In this document: piece by piece, positions 1-64,000 of the stretch | Position numbering within the stretch: position 1 is the stretch's first letter | Layout: each line of letters begins with the position of its first letter | NCBI GenBank assembly: GCA_022925895.1 | Contig: JAKSYS010000202.1 | Span: 1 to 64,000, forward strand | Reading direction: 5' to 3' | DNA: 64,000 bases | Origin: Fragilaria crotonensis | Lineage: Eukaryota; Bacillariophyta; Fragilariophyceae; Fragilariales; Fragilariaceae | The notes under the pieces: model-generated | What the model saw: only the letters and a program-made list of their open reading frames with translations | Database searches by the model: none | What the model was told of the DNA's origin: nothing | Position numbers and translations under genes: made by a program

Positions 1-783
1 AAACCACAGGAGCTTCAAGCAAGACTCTCACCAGGCATCTGGATTCTCCACCATTTGATGATCACTTCAATTATTGCCGTGTTATTGGTCAGGTGAACTA
101 TCTGGAGAAGTGTTCAAGGCTTGACATCTCATGTGCAGTCCATCAAGGGGCAAGGTTTGTGTCCAATCCAAGGTTGCAACATGGCAAGGCATTGAAGTGG
201 TTGGGAAGGTATCTGGTTGGTTCAAGGGACAAAGGCATGATCTATTCCCCCAGCAATCAAAGCTTTGATGTCTATGTGGATGCATCATTCACAGGGGATT
301 GGGACCCAGAGAATGCAGAATGGGATCCAGACACAGCAAGGTCAAGAACTGGCTATGTCATCCTCTATGCCTCATGTCCAGTCATCTGGGCATCCAAACT
401 TCAACAGAGATTGCTCTCTCTACAACTGAGAGTGAGTACCTGGCAATATCAACAGCCACCAGAGAGGTGCTTCCATTGATGGAGTTGATACAAGAGATGC
501 AGGAGAATGGTTGTGGATTGACAGCAACAACACCTCAACTTCATTGCAGGGTATTTGAAGACAACACTGGTGCTGTGGAGCTGGCCTCAAGTGTCAAGAA
601 TCCGAAAATGCGTCCACGCACGCACCACATCAATACCAAGTATCATCATTTCAGGAGCAAGGTTCAAGATGGTACCATCTCCATTCATCCAATCTCTACT
701 GAAGACATGCTTGCAGATATCCTCACCAAGATTTGCAATGAGGAAATTCATACCAAGTTTCGCAAGCAATTGATGGGCTGGTA
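1..783 (+). mobile_element. Copia fragment G: end of pol (RNase H)
   Basis: The translated sequence carries the copia RNase H landmarks: a VDASF block near 276-290, an RTGYVI block near 345-360, ALSTTESEY near 415-435 and a histidine-rich end near 615-660. It stops at about 783. The 5' part of the element lies outside the window. The fragment is broken, with about one or two breaks visible. It differs in sequence from all the other copia families in the window. Family assignment rests on motif recognition. Confidence 0.8.
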
Positions 784-1453
784 ACTTCAGGACTACGTCG
801 AGCGAGTGAGGGAGTAAAACAATATCTTCAGGATTGAGGGTACTCTACCTCTCCTATTGTCCAAATTTCCACGCGTCATCAACCGTCCGTCATTCAACCA
901 AAGTTTCTCCGGTGAGTCCCATTTCGAGGTGACACGTCAGCGCTCTCATAATATCTACGGGTCATCGTTCTTCGGAACGCGGAGAATTGTTCCGAAGAGC
1001 CAGCCAGTCTCAACAAGAACACAATCAAGTGCATCACTTTATATTCATATTACATGCTCCAGATACATGTTATATTCTCCAGATTCTCTGGGATTCAGCA
1101 CAGGTCTACCAACAAGCTACAGAAGGGATTCTGAAGAACCCAGAAAGAACAAACAAAGAACAAGAAGAACAAGGAAAGTGCAGTGAAGAAGCTCCTTTCA
1201 ATCTTGCTAAAGGGCAGATCAATCTTGCCAAATTCACTTTATAGATAAGCTCACAATTAGTAAAACAAATTTCTACAAAGAGTACAAATGCTCCTGCGAT
1301 AACTAATTCGTCGTTTAGCCCTTGTTTGCAGTCTCAAACACTGCGAATAAAACTTTAACCTTCACAACAACGGAAGAAAAAGAAGAGGAGAAGAAAGGAG
1401 TACTAAAGTTTAGAATTTAGCTTGCCGTATGAAACCTACCATTGTACTTGTTG
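784..1453 (+). other. Presumed 3' UTR / LTR remains of fragment G
   Basis: No supported coding sequence is present. A purine-rich run just after the pol stop (about 799-815) could be a polypurine tract, and AATAAAA near 1347 resembles a polyadenylation signal. No second LTR copy is in the window, so LTR edges cannot be fixed. The stretch ends where similarity to the gag of element H begins. Confidence 0.35.
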
Positions 1454-1554
1454 AGTGAAACTCTCGGGATTTGCTTCGAACCCGGTCCGCTTGCGCTCAT
1501 CCGCCCAGAAACGGAAGCCTTTCAAGTTCTTCACAGCAATGAATGGCATCGTAA
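1454..1554 (-). mobile_element. Element H, detached gag piece
   Basis: This 101 bp piece closely matches gag of elements A, B and E (compare 7171-7272) but is more diverged from them than they are from each other. It continues in gag order with 7981-8145 on the other side of element A, so A sits inside H. H is broken off here; the remainder of its gag and its pol are absent. Confidence 0.8.
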
Positions 1555-1772
1555 TGTTAATCCTACAAGTAGATCATCCTTGCAGGAAAGCATGTCTTGA
1601 TTCAGTTATGAATTATCTAAAACATAGAAAAGTGAGCATTACCTTGTTCGGAGTCATCCTTCAATCCCGAGTCGTACTGTGCAGATGTAGTACCGTATAA
1701 TGGTACTTGATACTTGATACATGATTCATAGCATCCTGAATGATACAGTACCGGTAGCTTGTAATATCAACA
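1555..1772 (-). repeat. 3' LTR of element A
   Basis: 218 bp with TGTT...AACA ends, identical by eye to 7763-7980 and to the LTRs of B (20812-21029, 27037-27254) and E (57399-57616, 63712-63929), allowing for orientation. Confidence 0.95.
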
Positions 1773-1989
1773 GTCCCCGCGACTCTGAATTAAGTTCCTG
1801 AATCAGAGGCGAATCACACTTCCTGAACCGATCGACAGAGGCCCCGGCTACGTCGTTAACATATATAACCCTGCGACGGTCACCTACTGTTTTCGATGGA
1901 CAGTTACCATTATATCGCGACTACCCAATTCGTGTCCCCGGTGTTGGTCGTCGATTACCAGAGTATGTTATGCAACAACTCCTTCATCT

Positions 1990-4900
1990 TCGGTCCTGGC
2001 ATTAACTTTGTCAAGATATCTGCCAAGTTCGTCTGTGTTTTCTTTTTGCCACCCTGATGGTCCCGGCAGCAATCGCTTCGCGTACGCGGTGAAAGTTAAT
2101 TGCAGCGTGCTTCTTCTTGAGTGTCGATTCAGGTCGGGAATTAGTCACAACTGCCGAATTATCACAAAACACGGAGCATTCCTCGGTTAGCGGAACACCC
2201 ATCATCCGCAGTTTGTAACGTAGTCCCTCTATCATCTCAATCGATAGTCGCATTGCAAGTAACTCTGAACCATACGTAGACGCCTCGACCGTATTCTGCC
2301 TCTTGGAAAACCAAAGTATCGGCGCTCGATTAACGAATATTAAGATCCCTGAATGTGACCTCCTTGTCTCTACACCCTGCGTGGTCAGCATCCACGAAAC
2401 ATGACATTGTGACATCCTTTCCACGTGGCGTCGGCATGTTTTCGGGTATTGCTTCGGCTGCGTCGGGGTAGAACTCGGACCAGTCACATTTGACGAATCG
2501 CTCACCTCGGAATGTCGGGATCGTATCGTCGAACACCATTGTCGATCTCGGATGATGCTTTAAGTATGCAAAATATGGAAGACTTGTTCTAAATGTCCTT
2601 GTCGTGCCGATACCAAGTACCGCGACATTAACGACACCGGCATCAAAACATCAATCCTCCCAATTTCGCAAATCCATCTGAGGACGCCAATCAAACCTTG
2701 ATAGTAGTTCAATTGTTTGCTCCCCAACTCCGCTGAAAGGTCTAACTCAGGCCGGTATCCACTTGCCAGCGGAGTCTTTGCATTTGGCAACAGTCTGAGA
2801 TCGGCATCTTCAAGTTCCTTTTCCAGGTCGGCGATCGCCTTCTTCACGTATGAAGTTGACTCGAACGCCCACCGCACCTTATCGGGCTCGTCAGAATCTG
2901 GGATACGGAATTTCTTTATGTCAACGCCCAAATAAGTATCTGGTTCTTTAATGCTCCCGGGCTTCAAGGTAAAACGCTGTCCCAGGGCATCCATAAAGCC
3001 CTCCGGATCTATTCCTTGAAAAATCAAGTCGTCCACGTACGATATGACGTACTCGTAGACTTTGTCCCCGTTCGGTTTGACCGCCGCTTTCATCCACAGA
3101 TCAGGGTCAGCTTTCGACGACGCGAAGCCCAGTTCCCTTAAATTCTTAGCCAAGTAGTCGCGAAACGATCTTCCGCTCGATCTTAAGCCATAGAGCTTTC
3201 GCGATTATAGCTCTTTACCATTGTACTCAGGTCCTAATTGATCAGTAAACTTAGTCCACACCTTTTCCTTATTCGGTGCCGCCAGGTAAGCATTTTGAAT
3301 ATCACACGACAAGAGGTCTAAATCGTTGAGAGCGGCCAAGAGGAAGAAGAGTCTCACCGTATCTCTGCTCACGACAGACGCAAACGTTTGTTCCTTCGTT
3401 GCCTCGGTCATATTGCCTCGCGCTACCAATCTGGCCTTTCTAGTAAGGTCCATTTTGATGTCGAAGACAAAATATGTATCAACGAACTCGTACCCAGGTG
3501 GAACTTTTGTGTCGTCGTCTTCGATAAACTCGAATGCAGGAAAACGTTCCGAATCTCTTTTTCGATCGCCTTCGTCCAGAAATCCGTTCCCGTTCTCTTG
3601 TCGATCGCTAACGCATGGGCGACACTTTTCGGGAGTTCTAATCCGTATTTGTGTGAAACCGACCAATATTTCGACTTGACCTTTTAGAATCCTTTCTCGT
3701 TTCTTGAGTACAAATGGAACCCACCATCGGAACGCTGGTTCGTTTGACAGGTTGTTTGTAACGGCGTAGTCGGCAACTTGAACTGGGTAAGAGTCCTTTA
3801 AATCTGCCAGCGGTACCCAAGTACTGGAACCGTCTTTCCATTCGACTAATAGGCGCCAGCCCTTTGTCGTTCTCTTTGGTTTCGGTCCAGTCTTGGTAGA
3901 GTAGTACGCCTCGTCCTCTCGTAGCGCACTATGACTCTTTTCGTGGTCAACGATCTCCTGCATCACTTGCAAGCGTCGACCATCGTCATCTATTTGCGAG
4001 TATAAACACTCAGCAATTAGATTCGCAGTGTATGTCTCCTCCGTCCCGTCCTCGAAACACACAAGGTATTCGCGGGAATCCAATAAAGGATTTGGGTTTG
4101 ACGATCCAATTGGCTTTCCGTCATGATCTCTTTTTCGCTTTTCACGGTGCCGCGAAGGATATCTCCGCCGCGGTCGGTTACTATCTCAGCAGTTAAGTAC
4201 TGATCAAAAGCCTCCGGGGTATAATCATCAGCGTCGGAGCGTCGGAATTCTCCTCCGTCCTCCGTTGCGTCATTCAAGTCCCGAAGATGTCAACCAGGGA
4301 AACTGATTTTCACCAAGCTCTTCCGCCACCTCCTCGTTTGTCCGCTTATCCCTATCTTCTCTTCTATCGATTCCAACAATTCCGCGATCTCCTCCCTTCG
4401 ATCTGCACGTTCATCAGGTGTTAGGGCCCAGAACGTGCTCCTCACGATTGGCTTTGCCGACTTCGGTAACAGGAACGCTGCGTCCCCGCCACCATAATCT
4501 TCTGCTGGCCCTAACCAGCATGCCAACTTCCGCTCGTTGTCATTGTCGAGGTAAGAAATAACTTCGTACCAACCATGCATAACGTAGAGCGAAATATCTG
4601 GTGTCCACCCATGGACCTGTTCGAAGGCAGAGCGTCCTTGTAGATCCGGATGTGTCCCCGCAACGAAGGATCTGATCCTTGCGCAAAGGTTGACGAGATA
4701 ATTCCAGAGTCTTCTTGGTGATCGCGTCTTGTCTTGGAATCTTCGGATCATCCTCTTCAACTCTCTGATGTCCAATTCAGCCTTGTTCTGAAACGGTGAA
4801 TAGGGTTCCGTGTACTTCGGATCAATTGAATACTTCCGGATCCTCTTCTTCCACTCGCCCCATCCTTCCATTGTGGCGTCGTTATCGCACAACAATACTT

Positions 4901-6050
4901 CTGGAATTCCCTTTCTTGACAAAATCATCTAGCGCATAGATTGACTCGTTCTTACGCTCCATCGGGTAAGCCTTCGTGTATCCCCGCCATTCCCAATAAT
5001 GTGAGCATATCGTTGCGAATCAATTGATTTGATCTTCGGTTCCATTATGTCGGCGTAAAACATCCCCTCAACCTTGGATAGCGCAGATGTGCCATCTGAG
5101 TTTTAAAACGTCGCGTCGCTGGATTCGGTATCGACCGGATTCCTTGTTGGGTGGTCACCTTCAAGGAGTTCTTTGCCGTCTCTAATCCAACCATCCAGCG
5201 TCGTGCCACATTTTCTGGGGTTACATCGGAAGTCACATCTCCAGTTCGTATCGCCGCAATGCCAATCTCCTCCGAGCTCGCATCCGCTGTCGTCGTAAGT
5301 GCTGCGACCCTTCGCAGTATCGGGTCGGTCTGATTCAGCAGATTTACTTCGTTTGCGATTTGCATTTCGAAGGGAACTGGCTCGCTGCAAGAACCTGCAT
5401 GCAACTCTTGATCTTCTGTTTCGTTGCCTTGGAGTGTAGGACCTTCAAGCGCCTTGCTCGCAAGTTCGTAATCTCCTCTTCGTCTTCGGAGTCCAACACA
5501 TCCTCCTCCGCGAGCGAGAGCGCGAAGGTGTGGGAATCCACTCAACGTCGGAGGTGAGTTCGACATGCAGGGCAGTATTATCAAGCTCGTCTTGGGTTGG
5601 GGTCTCGAATCAAAGCCGGCAACAACTCCTTCGAGGGTAAAGGGATTCGTAGGGGTTCGGACGGAACGAGAATACCGAATATCGAGTCAGGTGCATGTTG
5701 CCTGTGTCGTTCGTCGACGTGGACATCGTTGTCCCGGAGCTGGTTAGGGAAAGTAACGAAAATGGTAAGGAGTCTCCGTAAAGAGCTTCGTTAATGATTA
5801 TCACATACGTGGCCCCGGAAGTCGGACAATCGTAGGCCGTTGCAACCGTTGCGATAGGAATCTGCTTCGACGGGTAATCAGGCGAATAAGCCTCGACCTC
5901 AGCTGATCTCCCGGTATACTCGAGAACCACGCAATTACTTCCTGCCACGCATGTGTCGGCGTGAGAGTCCATCTCGCACCGACCCGAACGATGACACTCT
6001 CCGTGTATTGCATTGTAATCCACTGAGTATACCTCCCGCGAAACCATCGC
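1990..6050 (-). pseudogene. Element A pol region (protease, integrase, RT, RNase H)
   Basis: From 5' to 3' on the minus strand: a protease-like block with DSHADT near 5965; an integrase core with the acidic residues in YADIM, CDNDAT and KAELD contexts between about 5060 and 4780; reverse transcriptase with CDIQNAYL (about 3300) and SYVDDL (about 3035); and RNase H with CFVDADHAG (about 2395) and FCDNSAVV (about 2160). This is the copia order, with integrase ahead of RT. The region is broken, as noted for the element. Confidence 0.9.
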
Positions 6051-6059
6051 AACGGTTCT

Positions 6060-7434
6060 GCATTGTCAGGCCTTATCCAGCTTCTGCTTCTTCTTGTGAG
6101 CGCCGCGACCGAATTCCTTCCCGCCGCTTCATCTGCGCTTGACTCATGGTCATCATCGCCATCATTGTCGTTTCCCTTTGCCAGTTTCTTCATCTCGTTC
6201 TTCAACTCCTCCTTGATTTGTTTCTTTAAAGCGGCCACGGATCTCTTGCCTTTCTTGTCTCCCCACTCCTTAAGCTGGTCTTTTTGCTCCTGGCTCAGAA
6301 GTCGGAAGATCTTTGGCGGGTAATATTTATTCTCTAACTTAAAACCCTTTGGCAACTTCCTGCCTTCGCCGTCTTATCCGTCTTCTCACCGCTCTTCACG
6401 CCCGAAATGTTCCTTTCCTTACTTCTCTCGAGGGTTGCCCTGTTTTCCACGGTCGTCGACAGGTATTGCTGACATGCCTGGAAATTGTTCAGCAGCTTGG
6501 GATCGCCAAGCACCACTGAGACGGCAGATTCCAATTTCGGATCGGTAATTCCCTTGAGAAAATCAGCAACTTTCTTGGATTCGGGGACGGCCTCGGTTGG
6601 ATCACAATCAAGGATTTCATTGTGAGCGGTCTGGTGGACATTGATAAAATCTTGGAATTTATACTGGCGACGCGACCCACTGTAGGACGCGTTCGCGATC
6701 GACGCGTAGGCTTTGTTCTTACGTGTGATCTTGGACGCGGTGCCTTCACACTGCGTCTTCAATGCCAAGTACGCCTTCCGACCGTCCTGCGACCTCTCGA
6801 ATTTCTTGATGTATGACCACCCTTCTCCGTTTACGACAAATGTCTTCAATTCCCGATAGAATCGAGGGTTATCCAATTCGTAATGTCGTCCCTCGAGTAC
6901 CGTCGCTTCAATAAGGTACTCCATTGGACTTCCAAAGTCCGCTGGATCAAGAACATTCTCTGGCGCTTCCCTTTCGTCCCTGGTGAGGTAAACGAGTGGG
7001 ATCTTCGCAGCACTAAGGATTTGACGAAGGTAATTCTGGAAGGACTCATTCCACAATGCCCAGTTGACCAACTTCTTAAGACTGTCAGGCTTGGATGCAT
7101 CTTCGTCTTTGCTGCCTCCTTCTGTTCCTGGTATTCTTGGCACTTGGCCGTGAACTCAGGAACCTTGTCAGCTGTGAAACTTTCGGGGTTCGCTTCGAAC
7201 CCGGTCCGCTTGCGCTCATCCGCCCAGAAACGGAAGCCTTTCAAGTTCTTCACTGCGATGAATGGCATCGTAACGTTGCCTGCTCCTCGCGGTGCAGATC
7301 TAGCAACACTCCTGGCAATCGAGTCGAGATCCGACTCAGTTGCGAGCATCAAGTCATTCGGGGTTGCAAATCCCTGAGCAATCAACCACGTGACAGTCGG
7401 GGCGTTAAAGCCGCATCGTTGGAGGGCAGCGTTC
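6060..7434 (-). pseudogene. Element A gag region
   Basis: It begins MNAALQRCGFNAPTV at 7434, a start shared by A, B, E and H. The downstream part is lysine- and glutamate-rich, without a recognisable CCHC zinc knuckle, and runs towards the protease block. The gag region is broken. Confidence 0.85.
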
Positions 7435-7749
7435 ATGGTCGAGATATCGGTTCGGTGTGGTCTTGTGTGAAAATTCCTTAATCACATTTAGGAGATTTGT
7501 TGCGAATCGGTCTTTGAGAGACTGATTCGTTCCGTGCCACGGTCATTTACTTATCCGTATGGCACGTCTATCGTAGTATTGCGGTCTTTCGGGTATGAGA
7601 ACACTCCCTACGCAATTTCTCATCAATTCCCGACGTAATCTGCTCAACATCGTTTCATCACATGCGGCCATTCTTAGCCATGATGAAATGATCAACCGGT
7701 GATCTCCATACTACCGATCGGATGGCGCCATTCATGTCATTGAGCCGTT

Positions 7750-7762
7750 GGGTCTGATAAAC
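7750..7762 (-). other. Putative primer-binding site of element A
   Basis: The 13-mer GGGTCTGATAAAC (+ strand) directly abuts the 5' LTR at 7763. The same 13-mer abuts the 5' LTR of B, E and H and of the unrelated family C. It reads like a tRNA anticodon arm with loop CTGATAA, suggesting half-tRNA priming as known for Drosophila copia. Confidence 0.6.
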
Positions 7763-7980
7763 TGTTAATCCTACAAGTAGATCATCCTTGCAGGAAAGCA
7801 TGTCTTGATTCAGTTATGAATTATCTAAAACATAGAAAAGTGAGCATTACCTTGTTCGGAGTCATCCTTCAATCCCGAGTCGTACTGTGCAGATGTAGTA
7901 CCGTATAATGGTACTTGATACTTGATACATGATTCATAGCATCCTGAATGATACAGTACCGGTAGCTTGTAATATCAACA
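7763..7980 (-). repeat. 5' LTR of element A
   Basis: 218 bp, reads as identical to 1555-1772. Followed at 7981 by the resumed gag of element H. Confidence 0.95.
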
Positions 7981-8775
7981 ACGTTGCCAGCTCCTCGCGG
8001 TGCAGATCGAGCAATGCTTCTGGCGATCGAGTCGAGGTCCGACTCTGTTGCAAGCATCAAGTCGTTCGGGGTTGAAAAACCCTGAGCAATCAGCCATGTA
8101 ACGGTCGGGGCATTAAAGCCGCATCGTTGGAGGGCAGCGTTCATGGTCGATATATCGGTTCGTGGTGGTCTTGTATGAAAGCTCCTAAAGAATCAAGCAA
8201 GAGTATACGAGGGTGAAAAACCGGGATGACCGAATCCACAAGAGTGGCAGCATTTATGCCGACCGCATAATGACTTGCCGAAATAATATTCAGGAGATTT
8301 GTTACGAATCGGTCTTTGGTAGACTGACTCGTTCCGTGCCACGGTCATTTACTTATCCGTACGACACGTCCATCTTAGTATTGCGGTCATTCAGGCGTGA
8401 GAACCCTCCCAACGCAATTTCTCATCAAGTCCCGACGTAATCTGCTCAACATCATTTCATCACATGTGGCCATTCTTAACCATGATGAAATGATCAACCG
8501 GTGATCTCCATTCAACCGATCGGATGGCGCCATTCATATCATTGAGCCGTTGGGTCTGATAAACTGTTAATCCTACAAGTATACCATCCTTGTAGAAAAG
8601 CATGTCTTGAATCAGTTATGAATTATCTAAAACATAGAAAAGTGAGCATTACCTTGTTCGGAGTCATCCCTCAATCCCGAGTCGTACTGTGCAGACGTAG
8701 TACCGTACAATGGTACTTGATACATGATTCATAGCATCCTGTATGATACAGTACCGGTAGCTTGCAATATCAACA
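7981..8775 (-). mobile_element. Element H: 5' LTR, leader and start of gag
   Basis: On the minus strand this holds the H LTR, a leader with the GGGTCTGATAAAC primer site (8552-8564) and the start of gag (MNAALQRCGFNAPTV at 8144). It is the same family as A, B and E but visibly diverged, so it is older. Its leader is long, like that of E; A and B share a shorter leader. The gag is interrupted by element A, and the element is otherwise truncated. Confidence 0.85.
8565..8775 (-). repeat. 5' LTR of element H
   Basis: 211 bp with TGTT...AACA ends. It differs from the A/B/E LTR by roughly ten substitutions and a short length difference in the ACTTGAT repeat, consistent with an older copy. Confidence 0.9.
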
Positions 8776-9133
8776 ATCCTCCTGCTCATCGTCTTCGTCA
8801 TCATCCTGCTCGTCGTCCTCGTTGACTTCGTTGTCTTCGTCATCCTCCTCCTCGTATTCAGACTCTAAGCTTTCCTCCTCGTTATTCTTGCAACAAGATG
8901 GCCATTCCTCTCTTCTTCGGAATAGGAACAAAAACTTGTCTGAGTCTCTGTTCGAAGTCCGAATCCCAACTGTGGGAGCAAAGATGCTCCCAACCTTGAT
9001 GAGGTAAATAGATACCAGCATATTGCCACGACCCTCTTCTGGTTCCCTCATCAGGAAGCCCATATCTGTGGTTTGAACATAAATCTGTGGTCATGCACCA
9101 AGAAAATATGTATTGACCGCATATATCTAACAA
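8776..9133 (-). pseudogene. Acidic hypothetical ORF cut by the H LTR
   Basis: Minus-strand frames from 9063 and 9133 overlap here. The 9063 frame ends in a long Glu/Asp/Gln-rich run (about 8776-8880) that then reads into the H LTR; the 9133 frame gives an unrelated product. No domain is recognised. The acidic run comes from a GAG/GAT/GAC-type low-complexity stretch, which reads as Ser-rich on the other strand, so coding status is uncertain. It may be the surviving half of a gene disrupted when H inserted. Confidence 0.3.
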
Positions 9134-9564
9134 AATTTATTCGATTTGAAAATCACTTAGGTTTGTTTAGGTATGTTAACATGATATCTTTGTTTTGTAC
9201 ATGGTTATATTTACAAAGGTCTTTTTATACTTATTTGTATCTATGATAGAAATACTTCTACAACAATATCCTATTACTGTATGATTCCTCGGAAAGTTTA
9301 CATACTATCCACTCTTTTGGTCAGATGTTATGTATCTTCTACATCCTTTCCGCACGTTCGTAAGCTTGACGGACGTGCCCCTTTTCATCGGTTGTTGTTC
9401 ATGCTTTTCGTGTATCTCCTACTAGTATGATACAATCTTCGCGCCATATTTTCCAACAGAAAACTTAACTTCATTTTTGGTGTAAACCATCTTACTGACT
9501 TGGCATCATCACCAGCCACCACTGCCATTAGTAAGCAAGACGTGGAAGTTGATCAGTTTTCATA
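9134..9564. other. AT-rich sequence upstream of the transposase
   Basis: No coding signal is seen. The stretch is AT-rich and precedes the transposase start at 9565. It is the likely left flank or left terminal region of the DNA transposon, but no terminal inverted repeat could be matched by eye to the far side of the unit. Confidence 0.4.
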
Positions 9565-9774
9565 ATGGCACCAAGCAGCACATCATCAGCATCTCAAAGT
9601 GGAGCCTTCACATGTTTCAATGTCAACTGCTATGCTACGTTCAAAACCGAACGAGGTCTTCGTCAACATTTATGGCGAAGTGCTCCATGTCGCGATTATA
9701 TGTCGGAACCAAGGCCTCTTGCCGCTAGCCTTGACGTAGTTCATGAGAGTACATGGTCCCGGCGCTTGGGATAC
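9565..9774 (+). pseudogene. KDZ/Plavaka-like transposase, 5' part with zinc finger
   Basis: The ATG at 9565 opens a frame whose residues 17-42 form a C-x4-C-x12-H-x6-C zinc finger. Such a finger is commonly placed at the N-terminus of KDZ/Plavaka-type transposases, where it would bind DNA. The frame runs to the insertion point of element C; the last four bases (9771-9774, ATAC) are the target-site duplication. At 16122 the repeated ATAC is followed by sequence that stays in the same frame (GVESSRLNPF, then the long transposase ORF). This is therefore the same gene, split by C. The zinc-finger call is direct; the transposase identity comes from the 3' part. Confidence 0.6.
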
Positions 9775-9953
9775 CAAGTAAAAAGAGCCATCGTAACTTA
9801 CAAGAAACAAAAAGATTAACGAAAGCTCAAAAGTAAAAACTATAAGTTCGTACATTATCCAGAAGTAGTATACATACATTCAGGCGCGTCATCGCTTCGT
9901 TGTCATCGGAATATTCTTGTGACATACTGTATTACTGTAGTACTATTTACTTG
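9775..9953 (-). repeat. 3' LTR of element C
   Basis: 179 bp, ends CAAGTAAA and TTTACTTG. Edges are fixed by the ATAC duplication on one side and the GGGGAC tract on the other. Confidence 0.9.
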
Positions 9954-9989
9954 GTCCCCTCGAAGGCAGACCTGTGCAGCGGCAGAGCT

Positions 9990-12900
9990 GACTTTGCACT
10001 AATACGTCCATGATCCGAACAGATGGTTTCGTGTCGTCATCGGCAAACGCTTGGTAAAGCAATCTGCAAGATTATCATGAGTGCGAATGTGCGCGAGTGA
10101 GATGACACCAGCCGCGACTGACCATCGGCAGTGGTGATATGCTACCGAAGAATGTTTCTTATTCAACGTCGACTCAACATTCGTTGTATTTTTAACGACG
10201 CTTTCGTTATCACAGAACACGTGTGTAGGTTCACCGCGTGGGAGTGGGACGCCAAAACAACGTAACTTGAAGCGCAGATGTTCGATTGCCTCGAGACATG
10301 CCTTGAGCGCAATAAATTCAGCAGAGAAGGTGCTTGTCTCTACGGTATGTTGTCGCTTGCTATACCACACGATGGGAGCTCGGTTGATGAATACGACATA
10401 CCCGGAATGCGAACGCCTGGTTACTTTATTGGCCGCATGTGAGGCGTCGACGAATGCCGTAGTAGTCACACTTCTCCCTCTTGGAACAGGCATCCGATGA
10501 GGTAACAATTCCTCGGCGTCGCGATACATTTCGGCAAAATCTTCTTTATTCGTGCGGAAGTCCCCATAGTCAATACGTGGCAACTCCGGAGACATATAGA
10601 GCGTAAGCTTCGGGTGCTTTTTAAGGAACGCGAATATGTGCAACGCCTGTTCCAAGTGTCCTTCTCGTGGACTTGCTTGGTATTGTGACAGGAGGGAAAC
10701 CTCAAGCAATATGTCAACTCGGCCAATCTCGGTGGCCCATCTTAACACACCAATCAACTCCTGGAAGTACGTCACATCCTCTTCATTTAATTCGTCCGTT
10801 ATATCCATCTCAGGCGAGAAAGTGATGTTCATAGGCGTATCAATATTTGTTGTCGGCAACCTTCTACCCGCTTTCTTGATTGCCTCTTCGACATTCTTGA
10901 CAGCAGCCTTTACGTAGTCTTGACTGGTAATCGTCCAACATTGGATTCCGTTGATAGACTTCTTCTGGAGCTTGGCACCGAGGTAAAACTCGGGTGTTTC
11001 AATCTTTCCATTTTTGAATTTAAACGTACCCTGTATCTCCTCGAGAATTGCGCGGGGATCACACGATACAGAAAGTATGTCATCCACATACATTAATACA
11101 TACTCATAGTAGGATTCACCATCGGCCTTTGTTGCCGCTCTCAACCATACGTCTGGATCGGCCATTGATGACTGAAAGCCCATCGAGGCCAGCTTCTCGG
11201 CCATATAGGACCGAAAACTAAAACTTGCTGACTTCAGGCCATATAATGCCTTGACGACTAGAAACACTTTTCCTTCTTCTGATCCAAACTCTGGTCCAGC
11301 GACCATCCAACACTTTTCCTTATTGGGGGCGGTTAAAAATGCATTTTGAACGTCAGCGCCCAATATGTCGAGGTCATTTAAAGCTGCAATCGTCAATAGG
11401 ATGCGGACAGAGTCACGCGAAACAACAGTGCTATAAGTCACCGAAGCTGGTGCGCCCGTCTTGTGTCCGTCAGCGCAATAACGCGCCTTTCGTCGAAAGT
11501 TCTCGCCGAGTTTGACATCAAAAACAAGGTGACCAGTGATCTGCGTGTATCCCAATTAATGTGCTTGGATCTCCATCAAATTCTTCAAATGCAATCCTGA
11601 CGTTCTGCATCTCCAGTTTGATGGCGTCCAACCATAATGTGTTGCCATTTTCCTTGTCAATCTCCATTGCTTCCCTGATATTCTTGGGAATTCGTATCCC
11701 ATATTTGTGAGTCCGTGCCCAATATTTTGACTTCACCTTTGCAAGATTCTCTTCTGTTTCCTCAGCACGTATGGTACCCACCATGCAAACGCTGGTTCGT
11801 CCTCAATCTTATTCTCTTTGCGTATATCGCTAGCTCAACCGGATAAGACTCTTTCAAATCCTTCATAGATACCCAATCGCTGGAGCCATCGCGCCACTCA
11901 ACAAGGAGTTCCCAGCCACGCGTTGTGGTCTTACGTCGACTGACGCCATAAGAATTAACATAAGTCCCTGACCTTTGGGAATGGCCTCGGGCAACACTCG
12001 ATAGTCAATGATTCCTGACAGCATCATCTGCCGTCGTCCTTCCTCGTCAACCTGGGCTATCAGATTCTCCGCTATCAGATTGGCCGTCAATTCCTCGACG
12101 TGTCCATCCACGTATTCGACTTCATACTTCCGAGAGTCTAGCAATGGATTGGAATGGGCTGTACCAACTGGTGTGCCATCTTCATCGCGTACACGTTTAC
12201 GCACGGTCGCATGCACCAGCTCGCCTTCAGCACCTCTAGTCATTGCCATTTCCATGCCAACATATGGATCGGAAGTGACCTCCGTATTCTTGGCAAACTC
12301 TCGTCTGCATGCTTCAATTGAGCGTCATCAATAACACGAGTGAAATCGTCGTAGAACGATGAGTCTTCGTTTTCAGGATCAATCACATGACTCGGATGCA
12401 CGTCGCGCAGAGTCCTAGTCAAGTCGGCAGACGGCGTCTCAAATACAGATTGTAAACGTTCCTCGTAGTCGGCCATTCGCTTCTGCATTTCGTCCGTTGC
12501 TTTCTCGTCGTTTGTCATCCGTTGTACTGTCGTTGCAGAGATGGGAATGCCACTCTCGGCAGCAGCCAATACGACATGAGTCTCCCAATGCGGTGAGACA
12601 CCCCAAGCCATCGCGCTACCTCCACCGCTCCAAGTCCTGCGTTACCTTTGAAGAGGACCCAATCATAGAAGTCAAAGTCCACATATTCTGAGATATCGGG
12701 AGTGTCGCCAGTGATAATTTCTAACGGTGTCCGCCCTTCGGCGTACTTTGACATGTTTGCACAAACATTATCAGTCTCGCACACCCACGCAAAGCCGTAG
12801 TCCCATAGGCGCGGAGGCACTTTCTTCTTGAGCATCAATCGATACCACCTTTTCTTTATCTCATGTATCCCCTGTTCCGCTGGGTTCTCGTTCGGTCTCC

Positions 12901-14100
12901 TCGGTCCAGACACGTGATACTTGATCTCGTAACGGCGGATGGCGTCCATGAAGCGCGTTTTTGGTCCGGTCTGTACCGACGCTCCATCGAAAGTAAGACG
13001 CTCTGGGGCTCCATAATCACTTATAAATTGGGTTAGTGCGTCCCCCACGCTATTACCGTCTACCTTTTGTAATGGGTAGCAGGCTTTGAATCCACACTTG
13101 TGGGAAAACACTTGCGAGCCGACATTGCCTCGCAACGACCTGACCTTGCCATATGCCGTGTCGGTTGCAAATTTTCCATTCAATCGCTTCACTGAGAATA
13201 CTCTATCTGCCCGGTATCGACGGCTGATAGGAAGGATAGCTGACCTTACTCCCCTTTGTGTCGTTACTTTCAGTGTTCGTTGAGCACGAGGGATACTAAT
13301 CCCGAACTTTTCAGCCAATGAATGAGCAGTGACTTTGACGTGTCGCTCTTCGCTCACGAACGTGCGACGTCCTGGGGCATCGGTATGGTCGAACACGGTA
13401 TCGACTTGTGCATTCACTCGTTGCTGTTTTGCGTTGAGTCGTTCGTTAAGCCGTACAAGCGACGGATCAATTGAATCCAACATGGCATCGTCCGAATTTG
13501 CATCGGCATATTCGTACCGATCCTCGAATGTTGAATCAACAGTTGCAATCTGACGTTTCCATGGTGGATGAACTGTACTTCCGCCTTGATGCGTAGCTTG
13601 TAACATGGCAACATCGCTCGGGTTCCAAGGCGAAGCACTAGTCATCTGGACGTGCTCGCAGGTCTCTAATTCCAACGACGTTGGCACACGAGTCGTAAAC
13701 AAGAGTTTCGTGCCGACAGGGCGCAGAGGAATATGCAAGTCGTTGTTGACTTCGACAGATAAAGGCCGTGCTTGGTCAAAGGGGTTGTCCCAAAATGGGA
13801 TCCCATAAGCACGAACCTGGTTGGGATTGATCAGTGTATGATCGAGCTTCGCGCCATAATAGAGGGCTTCGTTAAACACCAAGATGTACGTTTTACCTGT
13901 GACCGCATCGTCATAAGCGGTGGCACCCGAGACGATCGGCACGTTTTCGATGGGCTGGATACTGGTGTCGTATGTAGACATCAGCAGTTCTGAACGTGGG
14001 GTTGAGAACAACGAAGTTGCGACCTAGACAACATGTGTCAGCGTTAGTGTCACACTCGTTCTCAGCTGTCGTGTTGGCTGGTGGATCCGCCCAAGACTTC
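9990..14100 (-). pseudogene. Element C pol region
   Basis: On the minus strand, in order: a protease-like block (CDTNADTCC context, about 14030); an integrase core with FSTD-like, TFDGAS and NPAEQGIHE contexts between about 13160 and 12860; RT with GADVQNAFL (about 11365) and MYVDDIL (about 11085); RNase H with AFVDASHAA (about 10440) and FCDNESVV (about 10210). The stop is near 9999. The order is typical of copia. The region is broken. Confidence 0.88.
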
Positions 14101-15698
14101 GTTCCGGTCGTCTGGAGATGTCGAGTAGTGTGGACAGCAGCGGTACGACGAGCATCCCGATTACTGGCTTGTTCGTTGCGTCCGCCCATAATGCTCGTAC
14201 CCGTTGTGATCTGGCTGACTTGTGACCGGACTGAAACCGTGTCAGTTGGCGGTTGTGCCGTCGAACCGGTTTGTTGTTGCAACTCCTGAATTTGACTGCG
14301 AAGCTCTTGTATTTCGCTGCGACTACCGCTACGTCCGCGATTTTGATTGTAGGCAGCCCGCTCTCGTTTCAACGTATCGCGGTCTTCCTGTTTCATCTTC
14401 ATGTAAACATGCCTTGGGAAGTTGAAGGAGGCGTGGTATTCGATTTGAGTACCATCAGTGAGCGTGATCATTCGGCTATCATTTCTTTGCCGTCCGCCAC
14501 GTCCTCGTCCTCCCTGTCGTCCGCCTTTTCCTCCGCGTCCGAAACCGGCTCGTCCTTTAGATCCGCGCCCGCCAGTCGAAACCTCGTTTACCTGTCGTCT
14601 AGCACGGTTTTGGACGACTCCCATTTGGGGCGGGTGCTTCTGGTTGACCATGTTGCGGAAGAGAGACAAAGACTGTTCGTACGTGATCGACATTGGAACA
14701 CGCGACAACTCTATCTCTAGTTGCGCCTTCGTGGGCGTCAAGAAATCGGCCTTGATTTTGTCTACCAACATTCGGATCTTCATAGAATCCGAATGGACAA
14801 TCCGACCTTCCCTTTTGACGTATGCATTGAATGCCCGAGTGAGTCGCTTCTCGAACTCGGACCACCACATATGTGGTGGTTTTTCGCCTCCATAAAAGAG
14901 TGTCTTGAGGACTTCGTCAGCCTCACGAATGTCGATAGCATGAATTCCAACTCCCTCATAATGCTCTACTAATCGTTTGAATGCCTCACGTCCATCATTG
15001 GGGCGTGTCAATCCCTGTATCTTTGCTTCGGCAGTATCATTGCCAGTAACAAAGTTGAGCAAGAACGTATGCACCTGGACCGTGTCAATGGCATATGCAT
15101 TGCCTGCCAAGGGTGCGGATGCAACGTAGTCGTCCAAGAAGTCTTCATTGGCAGTTTCGCGGTCCGCCTCATCTTTTTCTCTACAGACGTATTTGAGTGG
15201 GATACCGTCACGCCCAGGAATGGAGCGGAGGTAATTGAGGAATGTTGGTTTCCAATCCTCCCACTTGGTTGCTTCTTTAAACTTCTCAGGTTTTGCGGCC
15301 TCGGACAAAGTCTTCGAGTCATTTAAGAACTTCTCATGAGTCCTATAACGGCGAATAAGGTCACCAACAAGCTCAATAGGAAAGGGCGATTCAGTCGGAT
15401 CACGTCCAAGGCGCAACTCGTCGCGTGTCCACTGGACAAAGGCTTTGATATTTTTGCGGATTCCTGGACGGATACGAATCTGTCCTTGTGCAACGGTCAA
15501 ATCGGAGTATGTCTTAAAGTGTTCATCTAGCTCCTTGAAAGTGATGTCCAAGCACGAAGTGAATTGGTCACCAAAAATGTCCGAAGCAAGGCGCTGTGCC
15601 TGCGTCTCGTCCATGAAGACGCCGTCGTGGTCTACTCCGCAGGTGACCATAGCATCTACAACGGTGAAACCGTCGAACATCATCCTGTCGTCAGCCAT
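14000..15698 (-). pseudogene. Element C gag region
   Basis: It opens MADDRMMFDGFTV at 15698. The C-terminal half has an Arg/Gly-rich stretch (about 14480-14590), then a Gln-rich part leading into the protease block. The RGG-type stretch may bind RNA in place of a zinc knuckle, which is not seen. Confidence 0.8.
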
Positions 15699-15931
15699 GC
15701 TTATGCAGTTCGCTGTAATATTGAAGGAACGGATAAGACCGTGTCAGATCATCGTCATCGTATAGATTCGTTCGTACCAACCTGCGAGGTGGCCGACTCT
15801 CATGACCGAAGTCAGAGTATGCAATGCCGAAGCACGTGTAGCCATGACCGAAGTCAGGATTAGCAATGCCTTTCAGCACGCGGTCTTAACGCTCATAGCG
15901 ATCACTGTTATGCCGTCTTTGTTTACGTCTT

Positions 15932-15944
15932 GGGTCTGATAAAC
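15932..15944 (-). other. Putative primer-binding site of element C
   Basis: GGGTCTGATAAAC (+ strand) abuts the LTR at 15945. It is the same 13-mer used by family A/B/E/H although the LTRs are unrelated. Confidence 0.6.
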
Positions 15945-16121
15945 CAAGTAAAAGAGCCATCGTAACTTACAAGAAACAAAAGATTAACGAAAGCTCAAAA
16001 GTAAAAACTATAAGTTCGTACATTATCCAGAAGTAGTATACATACATTCAGGCGCGTCATCGCTTCGTCGTCATCGGAATATTCTTGTGACATACTGTAT
16101 TACTGTAGTACTATTTACTTG
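15945..16121 (-). repeat. 5' LTR of element C
   Basis: 177 bp, nearly identical to 9775-9953, followed by the ATAC duplication at 16122. Confidence 0.9.
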
Positions 16122-18858
16122 ATACGGCGTTGAATCTTCACGTCTAAATCCTTTTATGAGTGCAGATCCTCCATCGTATGAGCCTTACGAAGTTTTTGAC
16201 TACTCGGCTACTACTTGTAATTTTGACGCAGATGATGGCATTCATGAACAGGAGGTTGAAATGAACCAGAACTTGTCTACAAGAACAGGCATCGGTGACA
16301 TTGCTATATCTTGCCCAGTTTTTCATGCCATGATGGAACGCCTTCAAGCGGGTGATCGCCATGCAATCATGGTATTGCATCATGATGTTGAACATCGAAA
16401 TATTGTGAATCTCCTCAAGCTTTTGGAGGATGCCCAATGTCCTGACTACATGTTGCAGAAGGTACTGCAATGGGCATACAATGCTAAGTTAGAGGGCTTT
16501 GATTTCAACCCAAAGCTACAACACGGAAAGCCAACATCCAGTGGATGTACAAAGCTTTGGAACACTCACACAGAGGACTTCCTAAGGTGCTGACAGCGAA
16601 TCTTGAAGATCACGACAAGGCTCAAGATATTATTTGCTTTGACTTTGTACCTGCATTATTGTCAATGCTGCAAGACGAGTCATTGATGGTGATGGAAAAT
16701 CTTGTCATCAATAAGGAGTATCCAATGTCAATGTACATACCAACTGACAGCAAAGTTGGCGAGGCAAACAGTGGTTCACGTTATCGAATTGTACCAACAA
16801 CTTGCACAAGGTAAGGATCAGCTGCTTGTACCAATTATAATGTACCTTGATGGCACCGTCATTGACAGCAAGGGGCATATTGATATCTGTCCTGTGTCAT
16901 TCACAACATCTCTTTCACTGAGAAAGTTCGTCGTGATGTAAAAGCATGGCGTCTGCTGGGCTATGTTCCAGACCTGAACCGTGGGCGCTCTGCAGCAATG
17001 AATAGCTTTGCAAATGCATGTGCTGAAGAGAAAGGTCGCACTACTCGTAATTTCCATAAGGTCATGGATGTGATGATGGCAGGTTGGGTGAAGTGTCAAG
17101 CTGGTTTAGATGATCGTTTAAAACACGTACCACTGAAACTTGGTGACAGGTGGTTTGTTGTCGAACTTGTTTGCCCCTGTTATTTGTCATCAACGATGGC
17201 AAACAAGGTGACCAACTTTGTTGCCGAATCAATGGCCATCACAGCAGTGCATTGCGTCACCATCGTTCATGTGATTGCTTGTATGAAGATCTAGATAATC
17301 CTGATGTTGAGTGCACATTCCTATCGACTGAGACAATCAACTACGCATCTCAACATGGCTCACAAGAGGAGCTCCGCCAGCTTTCAATTTACAGATGTGA
17401 CAATGCCTTCAATCGTGTTCAGATGGGGCAAAACCCCACGGCATCTTCATGTGTGCAGTTATTGATGATGCATACAATTCAACATGGCATCATCATGTAT
17501 GTTCTCGATTGCTTCAAAAAGCCTCAGTGTTCAGTCACTGGCGACGCTTGACAAAATGGCTTTTATATTTGACACAACGTGCTGTCAGAGTATTCGCACC
17601 TCTTTCCCCAGAACTGATTTTTCCAGAGGAATAACAAACCTCACCATGGTGGAATGCTCTGAACAGTCAGGGCATTGTTCCTCATTTCTTTCTTCATTAT
17701 GCAAGCGGAAGGTTGGGAAGTCTTCGATGAGCATTTTCTTCAATTGGATGCCGTGTTGGGGACTATGGAAAGCCTTTTATGCTTTGAGGCCTGGCTTGAT
17801 CAGTACACCTTTTGGGATATTGAGATCCAGACGGAGAGGCATCACAAGCTGAAGCAGCAATTGCTTCTCTGATGAATCTCATCACCACACATCTTCCGAG
17901 ACACGCTGGCAATGGATGGAAACTGTCAAAATTTCACGAGATCAAGCACATCGTACGATTTATTGCTGCGTTTGGAGCACCGCGTGGTTACAATGCCTCC
18001 GTCCTGAGGAACATCACAAGGCACACCAAACGTCCTGGTAGGCGTGCACAGAATGTGGACACCATTGACCAGCAGTGTGGCCAAAGAATTGCGGACCACT
18101 CGTGATTGATACTATGCACGCGATGTTCCAAGAACGACCTGTTTTGAAGACATCATCACAGCATACTAACCGTAGTCAATTACTGGCTGCTGACGATGTC
18201 CAAGATCCTCTGACGAGTGAGTCAGGGTCTGGAACGTCATATTACGTAAGGTCATACATTGACCCTATGGATGATAATCGATTGTGTCGTGATGTAATCT
18301 TTGACACTCAGACCAGAGACATTGAACTGGAAGATAATCTTGCACTGTTCATTTTGCAGACTTACAGTGACTCGATCTCGACGACAATGGGGTGGGCGGT
18401 ATCTGGTGCCGCACAGAGTACCATAAGTACAACATTGAAACAAAGGAGGAGATGGTTTCTGTTCGCTGTCATCCCAACTTCAGGGAAAGGGTATTCCTGG
18501 TATGATTGGGCTCTCATCCGCTATGAAGATGATGAGAAATGAGATGGAGTACCCATCTCGCATTGTGAGTTGCATACCACGCCACAGTTGCTTTGGTGGA
18601 ATTGAAACCACCACGTTTGACCTCATTATTCAATGTTGTGGCAAACCAACTGGGCGTGAGTCCTTCCTGTTCACTGAGTGGACATTCGAGAAGGAGTTTC
18701 ATGTTGTCTCCTCAGAAGCCATTGTTGGCTTGTGTTTTGTCCCAAGCAACCCTGACCTCGCTGACTCTGATGTCCTTGTTGTAACAGATAGGGACAAATG
18801 GGCATCAATGTTCTACGATTCAGCAATGGTTGATTACACCATCAATGGTCAAAATTAA
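16122..18858 (+). pseudogene. KDZ/Plavaka-like transposase, 3' part (degenerate)
   Basis: This continues the gene begun at 9565. Recognisable blocks in order: FDFVPALLSML (about 16640), LVPIIMYLDGTVID (about 16828-16870), RLLGYVPDLNRG (about 16950-16985), FVINDGKQGDQL (about 17180-17215), PRHAGNGWKLSKFHE (about 17893-17940), FGAPRGYN (about 17970-17995), KRPGRRAQ, SWYDWALIRYED (about 18496-18530) and a C-terminal beta-rich tail ending at 18858. The acidic YLDGT block and the GNGWKLSKFHE / FGAPR blocks resemble those of KDZ/Plavaka-type DNA transposases. About nine frame changes or stops interrupt it, so it is dead. The superfamily is recalled from motif style; a profile search would decide between KDZ and Plavaka. 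Confidence 0.62.
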
Positions 18859-18870
18859 GTAGAAACAATA

Positions 18871-20811
18871 TTAAACCATCAGTAACTGGGACATTCCATA
18901 CATGATGATCCGTGTCTTTGGGGCAAAGAACGTACCATAGATATTTCCACTCCGCGAACCTGTCATGGATGTACCATGCCTGATCAGGCGGCCATCCCAT
19001 CCAATCAGGACACCATCAGACAATTTGATGGCAATTCCGTTGTAGACCCGATCCGATCCTGGGAATTTCCCCTTCATGTTCGGAAGGACAAAGTACCAAT
19101 CCTCAGTTGTCCCAGGGTGATCTTCAGTCCAGATTGTAAACCCCTGACTGGCATCGTTCACATCGTAATGTGTTGAATTTGCCAAATTAATTGACAAGTC
19201 CATGCTGTGCGTAACGCGGCACATGCCTCCGTCCATGCCACCAACATGCTTCATTTCAGAATCATTTTCCAAGTCCTGCATCACTCTGAGGGCAGCCGGG
19301 ATAGTCACTGATGCAAGCTTTGCCGCAGCTTGCACAGCCTTCAACAATACCGGGGCAGCATCCACAGTTGATGATGTCACATATGGCACCTTGTTCCAGC
19401 ATTTTGTGATGCGGCTTCCAATTGGATGCATTGATCCGAGGTCTCCATTGCCAGCCCTTGCTCCCGTGCTGCTCTTCTGTTTTCTCACCAAGTTGCAATG
19501 CCTGTTGATGTCGGTCAGAAGGTCCTCACAACCTGATCCAACAACGTTTGGGAGGTACCGGATTTGAACCACAGAACACCGATGGAAAGCAACTTCGCCC
19601 GCATTTGCGGGTACAGTGACATCAACGTGCAAGTCAAGCTCACCATATTTGATTGGATTGATAACAAATGTCGTTAACGGGTCAATGGTCTTGTGCAGAA
19701 ATCCCGGTGCATAATGGCGACCTCCACGTTTGGCTGACCTTGATCGCGAGAACGCATCTTGGAATGTCTCAGCTCGAAACTTATGATCAGCACTCAACAA
19801 CTCATCCTTCTCACCCACAACATAGTCAGGAGGAAGTCCAGGTCCTTCCTCATCCATCAGTTGCTTCGTGCAGTGAATAGATCTCACAAGTGATCTTGGC
19901 ATCACCCCCATGATCGCATTGGGAATTGGCAAGAGGTTTGTGGCGGAGCGCCGAATAGTCCACTTCCAAATGGAACACTTATCAGCATTCGCAAGGTGTG
20001 AAACATAAGATCCATCACCGAAGAAGTTACCATGAGAATCATGCTGAAGTCGTAACCAGTTTATGTCCATTGGGACATGCGAATTAGGACCCCAGCTGAT
20101 CGTGGCGCCTCTCCTGTGGCAATAGAATATGCCAGCTTGGGAAGGAGGACAATGCATGCGGTAGAAGTTATCGCTGTTATTCTTCCCTGAAGGGCGAGAA
20201 GAAAAAGCATTTTCATCTCTAACAGCGATTGCCAAATTGACAGCATCAACATCATCAAATAGACAGACATGCACGGGACTGTCACAGGCATGGGCGTCAT
20301 CTTTCCTTTTCCTTTTCAAATCCATAGGACCACTTCTCGAGAGAACACAATCCATGACGATCAGGTCGAGATCGAATGACTTTCCATGACTATACATTTC
20401 ATCAGGATGTTTGCAGCGCTTGAGCATGACATACTCAGTACCAAACACATGTTTCAGGGACGAGTCAACCCAATTGATGGGAGTCTTGCAAATCTTCTCG
20501 TCACAAAATGCCGATGGACCTAGAGCTGACGCCGCCGCCACAACTGCAGGTGGTATTGGAACAGACGCGGCGTTGCCCTTCTTCCGCTTTTGCTTCTGTT
20601 TTCGAGAGAGGTGGTCGAAAATTGTTGAACATGACCATGAAAGGAGCAACAGACTGCAAAGGCAGACACTTGGCTATTACATTTGCAACTTGAGTGTGAC
20701 TTGCCATAGAAAGTGATGGATGCTCTCGAAGCAATCCAATCCCCAAACCTTTCGTTTCCTTGATTATCTTCCTCGCAGCCTTGACTTCTTTCCTCGTTCT
20801 CCCTGTCCCCT
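18871..20811 (-). pseudogene. 2OG-Fe(II) oxygenase-like protein, 3' part
   Basis: The long minus-strand ORF (from 20649) ends 12 bp from the transposase stop, in tail-to-tail arrangement. Near the C-terminus sit THYDVND (HxD at 19162-19170), then WYFVLPN, a G-I-A-I-K-L-S-D-G strand, and GRLIRHGTSM with the distal His at 18976-18978, with an Arg eight residues later. This HxD...H...R order matches double-stranded beta-helix 2OG-Fe(II) dioxygenases, including TET/JBP-type enzymes that some KDZ transposons carry. The 5' portion (20811 to about 20620) is in another frame, so about one frameshift lies near 20620-20650. A basic KQKQKRKKG stretch (about 20590) may be a nuclear signal. The protein could instead be an inactive DSBH protein. 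Element B separates it from its N-terminal part. Confidence 0.5.
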
Positions 20812-21029
20812 TGTTGATATTACAAGCTACCGGTACTGTATCATTCAGGATGCTATGAATCATGTATCAAGTATCAAGTACCATTATACGGTACTACATC
20901 TGCACAGTACGACTCGGGATTGAAGGATGACTCCGAACAAGGTAATGCTCACTTTTCTATGTTTTAGATAATTCATAACTGAATCAAGACATGCTTTCCT
21001 GCAAGGATGATCTACTTGTAGGATTAACA
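20812..21029 (+). repeat. 5' LTR of element B
   Basis: 218 bp, TGTTGATAT...GGATTAACA, identical by eye to 27037-27254. Confidence 0.95.
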
Positions 21030-21042
21030 GTTTATCAGACCC
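21030..21042 (+). other. Putative primer-binding site of element B
   Basis: GTTTATCAGACCC immediately follows the 5' LTR. Its complement reads as a tRNA anticodon arm with loop CTGATAA. Confidence 0.6.
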
Positions 21043-21355
21043 AACGGCTCAATGACATGAATGGCGCCATCCGATCGGTAGTATGGAGATCACCGGTTGA
21101 TCATTTCATCATGGCTAAGAATGGCCGCATGTGATGAAACGATGTTGAGCAGATTACGTCGGGAATTGATGAGAAATTGCGTAGGGAGTGTTCTCATACC
21201 CGAAAGACCGCAATACTACGATAGACGTGCCATACGGATAAGTAAATGACCGTGGCACGGAACGAATCAGTCTCTCAAAGACCGATTCGCAACAAATCTC
21301 CTAAATGTGATTAAGGAATTTTCACACAAGACCACACCGAACCGATATCTCGACC

Positions 21356-22730
21356 ATGAACGCTGCCCTCCAACGATGCGGCTTTAACGCCCCGACTGTC
21401 ACGTGGTTGATTGCTCAGGGATTTGCAACCCCGAATGACTTGATGCTCGCAACTGAGTCGGATCTCGACTCGATTGCCAGGAGTGTTGCTAGATCTGCAC
21501 CGCGAGGAGCAGGCAACGTTACGATGCCATTCATCGCAGTGAAGAACTTGAAAGGCTTCCGTTTCTGGGCGGATGAGCGCAAGCGGACCGGGTTCGAAGC
21601 GAACCCCGAAAGTTTCACAGCTGACAAGGTTCCTGAGTTCACGGCCAAGTGCCAAGAATACCAGGAACAGAAGGAGGCAGCAAAGACGAAGATGCATCCA
21701 AGCCTGACAGTCTTAAGAAGTTGGTCAACTGGGCATTGTGGAATGAGTCCTTCCAGAATTACCTTCGTCAAATCCTTAGTGCTGCGAAGATCCCACTCGT
21801 TTACCTCACCAGGGACGAAAGGAAGCGCCAGAGAATGTTCTTGATCCAGCGGACTTTGGAAGTCCAATGGAGTACCTTATTGAAGCGACGGTACTCGAGG
21901 GACGACATTACGAATTGGATAACCCTCGATTCTATCGGGAATTGAAGACATTTGTCGTAAACGGAGAAGGGTGGTCATACATCAAGAAATTCGAGAGGTC
22001 GCAGGACGGTCGGAAGGCGTACTTGGCATTGAAGACGCAGTGTGAAGGCACCGCGTCCAAGATCACACGTAAGAACAAAGCCTACGCGTCGATCGCGAAC
22101 GCGTCCTACAGTGGGTCGCGTCGCCAGTATAAATTCCAAGATTTTATCAATGTCCACCAGACCGCTCACAATGAAATCCTTGATTGTGATCCAACCGAGG
22201 CCGTCCCGAATCCAAGAAAGTTGCTGATTTTCTCAAGGGAATTACCGATCCGAAATTGGAATCTGCCGTCTCAGTGGTGCTTGGCGATCCCAAGCTGCTG
22301 AACAATTTCCAGGCATGTCAGCAATACCTGTCGACGACCGTGGAAAACAGGGCAACCCTCGAGAGAAGTAAGGAAAGGAACATTTCGGGCGTGAAGAGCG
22401 GTGAGAAGACGGATAAGACGGCGAAGGCAGGAAGTTGCCAAAGGGTTTTAAGTTAGAGAATAAATATTACCCGCCAAAGATCTTCCGACTTCTGAGCCAG
22501 GAGCAAAAGACCAGCTTAAGGAGTGGGGAGACAAGAAAGGCAAGAGATCCGTGGCCGCTTTAAAGAAACAAATCAAGGAGGAGTTGAAGAACGAGATGAA
22601 GAAACTGGCAAAGGGAAACGACAATGATGGCGATGATGACCATGAGTCAAGCGCAGATGAAGCGGCCGGGAAGGAATTCGGTCGCGGCGCTCACAAGAAG
22701 AAGCAGAAGCTGGATAAGGCCTGACAATGC
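21356..22730 (+). pseudogene. Element B gag region
   Basis: It starts at the ATG of MNAALQRCGFNAPTV (21356), about 325 bp after the LTR. It has the same gag as A and E, with a charged Lys/Glu-rich C-terminal part. The region is broken. Confidence 0.88.
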
Positions 22731-22742
22731 AGAACCGTTGCG

Positions 22743-25700
22743 ATGGTTTCGCGGGAGGTATACTCAGTGGATTACAATGCAATACACGGAGAGTGTCATC
22801 GTTCGGGTCGGTGCGAGATGGACTCTCACGCCGACACATGCGTGGCAGGAAGTAATTGCGTGGTTCTCGAGTATACCGGGAGATCAGCTGAGGTCGAGGC
22901 TTATTCGCCTGATTACCCGTCGAAGCAGATTCCTATCGCAACGGTTGCAACGGCCTACGATTGTCCGACTTCCGGGGCCACGTATGTGATAATCATTAAC
23001 GAAGCTCTTTACTTCGGAGACTCCTTACCATTTTCGTTACTTTCCCCTAACCAGCTCCGGGACAACGATGTCCACGTCGACGAACGACACAGGCAACATG
23101 CACCTGACTCGATATTCGGTATTCTCGTTCCGTCCGAACCCCTACGAATCCCTTTACCCTCGAAGGAGTTGTTGCCGGCTTTGATTCGAGACCCCCAACC
23201 CAAGACGAGCTTGATAATACTGCCCTGCATGTCGAACTCACCTCCGACGTTGAGTGGATTCCCCACACCTTCGCGCTCTCGCTCGCGGAGGAGGATGTGT
23301 TGGACTCCGAAGACGAAGAGGAGATTACGAACTTGCGAGCAAGGCGCTTGAAGGTCCTACACTCCAAGGCAACGAAACAGAAGATCAAGAGTTGCATGCA
23401 GGTTCTTGCAGCGAGCCAGTTCCCCTTCGAAATGCAAATCGCAAACGAAGTAAATCTGCTGAATCAGACCGACCCGATACTGCGAAGGGTCGCAGCACTT
23501 ACGACGACAGCGGATGCGAGCTCGGAGGAGATTGGCATTGCGGCGATACGAACTGGAGATGTGACTTCCGATGTAACCCCAGAAAATGTGGCACGACGCT
23601 GGATGGTTGGATTAGAGACGGCAAAGAACTCCTTGAAGGTGACCACCCAACAAGGAATCCGGTCGATACCGAATCCAGCGACGCGACGTTTTAAAACTCA
23701 GATGGCACATCTGCGCTATCCAAGGTTGAGGGGGATGTTTTACGCCGACATAATGGAACCGAAGATCAAATCAATTGATTCGCAACGATATGCTCACATT
23801 ATTGGGAATGGCCGGGGATACACGAAGGCTTACCCGATGGAGCGTAAGAACGAGTCAATCTATGCGCTAGATGATTTTGTCAAGAAAGTGGGAATTCCAG
23901 AAGTATTGTTGTGCGATAACGACGCCACAATGGAAGGATGGGGCGAGTGGAAGAAGAGGATCCGGAAGTATTCAATTGATCCGAAGTACACGGAACCCTA
24001 TTCACCGTTTCAGAACAAGGCTGAATTGGACATCAGAGAGTTGAAGAGGATGATCCGAAGATTCCAAGACAAGACGCGATCACCAAGAAGACTCTGGAAT
24101 TATCTCGTCAACCTTTGCGCAAGGATCAGATCCTTCGTTGCGGGGACACATCCGGATCTACAAGGACGCTCTGCCTTCGAACAGGTCCATGGGTGGACAC
24201 CAGATATTTCGCTCTACGTTATGCATGGTTGGTACGAAGTTATTTCTTACCTCGACAATGACAACGAGCGGAAGTTGGCATGCTGGTTAGGGCCAGCAGA
24301 AGATTATGGTGGCGGGGACGCAGCGTTCCTGTTACCGAAGTCGGCAAAGCCAATCGTGAGGAGCACGTTCTGGGCCCTAACACCTGATGAACGTGCAGAT
24401 CGAAGGGAGGAGATCGCGGAATTGTTGGAATCGATAGAAGAGAAGATAGGGATAAGCGGACAAACGAGGAGGTGGCGGAAGAGCTTGGTGAAAATCAGTT
24501 TCCCTGGTTGACATCTTCGGGGACTTGAATGACGCAACGGAGGACGGAGGAGAATTCCGACGCTCCGACGCTGATGATTATACCCCGGAGGCTTTTGATC
24601 AGTACTTAACTGCTGAGATAGTAACCGACCGCGGCGGAGATATCCTTCGCGGCACCGTGAAAAGCCGAAAAGAGATCATGACGGAAAGCCAATTGATCGT
24701 CAAACCCAAATCCTTTATTGGATTCCCGCGAATACCTTGTGTGTTTCGAGGACGGGACGGAGGAGACATACACTGCGAATCTAATTGCTGAGTGTTTATA
24801 CTGCAAATAGATGACGATGGTCGACGCTTGCAAGTGATGCAGGAGATCGTTGACCACGAAAAGAGTCATAGTGCGCTACGAGAGGACGAGGCGTACTACT
24901 CTACCAAGACTGGACCGAAACCAAAGAGAACGACAAAGGGCTGGCGCCTATTAGTCGAATGGAAAGACGGTTCCAGTACTTGGGTACCGCTGGCAGATTT
25001 AAAGGACTCTTACCCAGTTCAAGTTGCCGACTACGCCGTTACAAACAACCTGTCAAACGAACCAGCGTTCCGATGGTGGGTTCCATTTGTACTCAAGAAA
25101 CGAGAAAGGATTCTAAAAAAGGTCAAGTCGAAATATTGGTCGGTTTCACACAAATACGGATTAGAACTCCCGAAAAGTGTCGCCCATGCGTTAGCGATCG
25201 ACAAGAGAACGGGAACGGATTTCTGGACGAAGGCGATCGAAAAAGAGATTCGGAACGTTTTCCTGCATTCGAGTTTATCGAAGACGACGACACAAAAGTT
25301 CCACCTGGGTACGAGTTCGTTGATACATATTTTGTCTTCGACATCAAAATGGACCTTACTAGAAAGGCCAGATTGGTAGCGCGAGGCAATATGACCGAGG
25401 CAACGAAGGAACAAACGTTTGCGTCTGTCGTGAGCAGAGATACGGTGAGACTCTTCTTCCTCTTGGCCGCTCTCAACGATTTAGACCTCTTGTCGTGTGA
25501 TATTCAAAATGCTTACCTGGCGGCACCGAATAAGGAAAAGGTGTGGACTAAGTTTACTGATCAATTAGGACCTGAGTACAATGGTAAAAGAGCTATAATC
25601 GCGAAAGCTCTCTATGGCTTAAGATCGAGCGGAAGATCGTTTCGCGACTACTTGGCTAAGAATTTAAGGGAACTGGGCTTCGCGTCGTCGAAAGCTGACC

Positions 25701-26854
25701 CTGATCTGTGGATGAAAGCGGCGGTCAAACCGAACGGGGACAAAGTCTACGAGTACGTCATATCGTACGTGGACGACTTGATTTTTCAAGGAATAGATCC
25801 GGAGGGCTTTATGGATGCCCTGGGACAGCGTTTTACCTTGAAGCCCGGGAGCATTAAAGAACCAGATACTTATTTGGGCGTTGACATAAAGAAATTCCGT
25901 ATCCCAGATTCTGACGAGCCCGATAAGGTGCGGTGGGCGTTCGAGTCAACTTCATACGTGAAGAAGGCGATCGCCGACCTGGAAAAGGAACTTGAAGATG
26001 CCGATCTCAGACTGTTGCCAAATGCAAAGACTCCGCTGGCAAGTGGATACCGGCCTGAGTTAGACCTTTCAGCGGAGTTGGGGAGCAAACAATTGAACTA
26101 CTATCAAGGTTTGATTGGCGTCCTCAGATGGATTTGCGAAATTGGGAGGATTGATGTTTTGATGCCGGTGTCGTTAATGTCGCGGTACTTGGTATCGGCA
26201 CGACAAGGACATTTAGAACAAGTCTTCCATATTTTTGCATACTTAAAGCATCATCCGAGATCGACAATGGTGTTCGACGATACGATCCCGACATTCCGAG
26301 GTGAGCGATTCGTCAAATGTGACTGGTCCGAGTTCTACCCCGACGCAGCCGAAGCAATACCCGAAAACATGCCGACGCCACGTGGAAAGGATGTCACAAT
26401 GTCATGTTTCGTGGATGCTGACCACGCAGGGTGTAGAGAGACAAGGAGGTCACATTCAGGGATCTTAATATTCGTTAATCGAGCGCCGATACTTTGGTTT
26501 TCCAAGAGGCAGAATACGGTCGAGGCGTCTACGTATGGTTCAGAGTTACTTGCAATGCGACTATCGATTGAGATGATAGAGGGACTACGTTACAAACTGC
26601 GGATGATGGGTGTTCCGCTAACCGAGGAATGCTCCGTGTTTTGTGATAATTCGGCAGTTGTGACTAATTCCCGACCTGAATCGACACTCAAGAAGAAGCA
26701 CGCTGCAATTAACTTTCACCGCGTACGCGAAGCGATTGCTGCCGGGACCATCAGGGTGGCAAAAGAAAACACACAGACGAACTTGGCAGATATCTTGACA
26801 AAGTTAATGCCAGGACCGAAGATGAAGGAGTTGTTGCATAACATACTCTGGTAA
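22743..26854 (+). pseudogene. Element B pol region (protease, integrase, RT, RNase H)
   Basis: A protease-like DSHADT motif is at about 22820. The integrase core spans about 23740-24050, with Asp in YADIM, Asp in CDNDAT and Glu in KAELD. RT landmarks are CDIQNAYL (about 25495) and SYVDDL (about 25760). RNase H has CFVDADHAG (about 26405), TVEASTYGSEL (about 26515) and FCDNSAVV (about 26640), ending at the stop near 26854. The RT-RNase H part is one of the longest open stretches of this family in the window. Confidence 0.92.
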
Positions 26855-27036
26855 TCGACGACCAACACCGGGGACACGAATTGGGTAGTCGCGATATAAT
26901 GGTAACTGTCCATCGAAAACAGTAGGTGACCGTCGCAGGGTTATATATGTTAACGACGTAGCCGGGGCCTCTGTCGATCGGTTCAGGAAGTGTGATTCGC
27001 CTCTGATTCAGGAACTTAATTCAGAGTCGCGGGGAC

Positions 27037-27254
27037 TGTTGATATTACAAGCTACCGGTACTGTATCATTCAGGATGCTATGAATCATGTATCAAGTATC
27101 AAGTACCATTATACGGTACTACATCTGCACAGTACGACTCGGGATTGAAGGATGACTCCGAACAAGGTAATGCTCACTTTTCTATGTTTTAGATAATTCA
27201 TAACTGAATCAAGACATGCTTTCCTGCAAGGATGATCTACTTGTAGGATTAACA
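27037..27254 (+). repeat. 3' LTR of element B
   Basis: 218 bp, directly preceded by GGGGAC (27031-27036) and identical by eye to the 5' LTR. Confidence 0.95.
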
Positions 27255-27850
27255 CCCTGATCAGGAAAATTGCTGCCGACAGCGGCATCAGCTTCCGTGG
27301 TACCGCCAAGTGTGGTAATAGGCACAGACATGGTGTTTTCCGTCAACGGAATGGTCTGTCGATTGTTCACTCTTGCCAAAATAATGGCACGGGAGAGCTC
27401 ACCTGGCAGAGTGCGTTGAAATGGTCCATGAGGGCGAGCACGAATTGGGCGTTCACGCCAATTGTTTTCCGCCTTCCCACTCTTTTTTTTCTTCTGCCGT
27501 GGTTTGGTGCTTTCGGATGAAGATGGCAACGTGGTCACAGCATCATCAACAGCACTAGTCGATGAACCAGCGTTCTTCAATCCACCACTCACATTTGCCA
27601 TCAAGACAGCCTTAGTAGACACAACCTTCAACTCAATCTTCACTTTAACTTTGAGCTCAACCATCATACCATTGTCCTTCCTCAACGAATCAGACCTTCT
27701 TGCCAAAGTTGAGGTCTTTCCCTTCTTGAATAGCCGAACATGGTAGCAGTTTTGAGAAAACTCCGCCTCGTCTTCCGACGATGAATCCTCAAACCATTCC
27801 TTTGTCAACGTCGAACATGAAGTCGTTGAGCACAAAGTCTCTGCCATCAT
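27255..27850 (-). pseudogene. 2OG-Fe(II) oxygenase-like protein, 5' part
   Basis: This minus-strand ORF is the N-terminal part of the gene whose C-terminal part is 18871-20811. At the insertion point of B, removing one CCCT copy leaves the frame running from NFPDQG into TGRTRKEVKAARK, so B interrupted an open gene. The segment has an acidic patch (DSSSEDEAEF, about 27795), a Lys-rich KPRQKKKKSGK run (about 27480), probably a nuclear signal, and no recognised domain. The frame is open back to 27985, but residues before the MMAETL start (27850) overlap the tandem repeat, so the internal Met at 27850 is preferred. Confidence 0.5.
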
Positions 27851-27941
27851 AGACAACTGGAGCCAATCAAAGTGAATGGGCCTCACAAAATTTGTCGTCA
27901 ACGGTGGAGCAAGGAAGCCAACAGCGAGCAACACGCGAACA

Positions 27942-28510
27942 CGACCGGTCGTTGTCGTAACCAACAGCCAGCCAGGAACAACCAAATCGACGTCAGCTGA
28001 GCTTTATAGATGTAAACGCAAAGCTGAACGCGAAATTGGAAGCCAGCAATTGGCGTGGATCCAGACAATGACAGTCTCGCAATATCTGTTATCAGTGGCG
28101 GAGCGACGAGAATTCTGCAACGTGACAGCCACCGAAGGACAAATATGCAACGACCTGTCGTCGTCGTTGTCACCAACAGCCAGCCGTGAACAACCAAATT
28201 GACGTCAGCTGAGCTTTATAGATGTAAACGCAAAGCTGAACGCGAAATTGAAGCCAGCAATCGGCGTGGATCAAGACAATGACAGTCTCGCAATATCTGT
28301 TATCAGTGGCGGAGCGATGAGAAACCTGCAACGTCGTGACAGCCAACAATGAACAAATATGCAACGACCTGTCGCCATCGTTGTCACCAACAGCCAGCCG
28401 TGAACAACCAAATCGACGTCAGCTGAGCTTTATAGATGTAAACGCAAAGCTGAACGCAAAATGGAAGCCAGTGACCGGTGTGGATCAAGACAACGACAGT
28501 GTTGCAAAAT
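27942..28510. repeat. Tandem array, about 210 bp units, 2.7 copies
   Basis: Units begin with CGACC(G/T)GTCG at 27942, 28151 and 28365 (spacing 209 and 214 bp); the third is partial and fades out near 28510. Each unit contains a GACGTCAGCTGAGC box and the text TTTATAGATGTAAACGC. The array sits just upstream of the oxygenase-like gene and could be its promoter region or the subterminal repeats of the DNA transposon. Confidence 0.8.
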
Positions 28511-29566
28511 CTGTTGCTCGTTGATGGTGGAGCTTCCAAAACATCAATGCGATACGAAAGGCAATGAGTGTGACAAGGTTGTCGGGGTCAGGAGGCCTAA
28601 CAGTGAGTGTGTTGTAGCTGAGAAAATTTGACAAAAGAGACAACCGAATCGCCCAATACATTCGTTGTAGAAAACATACCAAAAACTTGTGCATCACGTT
28701 GCGAGCAGGAATGCATACAAAGCTTCACTATGCTAAGCATAATTGCAAATTGAACATATAAGTACACTAATATTTACTGATATGATTCACATGTAGAATG
28801 TGACAGTACTTTCGGTGCTTGTTTTTTATTGAGAAAAATTTGTCCATCCTGCGAAGTATTCAGTACTACTAGGATGTCGTCTTGTACCATTGAATCGCCA
28901 GTATAGACACTATGAATGTTCATAGCGATACTGCGAGCGGTAAATTGACTCGCTACTTCGCGTAAACGGCTACTTTGTCTAAGAAAGTACATGTCGGTGA
29001 GTGTATGCTACATTAACACCTGTTTAATATACCAAGAATTACATACAATGTATAATGAACATTATTAATTCCAAACAACCACATTTTTATTAAATGCATA
29101 TGATTATATATGCGCATATCAATTCATTTAGCGAGAAATGTATGTTATATATATGAATATAAGCATAACATGCAACCACATTTTAATTCAACGCATATGA
29201 TTATGTATGCGCATATCGATTCATTTAGCAAGAAATGTATGTTATACATACGGATATATGTATAATATGCATATTCAAATGACAAAAAACGAAAATTCAA
29301 AACATCTACATATTCATGCATATTTAAACTGATCATTTGAAGAAGTATATTGAATGTGAATACTAATGTAACGCCTGTAAATCATCTTCCCCAAGGATAT
29401 GCAGATTTTTGAAACGCATGTGAATAACTTTGTCAAGACTTCGAAATATTGAACAAGTCTTGTGCTCGCACGAAAACAAAACAGAACACATGTCAGCCGA
29501 GTGATCTTGCCATTTGCTGGCTTTTGTTCTCGTTTAAAGAACACACCCAAAGATCAGGGTAGTCTC
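28511..29566. other. AT-rich non-coding stretch
   Basis: No supported gene is present. It contains the duplicated unit at 29076-29269 and otherwise AT-rich sequence. The right-hand end of the DNA-transposon-like unit probably lies somewhere near its start. Confidence 0.5.
29076..29269. repeat. Direct duplication of a 97 bp AT-rich unit
   Basis: Unit 1 (29076-29172) and unit 2 (29173-29269) both begin CAACCACATTTT and contain GCATATGATTAT, GCGCATATC and ATTCATTTAGC in the same order. They differ at roughly fifteen positions. Confidence 0.75.
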
Positions 29567-31166
29567 TATGGCAGGAGGTCGTGGTCGAGCAGGACGACGA
29601 CAACGTGGTGGAGGTGCTGGGAGAAGTGGTCGAGGAGCTAGAGGTGGTCCTCCCTCCGTCCTCCGCCTCCTCCTCCGCCTCCTCCACCTCCTCCACCTGC
29701 TCCACCGGATCATGCGGCTGCTGCGGGCAACAGTGTTGAAGATTCTCCAGCTACACGAACACGACGACAACTGATGCTTGCGCTTCAAGCAGGTTCTAAT
29801 TCTGCTGATTGTCATGATGGTGGTCGTGAGGGTCGCGGTCGTGCTGCTGATGTCACAGAAGATTCTTCAACTAGAAGAAGGACGCGTCAACGACTTGCTG
29901 CAGCTTCTCATGTAAGTGCTCCCACTAATGCTCATATGATGCGAAGATTGTTTGCCGACACAGACGGAAGTGAGGAGGAGGATGATGATGGAGAAGACGA
30001 CCCTGCTTATGATGAACCTGCTGTTGCAGCTCCCATTCATGCTCCAGCAACAGACGGGCGACAAGTTGGTCACGAAGGGGTCATGCAATATGGGAACAGA
30101 CTGACAAACGTGGGAAAAGATTGGTTGCTTGAGAAGTGTGTGAAAGAGGATGTGTTTCCCAAGCAGAAGTTTGCAAATTTGAATGGTGATCTTGACTTCA
30201 GCAACAACCGTAATTCCATCTGCAGATTCATGGCGGAAAAAATGAAAGTTCAGGAAGCGGATGTGGAAGGTTGGTGGGAGAGTTCAAAGAAAGCTGTCCA
30301 TAAGAAACTGAAAAACCATAGGAACAATGTGATCAAAACAATAAAAACAAAATTCAACGGTGAGATGGTGGCGACTGATTTCTGTGACATCATGCTGGCA
30401 ATGCACTATTTCTTCTAACACCCTACTCTTCTCTGGCTGATATTACCACAGATAATATACTAGCTGTAACAAACCGGGAATTCCGCTTGCGGAGCATCAT
30501 GGGAATGAGAAGTCTCCCATCAAGGCCAGCATATGTAGAGTTGTTGGATTGTCTTGCGAGGGCAGTGGTTGGACGTAAAGTGTACGTTGATAACAGGATG
30601 ACTAAACCATTGAGTGAATGGTTTACACTGACAGACGAGGCATTTCTACTGTTGTGCCTAGAGTCGTATGTACCGAAGTGGAATCGAATGGGCTCAAAGT
30701 TCTCGTGCTTCGATAGCAGCAGCAGCAGCAGAACGGCAACAAGAAGGAGAGCAAAAGAAGGCGACGGTGAAGACGCATTGTACACAGGAGAAGCCGAGGA
30801 ACAAAGCGCAGCTGGTCAAAGGATGGATTAGAGCGATTCAATGGGCTTATGGTTGATGTTTATCGGGACCGACAGGCAAATGGGGCCAACTTTGACAACA
30901 TTTTCAGAGAGGAGATGATCAAAAGGTATGGCAAACAAAATGACAGCGCAAATCCAGCACGAGGGGGAGAAGATGATCAAGCAAATCCTGAAAATCGTGT
31001 TGTTGTAGTCTACAGTGACTTCAACATGGAACAGCTTATGGCTCATGCCACAGCTGCCAGTGCTGTTGGCGCCGGTAGAGAAGCAACAAGAGGAGGGCAG
31101 CAAGAACAAGGTAATGATGATGATGATGATAGTCATACAGAAGAAGTGAGCAGAGTAATGGTATGA
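29567..31166 (+). pseudogene. RGG-rich hypothetical protein, several frames
   Basis: The ATG at 29568 opens a Gly/Arg-rich run (GRGRAGRRQRGGG). Other frames at 29774-30418, about 30487-30828 and 30849-31166 then look coding, with shifts near 29650-29780, about 30415-30485 and about 30700-30850. The second frame has an acidic run (GSEEEDDDGEDD, about 29970) and a charged, Trp-containing helical part (WLLEKCVKED, VEGWWESSKKAVHKKLK). The last is Gln/Asn-rich and ends in a poly-Asp run before EEVSRVMV. The Trp-containing part could be a Myb/SANT-like DNA-binding region, but this is weak. The apparent shifts may be true breaks or unrecognised introns. It faces the transposase at 31432-33890 tail to tail, which suggests it could be that transposon's second gene. 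Function unknown. Confidence 0.4.
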
Positions 31167-31431
31167 AAATCAACCGTACAATAAATATACCAAACCGTTT
31201 CTACACACACCCCCCCCTAAAAACTCGCGGAATAAATTTCGCGGAATAAATTGAAAATATTAGCTGCGACCAATTTGTCCAAAGTATTTGTACATAAATA
31301 TCCACAACATTTCTATATAAAGATGTCAATTTTGTAAATTAATACTTATAACTTTCTAAGTAAAGAGAACAGAATCTGTCTCAAAAAACCAAAGAAATAA
31401 TTAGAATGAAATATAAATAAATATTTAGAAA
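31167..31431. other. Short AT-rich spacer between two convergent genes
   Basis: No coding sequence is seen. It separates the RGG-rich gene (+) from the second transposase (-). Confidence 0.5.
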
Positions 31432-32954
31432 TCACAGAAATGGGCTTCCTGATGCTATGAAGTGTGTGTACAGGCCGATCATATTATTCGGAACAGCCGG
31501 ATCTGCATCTTCTGCATCGTACGATTCCAAAACCGCATACATTCCAGGTTTGAGATTCTTTTGTAGTTTCGTGCAAATACGAGTATTATCTGGGAGATGA
31601 CGAAGGTCCACAAAGGTGTGAACGAGTCCTGGCAAGGGGAAATCAAGATTCCAATTGATCATCGCATGATCGCACCAACGTTTCCCATGATAGTTTGGAT
31701 GGTCTCTGTACCGATCTCATTCCTCGGAGATAAACTCCGTGAAGCATTGCACAGACTTTGCCAAACCCCTGGGAACATCTGGGCAACAATATTTCATAAT
31801 AAATTTGGAGATACTTGATGGAAGCCTGTTTTTAGGCAAATCATCTGTCGCGCGGGGAGAGTTCCACGCAAACATGATGTCATCACCAGCTGAGGAAGGT
31901 TTCTGTGATAGAACAAACCGACGACCAGCAGCGCCAGAGGAAGTTAAAGGGATTGGAGGCTTCTTGGCCTCAAACTCGTCCCATCATTATTGGCAACCAA
32001 GATTGCCAATCCTCATGGTACCGGTGTGCTGCTTGTCTTGTAAAGGATGCAACACGCTTCTGAGTATTGCAAGATGTATTCTTTGCAAGTGGAATGTGTG
32101 CAGATTCTGCATATGATGAGTTTACCACATTGGGGACACCATGATCAAGTATATCCTTGCTGATGTGAAGCGCAAGGTGCATCTTGATTGTATTGTTCCT
32201 CATTCCCGACAACCGTGGTCAAATATTGGCAACATTGCGGATTAGCCATCGAACACCAGTGGCCAACCTTATCACATGACTACGCCTTATTGTCGGTTGC
32301 TTCATCCATTGATGCCATTGCAGCAGACAAGAAATGATGTGAATCCAATCTGCGGTGTGCTTGGGACACCCTAGTTCAGGCAGTGGGGGTGGTACATACT
32401 TCACTTCCTCCTGCTTCGCATCGTGCATCGCAGCATCATTCCCTGCTTCCACAGTTGCCGACGGCCGTTTCTGTTGTCACTTTCTTTCTGCAGGCTTTCC
32501 GTTCTCGTTCTTCTTCCATCCCTTTCCATTCGCAGCCTTGTTCTTTGACTCTTTAGGAGGGGGAAAGATTTGTCGGAAACTACTAGTGTGCAATGCGAAG
32601 AGTTTGACTAGGAGACATCCTGGTATCTCATGACCCATCAGATTAGATCCCGTGGAAAACCCTTCGGAAAATTTGTACGTGGTAGGTCGCGGTCACTTTT
32701 CCGTACCATGGCACTTCCAATGTCTGCACAAAGAGTCATAATGTTCCACCGCAGCCGATTTCTTCCTTTCTTCGCGCCAGCTTGGTGTGCAAAGGATTCA
32801 AGGCAGTACTTGAACCACCCAAGTGTGATCAAGTGGAGGATTTCACCAGGACAAGCTCCAAAAATGCCTCTCGCGTTGTGCTGGCCAAACCGAACTTTGT
32901 TAAAGACGTTAACGACATAATTTTGTGATAGTGCGCGTAAGGATTCAACATCAT

Positions 32955-33280
32955 TACATGGTCTGAGGGAGCACAGTACTGTGCCTCCAGCATCACGCGC
33001 AGACACTACTCGAGCGCTACAGTATCCGGATAGGGAATCAGCACCGTCACACTGTCCCCACCTACGGTACACTGCAAGTCCTCAACACCATACGAGCACA
33101 CGAGATATTCGGAGACGGAGACTATAATGCGGGGCAGTTCGTGTGTGCAGCTGGTTCAAGTTCCACAAGCGAACTCAAGCGTGAACTCGCTAATTGCAAC
33201 TGGAGTGGAAAAACTAGGCTCACATCTATCCATCACTGGATTGATTGTGCCCTTCGCCCCAGCGACCAAGTTACTCTAGT
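32955..33280 (+). repeat. LTR-like repeat, copy 1 (inside the second transposase)
   Basis: Similar to 48401-48755 over its whole length: both begin TTACATGGTCTG, share CTACGGTACACT, CACAAGCGAACTCAAGCG and GGCTCACATCTATCCATCA, and end TAGTTTAAGTCTT. At 48755 the repeat is followed by a gag-like ORF, so it may be the LTR of that element. The 5' edge is approximate. Confidence 0.65.
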
Positions 33281-33470
33281 TTAAGTCTTAAATTTCCCCA
33301 AGCCCACCCCTGGATCCACCAAACTCCGGGGAGTTGGAGCTGAATTTACCGCCAGGGAGAAATCCCTGGCCAAGCCAAATACCAGACTCACCGACGGTAG
33401 AGTCGCCCTCAATCCTCCCCCCAATATGGTCAGAAGATTAAGTAAAGTTAAAGGGGTGGGCATCGGGCAA
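33281..33470. other. Unassigned insert following the LTR-like repeat
   Basis: This C/T-rich stretch lies between the repeat and the point where transposase similarity resumes. It does not match the sequence that follows the other repeat copy and has no clear coding content. It includes an inverted pair GGGAGAAATCCCTGG near 33355-33370. Confidence 0.3.
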
Positions 33471-35834
33471 GTTCCAAACGAGAACGAACGCGACAACAGA
33501 CTGGTTTCGAAGCGGCGCAGCAACACACTTCGCCCTCTCTCACCAAACCTCCAACATGACTTGGCTTCCTGTGGCGGTACACAGATTTTGAGTAGCCAGT
33601 CATCTCTGTGGGACATTCGCATGCACGGCATAGTTGTTTGATTTTTGCAAATCGTGCGGTGTAGTGCCCGCAAAGACGATCGTGACCCTTCGTGTCACCA
33701 ATTATGAAAGGGACAAAGGGGTGAAATACGACGTCGTGGACAGTCTTCTTGTATTGAAGCTTCCACTTGAAGCCTTTGTCCTGCAAACTTAAAAAACCTG
33801 ATGCCGAAAGAATAAATGCAATCTGCATGTGATACTCATTCAACATCGCCATCTTGACCAACCGATCCATCCTTCTGTGGAACAGTTGCGTACAGTCTCC
33901 GCCATCTTGTCCTCCTCCCCGCAATCGAATCTGCCTGACGACGGTATTGCATTCAGCAACGACAACAGCAACTTTGATGATGACCATGCTCAGTTGCTTC
34001 TTTGCTCTCTGAATACGACAACGCATGGGACAACTGAAGAACAAGGCTCGGAAGTTTCACTCGACGTAAGCTCCCGACGCCTCCTGAACTGGAAGGAATG
34101 GCAAGACGCCAAATTCAAGCAGCTTGATTTGATGGCCAAACAAGACATGTATGGCATCCCTGTTCCTGCTCCCAGAGATGCCATTGTGCTACGGCATCAT
34201 TGGAACTATGCCATCAAAGGTGACGGCACTCAGAAGGCAAGAAATTGCTGCAACGGTTCCCTCGCAGCTCCGCAGCTCAAGTTGGCTAACACCTATTCTA
34301 GCTGCATTAAACAACCTTGTATGTGCCTTTTCTTTGCTCTGTGTGCTCGCGAGGGTTATATCAGCCTGAAAGTGGACGCAATGAACGTGTATGCTAACTC
34401 GCCGCCACTGAATCAGCCCACGTTCGTGGTCATCGATGATCAGTACACCGACTGGCTGGTATCTCGCTCATCATGGTGCTGTCGTCTCGTGAAATGGTGC
34501 TCCCTGTTCAGAACGCTTCCAAGGACATCCAGAATCCGGTGCTCTCTGGGAAAAGTTTGTCAACCCGTGATCGCTCAACGTGGTTTCACTTCGACCACCC
34601 ACAAGTGCAGCCTCTATCAAGGGACTTACAAGGGACACCGAATGCTTATCTGTCATCAAGTTGATGACTTGGCCATCGGATGTGCAAACATTGATGCCAT
34701 TAAGGACCTTGCTTGTATCATTTGCACCAAAGATGGCATCGATCTCCGCGACAAACCTATACTGGACTCTTTCAATGGCGTCGACGTTGACCAACGCGAC
34801 CGATATATCAAGATCACGTGTGAAACATACATTGATAAACTGTTGGCGCACTATGGTTGGTCGTCATCTGGATCACGGGAGACCGACAAAAAGCCTACTG
34901 AACCACTTGCCGCATCAACAACACAACAAATGTTTGATGACTATGCTACTGCACCCCGTGACAGAACTGCAGAGTATTGTGATCTTGAAATGGCTGCTGG
35001 GTTTTCGTATCAAAGTGTCTTGGGTGCATTAATCTATGCCTATGCGGTTGCTCGGCCGGACATCGGATACGCGGTTACGACACTTGCACGTATCTCCGAT
35101 CACCGGCAAAGGTGCACTACAACGCCTTGCGCCGTGTCGCACGTACCTACGTATGACAAAAATTGGGGTTTGCTCTATTGGAGGAACGCGCTTCTCGTCA
35201 CTTCCGCACGCCTGGCAACTTCAAGACTCTCACCCGGATCCGTCCCTCCTGATTACCCGCAAGTGCAATCCTCTACCGAACTTGCTGGTTACCTTGACGC
35301 AGCCCATGCAACAGACCTTTGTCACGCGTCGTTCGATCACTGGGCCTGTTCATGTTCTGCGGTAGCCCTTTGGCTTACAAGTCGAAGATCCAATGGACCG
35401 TTTCCACCAGCTCCACTGAAGCAGCGTTCCTGCCGCTGTCCATGCTGCCAAGATTGCTAAGTACCTTGATCGATCCTTTCGGAGCTCAGGTTCGCGCAAC
35501 TTGGCCCAACCACGTCGTTCAAAGACAACAAGGCCACCATCTTGATGATTAATGCAAGTCGTCCCACGCCGCGTGCTCGTCATATTGACATCCAGCATTT
35601 TTCCCTCCAATAATGGAAGGAAGCAAAGGAGATTGTTCTTTCTCACATTCCTGGTGTTGTCAACTCTGCGGATTCCCTGACAAAATTGCTTGGTTCCACG
35701 CTCCGCCATCATCACGTTTGCCGCCTTATGGGTCACTATGGTGCTCTGTGGATGCCCCCGGCCCCCTAAAGTTCTTCTCCTTCAAGATACACTTCTGTTG
35801 CTCATTGCATGCCTTGGCTTACAATGGGGGAGTG

Positions 35835-36748
35835 TGTCAGTGCATATTTCATTCTTGCTACTGTGCAACTCGTCTAATTGCGCACAGTCTACTGTCTACA
35901 GTTGTTGACATGCATGAGCAATGCACAACTCCGACTAGTTTAGCTTAAGGCCGATGTACTCCATTGGCTCACAACTTCTAACTTAGCCTAAAACTACTAT
36001 CTGTCTCTGTCCCATAAAAAACCTCCCAGAACTTTTAACGAGAACACGTTTTCACTGTTACAATCAGTCATTCCGGTGTAGAAAATGATATCAATCCTAC
36101 GTGCTGACCATGCTGGCGCGTTGCGGATAAAAAAATTGCGCTTGGCGGTTATTTCCGTTTCGCCAAAACCTAAGTACTTTTGATTTGCAATACGTTCTTT
36201 GCATTGTGTCTTCACAACTTGTCTTGATGTTGCACTTCCCTTGTCAACACAAGACAAAGAGATGATTCGTGAAGTTCGGGTACTCAAATGTCCATCTTTA
36301 AGGTTATTTCACCCAAAAACTTGAATGGGCTGATTTTTCTGACTTTGAAATTGAAAATGAACATTCAAATCATAAAGCCGATATATAAACCTATACATGA
36401 ATCGCTAGCTTTCATTTACGTTTATTTGAATGACCTGACGTTTTGGGAGAATGCCAGAATTTTTCTAAGTAGTGATATCTCTGGTGTGTTTTTATGGGAC
36501 AGAGGAGTACACTCATCCGCATTCTTGCCGGTCTACAATTGTGGGTGAAGAGGTACAGTTATTGCTTGTCCACGCCAACTCACGACATCACCATCACCAA
36601 CATCGACGCCTTCGCGCCGCGCTCTTGACACCGCGGCGCTCTTGTTCATTGTGCTGTCGTTCCTCTTCTGTTTCCGTCGATTCTGCACTCACCCGACTCC
36701 CAAGCGAGTCAAGGTTTGTGGAACCGCCGTACTAGAGAGGGTCTCACA
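35835..36748 (+). repeat. 3' LTR of element D, with a MITE-like insertion
   Basis: TGTCAGTGC...TCTCACA, matching 56716-57127 in two blocks (35835-36000 and about 36510-36748) separated by the insertion at 36005-36504. Confidence 0.88.
36005..36504. mobile_element. MITE-like non-autonomous DNA element
   Basis: A 500 bp insertion in the D LTR with perfect 16 bp terminal inverted repeats: CTCTGTCCCATAAAAA at 36005-36020 and its complement at 36489-36504. It has no convincing coding sequence. The interior is AT-rich, especially in the second half. The uninterrupted sequence is visible at about 56870-56890 in the other LTR copy. A target-site duplication could not be fixed. Confidence 0.8.
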
Positions 36749-36925
36749 GAGCCAGAGGCCAGAGTAGTGGTTTGCCTGGTTATGGTGACGCGCCCGATTG
36801 TGATTGTTCGGGCGCTGGGGTATCATCTGTCATCTGCCTCCGACTGTCCGTCTCCCCTCCACTGACGGCGTTCGTGCGTATGCATTTGTGCGTATGCGTG
36901 GGGTTTCGATTAGAATGCAAGGAAA

Positions 36926-37041
36926 TGACGTCAATCGTGACGTCACAGTACTGACACTTTCACGTACCACCTACGGTCATACAGTACTCCGTAAAGACAG
37001 TAACATAGTGAGAGCATGCTGATTGGTACGGCTTGACGTCA
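36926..37041 (+). promoter_or_regulatory. Three TGACGTCA (CRE-type bZIP) sites
   Basis: Perfect 8 bp palindromes at 36926-36933, 36938-36945 and 37034-37041, 168-283 bp ahead of the ATG at 37209. TGACGTCA is the classic CRE/bZIP site. Related CO2/cAMP-responsive elements with a TGACGT core are known upstream of diatom carbonic-anhydrase genes. Two of the sites are only 12 bp apart, centre to centre. Confidence 0.55.
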
Positions 37042-37066
37042 TTTCGTTATACTTGAGAGTGTATTC

Positions 37067-37101
37067 TTGCATGTTGCATGTTGCATGTTGCATGTTGCAA
37101 G
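37067..37101. repeat. Short tandem repeat (TTGCATG)n
   Basis: Four perfect copies of TTGCATG plus a partial one, ending TTGCAAG, about 110 bp upstream of the gene start. Confidence 0.85.
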
Positions 37102-37208
37102 TACACAACAATGACTGCACATCAAGTGATATCATTGCGACTAAATTGCTTGGACCACCTCCTTTTGAAGTGCACCTAGAAACAGGCTATTTGGTCTAGT
37201 TTATCATT

Positions 37209-38345
37209 ATGGAGAGACTTGCATCTAATCAACATCGACCGAAGGGACAAGGCTTCATTCTTTTGTCATTCTTTATGTTCGGATTAGGCTACTTCTTTGG
37301 TCGCTTTTATGGTGATGATGTCAACGTGAGTTATCTGCCCCTTCGTACTGTACTCCGTAGCGACAGCACTCAATCGCCCGGACCAGATCCCACTACTCGG
37401 GGAACACAGAAACTGCGGTTTAACTGGACGTCGCTTCCCCCGCAGTCGGAAATTGCGAAACGGCTCTGGGTTTTACAAAGAAATTGTTCTTTGCCGGTTA
37501 AGAATTATGTTTGGCGAGCACACTGGGGGTTGGGTTCTGACTTGCATGTTTGGTCAAACCAGCTGTGGGGAGCTATGTTGGATTCACACAGAGTAAAAGC
37601 ACCGTATCCATGGGCGTGGAAGGATACATCAGTTTGTGGACAGAATTCAACCTGGTTATGCTACTTTCCCGCTGCGGAAGCATCTTGTCCCGGTGAAATA
37701 GTCCTTCCGGGCCTTCAAAATGAGAGATGGAGTGGCATTCCCCGTAAGAATGCCGAATACAATGTCACAGAGTTTCGTGCTGGCGCAACGGAATTCCTCT
37801 TTTCATCCGTTTCTCAAGTTGTCATTCACGAAGCCGAACGGCAGCTTCATTCAGTCTTTGGTGAGAAAGGAGTACCGCCAAATCTCATTACAATGAACAT
37901 AAGATGGGGCGACAAGTCAGCCGAGGGAGCCGCTACCGTGATTTCGGATTTCGTCACCGCTATCGAGACAATAGTGAAAGAAAAGAATCTTGACTCAGTT
38001 CACATTTTGTTGTGTACCGAAGATCCCATTGCCGAGAAAGCGTTTCGACTTGCAGCACACCCGTCGTGGAAAATATATATGGACCAATACTACACGGAGT
38101 ATCTCCCCTTTCGAATGAATCGCACAGAACTCTACAACGCTCATGCCTTCATCACTGCGGATCTGAACGGTAAGCCTGGACTCTGGGCGCTGGGGTCTTT
38201 GTTGGTAGCTATGGAAGCCAATTACTTCGTGCTGACCACCATTTCCAATTGGTCTCGTCTGATGAATGAGCTCAGAAAGAACGTGGTCAATCCTCGATGC
38301 GGCAACTGCACTTACATGATTGACCTTCAAGCTGGAGAATGCTAA
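37209..38345 (+). CDS. Type II membrane glycosyltransferase, fucosyltransferase-like
   Basis: A single open frame of 378 residues. It has a short basic N-terminus (residues 1-14), one hydrophobic signal anchor (about 16-31) and a luminal domain with eight Cys and seven N-glycosylation sequons (N72, N92, N146, N185, N304, N347, N366). This is the layout of a Golgi type II enzyme. Residues 226-240 (LITMNIRWGDKSAEG) resemble the HxRRxDK GDP-fucose-binding motif of FUT8/POFUT-type fucosyltransferases. A beta-alpha segment VHILLCTED (264-272) and a C-terminal ALGSLLVAMEANYFVLTT (327-344) fit the same GT-B-like fold. Substrate is unknown. The His of the motif is Asn here, so it may be a divergent GT23-like enzyme. 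The ATG sits in ATTATGG with no better start nearby. It is intact, unlike nearly everything else in the window. Confidence 0.6.
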   Translation: MERLASNQHRPKGQGFILLSFFMFGLGYFFGRFYGDDVNVSYLPLRTVLRSDSTQSPGPDPTTRGTQKLRFNWTSLPPQSEIAKRLWVLQRNCSLPVKNYVWRAHWGLGSDLHVWSNQLWGAMLDSHRVKAPYPWAWKDTSVCGQNSTWLCYFPAAEASCPGEIVLPGLQNERWSGIPRKNAEYNVTEFRAGATEFLFSSVSQVVIHEAERQLHSVFGEKGVPPNLITMNIRWGDKSAEGAATVISDFVTAIETIVKEKNLDSVHILLCTEDPIAEKAFRLAAHPSWKIYMDQYYTEYLPFRMNRTELYNAHAFITADLNGKPGLWALGSLLVAMEANYFVLTTISNWSRLMNELRKNVVNPRCGNCTYMIDLQAGEC

Positions 38346-38648
38346 CATTTGGTAGTAAATACTGTGGTACTGTACTGGTGTGTGACAGACTTTTAGTACC
38401 GCTCCTACGTAGTTTACCGTTTACATTATCCAGTGCAACAATACACATTACACCAGTGCACAGTATACGTCGTACCGTTACTGTCATACGGGAATCAAAT
38501 CCCACTCAGAAATGGCAACGATCGTTTTCATGTCGTTTGTCATAAAAACGACCATTTCTCGCCCAACGCTTCACCTCGCTCGCTCCCTTCAGACGTACAC
38601 ATTCTCAGACGTGCACTCTTCAGACGTACGTCGTTTCTTTTGTGATCC

Positions 38649-38671
38649 TGAGTGTTCCTGAAGAACACTCA
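38649..38671. repeat. Perfect 9 bp stem hairpin
   Basis: TGAGTGTTC at 38649-38657 and GAACACTCA at 38663-38671 pair perfectly around a 5-base loop. Confidence 0.8.
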
Positions 38672-38676
38672 TCAAA

Positions 38677-38711
38677 AGAAATTGATCATCATTTGATGAT
38701 CAACAATTTCT
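38677..38711. repeat. Second hairpin, interrupted long stem
   Basis: AGAAATTG pairs with CAATTTCT and ATCATCA with TGATGAT, with a 3-base bulge. It lies six bases from the preceding hairpin. Confidence 0.75.
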
Positions 38712-38717
38712 CACAAT

Positions 38718-39487
38718 TTGTCAACAACTGTAAATATATTTAGCCGGCCCCCATTTTATCCAATGTACAATTTTCGTAGCAGCGTAACTGACCATGACGA
38801 CTTTTTACCCGCCATCGTCACGATTCAGTCCCCCTGTAGCGATAGCCAGTGTACTAGTACCCACTTGGCTACCGACGTCACCGTAGGACTCGTCCACCCA
38901 TGTCCACATACTGTAGTGTTAGCTACGCGCAACGTAGCACCATCTACTTGCATCGTACCTACAGATACTAGCACAGTCGCTTCGCCTACTAGCACTGTGT
39001 CTACGTCTACATGTACTGTAGTTACACCTAGTCAACCCGTAGCTCAGTATACCCGTCCCGTAGACTCCCACGGGTATACCGTCGTGTCTGCTACTAGCAC
39101 TCCCGCTTCCTCTGCCGCTAGCGTAGCATCCAGTAGCCCTGAAACCGTAGCACCGGCCAACGTTCGTACTGTAGCGACCGATACCGTCACCGTGACGTCA
39201 CCACCTGCCTGCGACCCCGGTCTGGCGTGCGCCCGATTTAACCATGGTCTGGCCTCCACTCCGCGCTCGCACGCAGAATCTATCATGGTTCACTCGCCTA
39301 GAATCAACCGACTTAGGCAGGCATCCTCTGCCCTTTTTAACTCTGATACCTTCAGGTTAGTTAGGCACAGGAATTCAGTTATGCTTCCATCTAAACTGTC
39401 AGATCTGAAGCAACTGAAAATAACAGAATTTTTCAACAGAGCTCCCCCAGATTCAAAGTGCACACAATTTATTAAGAACTTAGTCAA
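38718..39487 (+). pseudogene. Ser/Thr/Val-rich ORF with a PIP-box-like motif, truncated
   Basis: The ATG at 38718 opens a frame of about 256 residues before it runs into copia fragment I. Roughly residues 50-165 are Ser/Thr/Val/Pro-rich low complexity. The C-terminal part is basic and contains QLKITEFF (about 39411-39434), which fits the QxxIxxFF PCNA-interacting (PIP-box) pattern. No other domain is recognised. PIP boxes occur in DNA-replication and repair proteins and in some LINE proteins. The ORF could be the N-terminus of such a protein or of an unknown mobile element. A chance frame is possible given the low complexity. Confidence 0.3.
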
Positions 39488-42000
39488 TAGAATTCCCTGC
39501 TTGGCCATCTCCTGGAGCTTCCTCATCGAGATGTGTCCAAATTGATGGTGGATCGCCAATAGCTCTGCCAGGTCATTGGCTGGCTGTCGGTCCTCCTCGT
39601 CGAGAATTATGTTGACGTTTGTTGTTCGCGGCAGGTCCATATCGGCTGTCGTCGGTTGCTGTCTCGTTTGCGGCGTCGTCCCTGTTGTTGCCTTCGTTGT
39701 TTCCCCCTTTGAGGGCGTACTGGATGGGCCGTCGAGGTCGTGTGTCGCCGATGTTGGATCGGAATCGGTCGGACTGCGCCACACGTTGTTCTTCTGACTC
39801 GCGCCGCATGCTTCCATCTCGTCATCGTCTTCGTCATCCGGCACGAATCCGGATGGTATCGCGATTACGCCCGAGTCGTTTCCTCCAGTTCGGCCTCACT
39901 ACAGAAGGCTCGAAACTTGTCGAAGCCTGATGCCATCGAGAAGGTAGCAACATTGTCTCGTTTGCCAAGTGGGATCCTCATTTTGAACTTGCCTCCGCCC
40001 CAAAATAACACACACTCCCTGCCGTTCGTGTATTCGCCACATTGGTCGCGGTCCGGTCCTGTCGTCTGTGTCTGTGACCAGTGTTGCGGGCTCAGAAGTC
40101 GAACTCGTCCGTCGGGAACGTAGTAAGAGTTTGGGATTGTAAAGGTGTGTTTCCTTCCCATTTCGTCCTCCCAACTCCAACGTAGCGTGCCGATCTGCAC
40201 GTTAGTCGTTTTCGTTCCGGCGAATCCCTTCACAACCCGATCCGTTGGTCGCAGCTTTCCAACGAAGTCGTCCTTGACGTGTGATATACATCCAGAGCAT
40301 CGGTTGTCTATTCCTATCGTTTCGGAGTCTGTGTCAAATTGTGCCTTCTTTCGGTCGCTATCGTAGCGTTCGCTTGCATGGCGAGGACTGTCATTGCCAT
40401 CGCAGTCCCCTTGGCCGCCAGCTTGTCTTGCAATTGATGCGATTGTGTGAGTGTCGCCGACGGCTCTTGGTCTTGATGTTCTTCAGGATCCAATCTCCCA
40501 GGTCGTTCGAGTAGCATTCAATCATCTGCCAGCATCTTGTCCATGCTGTCGTGACGATGAGTCCTTCCTCCTCCCGACTCTGTTTGTTGTCGCTTCGCCG
40601 ACAAACACTCGTGTCATCATATGACAGACGATTGCGATGATGGTGGGTATAGACCAACACAACGTTAGTAAAATCCGCACTACTAGTGTGTTAGTCCACC
40701 CTCCCCGTCATTCGCTGTCCTCGTCCTCAGTCGTGTCCTTCTCGGCCGACTGTTCCATCTTGGAGATGAAGGCCTTTGCAACCTTGAGTTTCTTTTCGAT
40801 CGTCTTCTTTTTGTCCGATCCGGTCGATTCGCGCTTGCGCTTCTCTCCGGCTGCGTCCGCGGCCAGGCCCTTGCACTCCTTTGGCTTATGGGCACGCCAC
40901 TTCTCGCATTTGCCACCGGTGTCCTTTCCACACCAGTACCAGGTGTGGCCTTTGAAATCGACCTCCTTCTTGTCTCCCTGTTTTGGTGCCTTCCACTTCT
41001 TTGGGTGGTCGCCCTCCTTCTTCTTCGAGGATTGCTTGTCACCTCCCGATTTGGTCGTTTTCTTTTTCGAATTCTCGGAGGACACCTTCTTGTTAAGCGA
41101 CTTCATCGTAGAGTTGAATTTTGCCTCCAACGCCACAATCTTTTCTTCAGCTGTTGGTGCGTTCCATGTGCCCTTCTCAACCATCGTGTCGTACTTGTTC
41201 TTGGCGGCGATCATCAGGTCATCGGGAGTTAACTCCTCTCCTTCTTCATGGTCGTCCTGCTTGCGCATGAGCCAGGCTCGGAAGACTTCGTCGCTCACGG
41301 CTCCGTATCCCATGAAGAGGTTGATTAGGAGATCCGACGTTTTCTGGTTCCGCGCTGTCAACGATTGGACCAAGAGCTTGACATATTGATTGAACTTGCC
41401 TATGTCACTGTCCACAGTCAATATGTAGCTATCGAGGTTTGACAGTTTCGTACGAATTTGGTTGGTGGTCGCGTTGGTGTCGAGGTGGCTTTCCCCTGAT
41501 GATGATCTTTAGGAGAGCCACACCGCTGCACAGATCGTTGTCACCGATCCGATACTGTTCCGACCACAGGGAGATTCTCTTCTTCGCGGCATTCGAGAGA
41601 GACGCCATGAGACACTTGTAGAGCATGTAGGTGTCTTGAGCTTCGCGTCCTTCTTCGTTGATGTGCTGCAATTCGGATACAACGACTTGCTCGAGCGAAA
41701 TCGTTCCGTAGTTGTCGATGAGCAGAGTCTCTCCTGCACCGGGTCGCCATTCTCCGTCACTTCCAGCGTGATGTTCAGGATGCTGTCGGACCATCCCATC
41801 TCGTCGGCTCTGTCTTGGACATCCTTGAGGAACTGGTAGAGGCCCTCATCCTCACACTCGAAGGGTTCCTTGCAGACTTCCCTGATTGCCGACTTGTAGA
41901 TCTTGGAATGTTCGGACTTGGTGTAGTCCAGCAGTCCTTCAACCGCTAGCGCTGGAGAGAACGCGAAGGCGACCTCCGGTTCGTCGGCTGGTTCATCCAT
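39488..42000 (-). mobile_element. Copia fragment I: gag, protease and start of pol
   Basis: On the minus strand: gag beginning MDEPADEPEVAF at 42000; a Lys-rich gag end with a Cys/His-containing WYWCGKDTGGKC context (about 40950-40930); a protease-like block (about 40366-39870); and a GAG-pre-integrase block HHQFGHISMRKLQEMAKQG (about 39555-39495). The element stops there; integrase and RT are absent. It is broken, with about four breaks, and its gag and protease do not resemble those of A, C or F. Confidence 0.75.
40690..42000 (-). pseudogene. Fragment I gag region
   Basis: The N-terminal part is helical and acidic (about 42000-41500), followed by a long charged C-terminal part with Lys/Glu runs. 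The Cys/His cluster near 40950-40900 could be a divergent zinc knuckle. No residue-level model is offered. Confidence 0.65.
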
Positions 42001-42329
42001 GATGATACCTTGTTCTTCTTGTTAGTAACTTAGCGCAGAGGAAGCGTGTGATTTACCCGGTGTTGCGCTGATCAACAAGTGATAACAAAACTACGGGGTA
42101 AGGGCTTTTGATAAAGTAGACGTACTAAACATTGTGATTAGATTATGTCGTGGGTTTTCGAATCGGCAGTCGTATTCCCCGTGTTTTCATACGTGGAAAG
42201 ACCGTAATTTGCTCCCCGCGACTCGGTCCGCGACTAACCGCGACTAAATACGAATGTATGCCTCTGCGCTCACATTATGTTGGTTTTGCGCTCGTAACAG
42301 TACGGTACGTTACATGCCAGTATCATCAC
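42001..42329. other. Leader or remnant LTR between two copia fragments
   Basis: No supported coding sequence. It lies 5' of gag of fragment I (-) and just ahead of fragment J (+). A second LTR copy is absent, so edges cannot be set. Confidence 0.35.
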
Positions 42330-43428
42330 ACGTTGGGCGGTTGAACTCGGGCGCATCGATATATATATTGAAGTCTCGTTACTTTCGCAACATCTTGCCT
42401 TACCTCGAGTTGGACACCTTGAGGATGTGTATCACGTGTTTGCTTACTTAGTACAGAAATATCCCAAGTCGAGAATCATCTTTGATCCCACCGACCCGGT
42501 GCCTGCAACTCCGACAGCCGTCGTGAAGCCTGATTGGTCATCGTTTTATAGCGAGTCAGAAGAAGAATTACCCCCTAGAATGCCCGAGCCGCTTGGCAAT
42601 CCGGTAACTATACATGTGTTTGTTGACGCCAATCATGCGGGAAATGTGGTTACGCGTCGTTCACATACAGGAATTCTGGTCTTTATCCAGAACTCGCCCA
42701 TTCTTTGGGTGAGCAAACGGCAAAACACCGTTGAAACTTCTACCTTCGGGAGTGAATTCGTGGCCATGCGACATGCTCGAGATGTCATCATTGCGTTGCG
42801 TTACAAATTGCGAATGTTCGGGGTGCCTCTTGAGGGGCCGGCGCAAGTATATTGTGACAACCAAGGTGTCGTGAAGAATGCCAGTATCCCAGAATCGGTT
42901 TTGAGTAAGAAGCACAACGCCATTAACTATCATGCGGTCACGGTCCGTGAAGCTGCCGCTGCAGGCGTGCTACAGGTCTTGAAGGAGGACACGCAGACGA
43001 ATCTGGCGGACTTGTTCACCAAGGTCCTTCCGGCTGATCGTCGACGTGAGTTGCTCAGTTGTATACTCTACAATCTTTGATTTGTGCCCAAGGTTTCCAA
43101 CCAGTGAATGGTATCGGTACCTCATGCGCGACTCGTTCGTGGGCTCTAATGCAGGTTCATGGTTTATGGTTTATGTGAAGTTCGTATTGCGGGGACTGTT
43201 TAATATGAGCCAATACTGTCGTGGTACGATACGGTGCAATCTCGTGCGTCATCTGATTTGACGTTGACATCTATCAATCCGAATCCACATAAGGGGTATG
43301 TTCCCTAGCTTATGTCTAGTGTAATTAGTGCTCACTTCTCTATCTTGTTGAATATCATCTTGCTTCCCTTGTTATAGGCTTAAGACTTTAGCAACTTGTG
43401 CGGTGAGTAGTGCAATATAACTCTAACA
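42330..43428 (+). mobile_element. Copia fragment J: RNase H and 3' LTR
   Basis: The plus-strand RNase H has FVDANHAGN (about 42620), RRSHTGILVF, TVETSTFGSEF (about 42730) and YCDNQGVV (about 42850), and stops near 43080. GCGGGGAC (43189-43196) precedes an LTR beginning TGTTTAATAT. It is related to A/B/E/F in RNase H and in the GGGGAC tract, but its LTR is different. It is only the 3' end of an element, with about one or two breaks. Confidence 0.8.
43197..43428 (+). repeat. 3' LTR of fragment J (edges inferred)
   Basis: It starts TGTTTAATAT directly after GGGGAC and is taken to end at CTCTAACA, giving TGTT...AACA ends and 232 bp. No second copy exists in the window to confirm the right edge. 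Confidence 0.6.
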
Positions 43429-43708
43429 AAAAAGACTGAGTTCGGGGAAGTAAAGATCTCCCCGAACAGGTCGCAACAATTTATAACGTTAACATAAACT
43501 GGCGAAGGACCCACATATAACCTGAAGCCTCGAGCTCCGAGTTCAGAGAACTCGTATGTGTATGCTGGGCTAGAGTGGTTAAGTCCCTCGGCTCATGCAA
43601 TAACTCAGTCTTTTTACATTGAGATAATTGACACTACCTTCAAGGTCGTGCATTCTGATCAGACAAGAGACTTAGAAGGCTAAAGCTTAATTTGTTCAAC
43701 ACATTAAC

Positions 43709-44942
43709 ATGAGTGGACCTTTATACGAGAGGCGCGCCCAGTTGGAGAATAGGGCTCCTTTAACCTTGGTAACTACCCTTGAAATTGATGAAATACCAAC
43801 TGCCGAACTAATGATTACCTTTGATGATACTACGTTTAAAAAGGTAATGGTGCCCACGCACGATTTGGAAAGTTTAGAACAGGTATTGTATTGTTATCAC
43901 GAATTCCTTGAGGCGGCTAGGAAGCTTAATCTGGACAACGCCGAGTGGTTTGATTACTATCGCGATACGCTTCGTGGACACGCACGAATTGCCTGGGATG
44001 TGCTGGCGAACGCTACACTCCCTAGGAATAGGAATGAGCGAACCTTCAAAGCGACCTTTTCGGTTGTTCATTACCACAATCGTGGATGAAACGGCATATC
44101 GGTCCTTAATGGAGTATTTGCGGACCACGGTAAAACCTCGAAATATGTCAGTTATGGAAGTTTCCCGTCGGTTCCAGGTCTTGTGCATGTATGCGGAAGA
44201 TCTACCCATGGAAAGCGGGGAAATGCCGGTACCTTTGAGAGCTGAAGAGATGAAAGCCATGTTTTACAATATGATGCCAGAAGAGTGGAAAGACACTTTC
44301 ACTCAAGGAAATTTACGTATGTCCTCTATGAGTCTCTCGCAGATGGCTATCTATTTTAATAGTTTGGGATCGATGGAAGGACCAAAGAATCAATCCGGTA
44401 AGAAAAGGAAGGGCGCTGACAATAATTATTCATCTAACAGCAATTCGAGGAACAATCGACAACGGAACAATCACGGACGTTATCGAGGCAACCGCAACGA
44501 CAATGATCACGGAAACAATCAAAACTCAGGTCGAGGCGGAAGAGGTAATGGCAGAGGTCGAGGAGGTCGTGGAAATCGCAATGGCAACGGTGGTAGGAAC
44601 AACTATCAACGACTTCATGGCGAGGACACGTGCCCAGTTCATGGTCGACACAAGTGGCGAGAATGTTTTTTGAATCCTCACGGAGACGATTATCGGCCAC
44701 GGACTGGCAACCAAGGAAATAATAATTCCCAGAATCGAGGAAATGGTTCGAGGCGCGGTGACGCTTATCATTCAAACAATAATGATGGGAACGGTAGTCG
44801 AGGAAATGGCTCCAATGGAAACAATAATCAAGAGCGCAATAACAACAACGGCAGAGAACGCCGTGACGAAACCGTCAGCTCAAGTCGCAACGACGACCAT
44901 TATATGAATGATATTGGGACGCCGAATGGAATTGACAATTAA
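43709..44942 (+). pseudogene. Gypsy gag region
   Basis: It begins MSGPLYERRAQLENR at 43709. The C-terminal part is a long Asn/Gly/Arg-rich tract (about 44400-44920) interrupted by a Cys/His cluster CPVHGRHKWREC (about 44632-44667), a divergent zinc knuckle. Nucleic-acid binding is likely shared between the two. Confidence 0.8.
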
Positions 44943-47900
44943 TGAATAAGGGGCAACCAAGCGAGTACAATACAGGTGAAGTATACGGTGAAAATGCGTG
45001 TGATTTTATATGTGAAATGTATTATGTGACCGAAAAGAATGAAAAGCAAAACATTGAATGTGAAACTGTGCCGTGCAGCATCATGCAGATTGAAAACTTA
45101 CAAGGGAAACTGACGACAAGGACCATGATTGTGCTATTTGACCCTGGGAGCACCAGCTCTTATATTAAAAGAAGTGTTTTGCCTGCGGGGGCGACACCTA
45201 CGTTACACTCCGTGGAACGCAAGGCGACGACCTTAGGAGGAGAAACTATGAGTAATTTATCGGTGAGGGCCGGAAACATAACGCTGCCCGAATTTTCGAA
45301 ATCATTACAGGTGAATCAACATGTTTTTTGGGTACATACCAACGAAAATGTGCGATATGATGCGATCATCGGAAGAGATTTATTGAGCGAATTGAAACTT
45401 GATATTTGCTATTCCGATGGGACGATGAAAATGGAAGGACGAGTAGTCCTAATGAAGAAGAGGGGTGAAACGCCAACGTTCTATGTCGATGACGAAGAAG
45501 ACGAAAACGACGCCTATGCCGTGGAGATTAAAGACGCTAAGTATGAGAAGGTGAAGATTGACGACGTGATTGAACAGCAAAAGCATCTCTCCACAATACA
45601 ACAACAACAATTGCGATCGGCATTATGGGGTAACGATCAGCTGTTTGAGGGCAAATTAAGAAAGTATACCGGCAAGAAAATTCATTTGGAACTTAAAAAC
45701 GATGCTCACCCCGTTCATTGTAAACCTTTCCTGTTCCACAAACGCAGGTCGAAGTATTCAAAAAGAGTGCGAACGTTTGTGTAAGGAAGATGTGCTCGAA
45801 CCCGTGGGCGCAACCGAACATGCCTATCCGACATTCATCATTCCAAAGAAGGACGGAACCGTGAGATGGGTTTCCAATTTTCGAAAACTGAATCAGAACT
45901 TGAGACGTCGCGTTTATCCTTTGCCACGAATTCAGGATGTTCTTCACCGGCGTCCGGGTTATAAGTATTTTACGAAGATTGATCTCTCGATGTGTTACTA
46001 TACCTTTGAACTCGATGATTCGAGTAAGGAACTTTGCGTGATAGTCACACCATTTGGAAAATTTTGCTATAAACGACTGCCAATGGGAGTATCACAAGCG
46101 CCAGACCTATGTCAGGAAATTATGGAAAGTATATTTCGGGATATGCCCGATGTGGAAGTGTTTTTGGATGACATCGGAATTTTCACGAATTGTTTCGTTT
46201 CTCACATGCGCGTTGTTAAGGACGTTCTTCGACGCCTCCAACTCAATGGCTTTACGGTTAACCCTTTGAAGTGCGAATGGGCTGTCCAAGAAACGGACTG
46301 GCTTGGGTATTGGTTAATGCCAAGCGGGCTTAAACCATGGTCCAAAAAGATTCAAGCGATTCAACAAATTCAACCGCCGACGAATATAAAGCAGCTTCGC
46401 AGCTTCATTGGTGCCGTTAATTATTATCGCGACATGTGGCAGCGACGTGCTCACTTGTTATCCGATCTCACCAGTCTTACAGGAAAAGGAAAGTTCGAAT
46501 GGACGATAGTTCATCAAAAGGCATTTGACAGAATGAAGGCGTTATTGGCAACGGATTGCATGTTACGATATCCGGATCACAACTTACCCTTTCACATTTT
46601 CACCGATGCCAGCGATTACCAGATGGGTGCTGTCATTGTACAACAAGACCAACCGGTGGCTTACTCTCGCAAACTTAACGCCGCGCAACGTAACTGTACG
46701 ACGATCGAAAAGGAACTCTTGTCGGTCGTGGAAGTGCTTCGCGAATTCCGAACGATGCTTTATGGTGCCGACATCACCGTCCACACCGACCACAAAAATC
46801 TCACTTACTCGACACTTAATACACAACGGGTCTTGCGTTGGCGACTCTATATCGAAGAGTATGGTCCCAAATTTGCCTACGTCAAAGGTGCCGACAACAC
46901 CATTGCCGATTGCTTGAGTCGTCTGTCCATCGTGGAAGGGAAGACTGCGCCTGGACCTTACGGCCCAGCGCAAAGCTATGGGTCAACAGCAGATGATGAC
47001 GCTATGTTTATTATTGACAAACTTACCAAACCAACTGATGTTCTTTCATGTGAATTCTATTCTACAGCGCTCGAGGACGAGGTGTTAAGAGATTGCTGTC
47101 GTGAGGAAGTAGGTATGGATGCTTTCTTAAACGTACCCATGGAGGATGGACCGAATCCAACAAACTATGAGCAGATTGAAGCAGAACAGAGGCAGCAGGA
47201 GGCGCTACGAAGATTACCCCAACTTGACGCTGAACGATACATGATGCAACGCTTCGGTACGACGGAGTTGGTTTGCTATCGACCTGCAGGAACGCATAAC
47301 TTTCGCATTCTGTTGCCGGAGACGTTGGTGGACCGATCAATTCGATGGTACCACAAGATGTTACAGCACGTTGGAATGGAAAACTTGTATTTGACGATGG
47401 CCCGACATTTTTACGCACCGGGGTTGAAAGCGAGAGTTCAAGAAGTGGTGAAGAATTGTAGCGATTGCCAACGCTTCAAAACAACTGGTATCGGATATGG
47501 ACACTTGGCAGCCCGAGAAACTAACGTTGCTCCTTGGTTCGAAGTGGCTATTGATACTATCGGTCCATGGGAGATACCGATACAAAGAGGTAACAATGTA
47601 CTGTGCAAATTTTATGCTCTAACCAATATTGATACTGTTACGAATCTGGCCGAGTTAATACGAGTGCCGAACACGTCAGCACGAGCAGCGGCTGCAGCGT
47701 TTGAGACAGGATGGCTTCTGCGATATCCTCGACCCGTTCGTTTAATCCATGATCAGGGGACAGAGTTTATGGGCGAAGATTTCCAAGCTTTGCTTTGACA
47801 ATGGGGTATAAGAGATACCTTAATTGGAGTACGAAACCCCCAAGCGAATGCAGTGTGTGAACGAATGCATCAGGTTGTGGGGAACATCTTGCGAACTATT

Positions 47901-48368
47901 TTGCATACTAACCCTCCACAGGACGAAGCGAATGCGAATGCTATGGTGGATTATGCTTTACAATTGGCTATCTATGCGATGCGAACGACAGTACATCGAA
48001 CGTTAGGGATTGCTCCTGGATCCCTTGTCTTTCATCGTGACATGATAATGGACTTACCTTTTGTTGCGGATCTGTTGCTACTACGAAACAAACGTCAAGA
48101 ATTGATTGATTACAATTTGCGCCGAGAGAATTACAAGCGAAGAACCTTTGATTATCAACCGGGACAATGGATATTGGAACTCATACCTAATCCAACCAAG
48201 ACGGGCCTACGAACTAAGGGTCCCTACCAAATTCAGCGTGTGCACTGCAACGGTACGATCACTATTCGGAGAACTGCGAACATTACCGATCGCCTTCACA
48301 TTCGACAAGTCCGGCCCTTTTTCCTGGCCGAAGAGGGGAATTTCCACGGTCCGGCGGAACCTCACTAA
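44942..48368 (+). pseudogene. Gypsy pol region
   Basis: A protease FDPGST motif lies at about 45138. RT has VEVFLDDIG (about 46155-46180). RNase H has FHIFTDASDYQMGAV (about 46590) and VHTDHKNL (about 46785). The integrase zinc-binding part ends in CSDCQRF (about 47460), its core has AIDTIGP (about 47545) and IHDQGTEF (about 47745), and a C-terminal LRTKGPYQIQRV part lies near 48210. It overlaps gag only at the start codon. The region is broken. Confidence 0.88.
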
Positions 48369-48400
48369 GGAGTGAGGAGTACGCTCGCCTGAAGTGTTTC

Positions 48401-48755
48401 TTACATGGTCTGTAGGAGTACAGTACGGTCGTGACTCCAGCAAACTGGCTGGGCAGAAACTGCTACTCAAGTACAGTATCCGTCCTACTAGCACGCGGTG
48501 CACCTGCGCCTTCGCGGGGTCGTCCCAAGCTACGGTACACTACTACCATCCATCGGTTCGCTCACAGGGACGGATTTCGAATTCGGGGGCAGTTCGGCTT
48601 CCAGCTGTTTCGCCAAGGGAATCCACAAGCGAACTCAAGCGGGAACGCGCCAAGTCGCAGCAGGAGTGGAAAACTAGGCTCACATCTATCCATCACCGGA
48701 TCGATTGTGCCATTCACTCCTGCAACCAAGTTACGACTAGTTTAAGTCTTTTAAT
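48401..48755 (+). repeat. LTR-like repeat, copy 2
   Basis: The counterpart of 32955-33280, longer by small insertions. It ends TAGTTTAAGTCTT just before the ATG of a gag-like ORF at 48764. No primer site could be recognised after it, so LTR status is an inference from position and repetition. Confidence 0.6.
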
Positions 48756-48763
48756 TTGTTCAA

Positions 48764-50353
48764 TGGCTCCTACTGTCAATACAGGGATCCCTACGGGTCA
48801 TCCTGACACTTGGACAGACTTTTACAAGAAGAACGGCGCAGACAACGGGCCGTTCCAGACCCTCCTCGAAACAAACGCTGCGGAGATGGCTCGGCTTACC
48901 AGGAGCCACCTTCATAACACGGGAAACTAACCGAGACCGTCACCGGAAGCGACCACGGAAACATGGTACTCGTTCCAGGTGGAAAGGGACCATGCGGCTC
49001 ATCCACCATGGGTTTGCCTGCAACACCCCGGCAGGATTCACGTTAGTGTTTGCACATGGGAATCTGGACGACAGCACCACGTTCAAGACCGTGAACCGAG
49101 ACGAGATGGTGGCTCCCGCAATCGCAAGACAAGGAGCTGGCGGGGAGGTCGCGGAAGCCCTCCCACCAACTTTTGCCCCGAGCCTTGAAAGCACGATGGG
49201 AGCGGAATCTCCCACGGAATTCCGCGACCTAGAACCTGAGGACAACGCAATCCTCGAGAGCTATCCAAATCATTGCCTCATCAACACCAACATATTCTCC
49301 GAGGTCAAGGGCGCAAAGCAGATATCATCAAAAGACCTCGCCTTCAACCTGGTTGAGGCATTCCAACTTTCGGTCGTTGACGACGACGAGATAAGCGTCG
49401 AAAGAGAAGCAGAAGCTGCCGGATTGGAGAACATATTGGCTATCCTGTGGGCGTCAGAAAATGGGCTGCTGAAGGAGATCCGTCTCGACGACGTCCCAGA
49501 GAGTGCCATGATGAGCCACCTTATCAGAGGGGTAAAGCAAAAATTAACCGGGAGGACGGCGGCTGGTTCCGGACGAGAGGAAACGATGAGGCCCGCAGGG
49601 GCAACACCTCGGGAAGGAACACCCATCGAGGATCGGGCGAACGCGACCAGCATGGAGATGATGGCAGCGTCGTCACAGAGCATGGTGGCCCTACTGAACC
49701 GCTTCCAGGAAGGGAGCAAAGCGGACCGCCAATGGAAAGAATCCGAGAAGTTGATCCTCAAAACCATGGGACCAACGCAAAGAGAGCTATTCACATCTCT
49801 CTGCACGAGGCGAATGAACGAAGCCCCGGCCATGTCCGCCTTCATGCTCAATCTCACAACCAGCAAGACCCCCCAGAAAGCAATCAATCTGATCCAGTCC
49901 GAAACCAGGGACTGGGAAGGAACCTTCTCTGAGGGAGGGTTTCACAGGATGCTGTCGCACGGGTTCCTGTCCCAAGACCCAAACCTGGCAAACCCCGGAG
50001 GATTCACCATCTTCATGTTTCACCCCAAGACAGTAAGCCTTGGGGAAAAAGGGAGTAAAGGAGGAAACGAACTGCTTAGAGAGTACCTGGGAATGGAAGT
50101 GGACGAGTCCACGCTGGCATTTTATATGAAGCAAGGGTTCTACACACCAAGCAACCCGAACGACCTGCGAATCCAACTCAAGACGGCGCTGGACACACTT
50201 GAGCTATTGACCTGTGATGGGACCATCGCCGGAAAGGGGTTGGCGTTCATACTGGAGCCCCCGCCGATGGGCCAGGATGTCGACGATTCTCAACGATAGG
50301 TTCAAGTCGGAGAAGGACTTCGGGGCCAAGTTCTGCTACACCCTGGACCGGCA
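48764..50353 (+). pseudogene. Unrecognised gag-like gene next to the LTR-like repeat
   Basis: A frame from 48764 (MAPTVNTGIPTGHPD) gives about 55 residues, and a second frame from about 48992 runs 435 residues to 50299, with recognisable continuation (RFKSEKDFGAKFCYTLDRHD) to the edge of element F. The protein is charged and mostly helical, with no zinc knuckle, protease or polymerase motif. Its position behind an LTR-like repeat and its truncation by F suggest gag of an LTR element, but no family was recognised. It has about two breaks. A host gene is the alternative. Confidence 0.4.
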
Positions 50354-50593
50354 TGATTTGATGTGATCGGAAGCACTAAGAATCATGCAACCATAGTAAC
50401 AAAGTAGTCAAAAGTAGTTCGGCATGAAACAGTTGGACTTAGGTAATTTCGCATAGGAAGTAAATTGTGAGAACCACGATACATGGAACATATGAGTCCC
50501 GAATGTACCGTGCTAGTCGCACACTGTACTACCGTAGTATCGCACGAGTCCCGATTCTGCACGATTCCACGCTCTTGTGACGGTATGAAATCA
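50354..50593 (-). repeat. 3' LTR of element F (edges inferred)
   Basis: 240 bp between TGATTT and AAATCA, which are inverted ends; the right edge abuts GTCCCCGC, the family polypurine tract in reverse. The left edge is inferred from the inverted end and the break in the neighbouring gag-like gene. Confidence 0.65.
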
Positions 50594-50857
50594 GTCCCCG
50601 CAAGTGTGATCGACTTACTGTCTGGTTAGTCGGCACATTTGCAAGGCTCTTCTACGTTACAATGACAAAACGAATCGGCCCTCGCGAGAAGTCGTGGCAA
50701 CGCATCCCCACTCATTCAGTATACGCAGACTCGCTGCGCATACAAAGCCGTCAGTGTTCAGAGGCCGCCGATAGCAACGCGACGTGTTAATACGTTCGAC
50801 GTTCCATCGGTATATTAACGTGTCCAAAAGAGGGGCAACATTCCATTTTGAAACGTT

Positions 50858-53800
50858 TTACCATAAAACATAACCGATGAGTTCTTTCAATCGGGGTCCC
50901 GGCATCAATTTGGTCAACAGGTCTGCAATTTGCGTATCACCATTTTCCCATGCAACCCGGATAATTCCGGCCGCTTGTGCTTCTCGAGCACGATGGTACG
51001 CGATCGCGTTGTGCCGCTTCTTGAGCACAGACTCCGGCGCTGTTGTGTTCTTGACCACCGACTGGTTGTCACAAAACACCGACGTAGGACCGTTTAACGG
51101 TATACCCATCATACGGAGTTTATAACGGACTCCCTCGATCATGTCAATTGCAACTTTCATGGCACAGAATTCAGAGCCAAATGTCGAGGTTTCCACAGTG
51201 TTTTGCCGTTTCGAGTACCAGAGTATCGGTGCCTTGTTCACGAAGACAAACACACCTGTATGCGAACGTCTCGTCGCCTTACAACCTGCATGATCGGCGT
51301 CAACGAATGCCGACGTGACAACACCGTGCCCGCGTTCCTCAGGTACATTGTGAGGAATTGCTTCCTCCGCGTCCGGATAGAACTCACTCCAATCGCAAAC
51401 GTGAAAAGAGTTCTCATCAAAAATCGGCTCTGAGTCGTCGAAGACCATTTTCGAACGCTTGTGGTGCTTCAAATAAGCAAACAAGTGAAACAACTGTTGC
51501 AGATGTCCGTCACGTGGCGAAACCACATAACGGGATAGCATCGAGACAGCGACAAGAATGTCAACGCGACCGAGCTCACAGATCCAGCGTAGAACGCCGA
51601 TCAGACTTTGATAGTATTGGCCTCTTTTCCCGTCTAATTCTCTTGATTGGTCAAGCTCCGGCCTGTACCCTTGCGACAACGGCGTGGTGACTCTTGTCGG
51701 AAGGCATTGATCAACCTTTGCAAGCTCCAACTCCACCTCAGCAACGGCCTGCTTCACATACTTCTCCGATGACATCGCCCATCGGGGCTTCTCTGGATTC
51801 TCTGCGCCTTCGATAAAAAACTTACTGATCTGAGACCCGAGGTACGTATCCGGTTCCTTAACGCTACCGGGTTTCAAAGTGTATCGGGACGCCAAGTAAT
51901 CCATGACAACTTTCGGTTCATGATCGATAACCAATATGTCGTCAGTATAAACCAAAACATAGGACCAATACTTGAATCCAACTGCCTTAGTCTTCGGCTT
52001 CATCCACACGTCAGGATCTGCTTTACAAGACGTGTAACCAAAATCTCGAAGCGTCGCTGCCATGTGATCCCTCCAAGCTTTGCCCGAACTCCGTAACCCG
52101 TAGAGTGCGCGCGTGATCACAACTACACGCCCTTCTTTCTCGGGTCCGAACTCTTTGCCAGCTATCGTATACACCTTCTCCGCAGCATTGGCATTCAGAT
52201 AAGCACCACTGATATCAGCACTTAAAACATCAAGGTCATTCAGAGCCGCCACTAGGAAAGCTATTCTTATACTATCCCGAGACACAACACTTGCAAACGT
52301 GATGTCTTTTGGTGGTTCTGTCTGGTGTCCGCCCGCAACAAATCGTGCTTTCCTCTCCAATGTCATCTTGACATCGAAGATCATATGACAGTCTATTTTC
52401 TGGTATCCAACCGGTGCTTTGTTGTCCTCCGGAAACGAGACGGCACAATCGATGTTTCTCATTTCTTTTCCATCGCGTTCTGCCAAAAGGTGGTATTCGT
52501 TTCTCGATCTATCCGGAGGGCTTCTTCGACCGATCTCGGAAGTAGAATGCCATATTTATGCGTGCGATCCCAGTACCGAGACTTAACCTTGCGTATGATG
52601 CGCTCTCGCTTCTTAAGCGTATGCCGTGCCCACCAGGCGAAGGCTGGTTCTTCAAGGATTTTATTTGCAACCGCGTACTCGGCAACTTCAACAGGATTGG
52701 ACTCTTTGATATCCTTCAGCGGGACCCAAGAAGTGGAGCCATCCTTCCAACTTACAAGGAGCTTCCATCCTTTGGTAGTACGTCGCCGTCGCAGAGTCCC
52801 CGTTCTCGTCGTTTCAAACGCGTCATCCCTACTCACGGCTGAACCATCTCGCTTATGGTCGACAATCTCACTCAGGATGGAGTAAGACTTGCCTTCATCA
52901 TCGACCTGAGCATATAGATTTTCAGCAATGATATTCGCTGCAAATATATCGGTGCTACCGTCGGCGAACTCGACCTCGTATTCTCTCGTATCCAGTATTG
53001 GGTTGCTATGACGCTTTCCAATTGGATTCCCGTCAGCATCACGTTTCCTACCTGTAACTTTTGCCTTAGTGACGGTCCCCATGTTCGGCAGGAGAACTTC
53101 CGCCGTCAGGTACTCATCATACGCTTCAGGCGTAAAGTCGTCGGCATCCGGCATGGTTGCATCGGCTTCAGCGGGCTCATCAAGTAAGTCGGGTAAGAAG
53201 ATATCATCTGGTACGGCTGGGAAAGGGTTGATTAGTGCTTCGTCGATTTCGTCGTCAATCAGTGAATCACCAATCTTCTCCTTAATCGACAGGTCCAACT
53301 CAACAACCCTCGCCTGAACAAGCGGATCTGCCAGCTCATCCTCCGTCAAAGGAACAACCGTTGACCTTGCAAGTACCTTGCAGGATTGGGGCAACACCCA
53401 GAATGTCATCGGACTCCCGACATCGTGAGCGACGCCAATCCATCTACCCAGTTTTCTCGAGTCTTCAGGAAACTGAACTGCGGGATCAATATACCAGACG
53501 CACTGGTACCAATCGAATTGTGCATACTCCGAAATGTCAGGAGTATTGCCCTCGATTGCTTCCGTCGGTACACGTCCTTGCAACGTTGGGATGTCATGAG
53601 CTGTGAGTCGCCGTATGCCAGCTACCCATTCTCCGCAGAAATCCCATAGTCGCTTCGGCGAACGTGCACGCAACGTCGCCCGTTTAATTCCTTTCTTGAT
53701 TTCTCGAATGGCCGCTTCTGCACGGTTCTGCCAACCACTGTACGGTTCAGTCCTCCGCTGCTTGATCCGATACTCATTCGCAACAGCAGCAAATCTTCCT

Positions 53801-55128
53801 TGGACTTCTGCCTTCGCACCATCTGACACCAGTTCTTTCGGCACTCCAACCGTTCGTACCACTTCATTCAACGCCTCGGCCGCATCAGCTTCTCGTTTGA
53901 GCGGGTAGAAGAGGTCGTACCCCATGCCATTCGTAAAAACCTGCGCACATTTGTGGCCTCGAAGTGATTTCGTGGTCGAAAACATTGTATCCGTATAGAA
54001 CTTAGTATTTAGTGTAGGAAAACGTAAATGAGACTGTCGAGTTCGATATCGGCGCTCTACTGGGTGTAAAACCCTCCTTACTCCATTCTGTGTCGTCGTC
54101 AACAGTGTCTGGTGCGCGGTGTCTGAACCGATACCCCAGCGTTTGGCCAGGATTTCCTTAGTTATCACCGGACCTCTGTCGCGCGAAGATACGGCAAGTA
54201 TTTGTCGCTCTTCCTCCGATGTCCCACAGACTGAGTCCTCTGACCTGTCTTCCAACCCGTCCCCGTTCATCGCAAACGATTCAACGTTAACGGCTGCAAT
54301 CAAGCGCGACGCAACGTCATCCTCATCCGAGAGCTCAACAGGGTTTTGAAGGCTTAGTCGAGTTGCAACCGCAACGCACCTTTCGGTGAGAATTGGTGCA
54401 CGCCAGATCGTACTACAAGTACAACTCTCCTCCGACTCACATCCGTGGACATGGTTGTCACGGAAGTGAGTATCGTGCGTCACACGCAATGCCGAAACGG
54501 TTTTGGCAGAACGAGCTGCATCCTCCGTCTCAGCAAACTTGTCGGAGTATGGTTCCCACGGGATCTTCTCTGTTAGTTCGACTGATTGGAATTCACCCAG
54601 CTGGTACTGATCGATCTCTTTAACCGTCGGTTTGCGGGTGCGAATGTAAGAAATGACACCATGCATCTCGAGCGGTATTTCCAGCTTTCCTGGTATAGTG
54701 ATCGAATGTGATGAGGACGCATCAAACTGCATGGGAGCGTCTCGTACAAGGTTACCAGCCGCTCTCACTTGATTGGGACAAAGGAGCGATTCCTTCAGGC
54801 GCTCACCGAAGTACAGAGCTTCATGAATGACAAGCATCCATGGCTCACCCGTGGTAGGACTTTCCCAAATCGTTAATACCGTGGCGATTGGGACTTCCTG
54901 TACAGCAGGCAGATTTTCAGAGAAAGGGTACACAGTGACTTTCTCACCGGTTAATTCCAACACTGCCATGTTGGAACCCGCACAGGAGGTATCAGCATGA
55001 GAATCGAGGGCAGTCTTGGAAAAACTTGATGATTCATTGATCTGTCCCCGAACTTTTGCGATCCGTCGGATGTCCATTCTGCGTATTGTTCGAGTCTCCG
55101 AAAGCAGACTATGCGAGTCGGCCTCCAC
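50858..55128 (-). pseudogene. Element F pol region
   Basis: A protease-like LDSHADTSCAG is at about 55000. The integrase core has YTDTMF (about 53990), VSDGAKAE (about 53815) and NRAEAAIREIKKG (about 53720). RT has SADISGAYLNA (about 52215) and VYTDDIL (about 51945, YTDD in place of YVDD). RNase H has AFVDADHAG (about 51300), TVETSTFGSEF and FCDNQSVV (about 51070). The stop is near 50858. Confidence 0.9.
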
Positions 55129-55158
55129 CCGACGTGGGGCAGAGCCGTCCTGCCCTAG

Positions 55159-56544
55159 TCAATGCTTTGCTTTCTTCGCTTTAGTTCCATTTGAACCAAA
55201 TTGAGAGCCAGCACTCGAAGTGGTCGCACTGGAGGCCGTTGGCTCCGTCGCATCATCCTCATCGCCAGAAGCTTCATCGCGGTCGGACTTAGCTTTGGCA
55301 AGCTTACGCTTCTCCTTGCGAACCTTTCGCTTTTCCTTCTTCTTTCTCTTCGCCTCTTCACGAAACTTTTGGACACGCTTCTTGTCTTGGTCAGACAACG
55401 ATCGAAATTGCTCGTCTGTATAGGAGCCACCCTTGATCTTGTCAACGAGCGAGCTCCCTTTTGAACCACCATCCGTTGAGACAGATGAAACATGACGCTC
55501 CGATTTGCTCTGCGCAGCCATATTCTGCACCACGGTGCTCAGGTATTGTTGGCATTCCTCGAAACTGCCTAACTTAACCGGGTCACCTAGTACAATGGAC
55601 TTACCCGTGTTGAGAGTCGGGTCACGAATGCCCTTCAGAAAGTCAGTCACCTTCTTCGACTCCGAAACGGGTTCATCCAGATCGAATAGTTCATTGTGAG
55701 CAGCCTGATGGAGAGTAACATAGTTTGCGAAGGTAAAACCTTTGCGCGGCCCTAAATAAGCAGAACTTGCAATCGAGGCATAAGCTGTCTGCTTTCGCGT
55801 GAGCTTTGCCGACGTTCCTTCCGCTTGTGCTTTGAGTGCGAGTACAGCGCTTCTCCCATCCTTCGCCCGGTCGAAACGCTTGACAAAACTCCATCCAGGC
55901 CCATCAACAATTAGCGGCTTGAACTCGTCGTACAATGTACGATTGTCAAGTTCAAAATGCGCCCCGCTAAGTGCCGTCGTGGCGATCAATCGCTCTTGCA
56001 CCGTAGGGTAGTCGGCGTCAAGCATATCCTGCGTCACAACCTCATGATCACGTATGAGATAGGTCAGCGGGATAAGCGCCGCACCTTTAACACGGCCTAA
56101 GTAGGTCGTAAACAGTTCCCAAAACTTGATACACTTAACCAGGTCAGTCAACTTCGCCGGCTTTGTGATATCCGTGTCCTCCGTAGCCTTCTTGTAATCC
56201 TTGTCGGCCTTCATCCTGGTAAGTACTTCTTCAAGTACTGCATCTGAGAAATCAGCGGCATCTGGTGCCATGATTCCAATGCATCTTTGAGCAAGTACCC
56301 AATAACGCATGGCCTTCAACTTTGTAAGGGAAACAAAAGGGATACAAACTTGGGCGTTAGGACCTGCATTAGGATTGCGCCATGCCTCGAGGTGTTTAGG
56401 CAACTTGTCCAAATCCTCGTCCTGAACTGTAGCTAGGTCCAGGATCGTCACAAACCCATTCTCAGCAATGGCAACCCGGGTTGCGGGGTTGATACCAATG
56501 CGTCCGAGGGCAGCGGTAAAGGCGTTTCGAGCGGCAACGGCCAT
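55159..56544 (-). pseudogene. Element F gag region
   Basis: A 461-residue frame begins MAVAARNAFTAALGRIG at 56544. It shares the order of blocks with A/B/E gag (ASIASSAYLGPRKG against ASIANASYSGSRRQ), followed by a Lys/Arg/Glu-rich C-terminus. No zinc knuckle is seen. Confidence 0.85.
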
Positions 56545-56715
56545 GGTGCGACAAGGGTTTCAGGAGCAAAAGGAAAAACAGAGTCAACGCGAGTGTGAGA
56601 AATTCAGTAAGATAACCCCATCATCATAATTAAGCTGATGACCGGTGTACGGTCAAGGGGCATAAACAAAAGGAAAAATTTCACTGGATGGTCATTGTGC
56701 CAGTTCATCACTTTT

Positions 56716-57127
56716 TGTCAGTGCATATTTCATTCTTGCTACTGTGCAATCGTCTAATCGCGCACAGTCTACTATCTACAGTCGTTGACATGCATGACGC
56801 ATGTGCAACTCCGACTAGTTTAGCTTAAGGCCGATGTACTCCATCGGCTCACAACTTTAACTTAGCCTAAAACTATTACCTCCACTGCATTCTTGCCGGT
56901 CTACGATCGTAAGGGTGAAGAGGTACAGTTGTTGCTTCGTCCCCATCTATAACTCACGACATCACTATCACCGACACCCTCGCCACTGCGTACCTCGTCG
57001 GATATCGCCGCTCTTCCGTTCATTGTGCTGTCGTGTTCTCCCTCTTCTGTTTCTGACGGTCTCGCACTAACTCGACTCCCAAGCGAGCCAACGTATGTGA
57101 AGCTGCCGTACTAGAGAGGGTCTCACA
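56716..57127 (+). repeat. 5' LTR of element K
   Basis: 412 bp, TGTCAGTGC...TCTCACA, similar to the uninterrupted parts of 35835-36748. No target duplication is visible at its left edge because it abuts the broken 5' end of F. Confidence 0.85.
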
Positions 57128-57139
57128 GGTTATGAGCCC
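57128..57139 (+). other. Putative primer-binding site of element K
   Basis: GGTTATGAGCCC directly abuts the LTR. Its complement GGGCTCATAACC is the anticodon arm expected of a methionine tRNA (loop CTCATAA), fitting half-tRNA priming of the copia type. Confidence 0.7.
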
Positions 57140-57398
57140 AAACGTATACGATTGAATTCTGCGCCACTCCGAATAAGTCTGCGTTCTCTCGTGTTCTTTG
57201 TGTCGTACGATACCAAGAACCACGTTACCACTCCGATTCGGAATCATCCATCCAGGACCGCATATTTCTGAAGACCTGATATTAACATGTCAGACGCAGG
57301 GGAGCTCCGGCACGATGATGACTGTCTCGTTGTCACCATCGACATTGTGGACTGCCCAATGGCGGAAATCCCACTCACAGAAGTCTTCAACGTCCTTA

Positions 57399-57616
57399 TG
57401 TTAATCCTACAAGTAGATCATCCTTGCAGGAAAGCATGTCTTGATTCAGTTATGAATTATCTAAAACATAGAAAAGTGAGCATTACCTTGTTCGGAGTCA
57501 TCCTTCAATCCCGAGTCGTACTGTGCAGATGTAGTACCGTATAATGGTACTTGATACTTGATACATGATTCATAGCATCCTGAATGATACAGTACCGGTA
57601 GCTTGTAATATCAACA
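57399..57616 (-). repeat. 3' LTR of element E
   Basis: 218 bp, identical by eye to 63712-63929 and to the A and B LTRs. Confidence 0.95.
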
Positions 57617-57829
57617 GTCCCCGCGACTCTGAATTAAGTTCCTGAATCAGAGGCGAATCACACTTCCTGAACCGATCGACAGAGGCCCCGGCTACGTCGT
57701 TAACATATATAACCCTGCGACGGTCACCTACTGTTTTCGATGGACAGTTACCATTATATCGCGACTACCCAATTCGTGTCCCCGGGTGTTGGTCGTCGAT
57801 TACCAGAGTATGTTATGCAACAACTCCTT

Positions 57830-60800
57830 CATCTTCGGTCCTGGCATTAACTTTGTCAAGATATCTGCCAAGTTCGTCTGTGTGTTTTCTTTGCCACCCT
57901 GATGGTCCCGGCAGCAATCGCTTCGCGTACGCGGTGAAAGTTAATTGCAGCGTGCTTCTTCTTGAGTGTCGATTCAGGTCGGGAATTAGTCACAACTGCC
58001 GAATTATCACAAAACACGGAGCATTCCTCGGTTAGCGGAACACCCATCATCCGCAGTTTGTAACGTAGTCCCTCTATCATCTCAATCGATAGTCGCATTG
58101 CAAGTAACTCTGAACCATACGTAGACGCCTCGACCGTATTCTGCCTCTTGGAAAACCAAAGTATCGGCGCTCGATTAACGAATATTAAGATCCCTGAATG
58201 TGACCTCCTTGTCTCTCTACACCCTGCGTGGTCAGCATCCACGAAACATGACATTGTGACATCCTTTCCACGTGGCGTCGGCATGTTTTCGGGTATTGCT
58301 TCGGCTGCGTCGGGGTAGAACTCGACCAGTCACATTTGACGAATCGCTCACCTCGGAATGTCGGGATCGTATCGTCGAACACCATTGTCGATCTCGGATG
58401 ATGCTTTAAGTATGCAAAAATATGGAAGACTTGTTCTAAATGTCCTTGTCGTGCCGATACCAAGTACCGCGACATTAACGACACCGGCATCAAAACATCA
58501 ATCCTCCCAATTTCGCAAATCCATCTGAGGACGCCAATCAAACCTTGATAGTAGTTCAATTGTTTGCTCCCCAACTCCGCTGAAAGGTCTAACTCAGGCC
58601 GGTATCCACTTGCCAGCGGAGTCTTTGCATTTGGCAACAGTCTGAGATCGGCATCTTCAAGTTCCTTTTCCAGGTCGGCGATCGCCTTCTTCACGTATGA
58701 AGTTGACTCGAACGCCCACCGCACCTTATCGGGCTCGTCAGAATCTGGGATACGGAATTTCTTTATGTCAACGCCCAAATAAGTATCTGGTTCTTTAATG
58801 CTCCCGGGCTTCAAGGTAAAACGCTGTCCCAGGGCATCCATAAAGCCCTCCGGATCTATTCCTTGAAAAATCAAGTCGTCCACGTACGATATGACGTACT
58901 CGTAGACTTTGTCCCCGTTCGGTTTGACCGCCGCTTTCATCCACAGATCAGGGTCAGCTTTCGACGACGCGAAGCCCAGTTCCCTTAAATTCTTAGCCAA
59001 GTAGTCGCGAAACGATCTTCCGCTCGATCTTAAGCCATAGAGAGCTTTCGCGATTATAGCTCTTTTACCATTGTACTCAGGTCCTAATTGATCAGTAAAC
59101 TTAGTCCACACCTTTTCCTTATTCGGTGCCGCCAGGTAAGCATTTTGAATATCACACGACAAGAGGTCTAAATCGTTGAGAGCGGCCAAGAGGAAGAAGA
59201 GTCTCACCGTATCTCTGCTCACGACAGACGCAAACGTTTGTTCCTTCGTTGCCTCGGTCATATTGCCTCGCGCTACCAATCTGGCCTTTCTAGTAAGGTC
59301 CATTTTGATGTCGAAGACAAAATATGTATCAACGAACTCGTACCCAGGTGGAACTTTTGTGTCGTCGTCTTCGATAAACTCGAATGCAGGAAAACGTTCC
59401 GAATCTCTTTTCGATCGCCTTCGTCCAGAAATCCGTTCCCGTTCTCTTGTCGATCGCTAACGCATGGGCGACACTTTTCGGGAGTTCTAATCCGTATTTG
59501 TGTGAAACCGACCAATATTTCGACTTGACCTTTTTAGAATCCTTTCGTTTCTTGAGTACAAATGGAACCCACCATCGGAACGCTGGTTCGTTTGACAGGT
59601 TGTTTGTAACGGCGTAGTCGGCAACTTGAACTGGGTAAGAGTCCTTTAAATCTGCCAGCGGTACCCAAGTACTGGAACCGTCTTTCCATTCGACTAATAG
59701 GCGCCAGCCCTTTGTCGTTCTCTTTGGTTTCGGTCCAGTCTTGGTAGAGTAGTACGCCTCGTCCTCTCGTAGCGCACTATGACTCTTTTCGTGGTCAACG
59801 ATCTCCTGCATCACTTGCAAGCGTCGACCATCGTCATCTATTTGCGAGTATAAACACTCAGCAATTAGATTCGCAGTGTATGTCTCCTCCGTCCCGTCCT
59901 CGAAACACACAAGGTATTCGCGGGAATCCAATAAAGGATTTGGGTTTGACGATCCAATTGGCTTTCCGTCATGATCTCTTTTCGGCTTTTCACGGTGCCG
60001 CGAAGGATATCTCCGCCGCGGTCGGTTACTATCTCAGCAGTTAAGTACTGATCAAAAGCCTCCGGGGTATAATCATCAGCGTCGGAGCGTCGGAATTCTC
60101 CTCCGTCCTCCGTTGCGTCATTCAAGTCCCCGAAGATGTCAACCAGGGAAACTGATTTTCACCAAGCTCTTCCGCCACCTCCTCGTTTGTCCGCTTATCC
60201 CTATCTTCTCTTCTATCGATTCCAACAATTCCGCGATCTCCTCCCTTCGATCTGCACGTTCATCAGGTGTTAGGGCCCAGAACGTGCTCCTCACGATTGG
60301 CTTTGCCGACTTCGGTAACAGGAACGCTGCGTCCCCGCCACCATAATCTTCTGCTGGCCCTAACCAGCATGCCAACTTCCGCTCGTTGTCATTGTCGAGG
60401 TAAGAAATAACTTCGTACCAACCATGCATAACGTAGAGCGAAATATCTGGTGTCCACCCATGGACCTGTTCGAAGGCAGAGCGTCCTTGTAGATCCGGAT
60501 GTGTCCCGCAACGAAGGATCTGATCCTTGCGCAAAGGTTGACGAGATAATTCCAGAGTCTTCTTGGTGATCGCGTCTTGTCTTGGAATCTTCGGATCATC
60601 CTCTTCAACTCTCTGATGTCCAATTCAGCCTTGTTCTGAAACGGTGAATAGGGTTCCGTGTACTTCGGATCAATTGAATACTTCCGGATCCTCTTCTTCC
60701 ACTCGCCCCATCCTTCCATTGTGGCGTCGTTATCGCACAACAATACTTCTGGAATTCCCACTTTCTTGACAAAATCATCTAGCGCATAGATTGACTCGTT

Positions 60801-61910
60801 CTTACGCTCCATCGGGTAAGCCTTCGTGTATCCCCGGCCATTCCCAATAATGTGAGCATATCGTTGCGAATCAATTGATTTGATCTTCGGTTCCATTATG
60901 TCGGCGTAAAACATCCCCCTCAACCTTGGATAGCGCAGATGTGCCATCTGAGTTTTAAAACGTCGCGTCGCTGGATTCGGTATCGACCGGATTCCTTGTT
61001 GGGTGGTCACCTTCAAGGAGTTCTTTGCCGTCTCTAATCCAACCATCCAGCGTCGTGCCACATTTTCTGGGGTTACATCGGAAGTCACATCTCCAGTTCG
61101 TATCGCCGCAATGCCAATCTCCTCCGAGCTCGCATCCGCTGTCGTCGTAAGTGCTGCGACCCTTCGCAGTATCGGGTCGGTCTGATTCAGCAGATTTACT
61201 TCGTTTGCGATTTGCATTTCGAAGGGGAACTGGCTCGCTGCAAGAACCTGCATGCAACTCTTGATCTTCTGTTTCGTTGCCTTGGAGTGTAGGACCTTCA
61301 AGCGCCTTGCTCGCAAGTTCGTAATCTCCTCTTCGTCTTCGGAGTCCAACACATCCTCCTCCGCGAGCGAGAGCGAAGGTGTGGGAATCCACTCAACGTC
61401 GGAGGTGAGTTCGACATGCAGGGCAGTATTATCAAGCTCGTCTTGGGTTGGGGTCTCGAATCAAAGCCGGCAACAACTCCTTCGAGGGTAAAAGGGATTC
61501 GTAGGGGTTCGGACGGAACGAGAATACCGAATATCGAGTCAGGTGCATGTTGCCTGTGTCGTTCGTCGACGTGGACATCGTTGTCCCGGAGCTGGTTAGG
61601 GGAAAGTAACGAAAATGGTAAGGAGTCTCCGAAGTAAAGAGCTTCGTTAATGATTATCACATACGTGGCCCCGGAAGTCGGACAATCGTAGGCCGTTGCA
61701 ACCGTTGCGATAGGAATCTGCTTCGACGGGTAATCAGGCGAATAAGCCTCGACCTCAGCTGATCTCCCGGTATACTCGAGAACCACGCAATTACTTCCTG
61801 CCACGCATGTGTCGGCGTGAGAGTCCATCTCGCACCGACCCGAACGATGACACTCTCCGTGTATTGCATTGTAATCCACTGAGTATACCTCCCGCGAAAC
61901 CATCGCAACG
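57830..61910 (-). pseudogene. Element E pol region
   Basis: It has the same order and landmarks as in A and B: protease-like DSHADT near 61825, integrase core about 60910-60610, RT SYVDDL near 58885, and RNase H CFVDADHAG near 58240 and FCDNSAVV near 58010. The region is broken. Confidence 0.9.
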
Positions 61911-61929
61911 GTTCTGCATTGTCAGGCCT

Positions 61930-63291
61930 TATCCAGCTTCTGCTTCTTCTTGTGAGCGCCGCGACCGAATTCCTTCCCGGCCGCTTCATCTGCGCTTGAC
62001 TCATGGTCATCATCGCCATCATTGTCGTTTCCCTTTGCCAGTTTCTTCATCTCGTTCTTCAACTCCTCCTTGATTTGTTTCTTTAAAGCGGCCACGGATC
62101 TCTTGCCTTTCTTGTCTCCCCACTCCTTAAGCTGGTCTTTTGCTCCTGGCTCAGAAGTCGGAAGATCTTTGGCGGGTAATATTTATTCTCTAACTTAAAA
62201 CCCTTTGGCAACTTCCCTGCCTTCGCCGTCTTATCCGTCTTCTCACCGCTCTTCACGCCCGAAATGTTCCTTTCCTTACTTCTCTCGAGGGTTGCCCTGT
62301 TTTCCACGGTCGTCGACAGGTATTGCTGACATGCCTGGAAATTGTTCAGCAGCTTGGGATCGCCAAGCACCACTGAGACGGCAGATTCCAATTTCGGATC
62401 GGTAATTCCCTTGAGAAAATCAGCAACTTTCTTGGATTCGGGGACGGCCTCGGTTGGATCACAATCAAGGATTTCATTGTGAGCGGTCTGGTGGACATTG
62501 ATAAAATCTTGGAATTTATACTGGCGACGCGACCCACTGTAGGACGCGTTCGCGATCGACGCGTAGGCTTTGTTCTTACGTGTGATCTTGGACGCGGTGC
62601 CTTCACACTGCGTCTTCAATGCCAAGTACGCCTTCCGACCGTCCTGCGACCTCTCGAATTTCTTGATGTATGACCACCCTTCTCCGTTTACGACAAATGT
62701 CTTCAATTCCCGATAGAATCGAGGGTTATCCAATTCGTAATGTCGTCCCTCGAGTACCGTCGCTTCAATAAGGTACTCCATTGGACTTCCAAAGTCCGCT
62801 GGATCAAGAACATTCTCTGGCGCTTCCCTTTCGTCCCTGGTGAGGTAAACGAGTGGGATCTTCGCAGCACTAAGGATTTGACGAAGGTAATTCTGGAAGG
62901 ACTCATTCCACAATGCCCAGTTGACCAACTTCTTAAGACTGTCAGGCTTGGATGCATCTTCGTCTTTGCTGCCTCCTTCTGTTCCTGGTATTCTTGGCAC
63001 TTGGCCGTGAACTCAGGAACCTTGTCAGCTGTGAAACTTTCGGGGTTCGCTTCGAACCCGGTCCGCTTGCGCTCATCCGCCCAGAAACGGAAGCCTTTCA
63101 AGTTCTTCACTGCGATGAATGGCATCGTAACGTTGCCTGCTCCTCGCGGTGCAGATCTAGCAACACTCCTGGCAATCGAGTCGAGATCCGACTCAGTTGC
63201 GAGCATCAAGTCATTCGGGGTTGCAAATCCCTGAGCAATCAACCACGTGACAGTCGGGGCGTTAAAGCCGCATCGTTGGAGGGCAGCGTTC
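61930..63291 (-). pseudogene. Element E gag region
   Basis: It opens MNAALQRCGFNAPTV at 63291; the frame is also open upstream into the leader, but the start shared with A, B and H is preferred. The region is broken. Confidence 0.87.
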
Positions 63292-63698
63292 ATGGTCGAG
63301 ATATCGGTTCGGTGTGGTCTTGTGTGAAAATTCCTAAAGAAACAAGCAAGGGTATACAAGGGTGAAAACCGGGAATACCAACGCCTTCAGAGTGCCAACA
63401 TTTATGCCGATCGGATAATGACTTGCCTTAATCACATTTAGAGATTTGTTGCGAATCGGTCTTTGAGAGACTGATTCGTTCCGTGCCACGGTCATTTACT
63501 TATCCGTATGGCACGTCTATCGTAGTATTGCGGTCTTTCGGGTATGAGAACACTCCCTACGCAATTTCTCATCAATTCCCGACGTAATCTGCTCAACATC
63601 GTTTCATCACATGCGGCCATTCTTAGCCATGATGAAATGATCAACCGGTGATCTCCATACTACCGATCGGATGGCGCCATTCATGTCATTGAGCCGTT

Positions 63699-63711
63699 GG
63701 GTCTGATAAAC
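63699..63711 (-). other. Putative primer-binding site of element E
   Basis: GGGTCTGATAAAC (+ strand) abuts the 5' LTR at 63712, as in A, B, C and H. Confidence 0.6.
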
Positions 63712-63929
63712 TGTTAATCCTACAAGTAGATCATCCTTGCAGGAAAGCATGTCTTGATTCAGTTATGAATTATCTAAAACATAGAAAAGTGAGCATTACC
63801 TTGTTCGGAGTCATCCTTCAATCCCGAGTCGTACTGTGCAGATGTAGTACCGTATAATGGTACTTGATACTTGATACATGATTCATAGCATCCTGAATGA
63901 TACAGTACCGGTAGCTTGTAATATCAACA
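63712..63929 (-). repeat. 5' LTR of element E
   Basis: 218 bp, identical by eye to 57399-57616, followed by the CTTA duplication. Confidence 0.95.
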
Positions 63930-64000
63930 CTTACGAAGACACTTCTTGACAACTACCACGACGTGATCCGCGATTCGGTCCTCCAACAACTCCAAGATAC
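63930..64000 (+). mobile_element. Element K, resumed after element E
   Basis: It starts with the CTTA duplication and stays open to the window edge. Too short for a domain call. Confidence 0.5.

Follow-up and report, generated by a model that had tools for sequence, protein, structure and literature searches.

A transposase gene and a tail-to-tail second gene, each split by a copia element, as a possible CMCT-type transposon remnant

Results

A convergent gene pair interrupted by two copia elements

In the 64,000-nucleotide stretch of DNA analysed here (the window), a transposase gene on the plus strand (T1) and a second gene on the minus strand are arranged tail to tail, and each was later split by the insertion of a copia-type retrotransposon. 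We read the pair, tentatively, as the remnant of a CMCT (Plavaka/EnSpm-like) transposon in which the gene for a DDE transposase lies tail to tail with an accessory gene, the latter perhaps encoding a 2-oxoglutarate (2OG) oxygenase; taken as a whole, this reading seems to us credible and just short of probable. The parts of the locus are as follows, with the basis of each assignment in brackets.

9565 to 9774, plus strand: 5' piece of T1, with the Met start and the C2HC finger, up to the insertion point of element C (frame join)
9775 to 16121, minus strand: copia-type LTR element C, inside T1 (RVT_2, LTR alignment, flank join)
16126 to 18858, plus strand: remainder of T1, readable with about ten frame changes (homology to T2, residue order)
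18871 to 20811, minus strand: middle and C-terminal part of the minus-strand gene (open frame)
20812 to 27254, plus strand: copia-type LTR element B, inside the minus-strand gene (LTRs, RVT_2, flank join)
27259 to 27850, minus strand: N-terminal part of the minus-strand gene, candidate Met at 27850 (in frame after removal of B)
27960 to 28515, no strand: tandem array of a 214-bp unit, 2.6 copies, upstream of the minus-strand gene

The convergent stops of the two genes, at 18858 and 18871, are 12 bp apart. Element C has LTRs of 179 bp (9775–9953) and 177 bp (15945–16121) and is flanked by the target duplication ATAC (9771–9774 and 16122–16125). The two LTRs of element B are identical over 218 bp (20812–21029 and 27037–27254), and its target duplication is CCCT (20808–20811 and 27255–27258). 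The Pfam family RVT_2 was found in both elements and in two further stretches of the window. When the empty sites were reconstructed, the reading frames ran on across both insertion points. LTRs are a feature that all four elements of the window, A, B, C and D, share with Ty1/copia-type retrotransposons. The usual copia target duplication is five bases, whereas here it is four bases in three of the four elements examined (B, C and D; not A). A sequence-only reading of the same DNA had described a single locus interrupted by two copia-type elements, and the LTRs, RVT_2 matches, target duplications and in-frame joins bear this out; the 12-bp spacing, the C2HC finger of the plus-strand protein (C-x4-C-x12-H-x6-C at 9613–9690) and the tandem array beyond the genes were likewise found as it had described them.

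Transposase T1 and its relative T2

Judged from its homology to T2 and its residue order, the plus-strand protein is a predicted transposase. The 5' piece of T1 gave two sub-threshold Pfam zinc-finger matches (E=0.095 and 0.15). Candidate catalytic/Zn residues assigned by eye are the D in MYLDGT (16840–16857), the D in VINDGKQGD (from 17186), HRSC (from 17261), MMH (from 17465), HEIKH (within 17929–17949) and, as candidate catalytic E, that of RPEEHHK (18000–18020), the frame of which differs from its surroundings. They follow one another collinearly as D, D, HxxC, H, HxxxH, E. This order, itself assigned by eye, fits the CMCT clade (EnSpm, Plavaka and Transib) and not KDZ. Section 3.1.5 of PMC12730594 gives the CMCT order as D, D, C(2)C, H(3-4)H, E and states that the older placing of Plavaka near KDZ needs correcting. 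Of the earlier label 'KDZ/Plavaka-like', the Plavaka-like half fits the published residue order and the KDZ half does not, CMCT being set apart from KDZ in that paper. With its CMCT-type residue order, T1 fits the KDZ label more poorly, and we do not adopt it.

A second transposase, T2, was missed by the sequence-only reading; it lies at about 31.4–33.9 kb.

29568 to 31166, plus strand: tail-to-tail partner gene of T2, in three overlapping frames (stops 265 bp apart)
31432 to 33858, minus strand: T2, a diverged transposase in pieces (homology to T1; upper end approximate)

The upper end of T2 was probably cut by a copia fragment. Its pieces are GDTKGHD...CRAC (33613–33699), EILH (within 32818–32910), HLALH (within 32165–32182), the E in YAESAH (32096–32116) and WCDHAM (31651–31680), and in the surviving part the order D, C(2)C, H, H(3)H, E is collinear with T1. 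HEIKH in T1 aligns with HLALH in T2 as the H(3-4)H between the second D and the E, and the C(2)C position is occupied by CRAC in T2 and by HRSC in T1, with the first Cys replaced by His. BLASTP related the two proteins at E=1e-7, with 21% identity over the aligned part, and their Smith–Waterman score was 101 against a maximum of 52 among 300 shuffles. Compared piecewise, three of five pieces stand out (shuffles scoring as high: P1 0/300, P2 0/300, P5 3/300) and two do not (P34 248/300, P6 201/300), statistics that are optimistic because the pieces were chosen by eye ahead of scoring.

The Pfam search of read-through T1 returned no family at E≤10, and the T1 and T2 pieces gave only below-cutoff matches, to unrelated families; the profile check that had been proposed for the transposase thus yielded no Pfam model at the cutoff. 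Pfam presumably holds both KDZ and Plavaka models. PHROGs and PDB sequence searches with T1 and the minus-strand protein gave no convincing match, the lowest E-value being 0.0082, for 32 residues of a T1 stretch against a designed helical repeat protein.

The partner gene of T2 had no Pfam match and did not clearly resemble the minus-strand gene beside T1: for its three pieces, the observed score was reached by 83, 4 and 72 of 200 shuffles. The partners of T1 and T2 thus appear, from these comparisons, to be different genes. Independent occurrence of the two genes had been named as evidence against their having moved together, and there is a weak instance of it in the window, where a relative of T1 at 21% identity adjoins another partner.

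The minus-strand protein and the oxygenase question

After joining across B, the minus-strand protein is about 840 residues long. Its open stretch of 600 residues is longer than any stop-free run seen in 20 order-2 Markov sequences of 64 kb, where the maximum was 366. The candidate oxygenase region at the C-terminus comprises STHYDVNDASQG (19141–19176), WYFVLPN (19078–19098) and GWDGRLIRH (18976–19002). By eye, the stretch HYD...WYFVLPN...IKLSDGVLIGWDGRLIRHG resembles the last strands of a 2OG oxygenase, and an HxD...H arrangement is present at residues 502 and 566 of the ORF, with HYD as the candidate site. We consider it somewhat more probable than its opposite that the accessory protein ends in an Fe(II)/2-oxoglutarate oxygenase domain.

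The protein contains three HxD, each with a His at a distance of 40–90, and 1563 of 2000 shuffled versions of its sequence also contain HxD(40-90)H. This chance-level occurrence favours an alternative in which the transposon is the same CMCT/Plavaka-like two-gene element, the minus-strand product has some other fold and an ordinary accessory role (DNA-binding or structural), and HxD...H is coincidental; we hold this to be possible, though less than probable. It draws further on the Pfam search of the minus-strand protein, which found no family at E≤10, on the PDB sequence search, which gave no convincing match and none backing an oxygenase, and on the partner of T2, likewise without a recognizable domain. 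What speaks against it is that the C-terminal run is compatible by eye with late strands of a double-stranded beta-helix (DSBH), and that AF2 places strands there, although at pLDDT around 50 or less. The two AF2 models, each from a single sequence, had mean pLDDT of 32.1 and 32.2, and Foldseek with the first of these low-pLDDT models found no match at E≤0.001. A double-stranded beta-helix match, whose absence the sequence-only reading had named as evidence against its view, came neither from Pfam or PDB sequences nor from the low-pLDDT structure models. The earlier term 'oxygenase-like' rests on HxD...H; the motif is present but, given its frequency in shuffles, the term is not confirmed. The PE-type TET/JBP enzymes carried by fungal TET+ Plavaka have HxE, not HxD, as their hallmark (PMC12730594, in its abstract and section 3.4), and HxE is absent at the candidate site here, which reads HYD.

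Termini, other copies and frame breaks

That T1 and the minus-strand gene form one mobile unit is something we infer, because terminal repeats and other copies were not found. Three search approaches gave no convincing terminal inverted repeats (TIRs) for the unit, and none with a target duplication. One of three comparisons was matched by just 5 of 100 shuffles, but is of low-complexity, TCCTCC type; in the search for TIR-like pairs the control stretch 30000–31760 outscored the true flank. Among CMCT termini (TGT..ACA, CATCA..TGATG or CAC..GTG, with a target-site duplication (TSD) of 2–3 bp), the best TGT pair reached 13/16 (1064 pairs), being of low complexity and without a TSD, and the best CAC pair 11/16 (264 pairs), with controls up to 12/16; the ends may be lost or lie beyond the scanned stretches. 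There was no second copy of the gene pair in the window. Locus, pattern and tblastn searches of viral contigs, genome contigs, phages and plasmids confirmed no relatives, which says little given that the collections hold viral, prokaryotic or plasmid sequence.

Since the searches did not find termini enclosing both genes, the minus-strand gene might instead lie outside the transposon, belonging to the host or to some other repeat and ending by chance 12 bp from the transposase. We judge this unlikely. In the codon model, frame breaks are fewer in the minus-strand gene (2 in 1941 bp and 0 in 626 bp) than in T1 (10 in 2736 bp), as if the two were differently constrained; read errors, however, can explain part of this difference, the tail-to-tail layout is repeated at T2, and the above-cutoff Pfam families in 20 scanned ORFs all come from retroelements, although an unbroken ORF of 381 aa at 37200–38345 may be a host gene.

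T1 can be read through only by way of those 10 frame changes (frame penalty 6), and at least two more were seen by eye. The codon model was trained on eight ORFs of the same window, parts of B and C included; of the two breaks in the minus-strand gene, we accept the one near 20.59 kb and take that near 18.99 kb as an artefact of the model. The copia elements are broken as well (A, 14 in 5451 bp; B, 13 in 5521; D, 11 in 5461; C, 8 in 5741). Copies B and D differ by no substitutions, 17 gaps of 1–2 bases and one 93-nt insertion, A and B by 5 substitutions and 21 gaps, and A and D by 5 substitutions and 24 gaps including the 93. Such differences look like uncorrected long-read error, and the frame breaks partly reflect read errors. 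The pseudogene reading of the broken T1 is not one we accept in its present form, since short indels and hardly any substitutions also separate the near-identical copia copies. For its length T1 has more frame breaks than A, B, C or D, and therefore some real decay is possible.

A TET/JBP-bearing KDZ (Kyakuja-Dileera-Zisupton) transposon of the basidiomycete kind is highly improbable: it offers just the general idea of a transposase adjoining an oxygenase, and green algae are reported to have KDZ transposons (PMC8226300), but the residue order fits CMCT, which is separated from KDZ in PMC12730594, the read-through transposase lacks any Pfam match, and no KDZ-type 7–8 bp target duplication occurs among the 25 TIR-like pairs listed out of 91.

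Discussion

We count in favour of a CMCT-type remnant with a possible oxygenase the in-frame joins, the T1–T2 homology, the residue order, the 12-bp spacing, the C-terminal stretch, and the tail-to-tail partner that T2 likewise has. Such an element would be a cut-and-paste transposon of the CMCT clade, made up of one accessory gene and the gene for a DDE transposase that bears a zinc finger at its N-terminus. The transposase would excise and reinsert the element; if the accessory protein is an oxygenase, it would oxidise methylated bases on the element and so blunt host silencing, a role modelled on that proposed for fungal TET+ transposons.

KDZ transposons with TET/JBP, and hence a pairing of transposase and oxygenase, are said to have been described by Iyer et al. 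in 2014; theirs is a different transposase superfamily, and the KDZ label is unsupported here. A second comparison is with fungal TET+ Plavaka (PlavakaB) and TET+ EnSpm (Kojima 2025, PMC12730594), which have the order D, D, C(2)C, H(3-4)H, E, fitted by eye in T1 with His for the first Cys, and a second gene held to be an Fe/2OG oxygenase, for which the minus-strand gene is a candidate counterpart here. In the fungal elements termini and TSDs are known, whereas the searches here found none; the Plavaka-borne enzymes are of PE type with HxE, against HxD here; and the oxygenase fold is backed by HHpred and AlphaFold, against a motif alone here. The transposase family of fungal TET- Plavaka, which lacks the oxygenase, is comparable with T2, except that T2 has a different tail-to-tail partner of its own (29568–31166). 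PMC12730594 covers fungi only, and 'diatom', 'stramenopile' and 'algae' are absent from its text. Outside fungi, the Plavaka-flanked giant repeats of Amoebidium (PMC11244446) combine a Plavaka transposase with cargo genes, as here; unlike here, they form clusters of up to 50 kb with tyrosine recombinases, and 'dioxygenase' has 0 occurrences in that paper.

Among the matches listed in the open-licence literature, no title or abstract described an oxygenase-bearing transposon from algae or stramenopiles. The pairing of transposase and oxygenase is already published for fungi, and an algal case, even if true, would probably not be a wholly new kind. It is doubtful, in our estimation, that a CMCT/Plavaka-like transposon in a non-fungal, probably algal host carries its own DNA-base oxygenase, acquired independently of fungal TET+, with the partner slot serving as an exchangeable anti-silencing cassette; in such a scheme the slot would be exchangeable because sister elements of one genome have different tail-to-tail partners.

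Should the minus-strand protein prove to be a DNA oxygenase, demethylase-like cargo of DNA transposons would be no fungal peculiarity, and there would be a microalgal system for testing whether transposons reverse the methylation of their own DNA. Otherwise, the locus would still be of use as an account of a CMCT-like family of transposons with varied partner genes, and would warn against reading frame breaks from uncorrected long-read sequence.

Two copia-type elements interrupt the paired genes

LTR elements are densely packed in the window, with RVT_2 present in four stretches alongside one gypsy-type polymerase, which marks the DNA as eukaryotic. Two copia-type elements lie inside the unit formed by T1, the plus-strand C2HC-finger transposase, and its minus-strand partner gene:

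9775-16121: copia-type element C, RVT_2 on the minus strand; inserted in T1, with ATAC on either flank
20812-27254: copia-type element B, with RVT_2; inserted in the minus-strand gene, with CCCT on either flank

One substitution and two one-base gaps separate the LTRs of C (179 and 177 bp); the 218-bp LTRs of B are identical to each other. Among the four copia elements examined, three carry four-base target duplications: ATAC (C), CCCT (B) and CTTA (D, 57399-63929). Comparison of the flanks of element A (1555-7980) gave no matching duplication. When the flanks were joined at these duplications, reading resumed in frame both in T1 (...STWSRRLGY/GVESSRLNPF..., stroke at the join) and in the minus-strand gene (...GSNFPDQ/GTGRTRKEV...). 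This continuity provides good evidence for an uninterrupted gene at each insertion point before the copia elements arrived. The proposal of the sequence-only reading that two copia elements split the unit is upheld.

Frame breaks in the two genes

The near-identical copia copies A, B and D differ almost solely by one- to three-base gaps. Between B and D (6.4-6.5 kb each) there are zero substitutions; the differences are one 93-nt insertion and 17 gaps, each one or two bases long, giving a short-gap rate of about 1.3 per kb per copy. The pattern is that of uncorrected long-read error and points to such errors here. The path of T1 to 18858 (codon model, frame penalty 6) has 10 frame changes and zero in-frame stops, and because these 10 breaks in 2736 bp exceed the B/D rate, decay may add to read error in T1. 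The minus-strand gene has 2 breaks in 1941 bp and 0 in 626 bp, and one of the two, near the end, is probably a model artefact. The contrast between the two genes is suggestive.

T1 has a diverged relative

A C2HC finger (9613-9690) opens T1, followed by the motif order MYLDGT, VINDGKQGD, HRSC, MMH, HEIKH and RPEEHHK, assigned by eye. The read-through T1 matched no Pfam family at E<=10, and the sole match of its pieces, to an unrelated family, fell below the cutoff. During frame reading, a second transposase, T2, with a matching motif order and a proper CRAC, was noticed on the minus strand (31432-33858, upper end approximate). BLASTP aligned T1 (residues 428-714) with T2 at E=1e-7 and 21% identity, and the joined Smith-Waterman score was 101, compared with a mean of 36.3 and a maximum of 52 in 300 shuffles; of five pieces chosen by eye, three stand out on their own, the other two not. 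Judged from these alignments, T1 is homologous to T2, and the catalytic residues are our candidate assignment from the two sequences. No N-terminal part of T2, which would include the first D, was found; a copia fragment probably cuts it. T2, which is diverged and resembles the CMCT clade (EnSpm, Plavaka, Transib), and its partner (29568-31166, plus strand) were absent from the sequence-only reading.

The minus-strand gene and the oxygenase proposal

Read around B, the minus-strand gene runs from 27850, where there is a candidate Met, to a stop at 18871 and encodes about 840 residues; one more frame break lies near 20.6 kb. At 600 residues, its open stretch greatly exceeds chance (longest run 366 in 20 Markov-simulated sequences). 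The protein matched no family in Pfam (to E=10), among PDB sequences (best E 0.17) or in PHROGs, where two weak matches had E=0.097 (C-terminal domain) and 2.4 (N-terminal part). The HxD...H pattern arises in 1563 of 2000 shuffles and is thus worthless alone as oxygenase evidence. Two AF2 models made without relatives failed, with mean pLDDT of 32.1 and 32.2, and a Foldseek search with the first of them gave no match at E<=0.001. With the pattern at chance level and these searches empty, the label 'oxygenase-like' could not be supported. The idea survives because of the residues surrounding the last HxD copy (HYDVNDASQGFTIWTE...WYFVLPN...GIAIKLSDGVLIGWDGRLIRHGTS...YGTFF), which to our eye resemble the metal-binding and closing strands of a 2OG oxygenase.

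PMC12730594 describes TET/JBP genes on eleven lineages of fungal DNA transposons, Plavaka and EnSpm among them, with a proposed role in escape from silencing. The Plavaka-borne type there has HxE, whereas the candidate here has HxD, so that even a true oxygenase would belong to another type. The words 'diatom', 'stramenopile' and 'algae' do not occur in the text of that paper. Plavaka transposases with cargo are reported outside fungi in Amoebidium (PMC11244446), and KDZ transposons in Chlamydomonas (PMC8226300); no algal transposon with an oxygenase was among the matches listed in the open-licence literature. If the oxygenase is real, the locus would be new as a variant, though transposon-borne oxygenases are already known from fungi; if not, it would be a diverged transposon of a fairly ordinary sort, with an accessory gene of no recognised family. 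The oxygenase is what made the locus notable, and it is for this trait that support could not be found.

Evidence on a possible single mobile unit

The convergent stops of T1 and the minus-strand gene are separated by 12 bp. The stretches beside the unit yielded no convincing TIR with a target duplication, and neither the minus-strand gene nor the gene pair was found a second time in the window. T2 and its partner also lie tail to tail, with 265 bp between stops. This partner shows no clear resemblance to the minus-strand gene: for its three pieces, the observed score was reached in 83, 4 and 72 of 200 shuffles. So the layout recurs with a different partner, which is consistent with a transposon lineage whose accessory genes can be exchanged. 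It follows that a transposase of this sort can do without the oxygenase-like partner, and T2 is, indirectly, support for the unit and a warning alike.

Element A is flanked at 1455-1554 and 7981-8782 by fragments of an older copia copy with about 88-95% identity, and seems to be nested within that copy. The older copy ends at 8782, directly against the left flank of the two-gene unit, so the true left end of the unit could lie beyond this fragment.

Other features of the window

Element D has a 93-nt stretch, about 0.5 kb into the element, that is missing from A and B. Three further features were recorded:

50858-56559, minus strand: copia-type element whose ORFs are long (899, 565 and 466 aa); the other copia elements are more broken
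37200-38345, plus strand: uninterrupted 381-aa ORF, no Pfam family above cutoff; possibly a host gene amid repeats
29076-29271: two A+T-rich 97-bp tandem copies between the two transposase units, holding the near-palindromic ATATGCGCATAT
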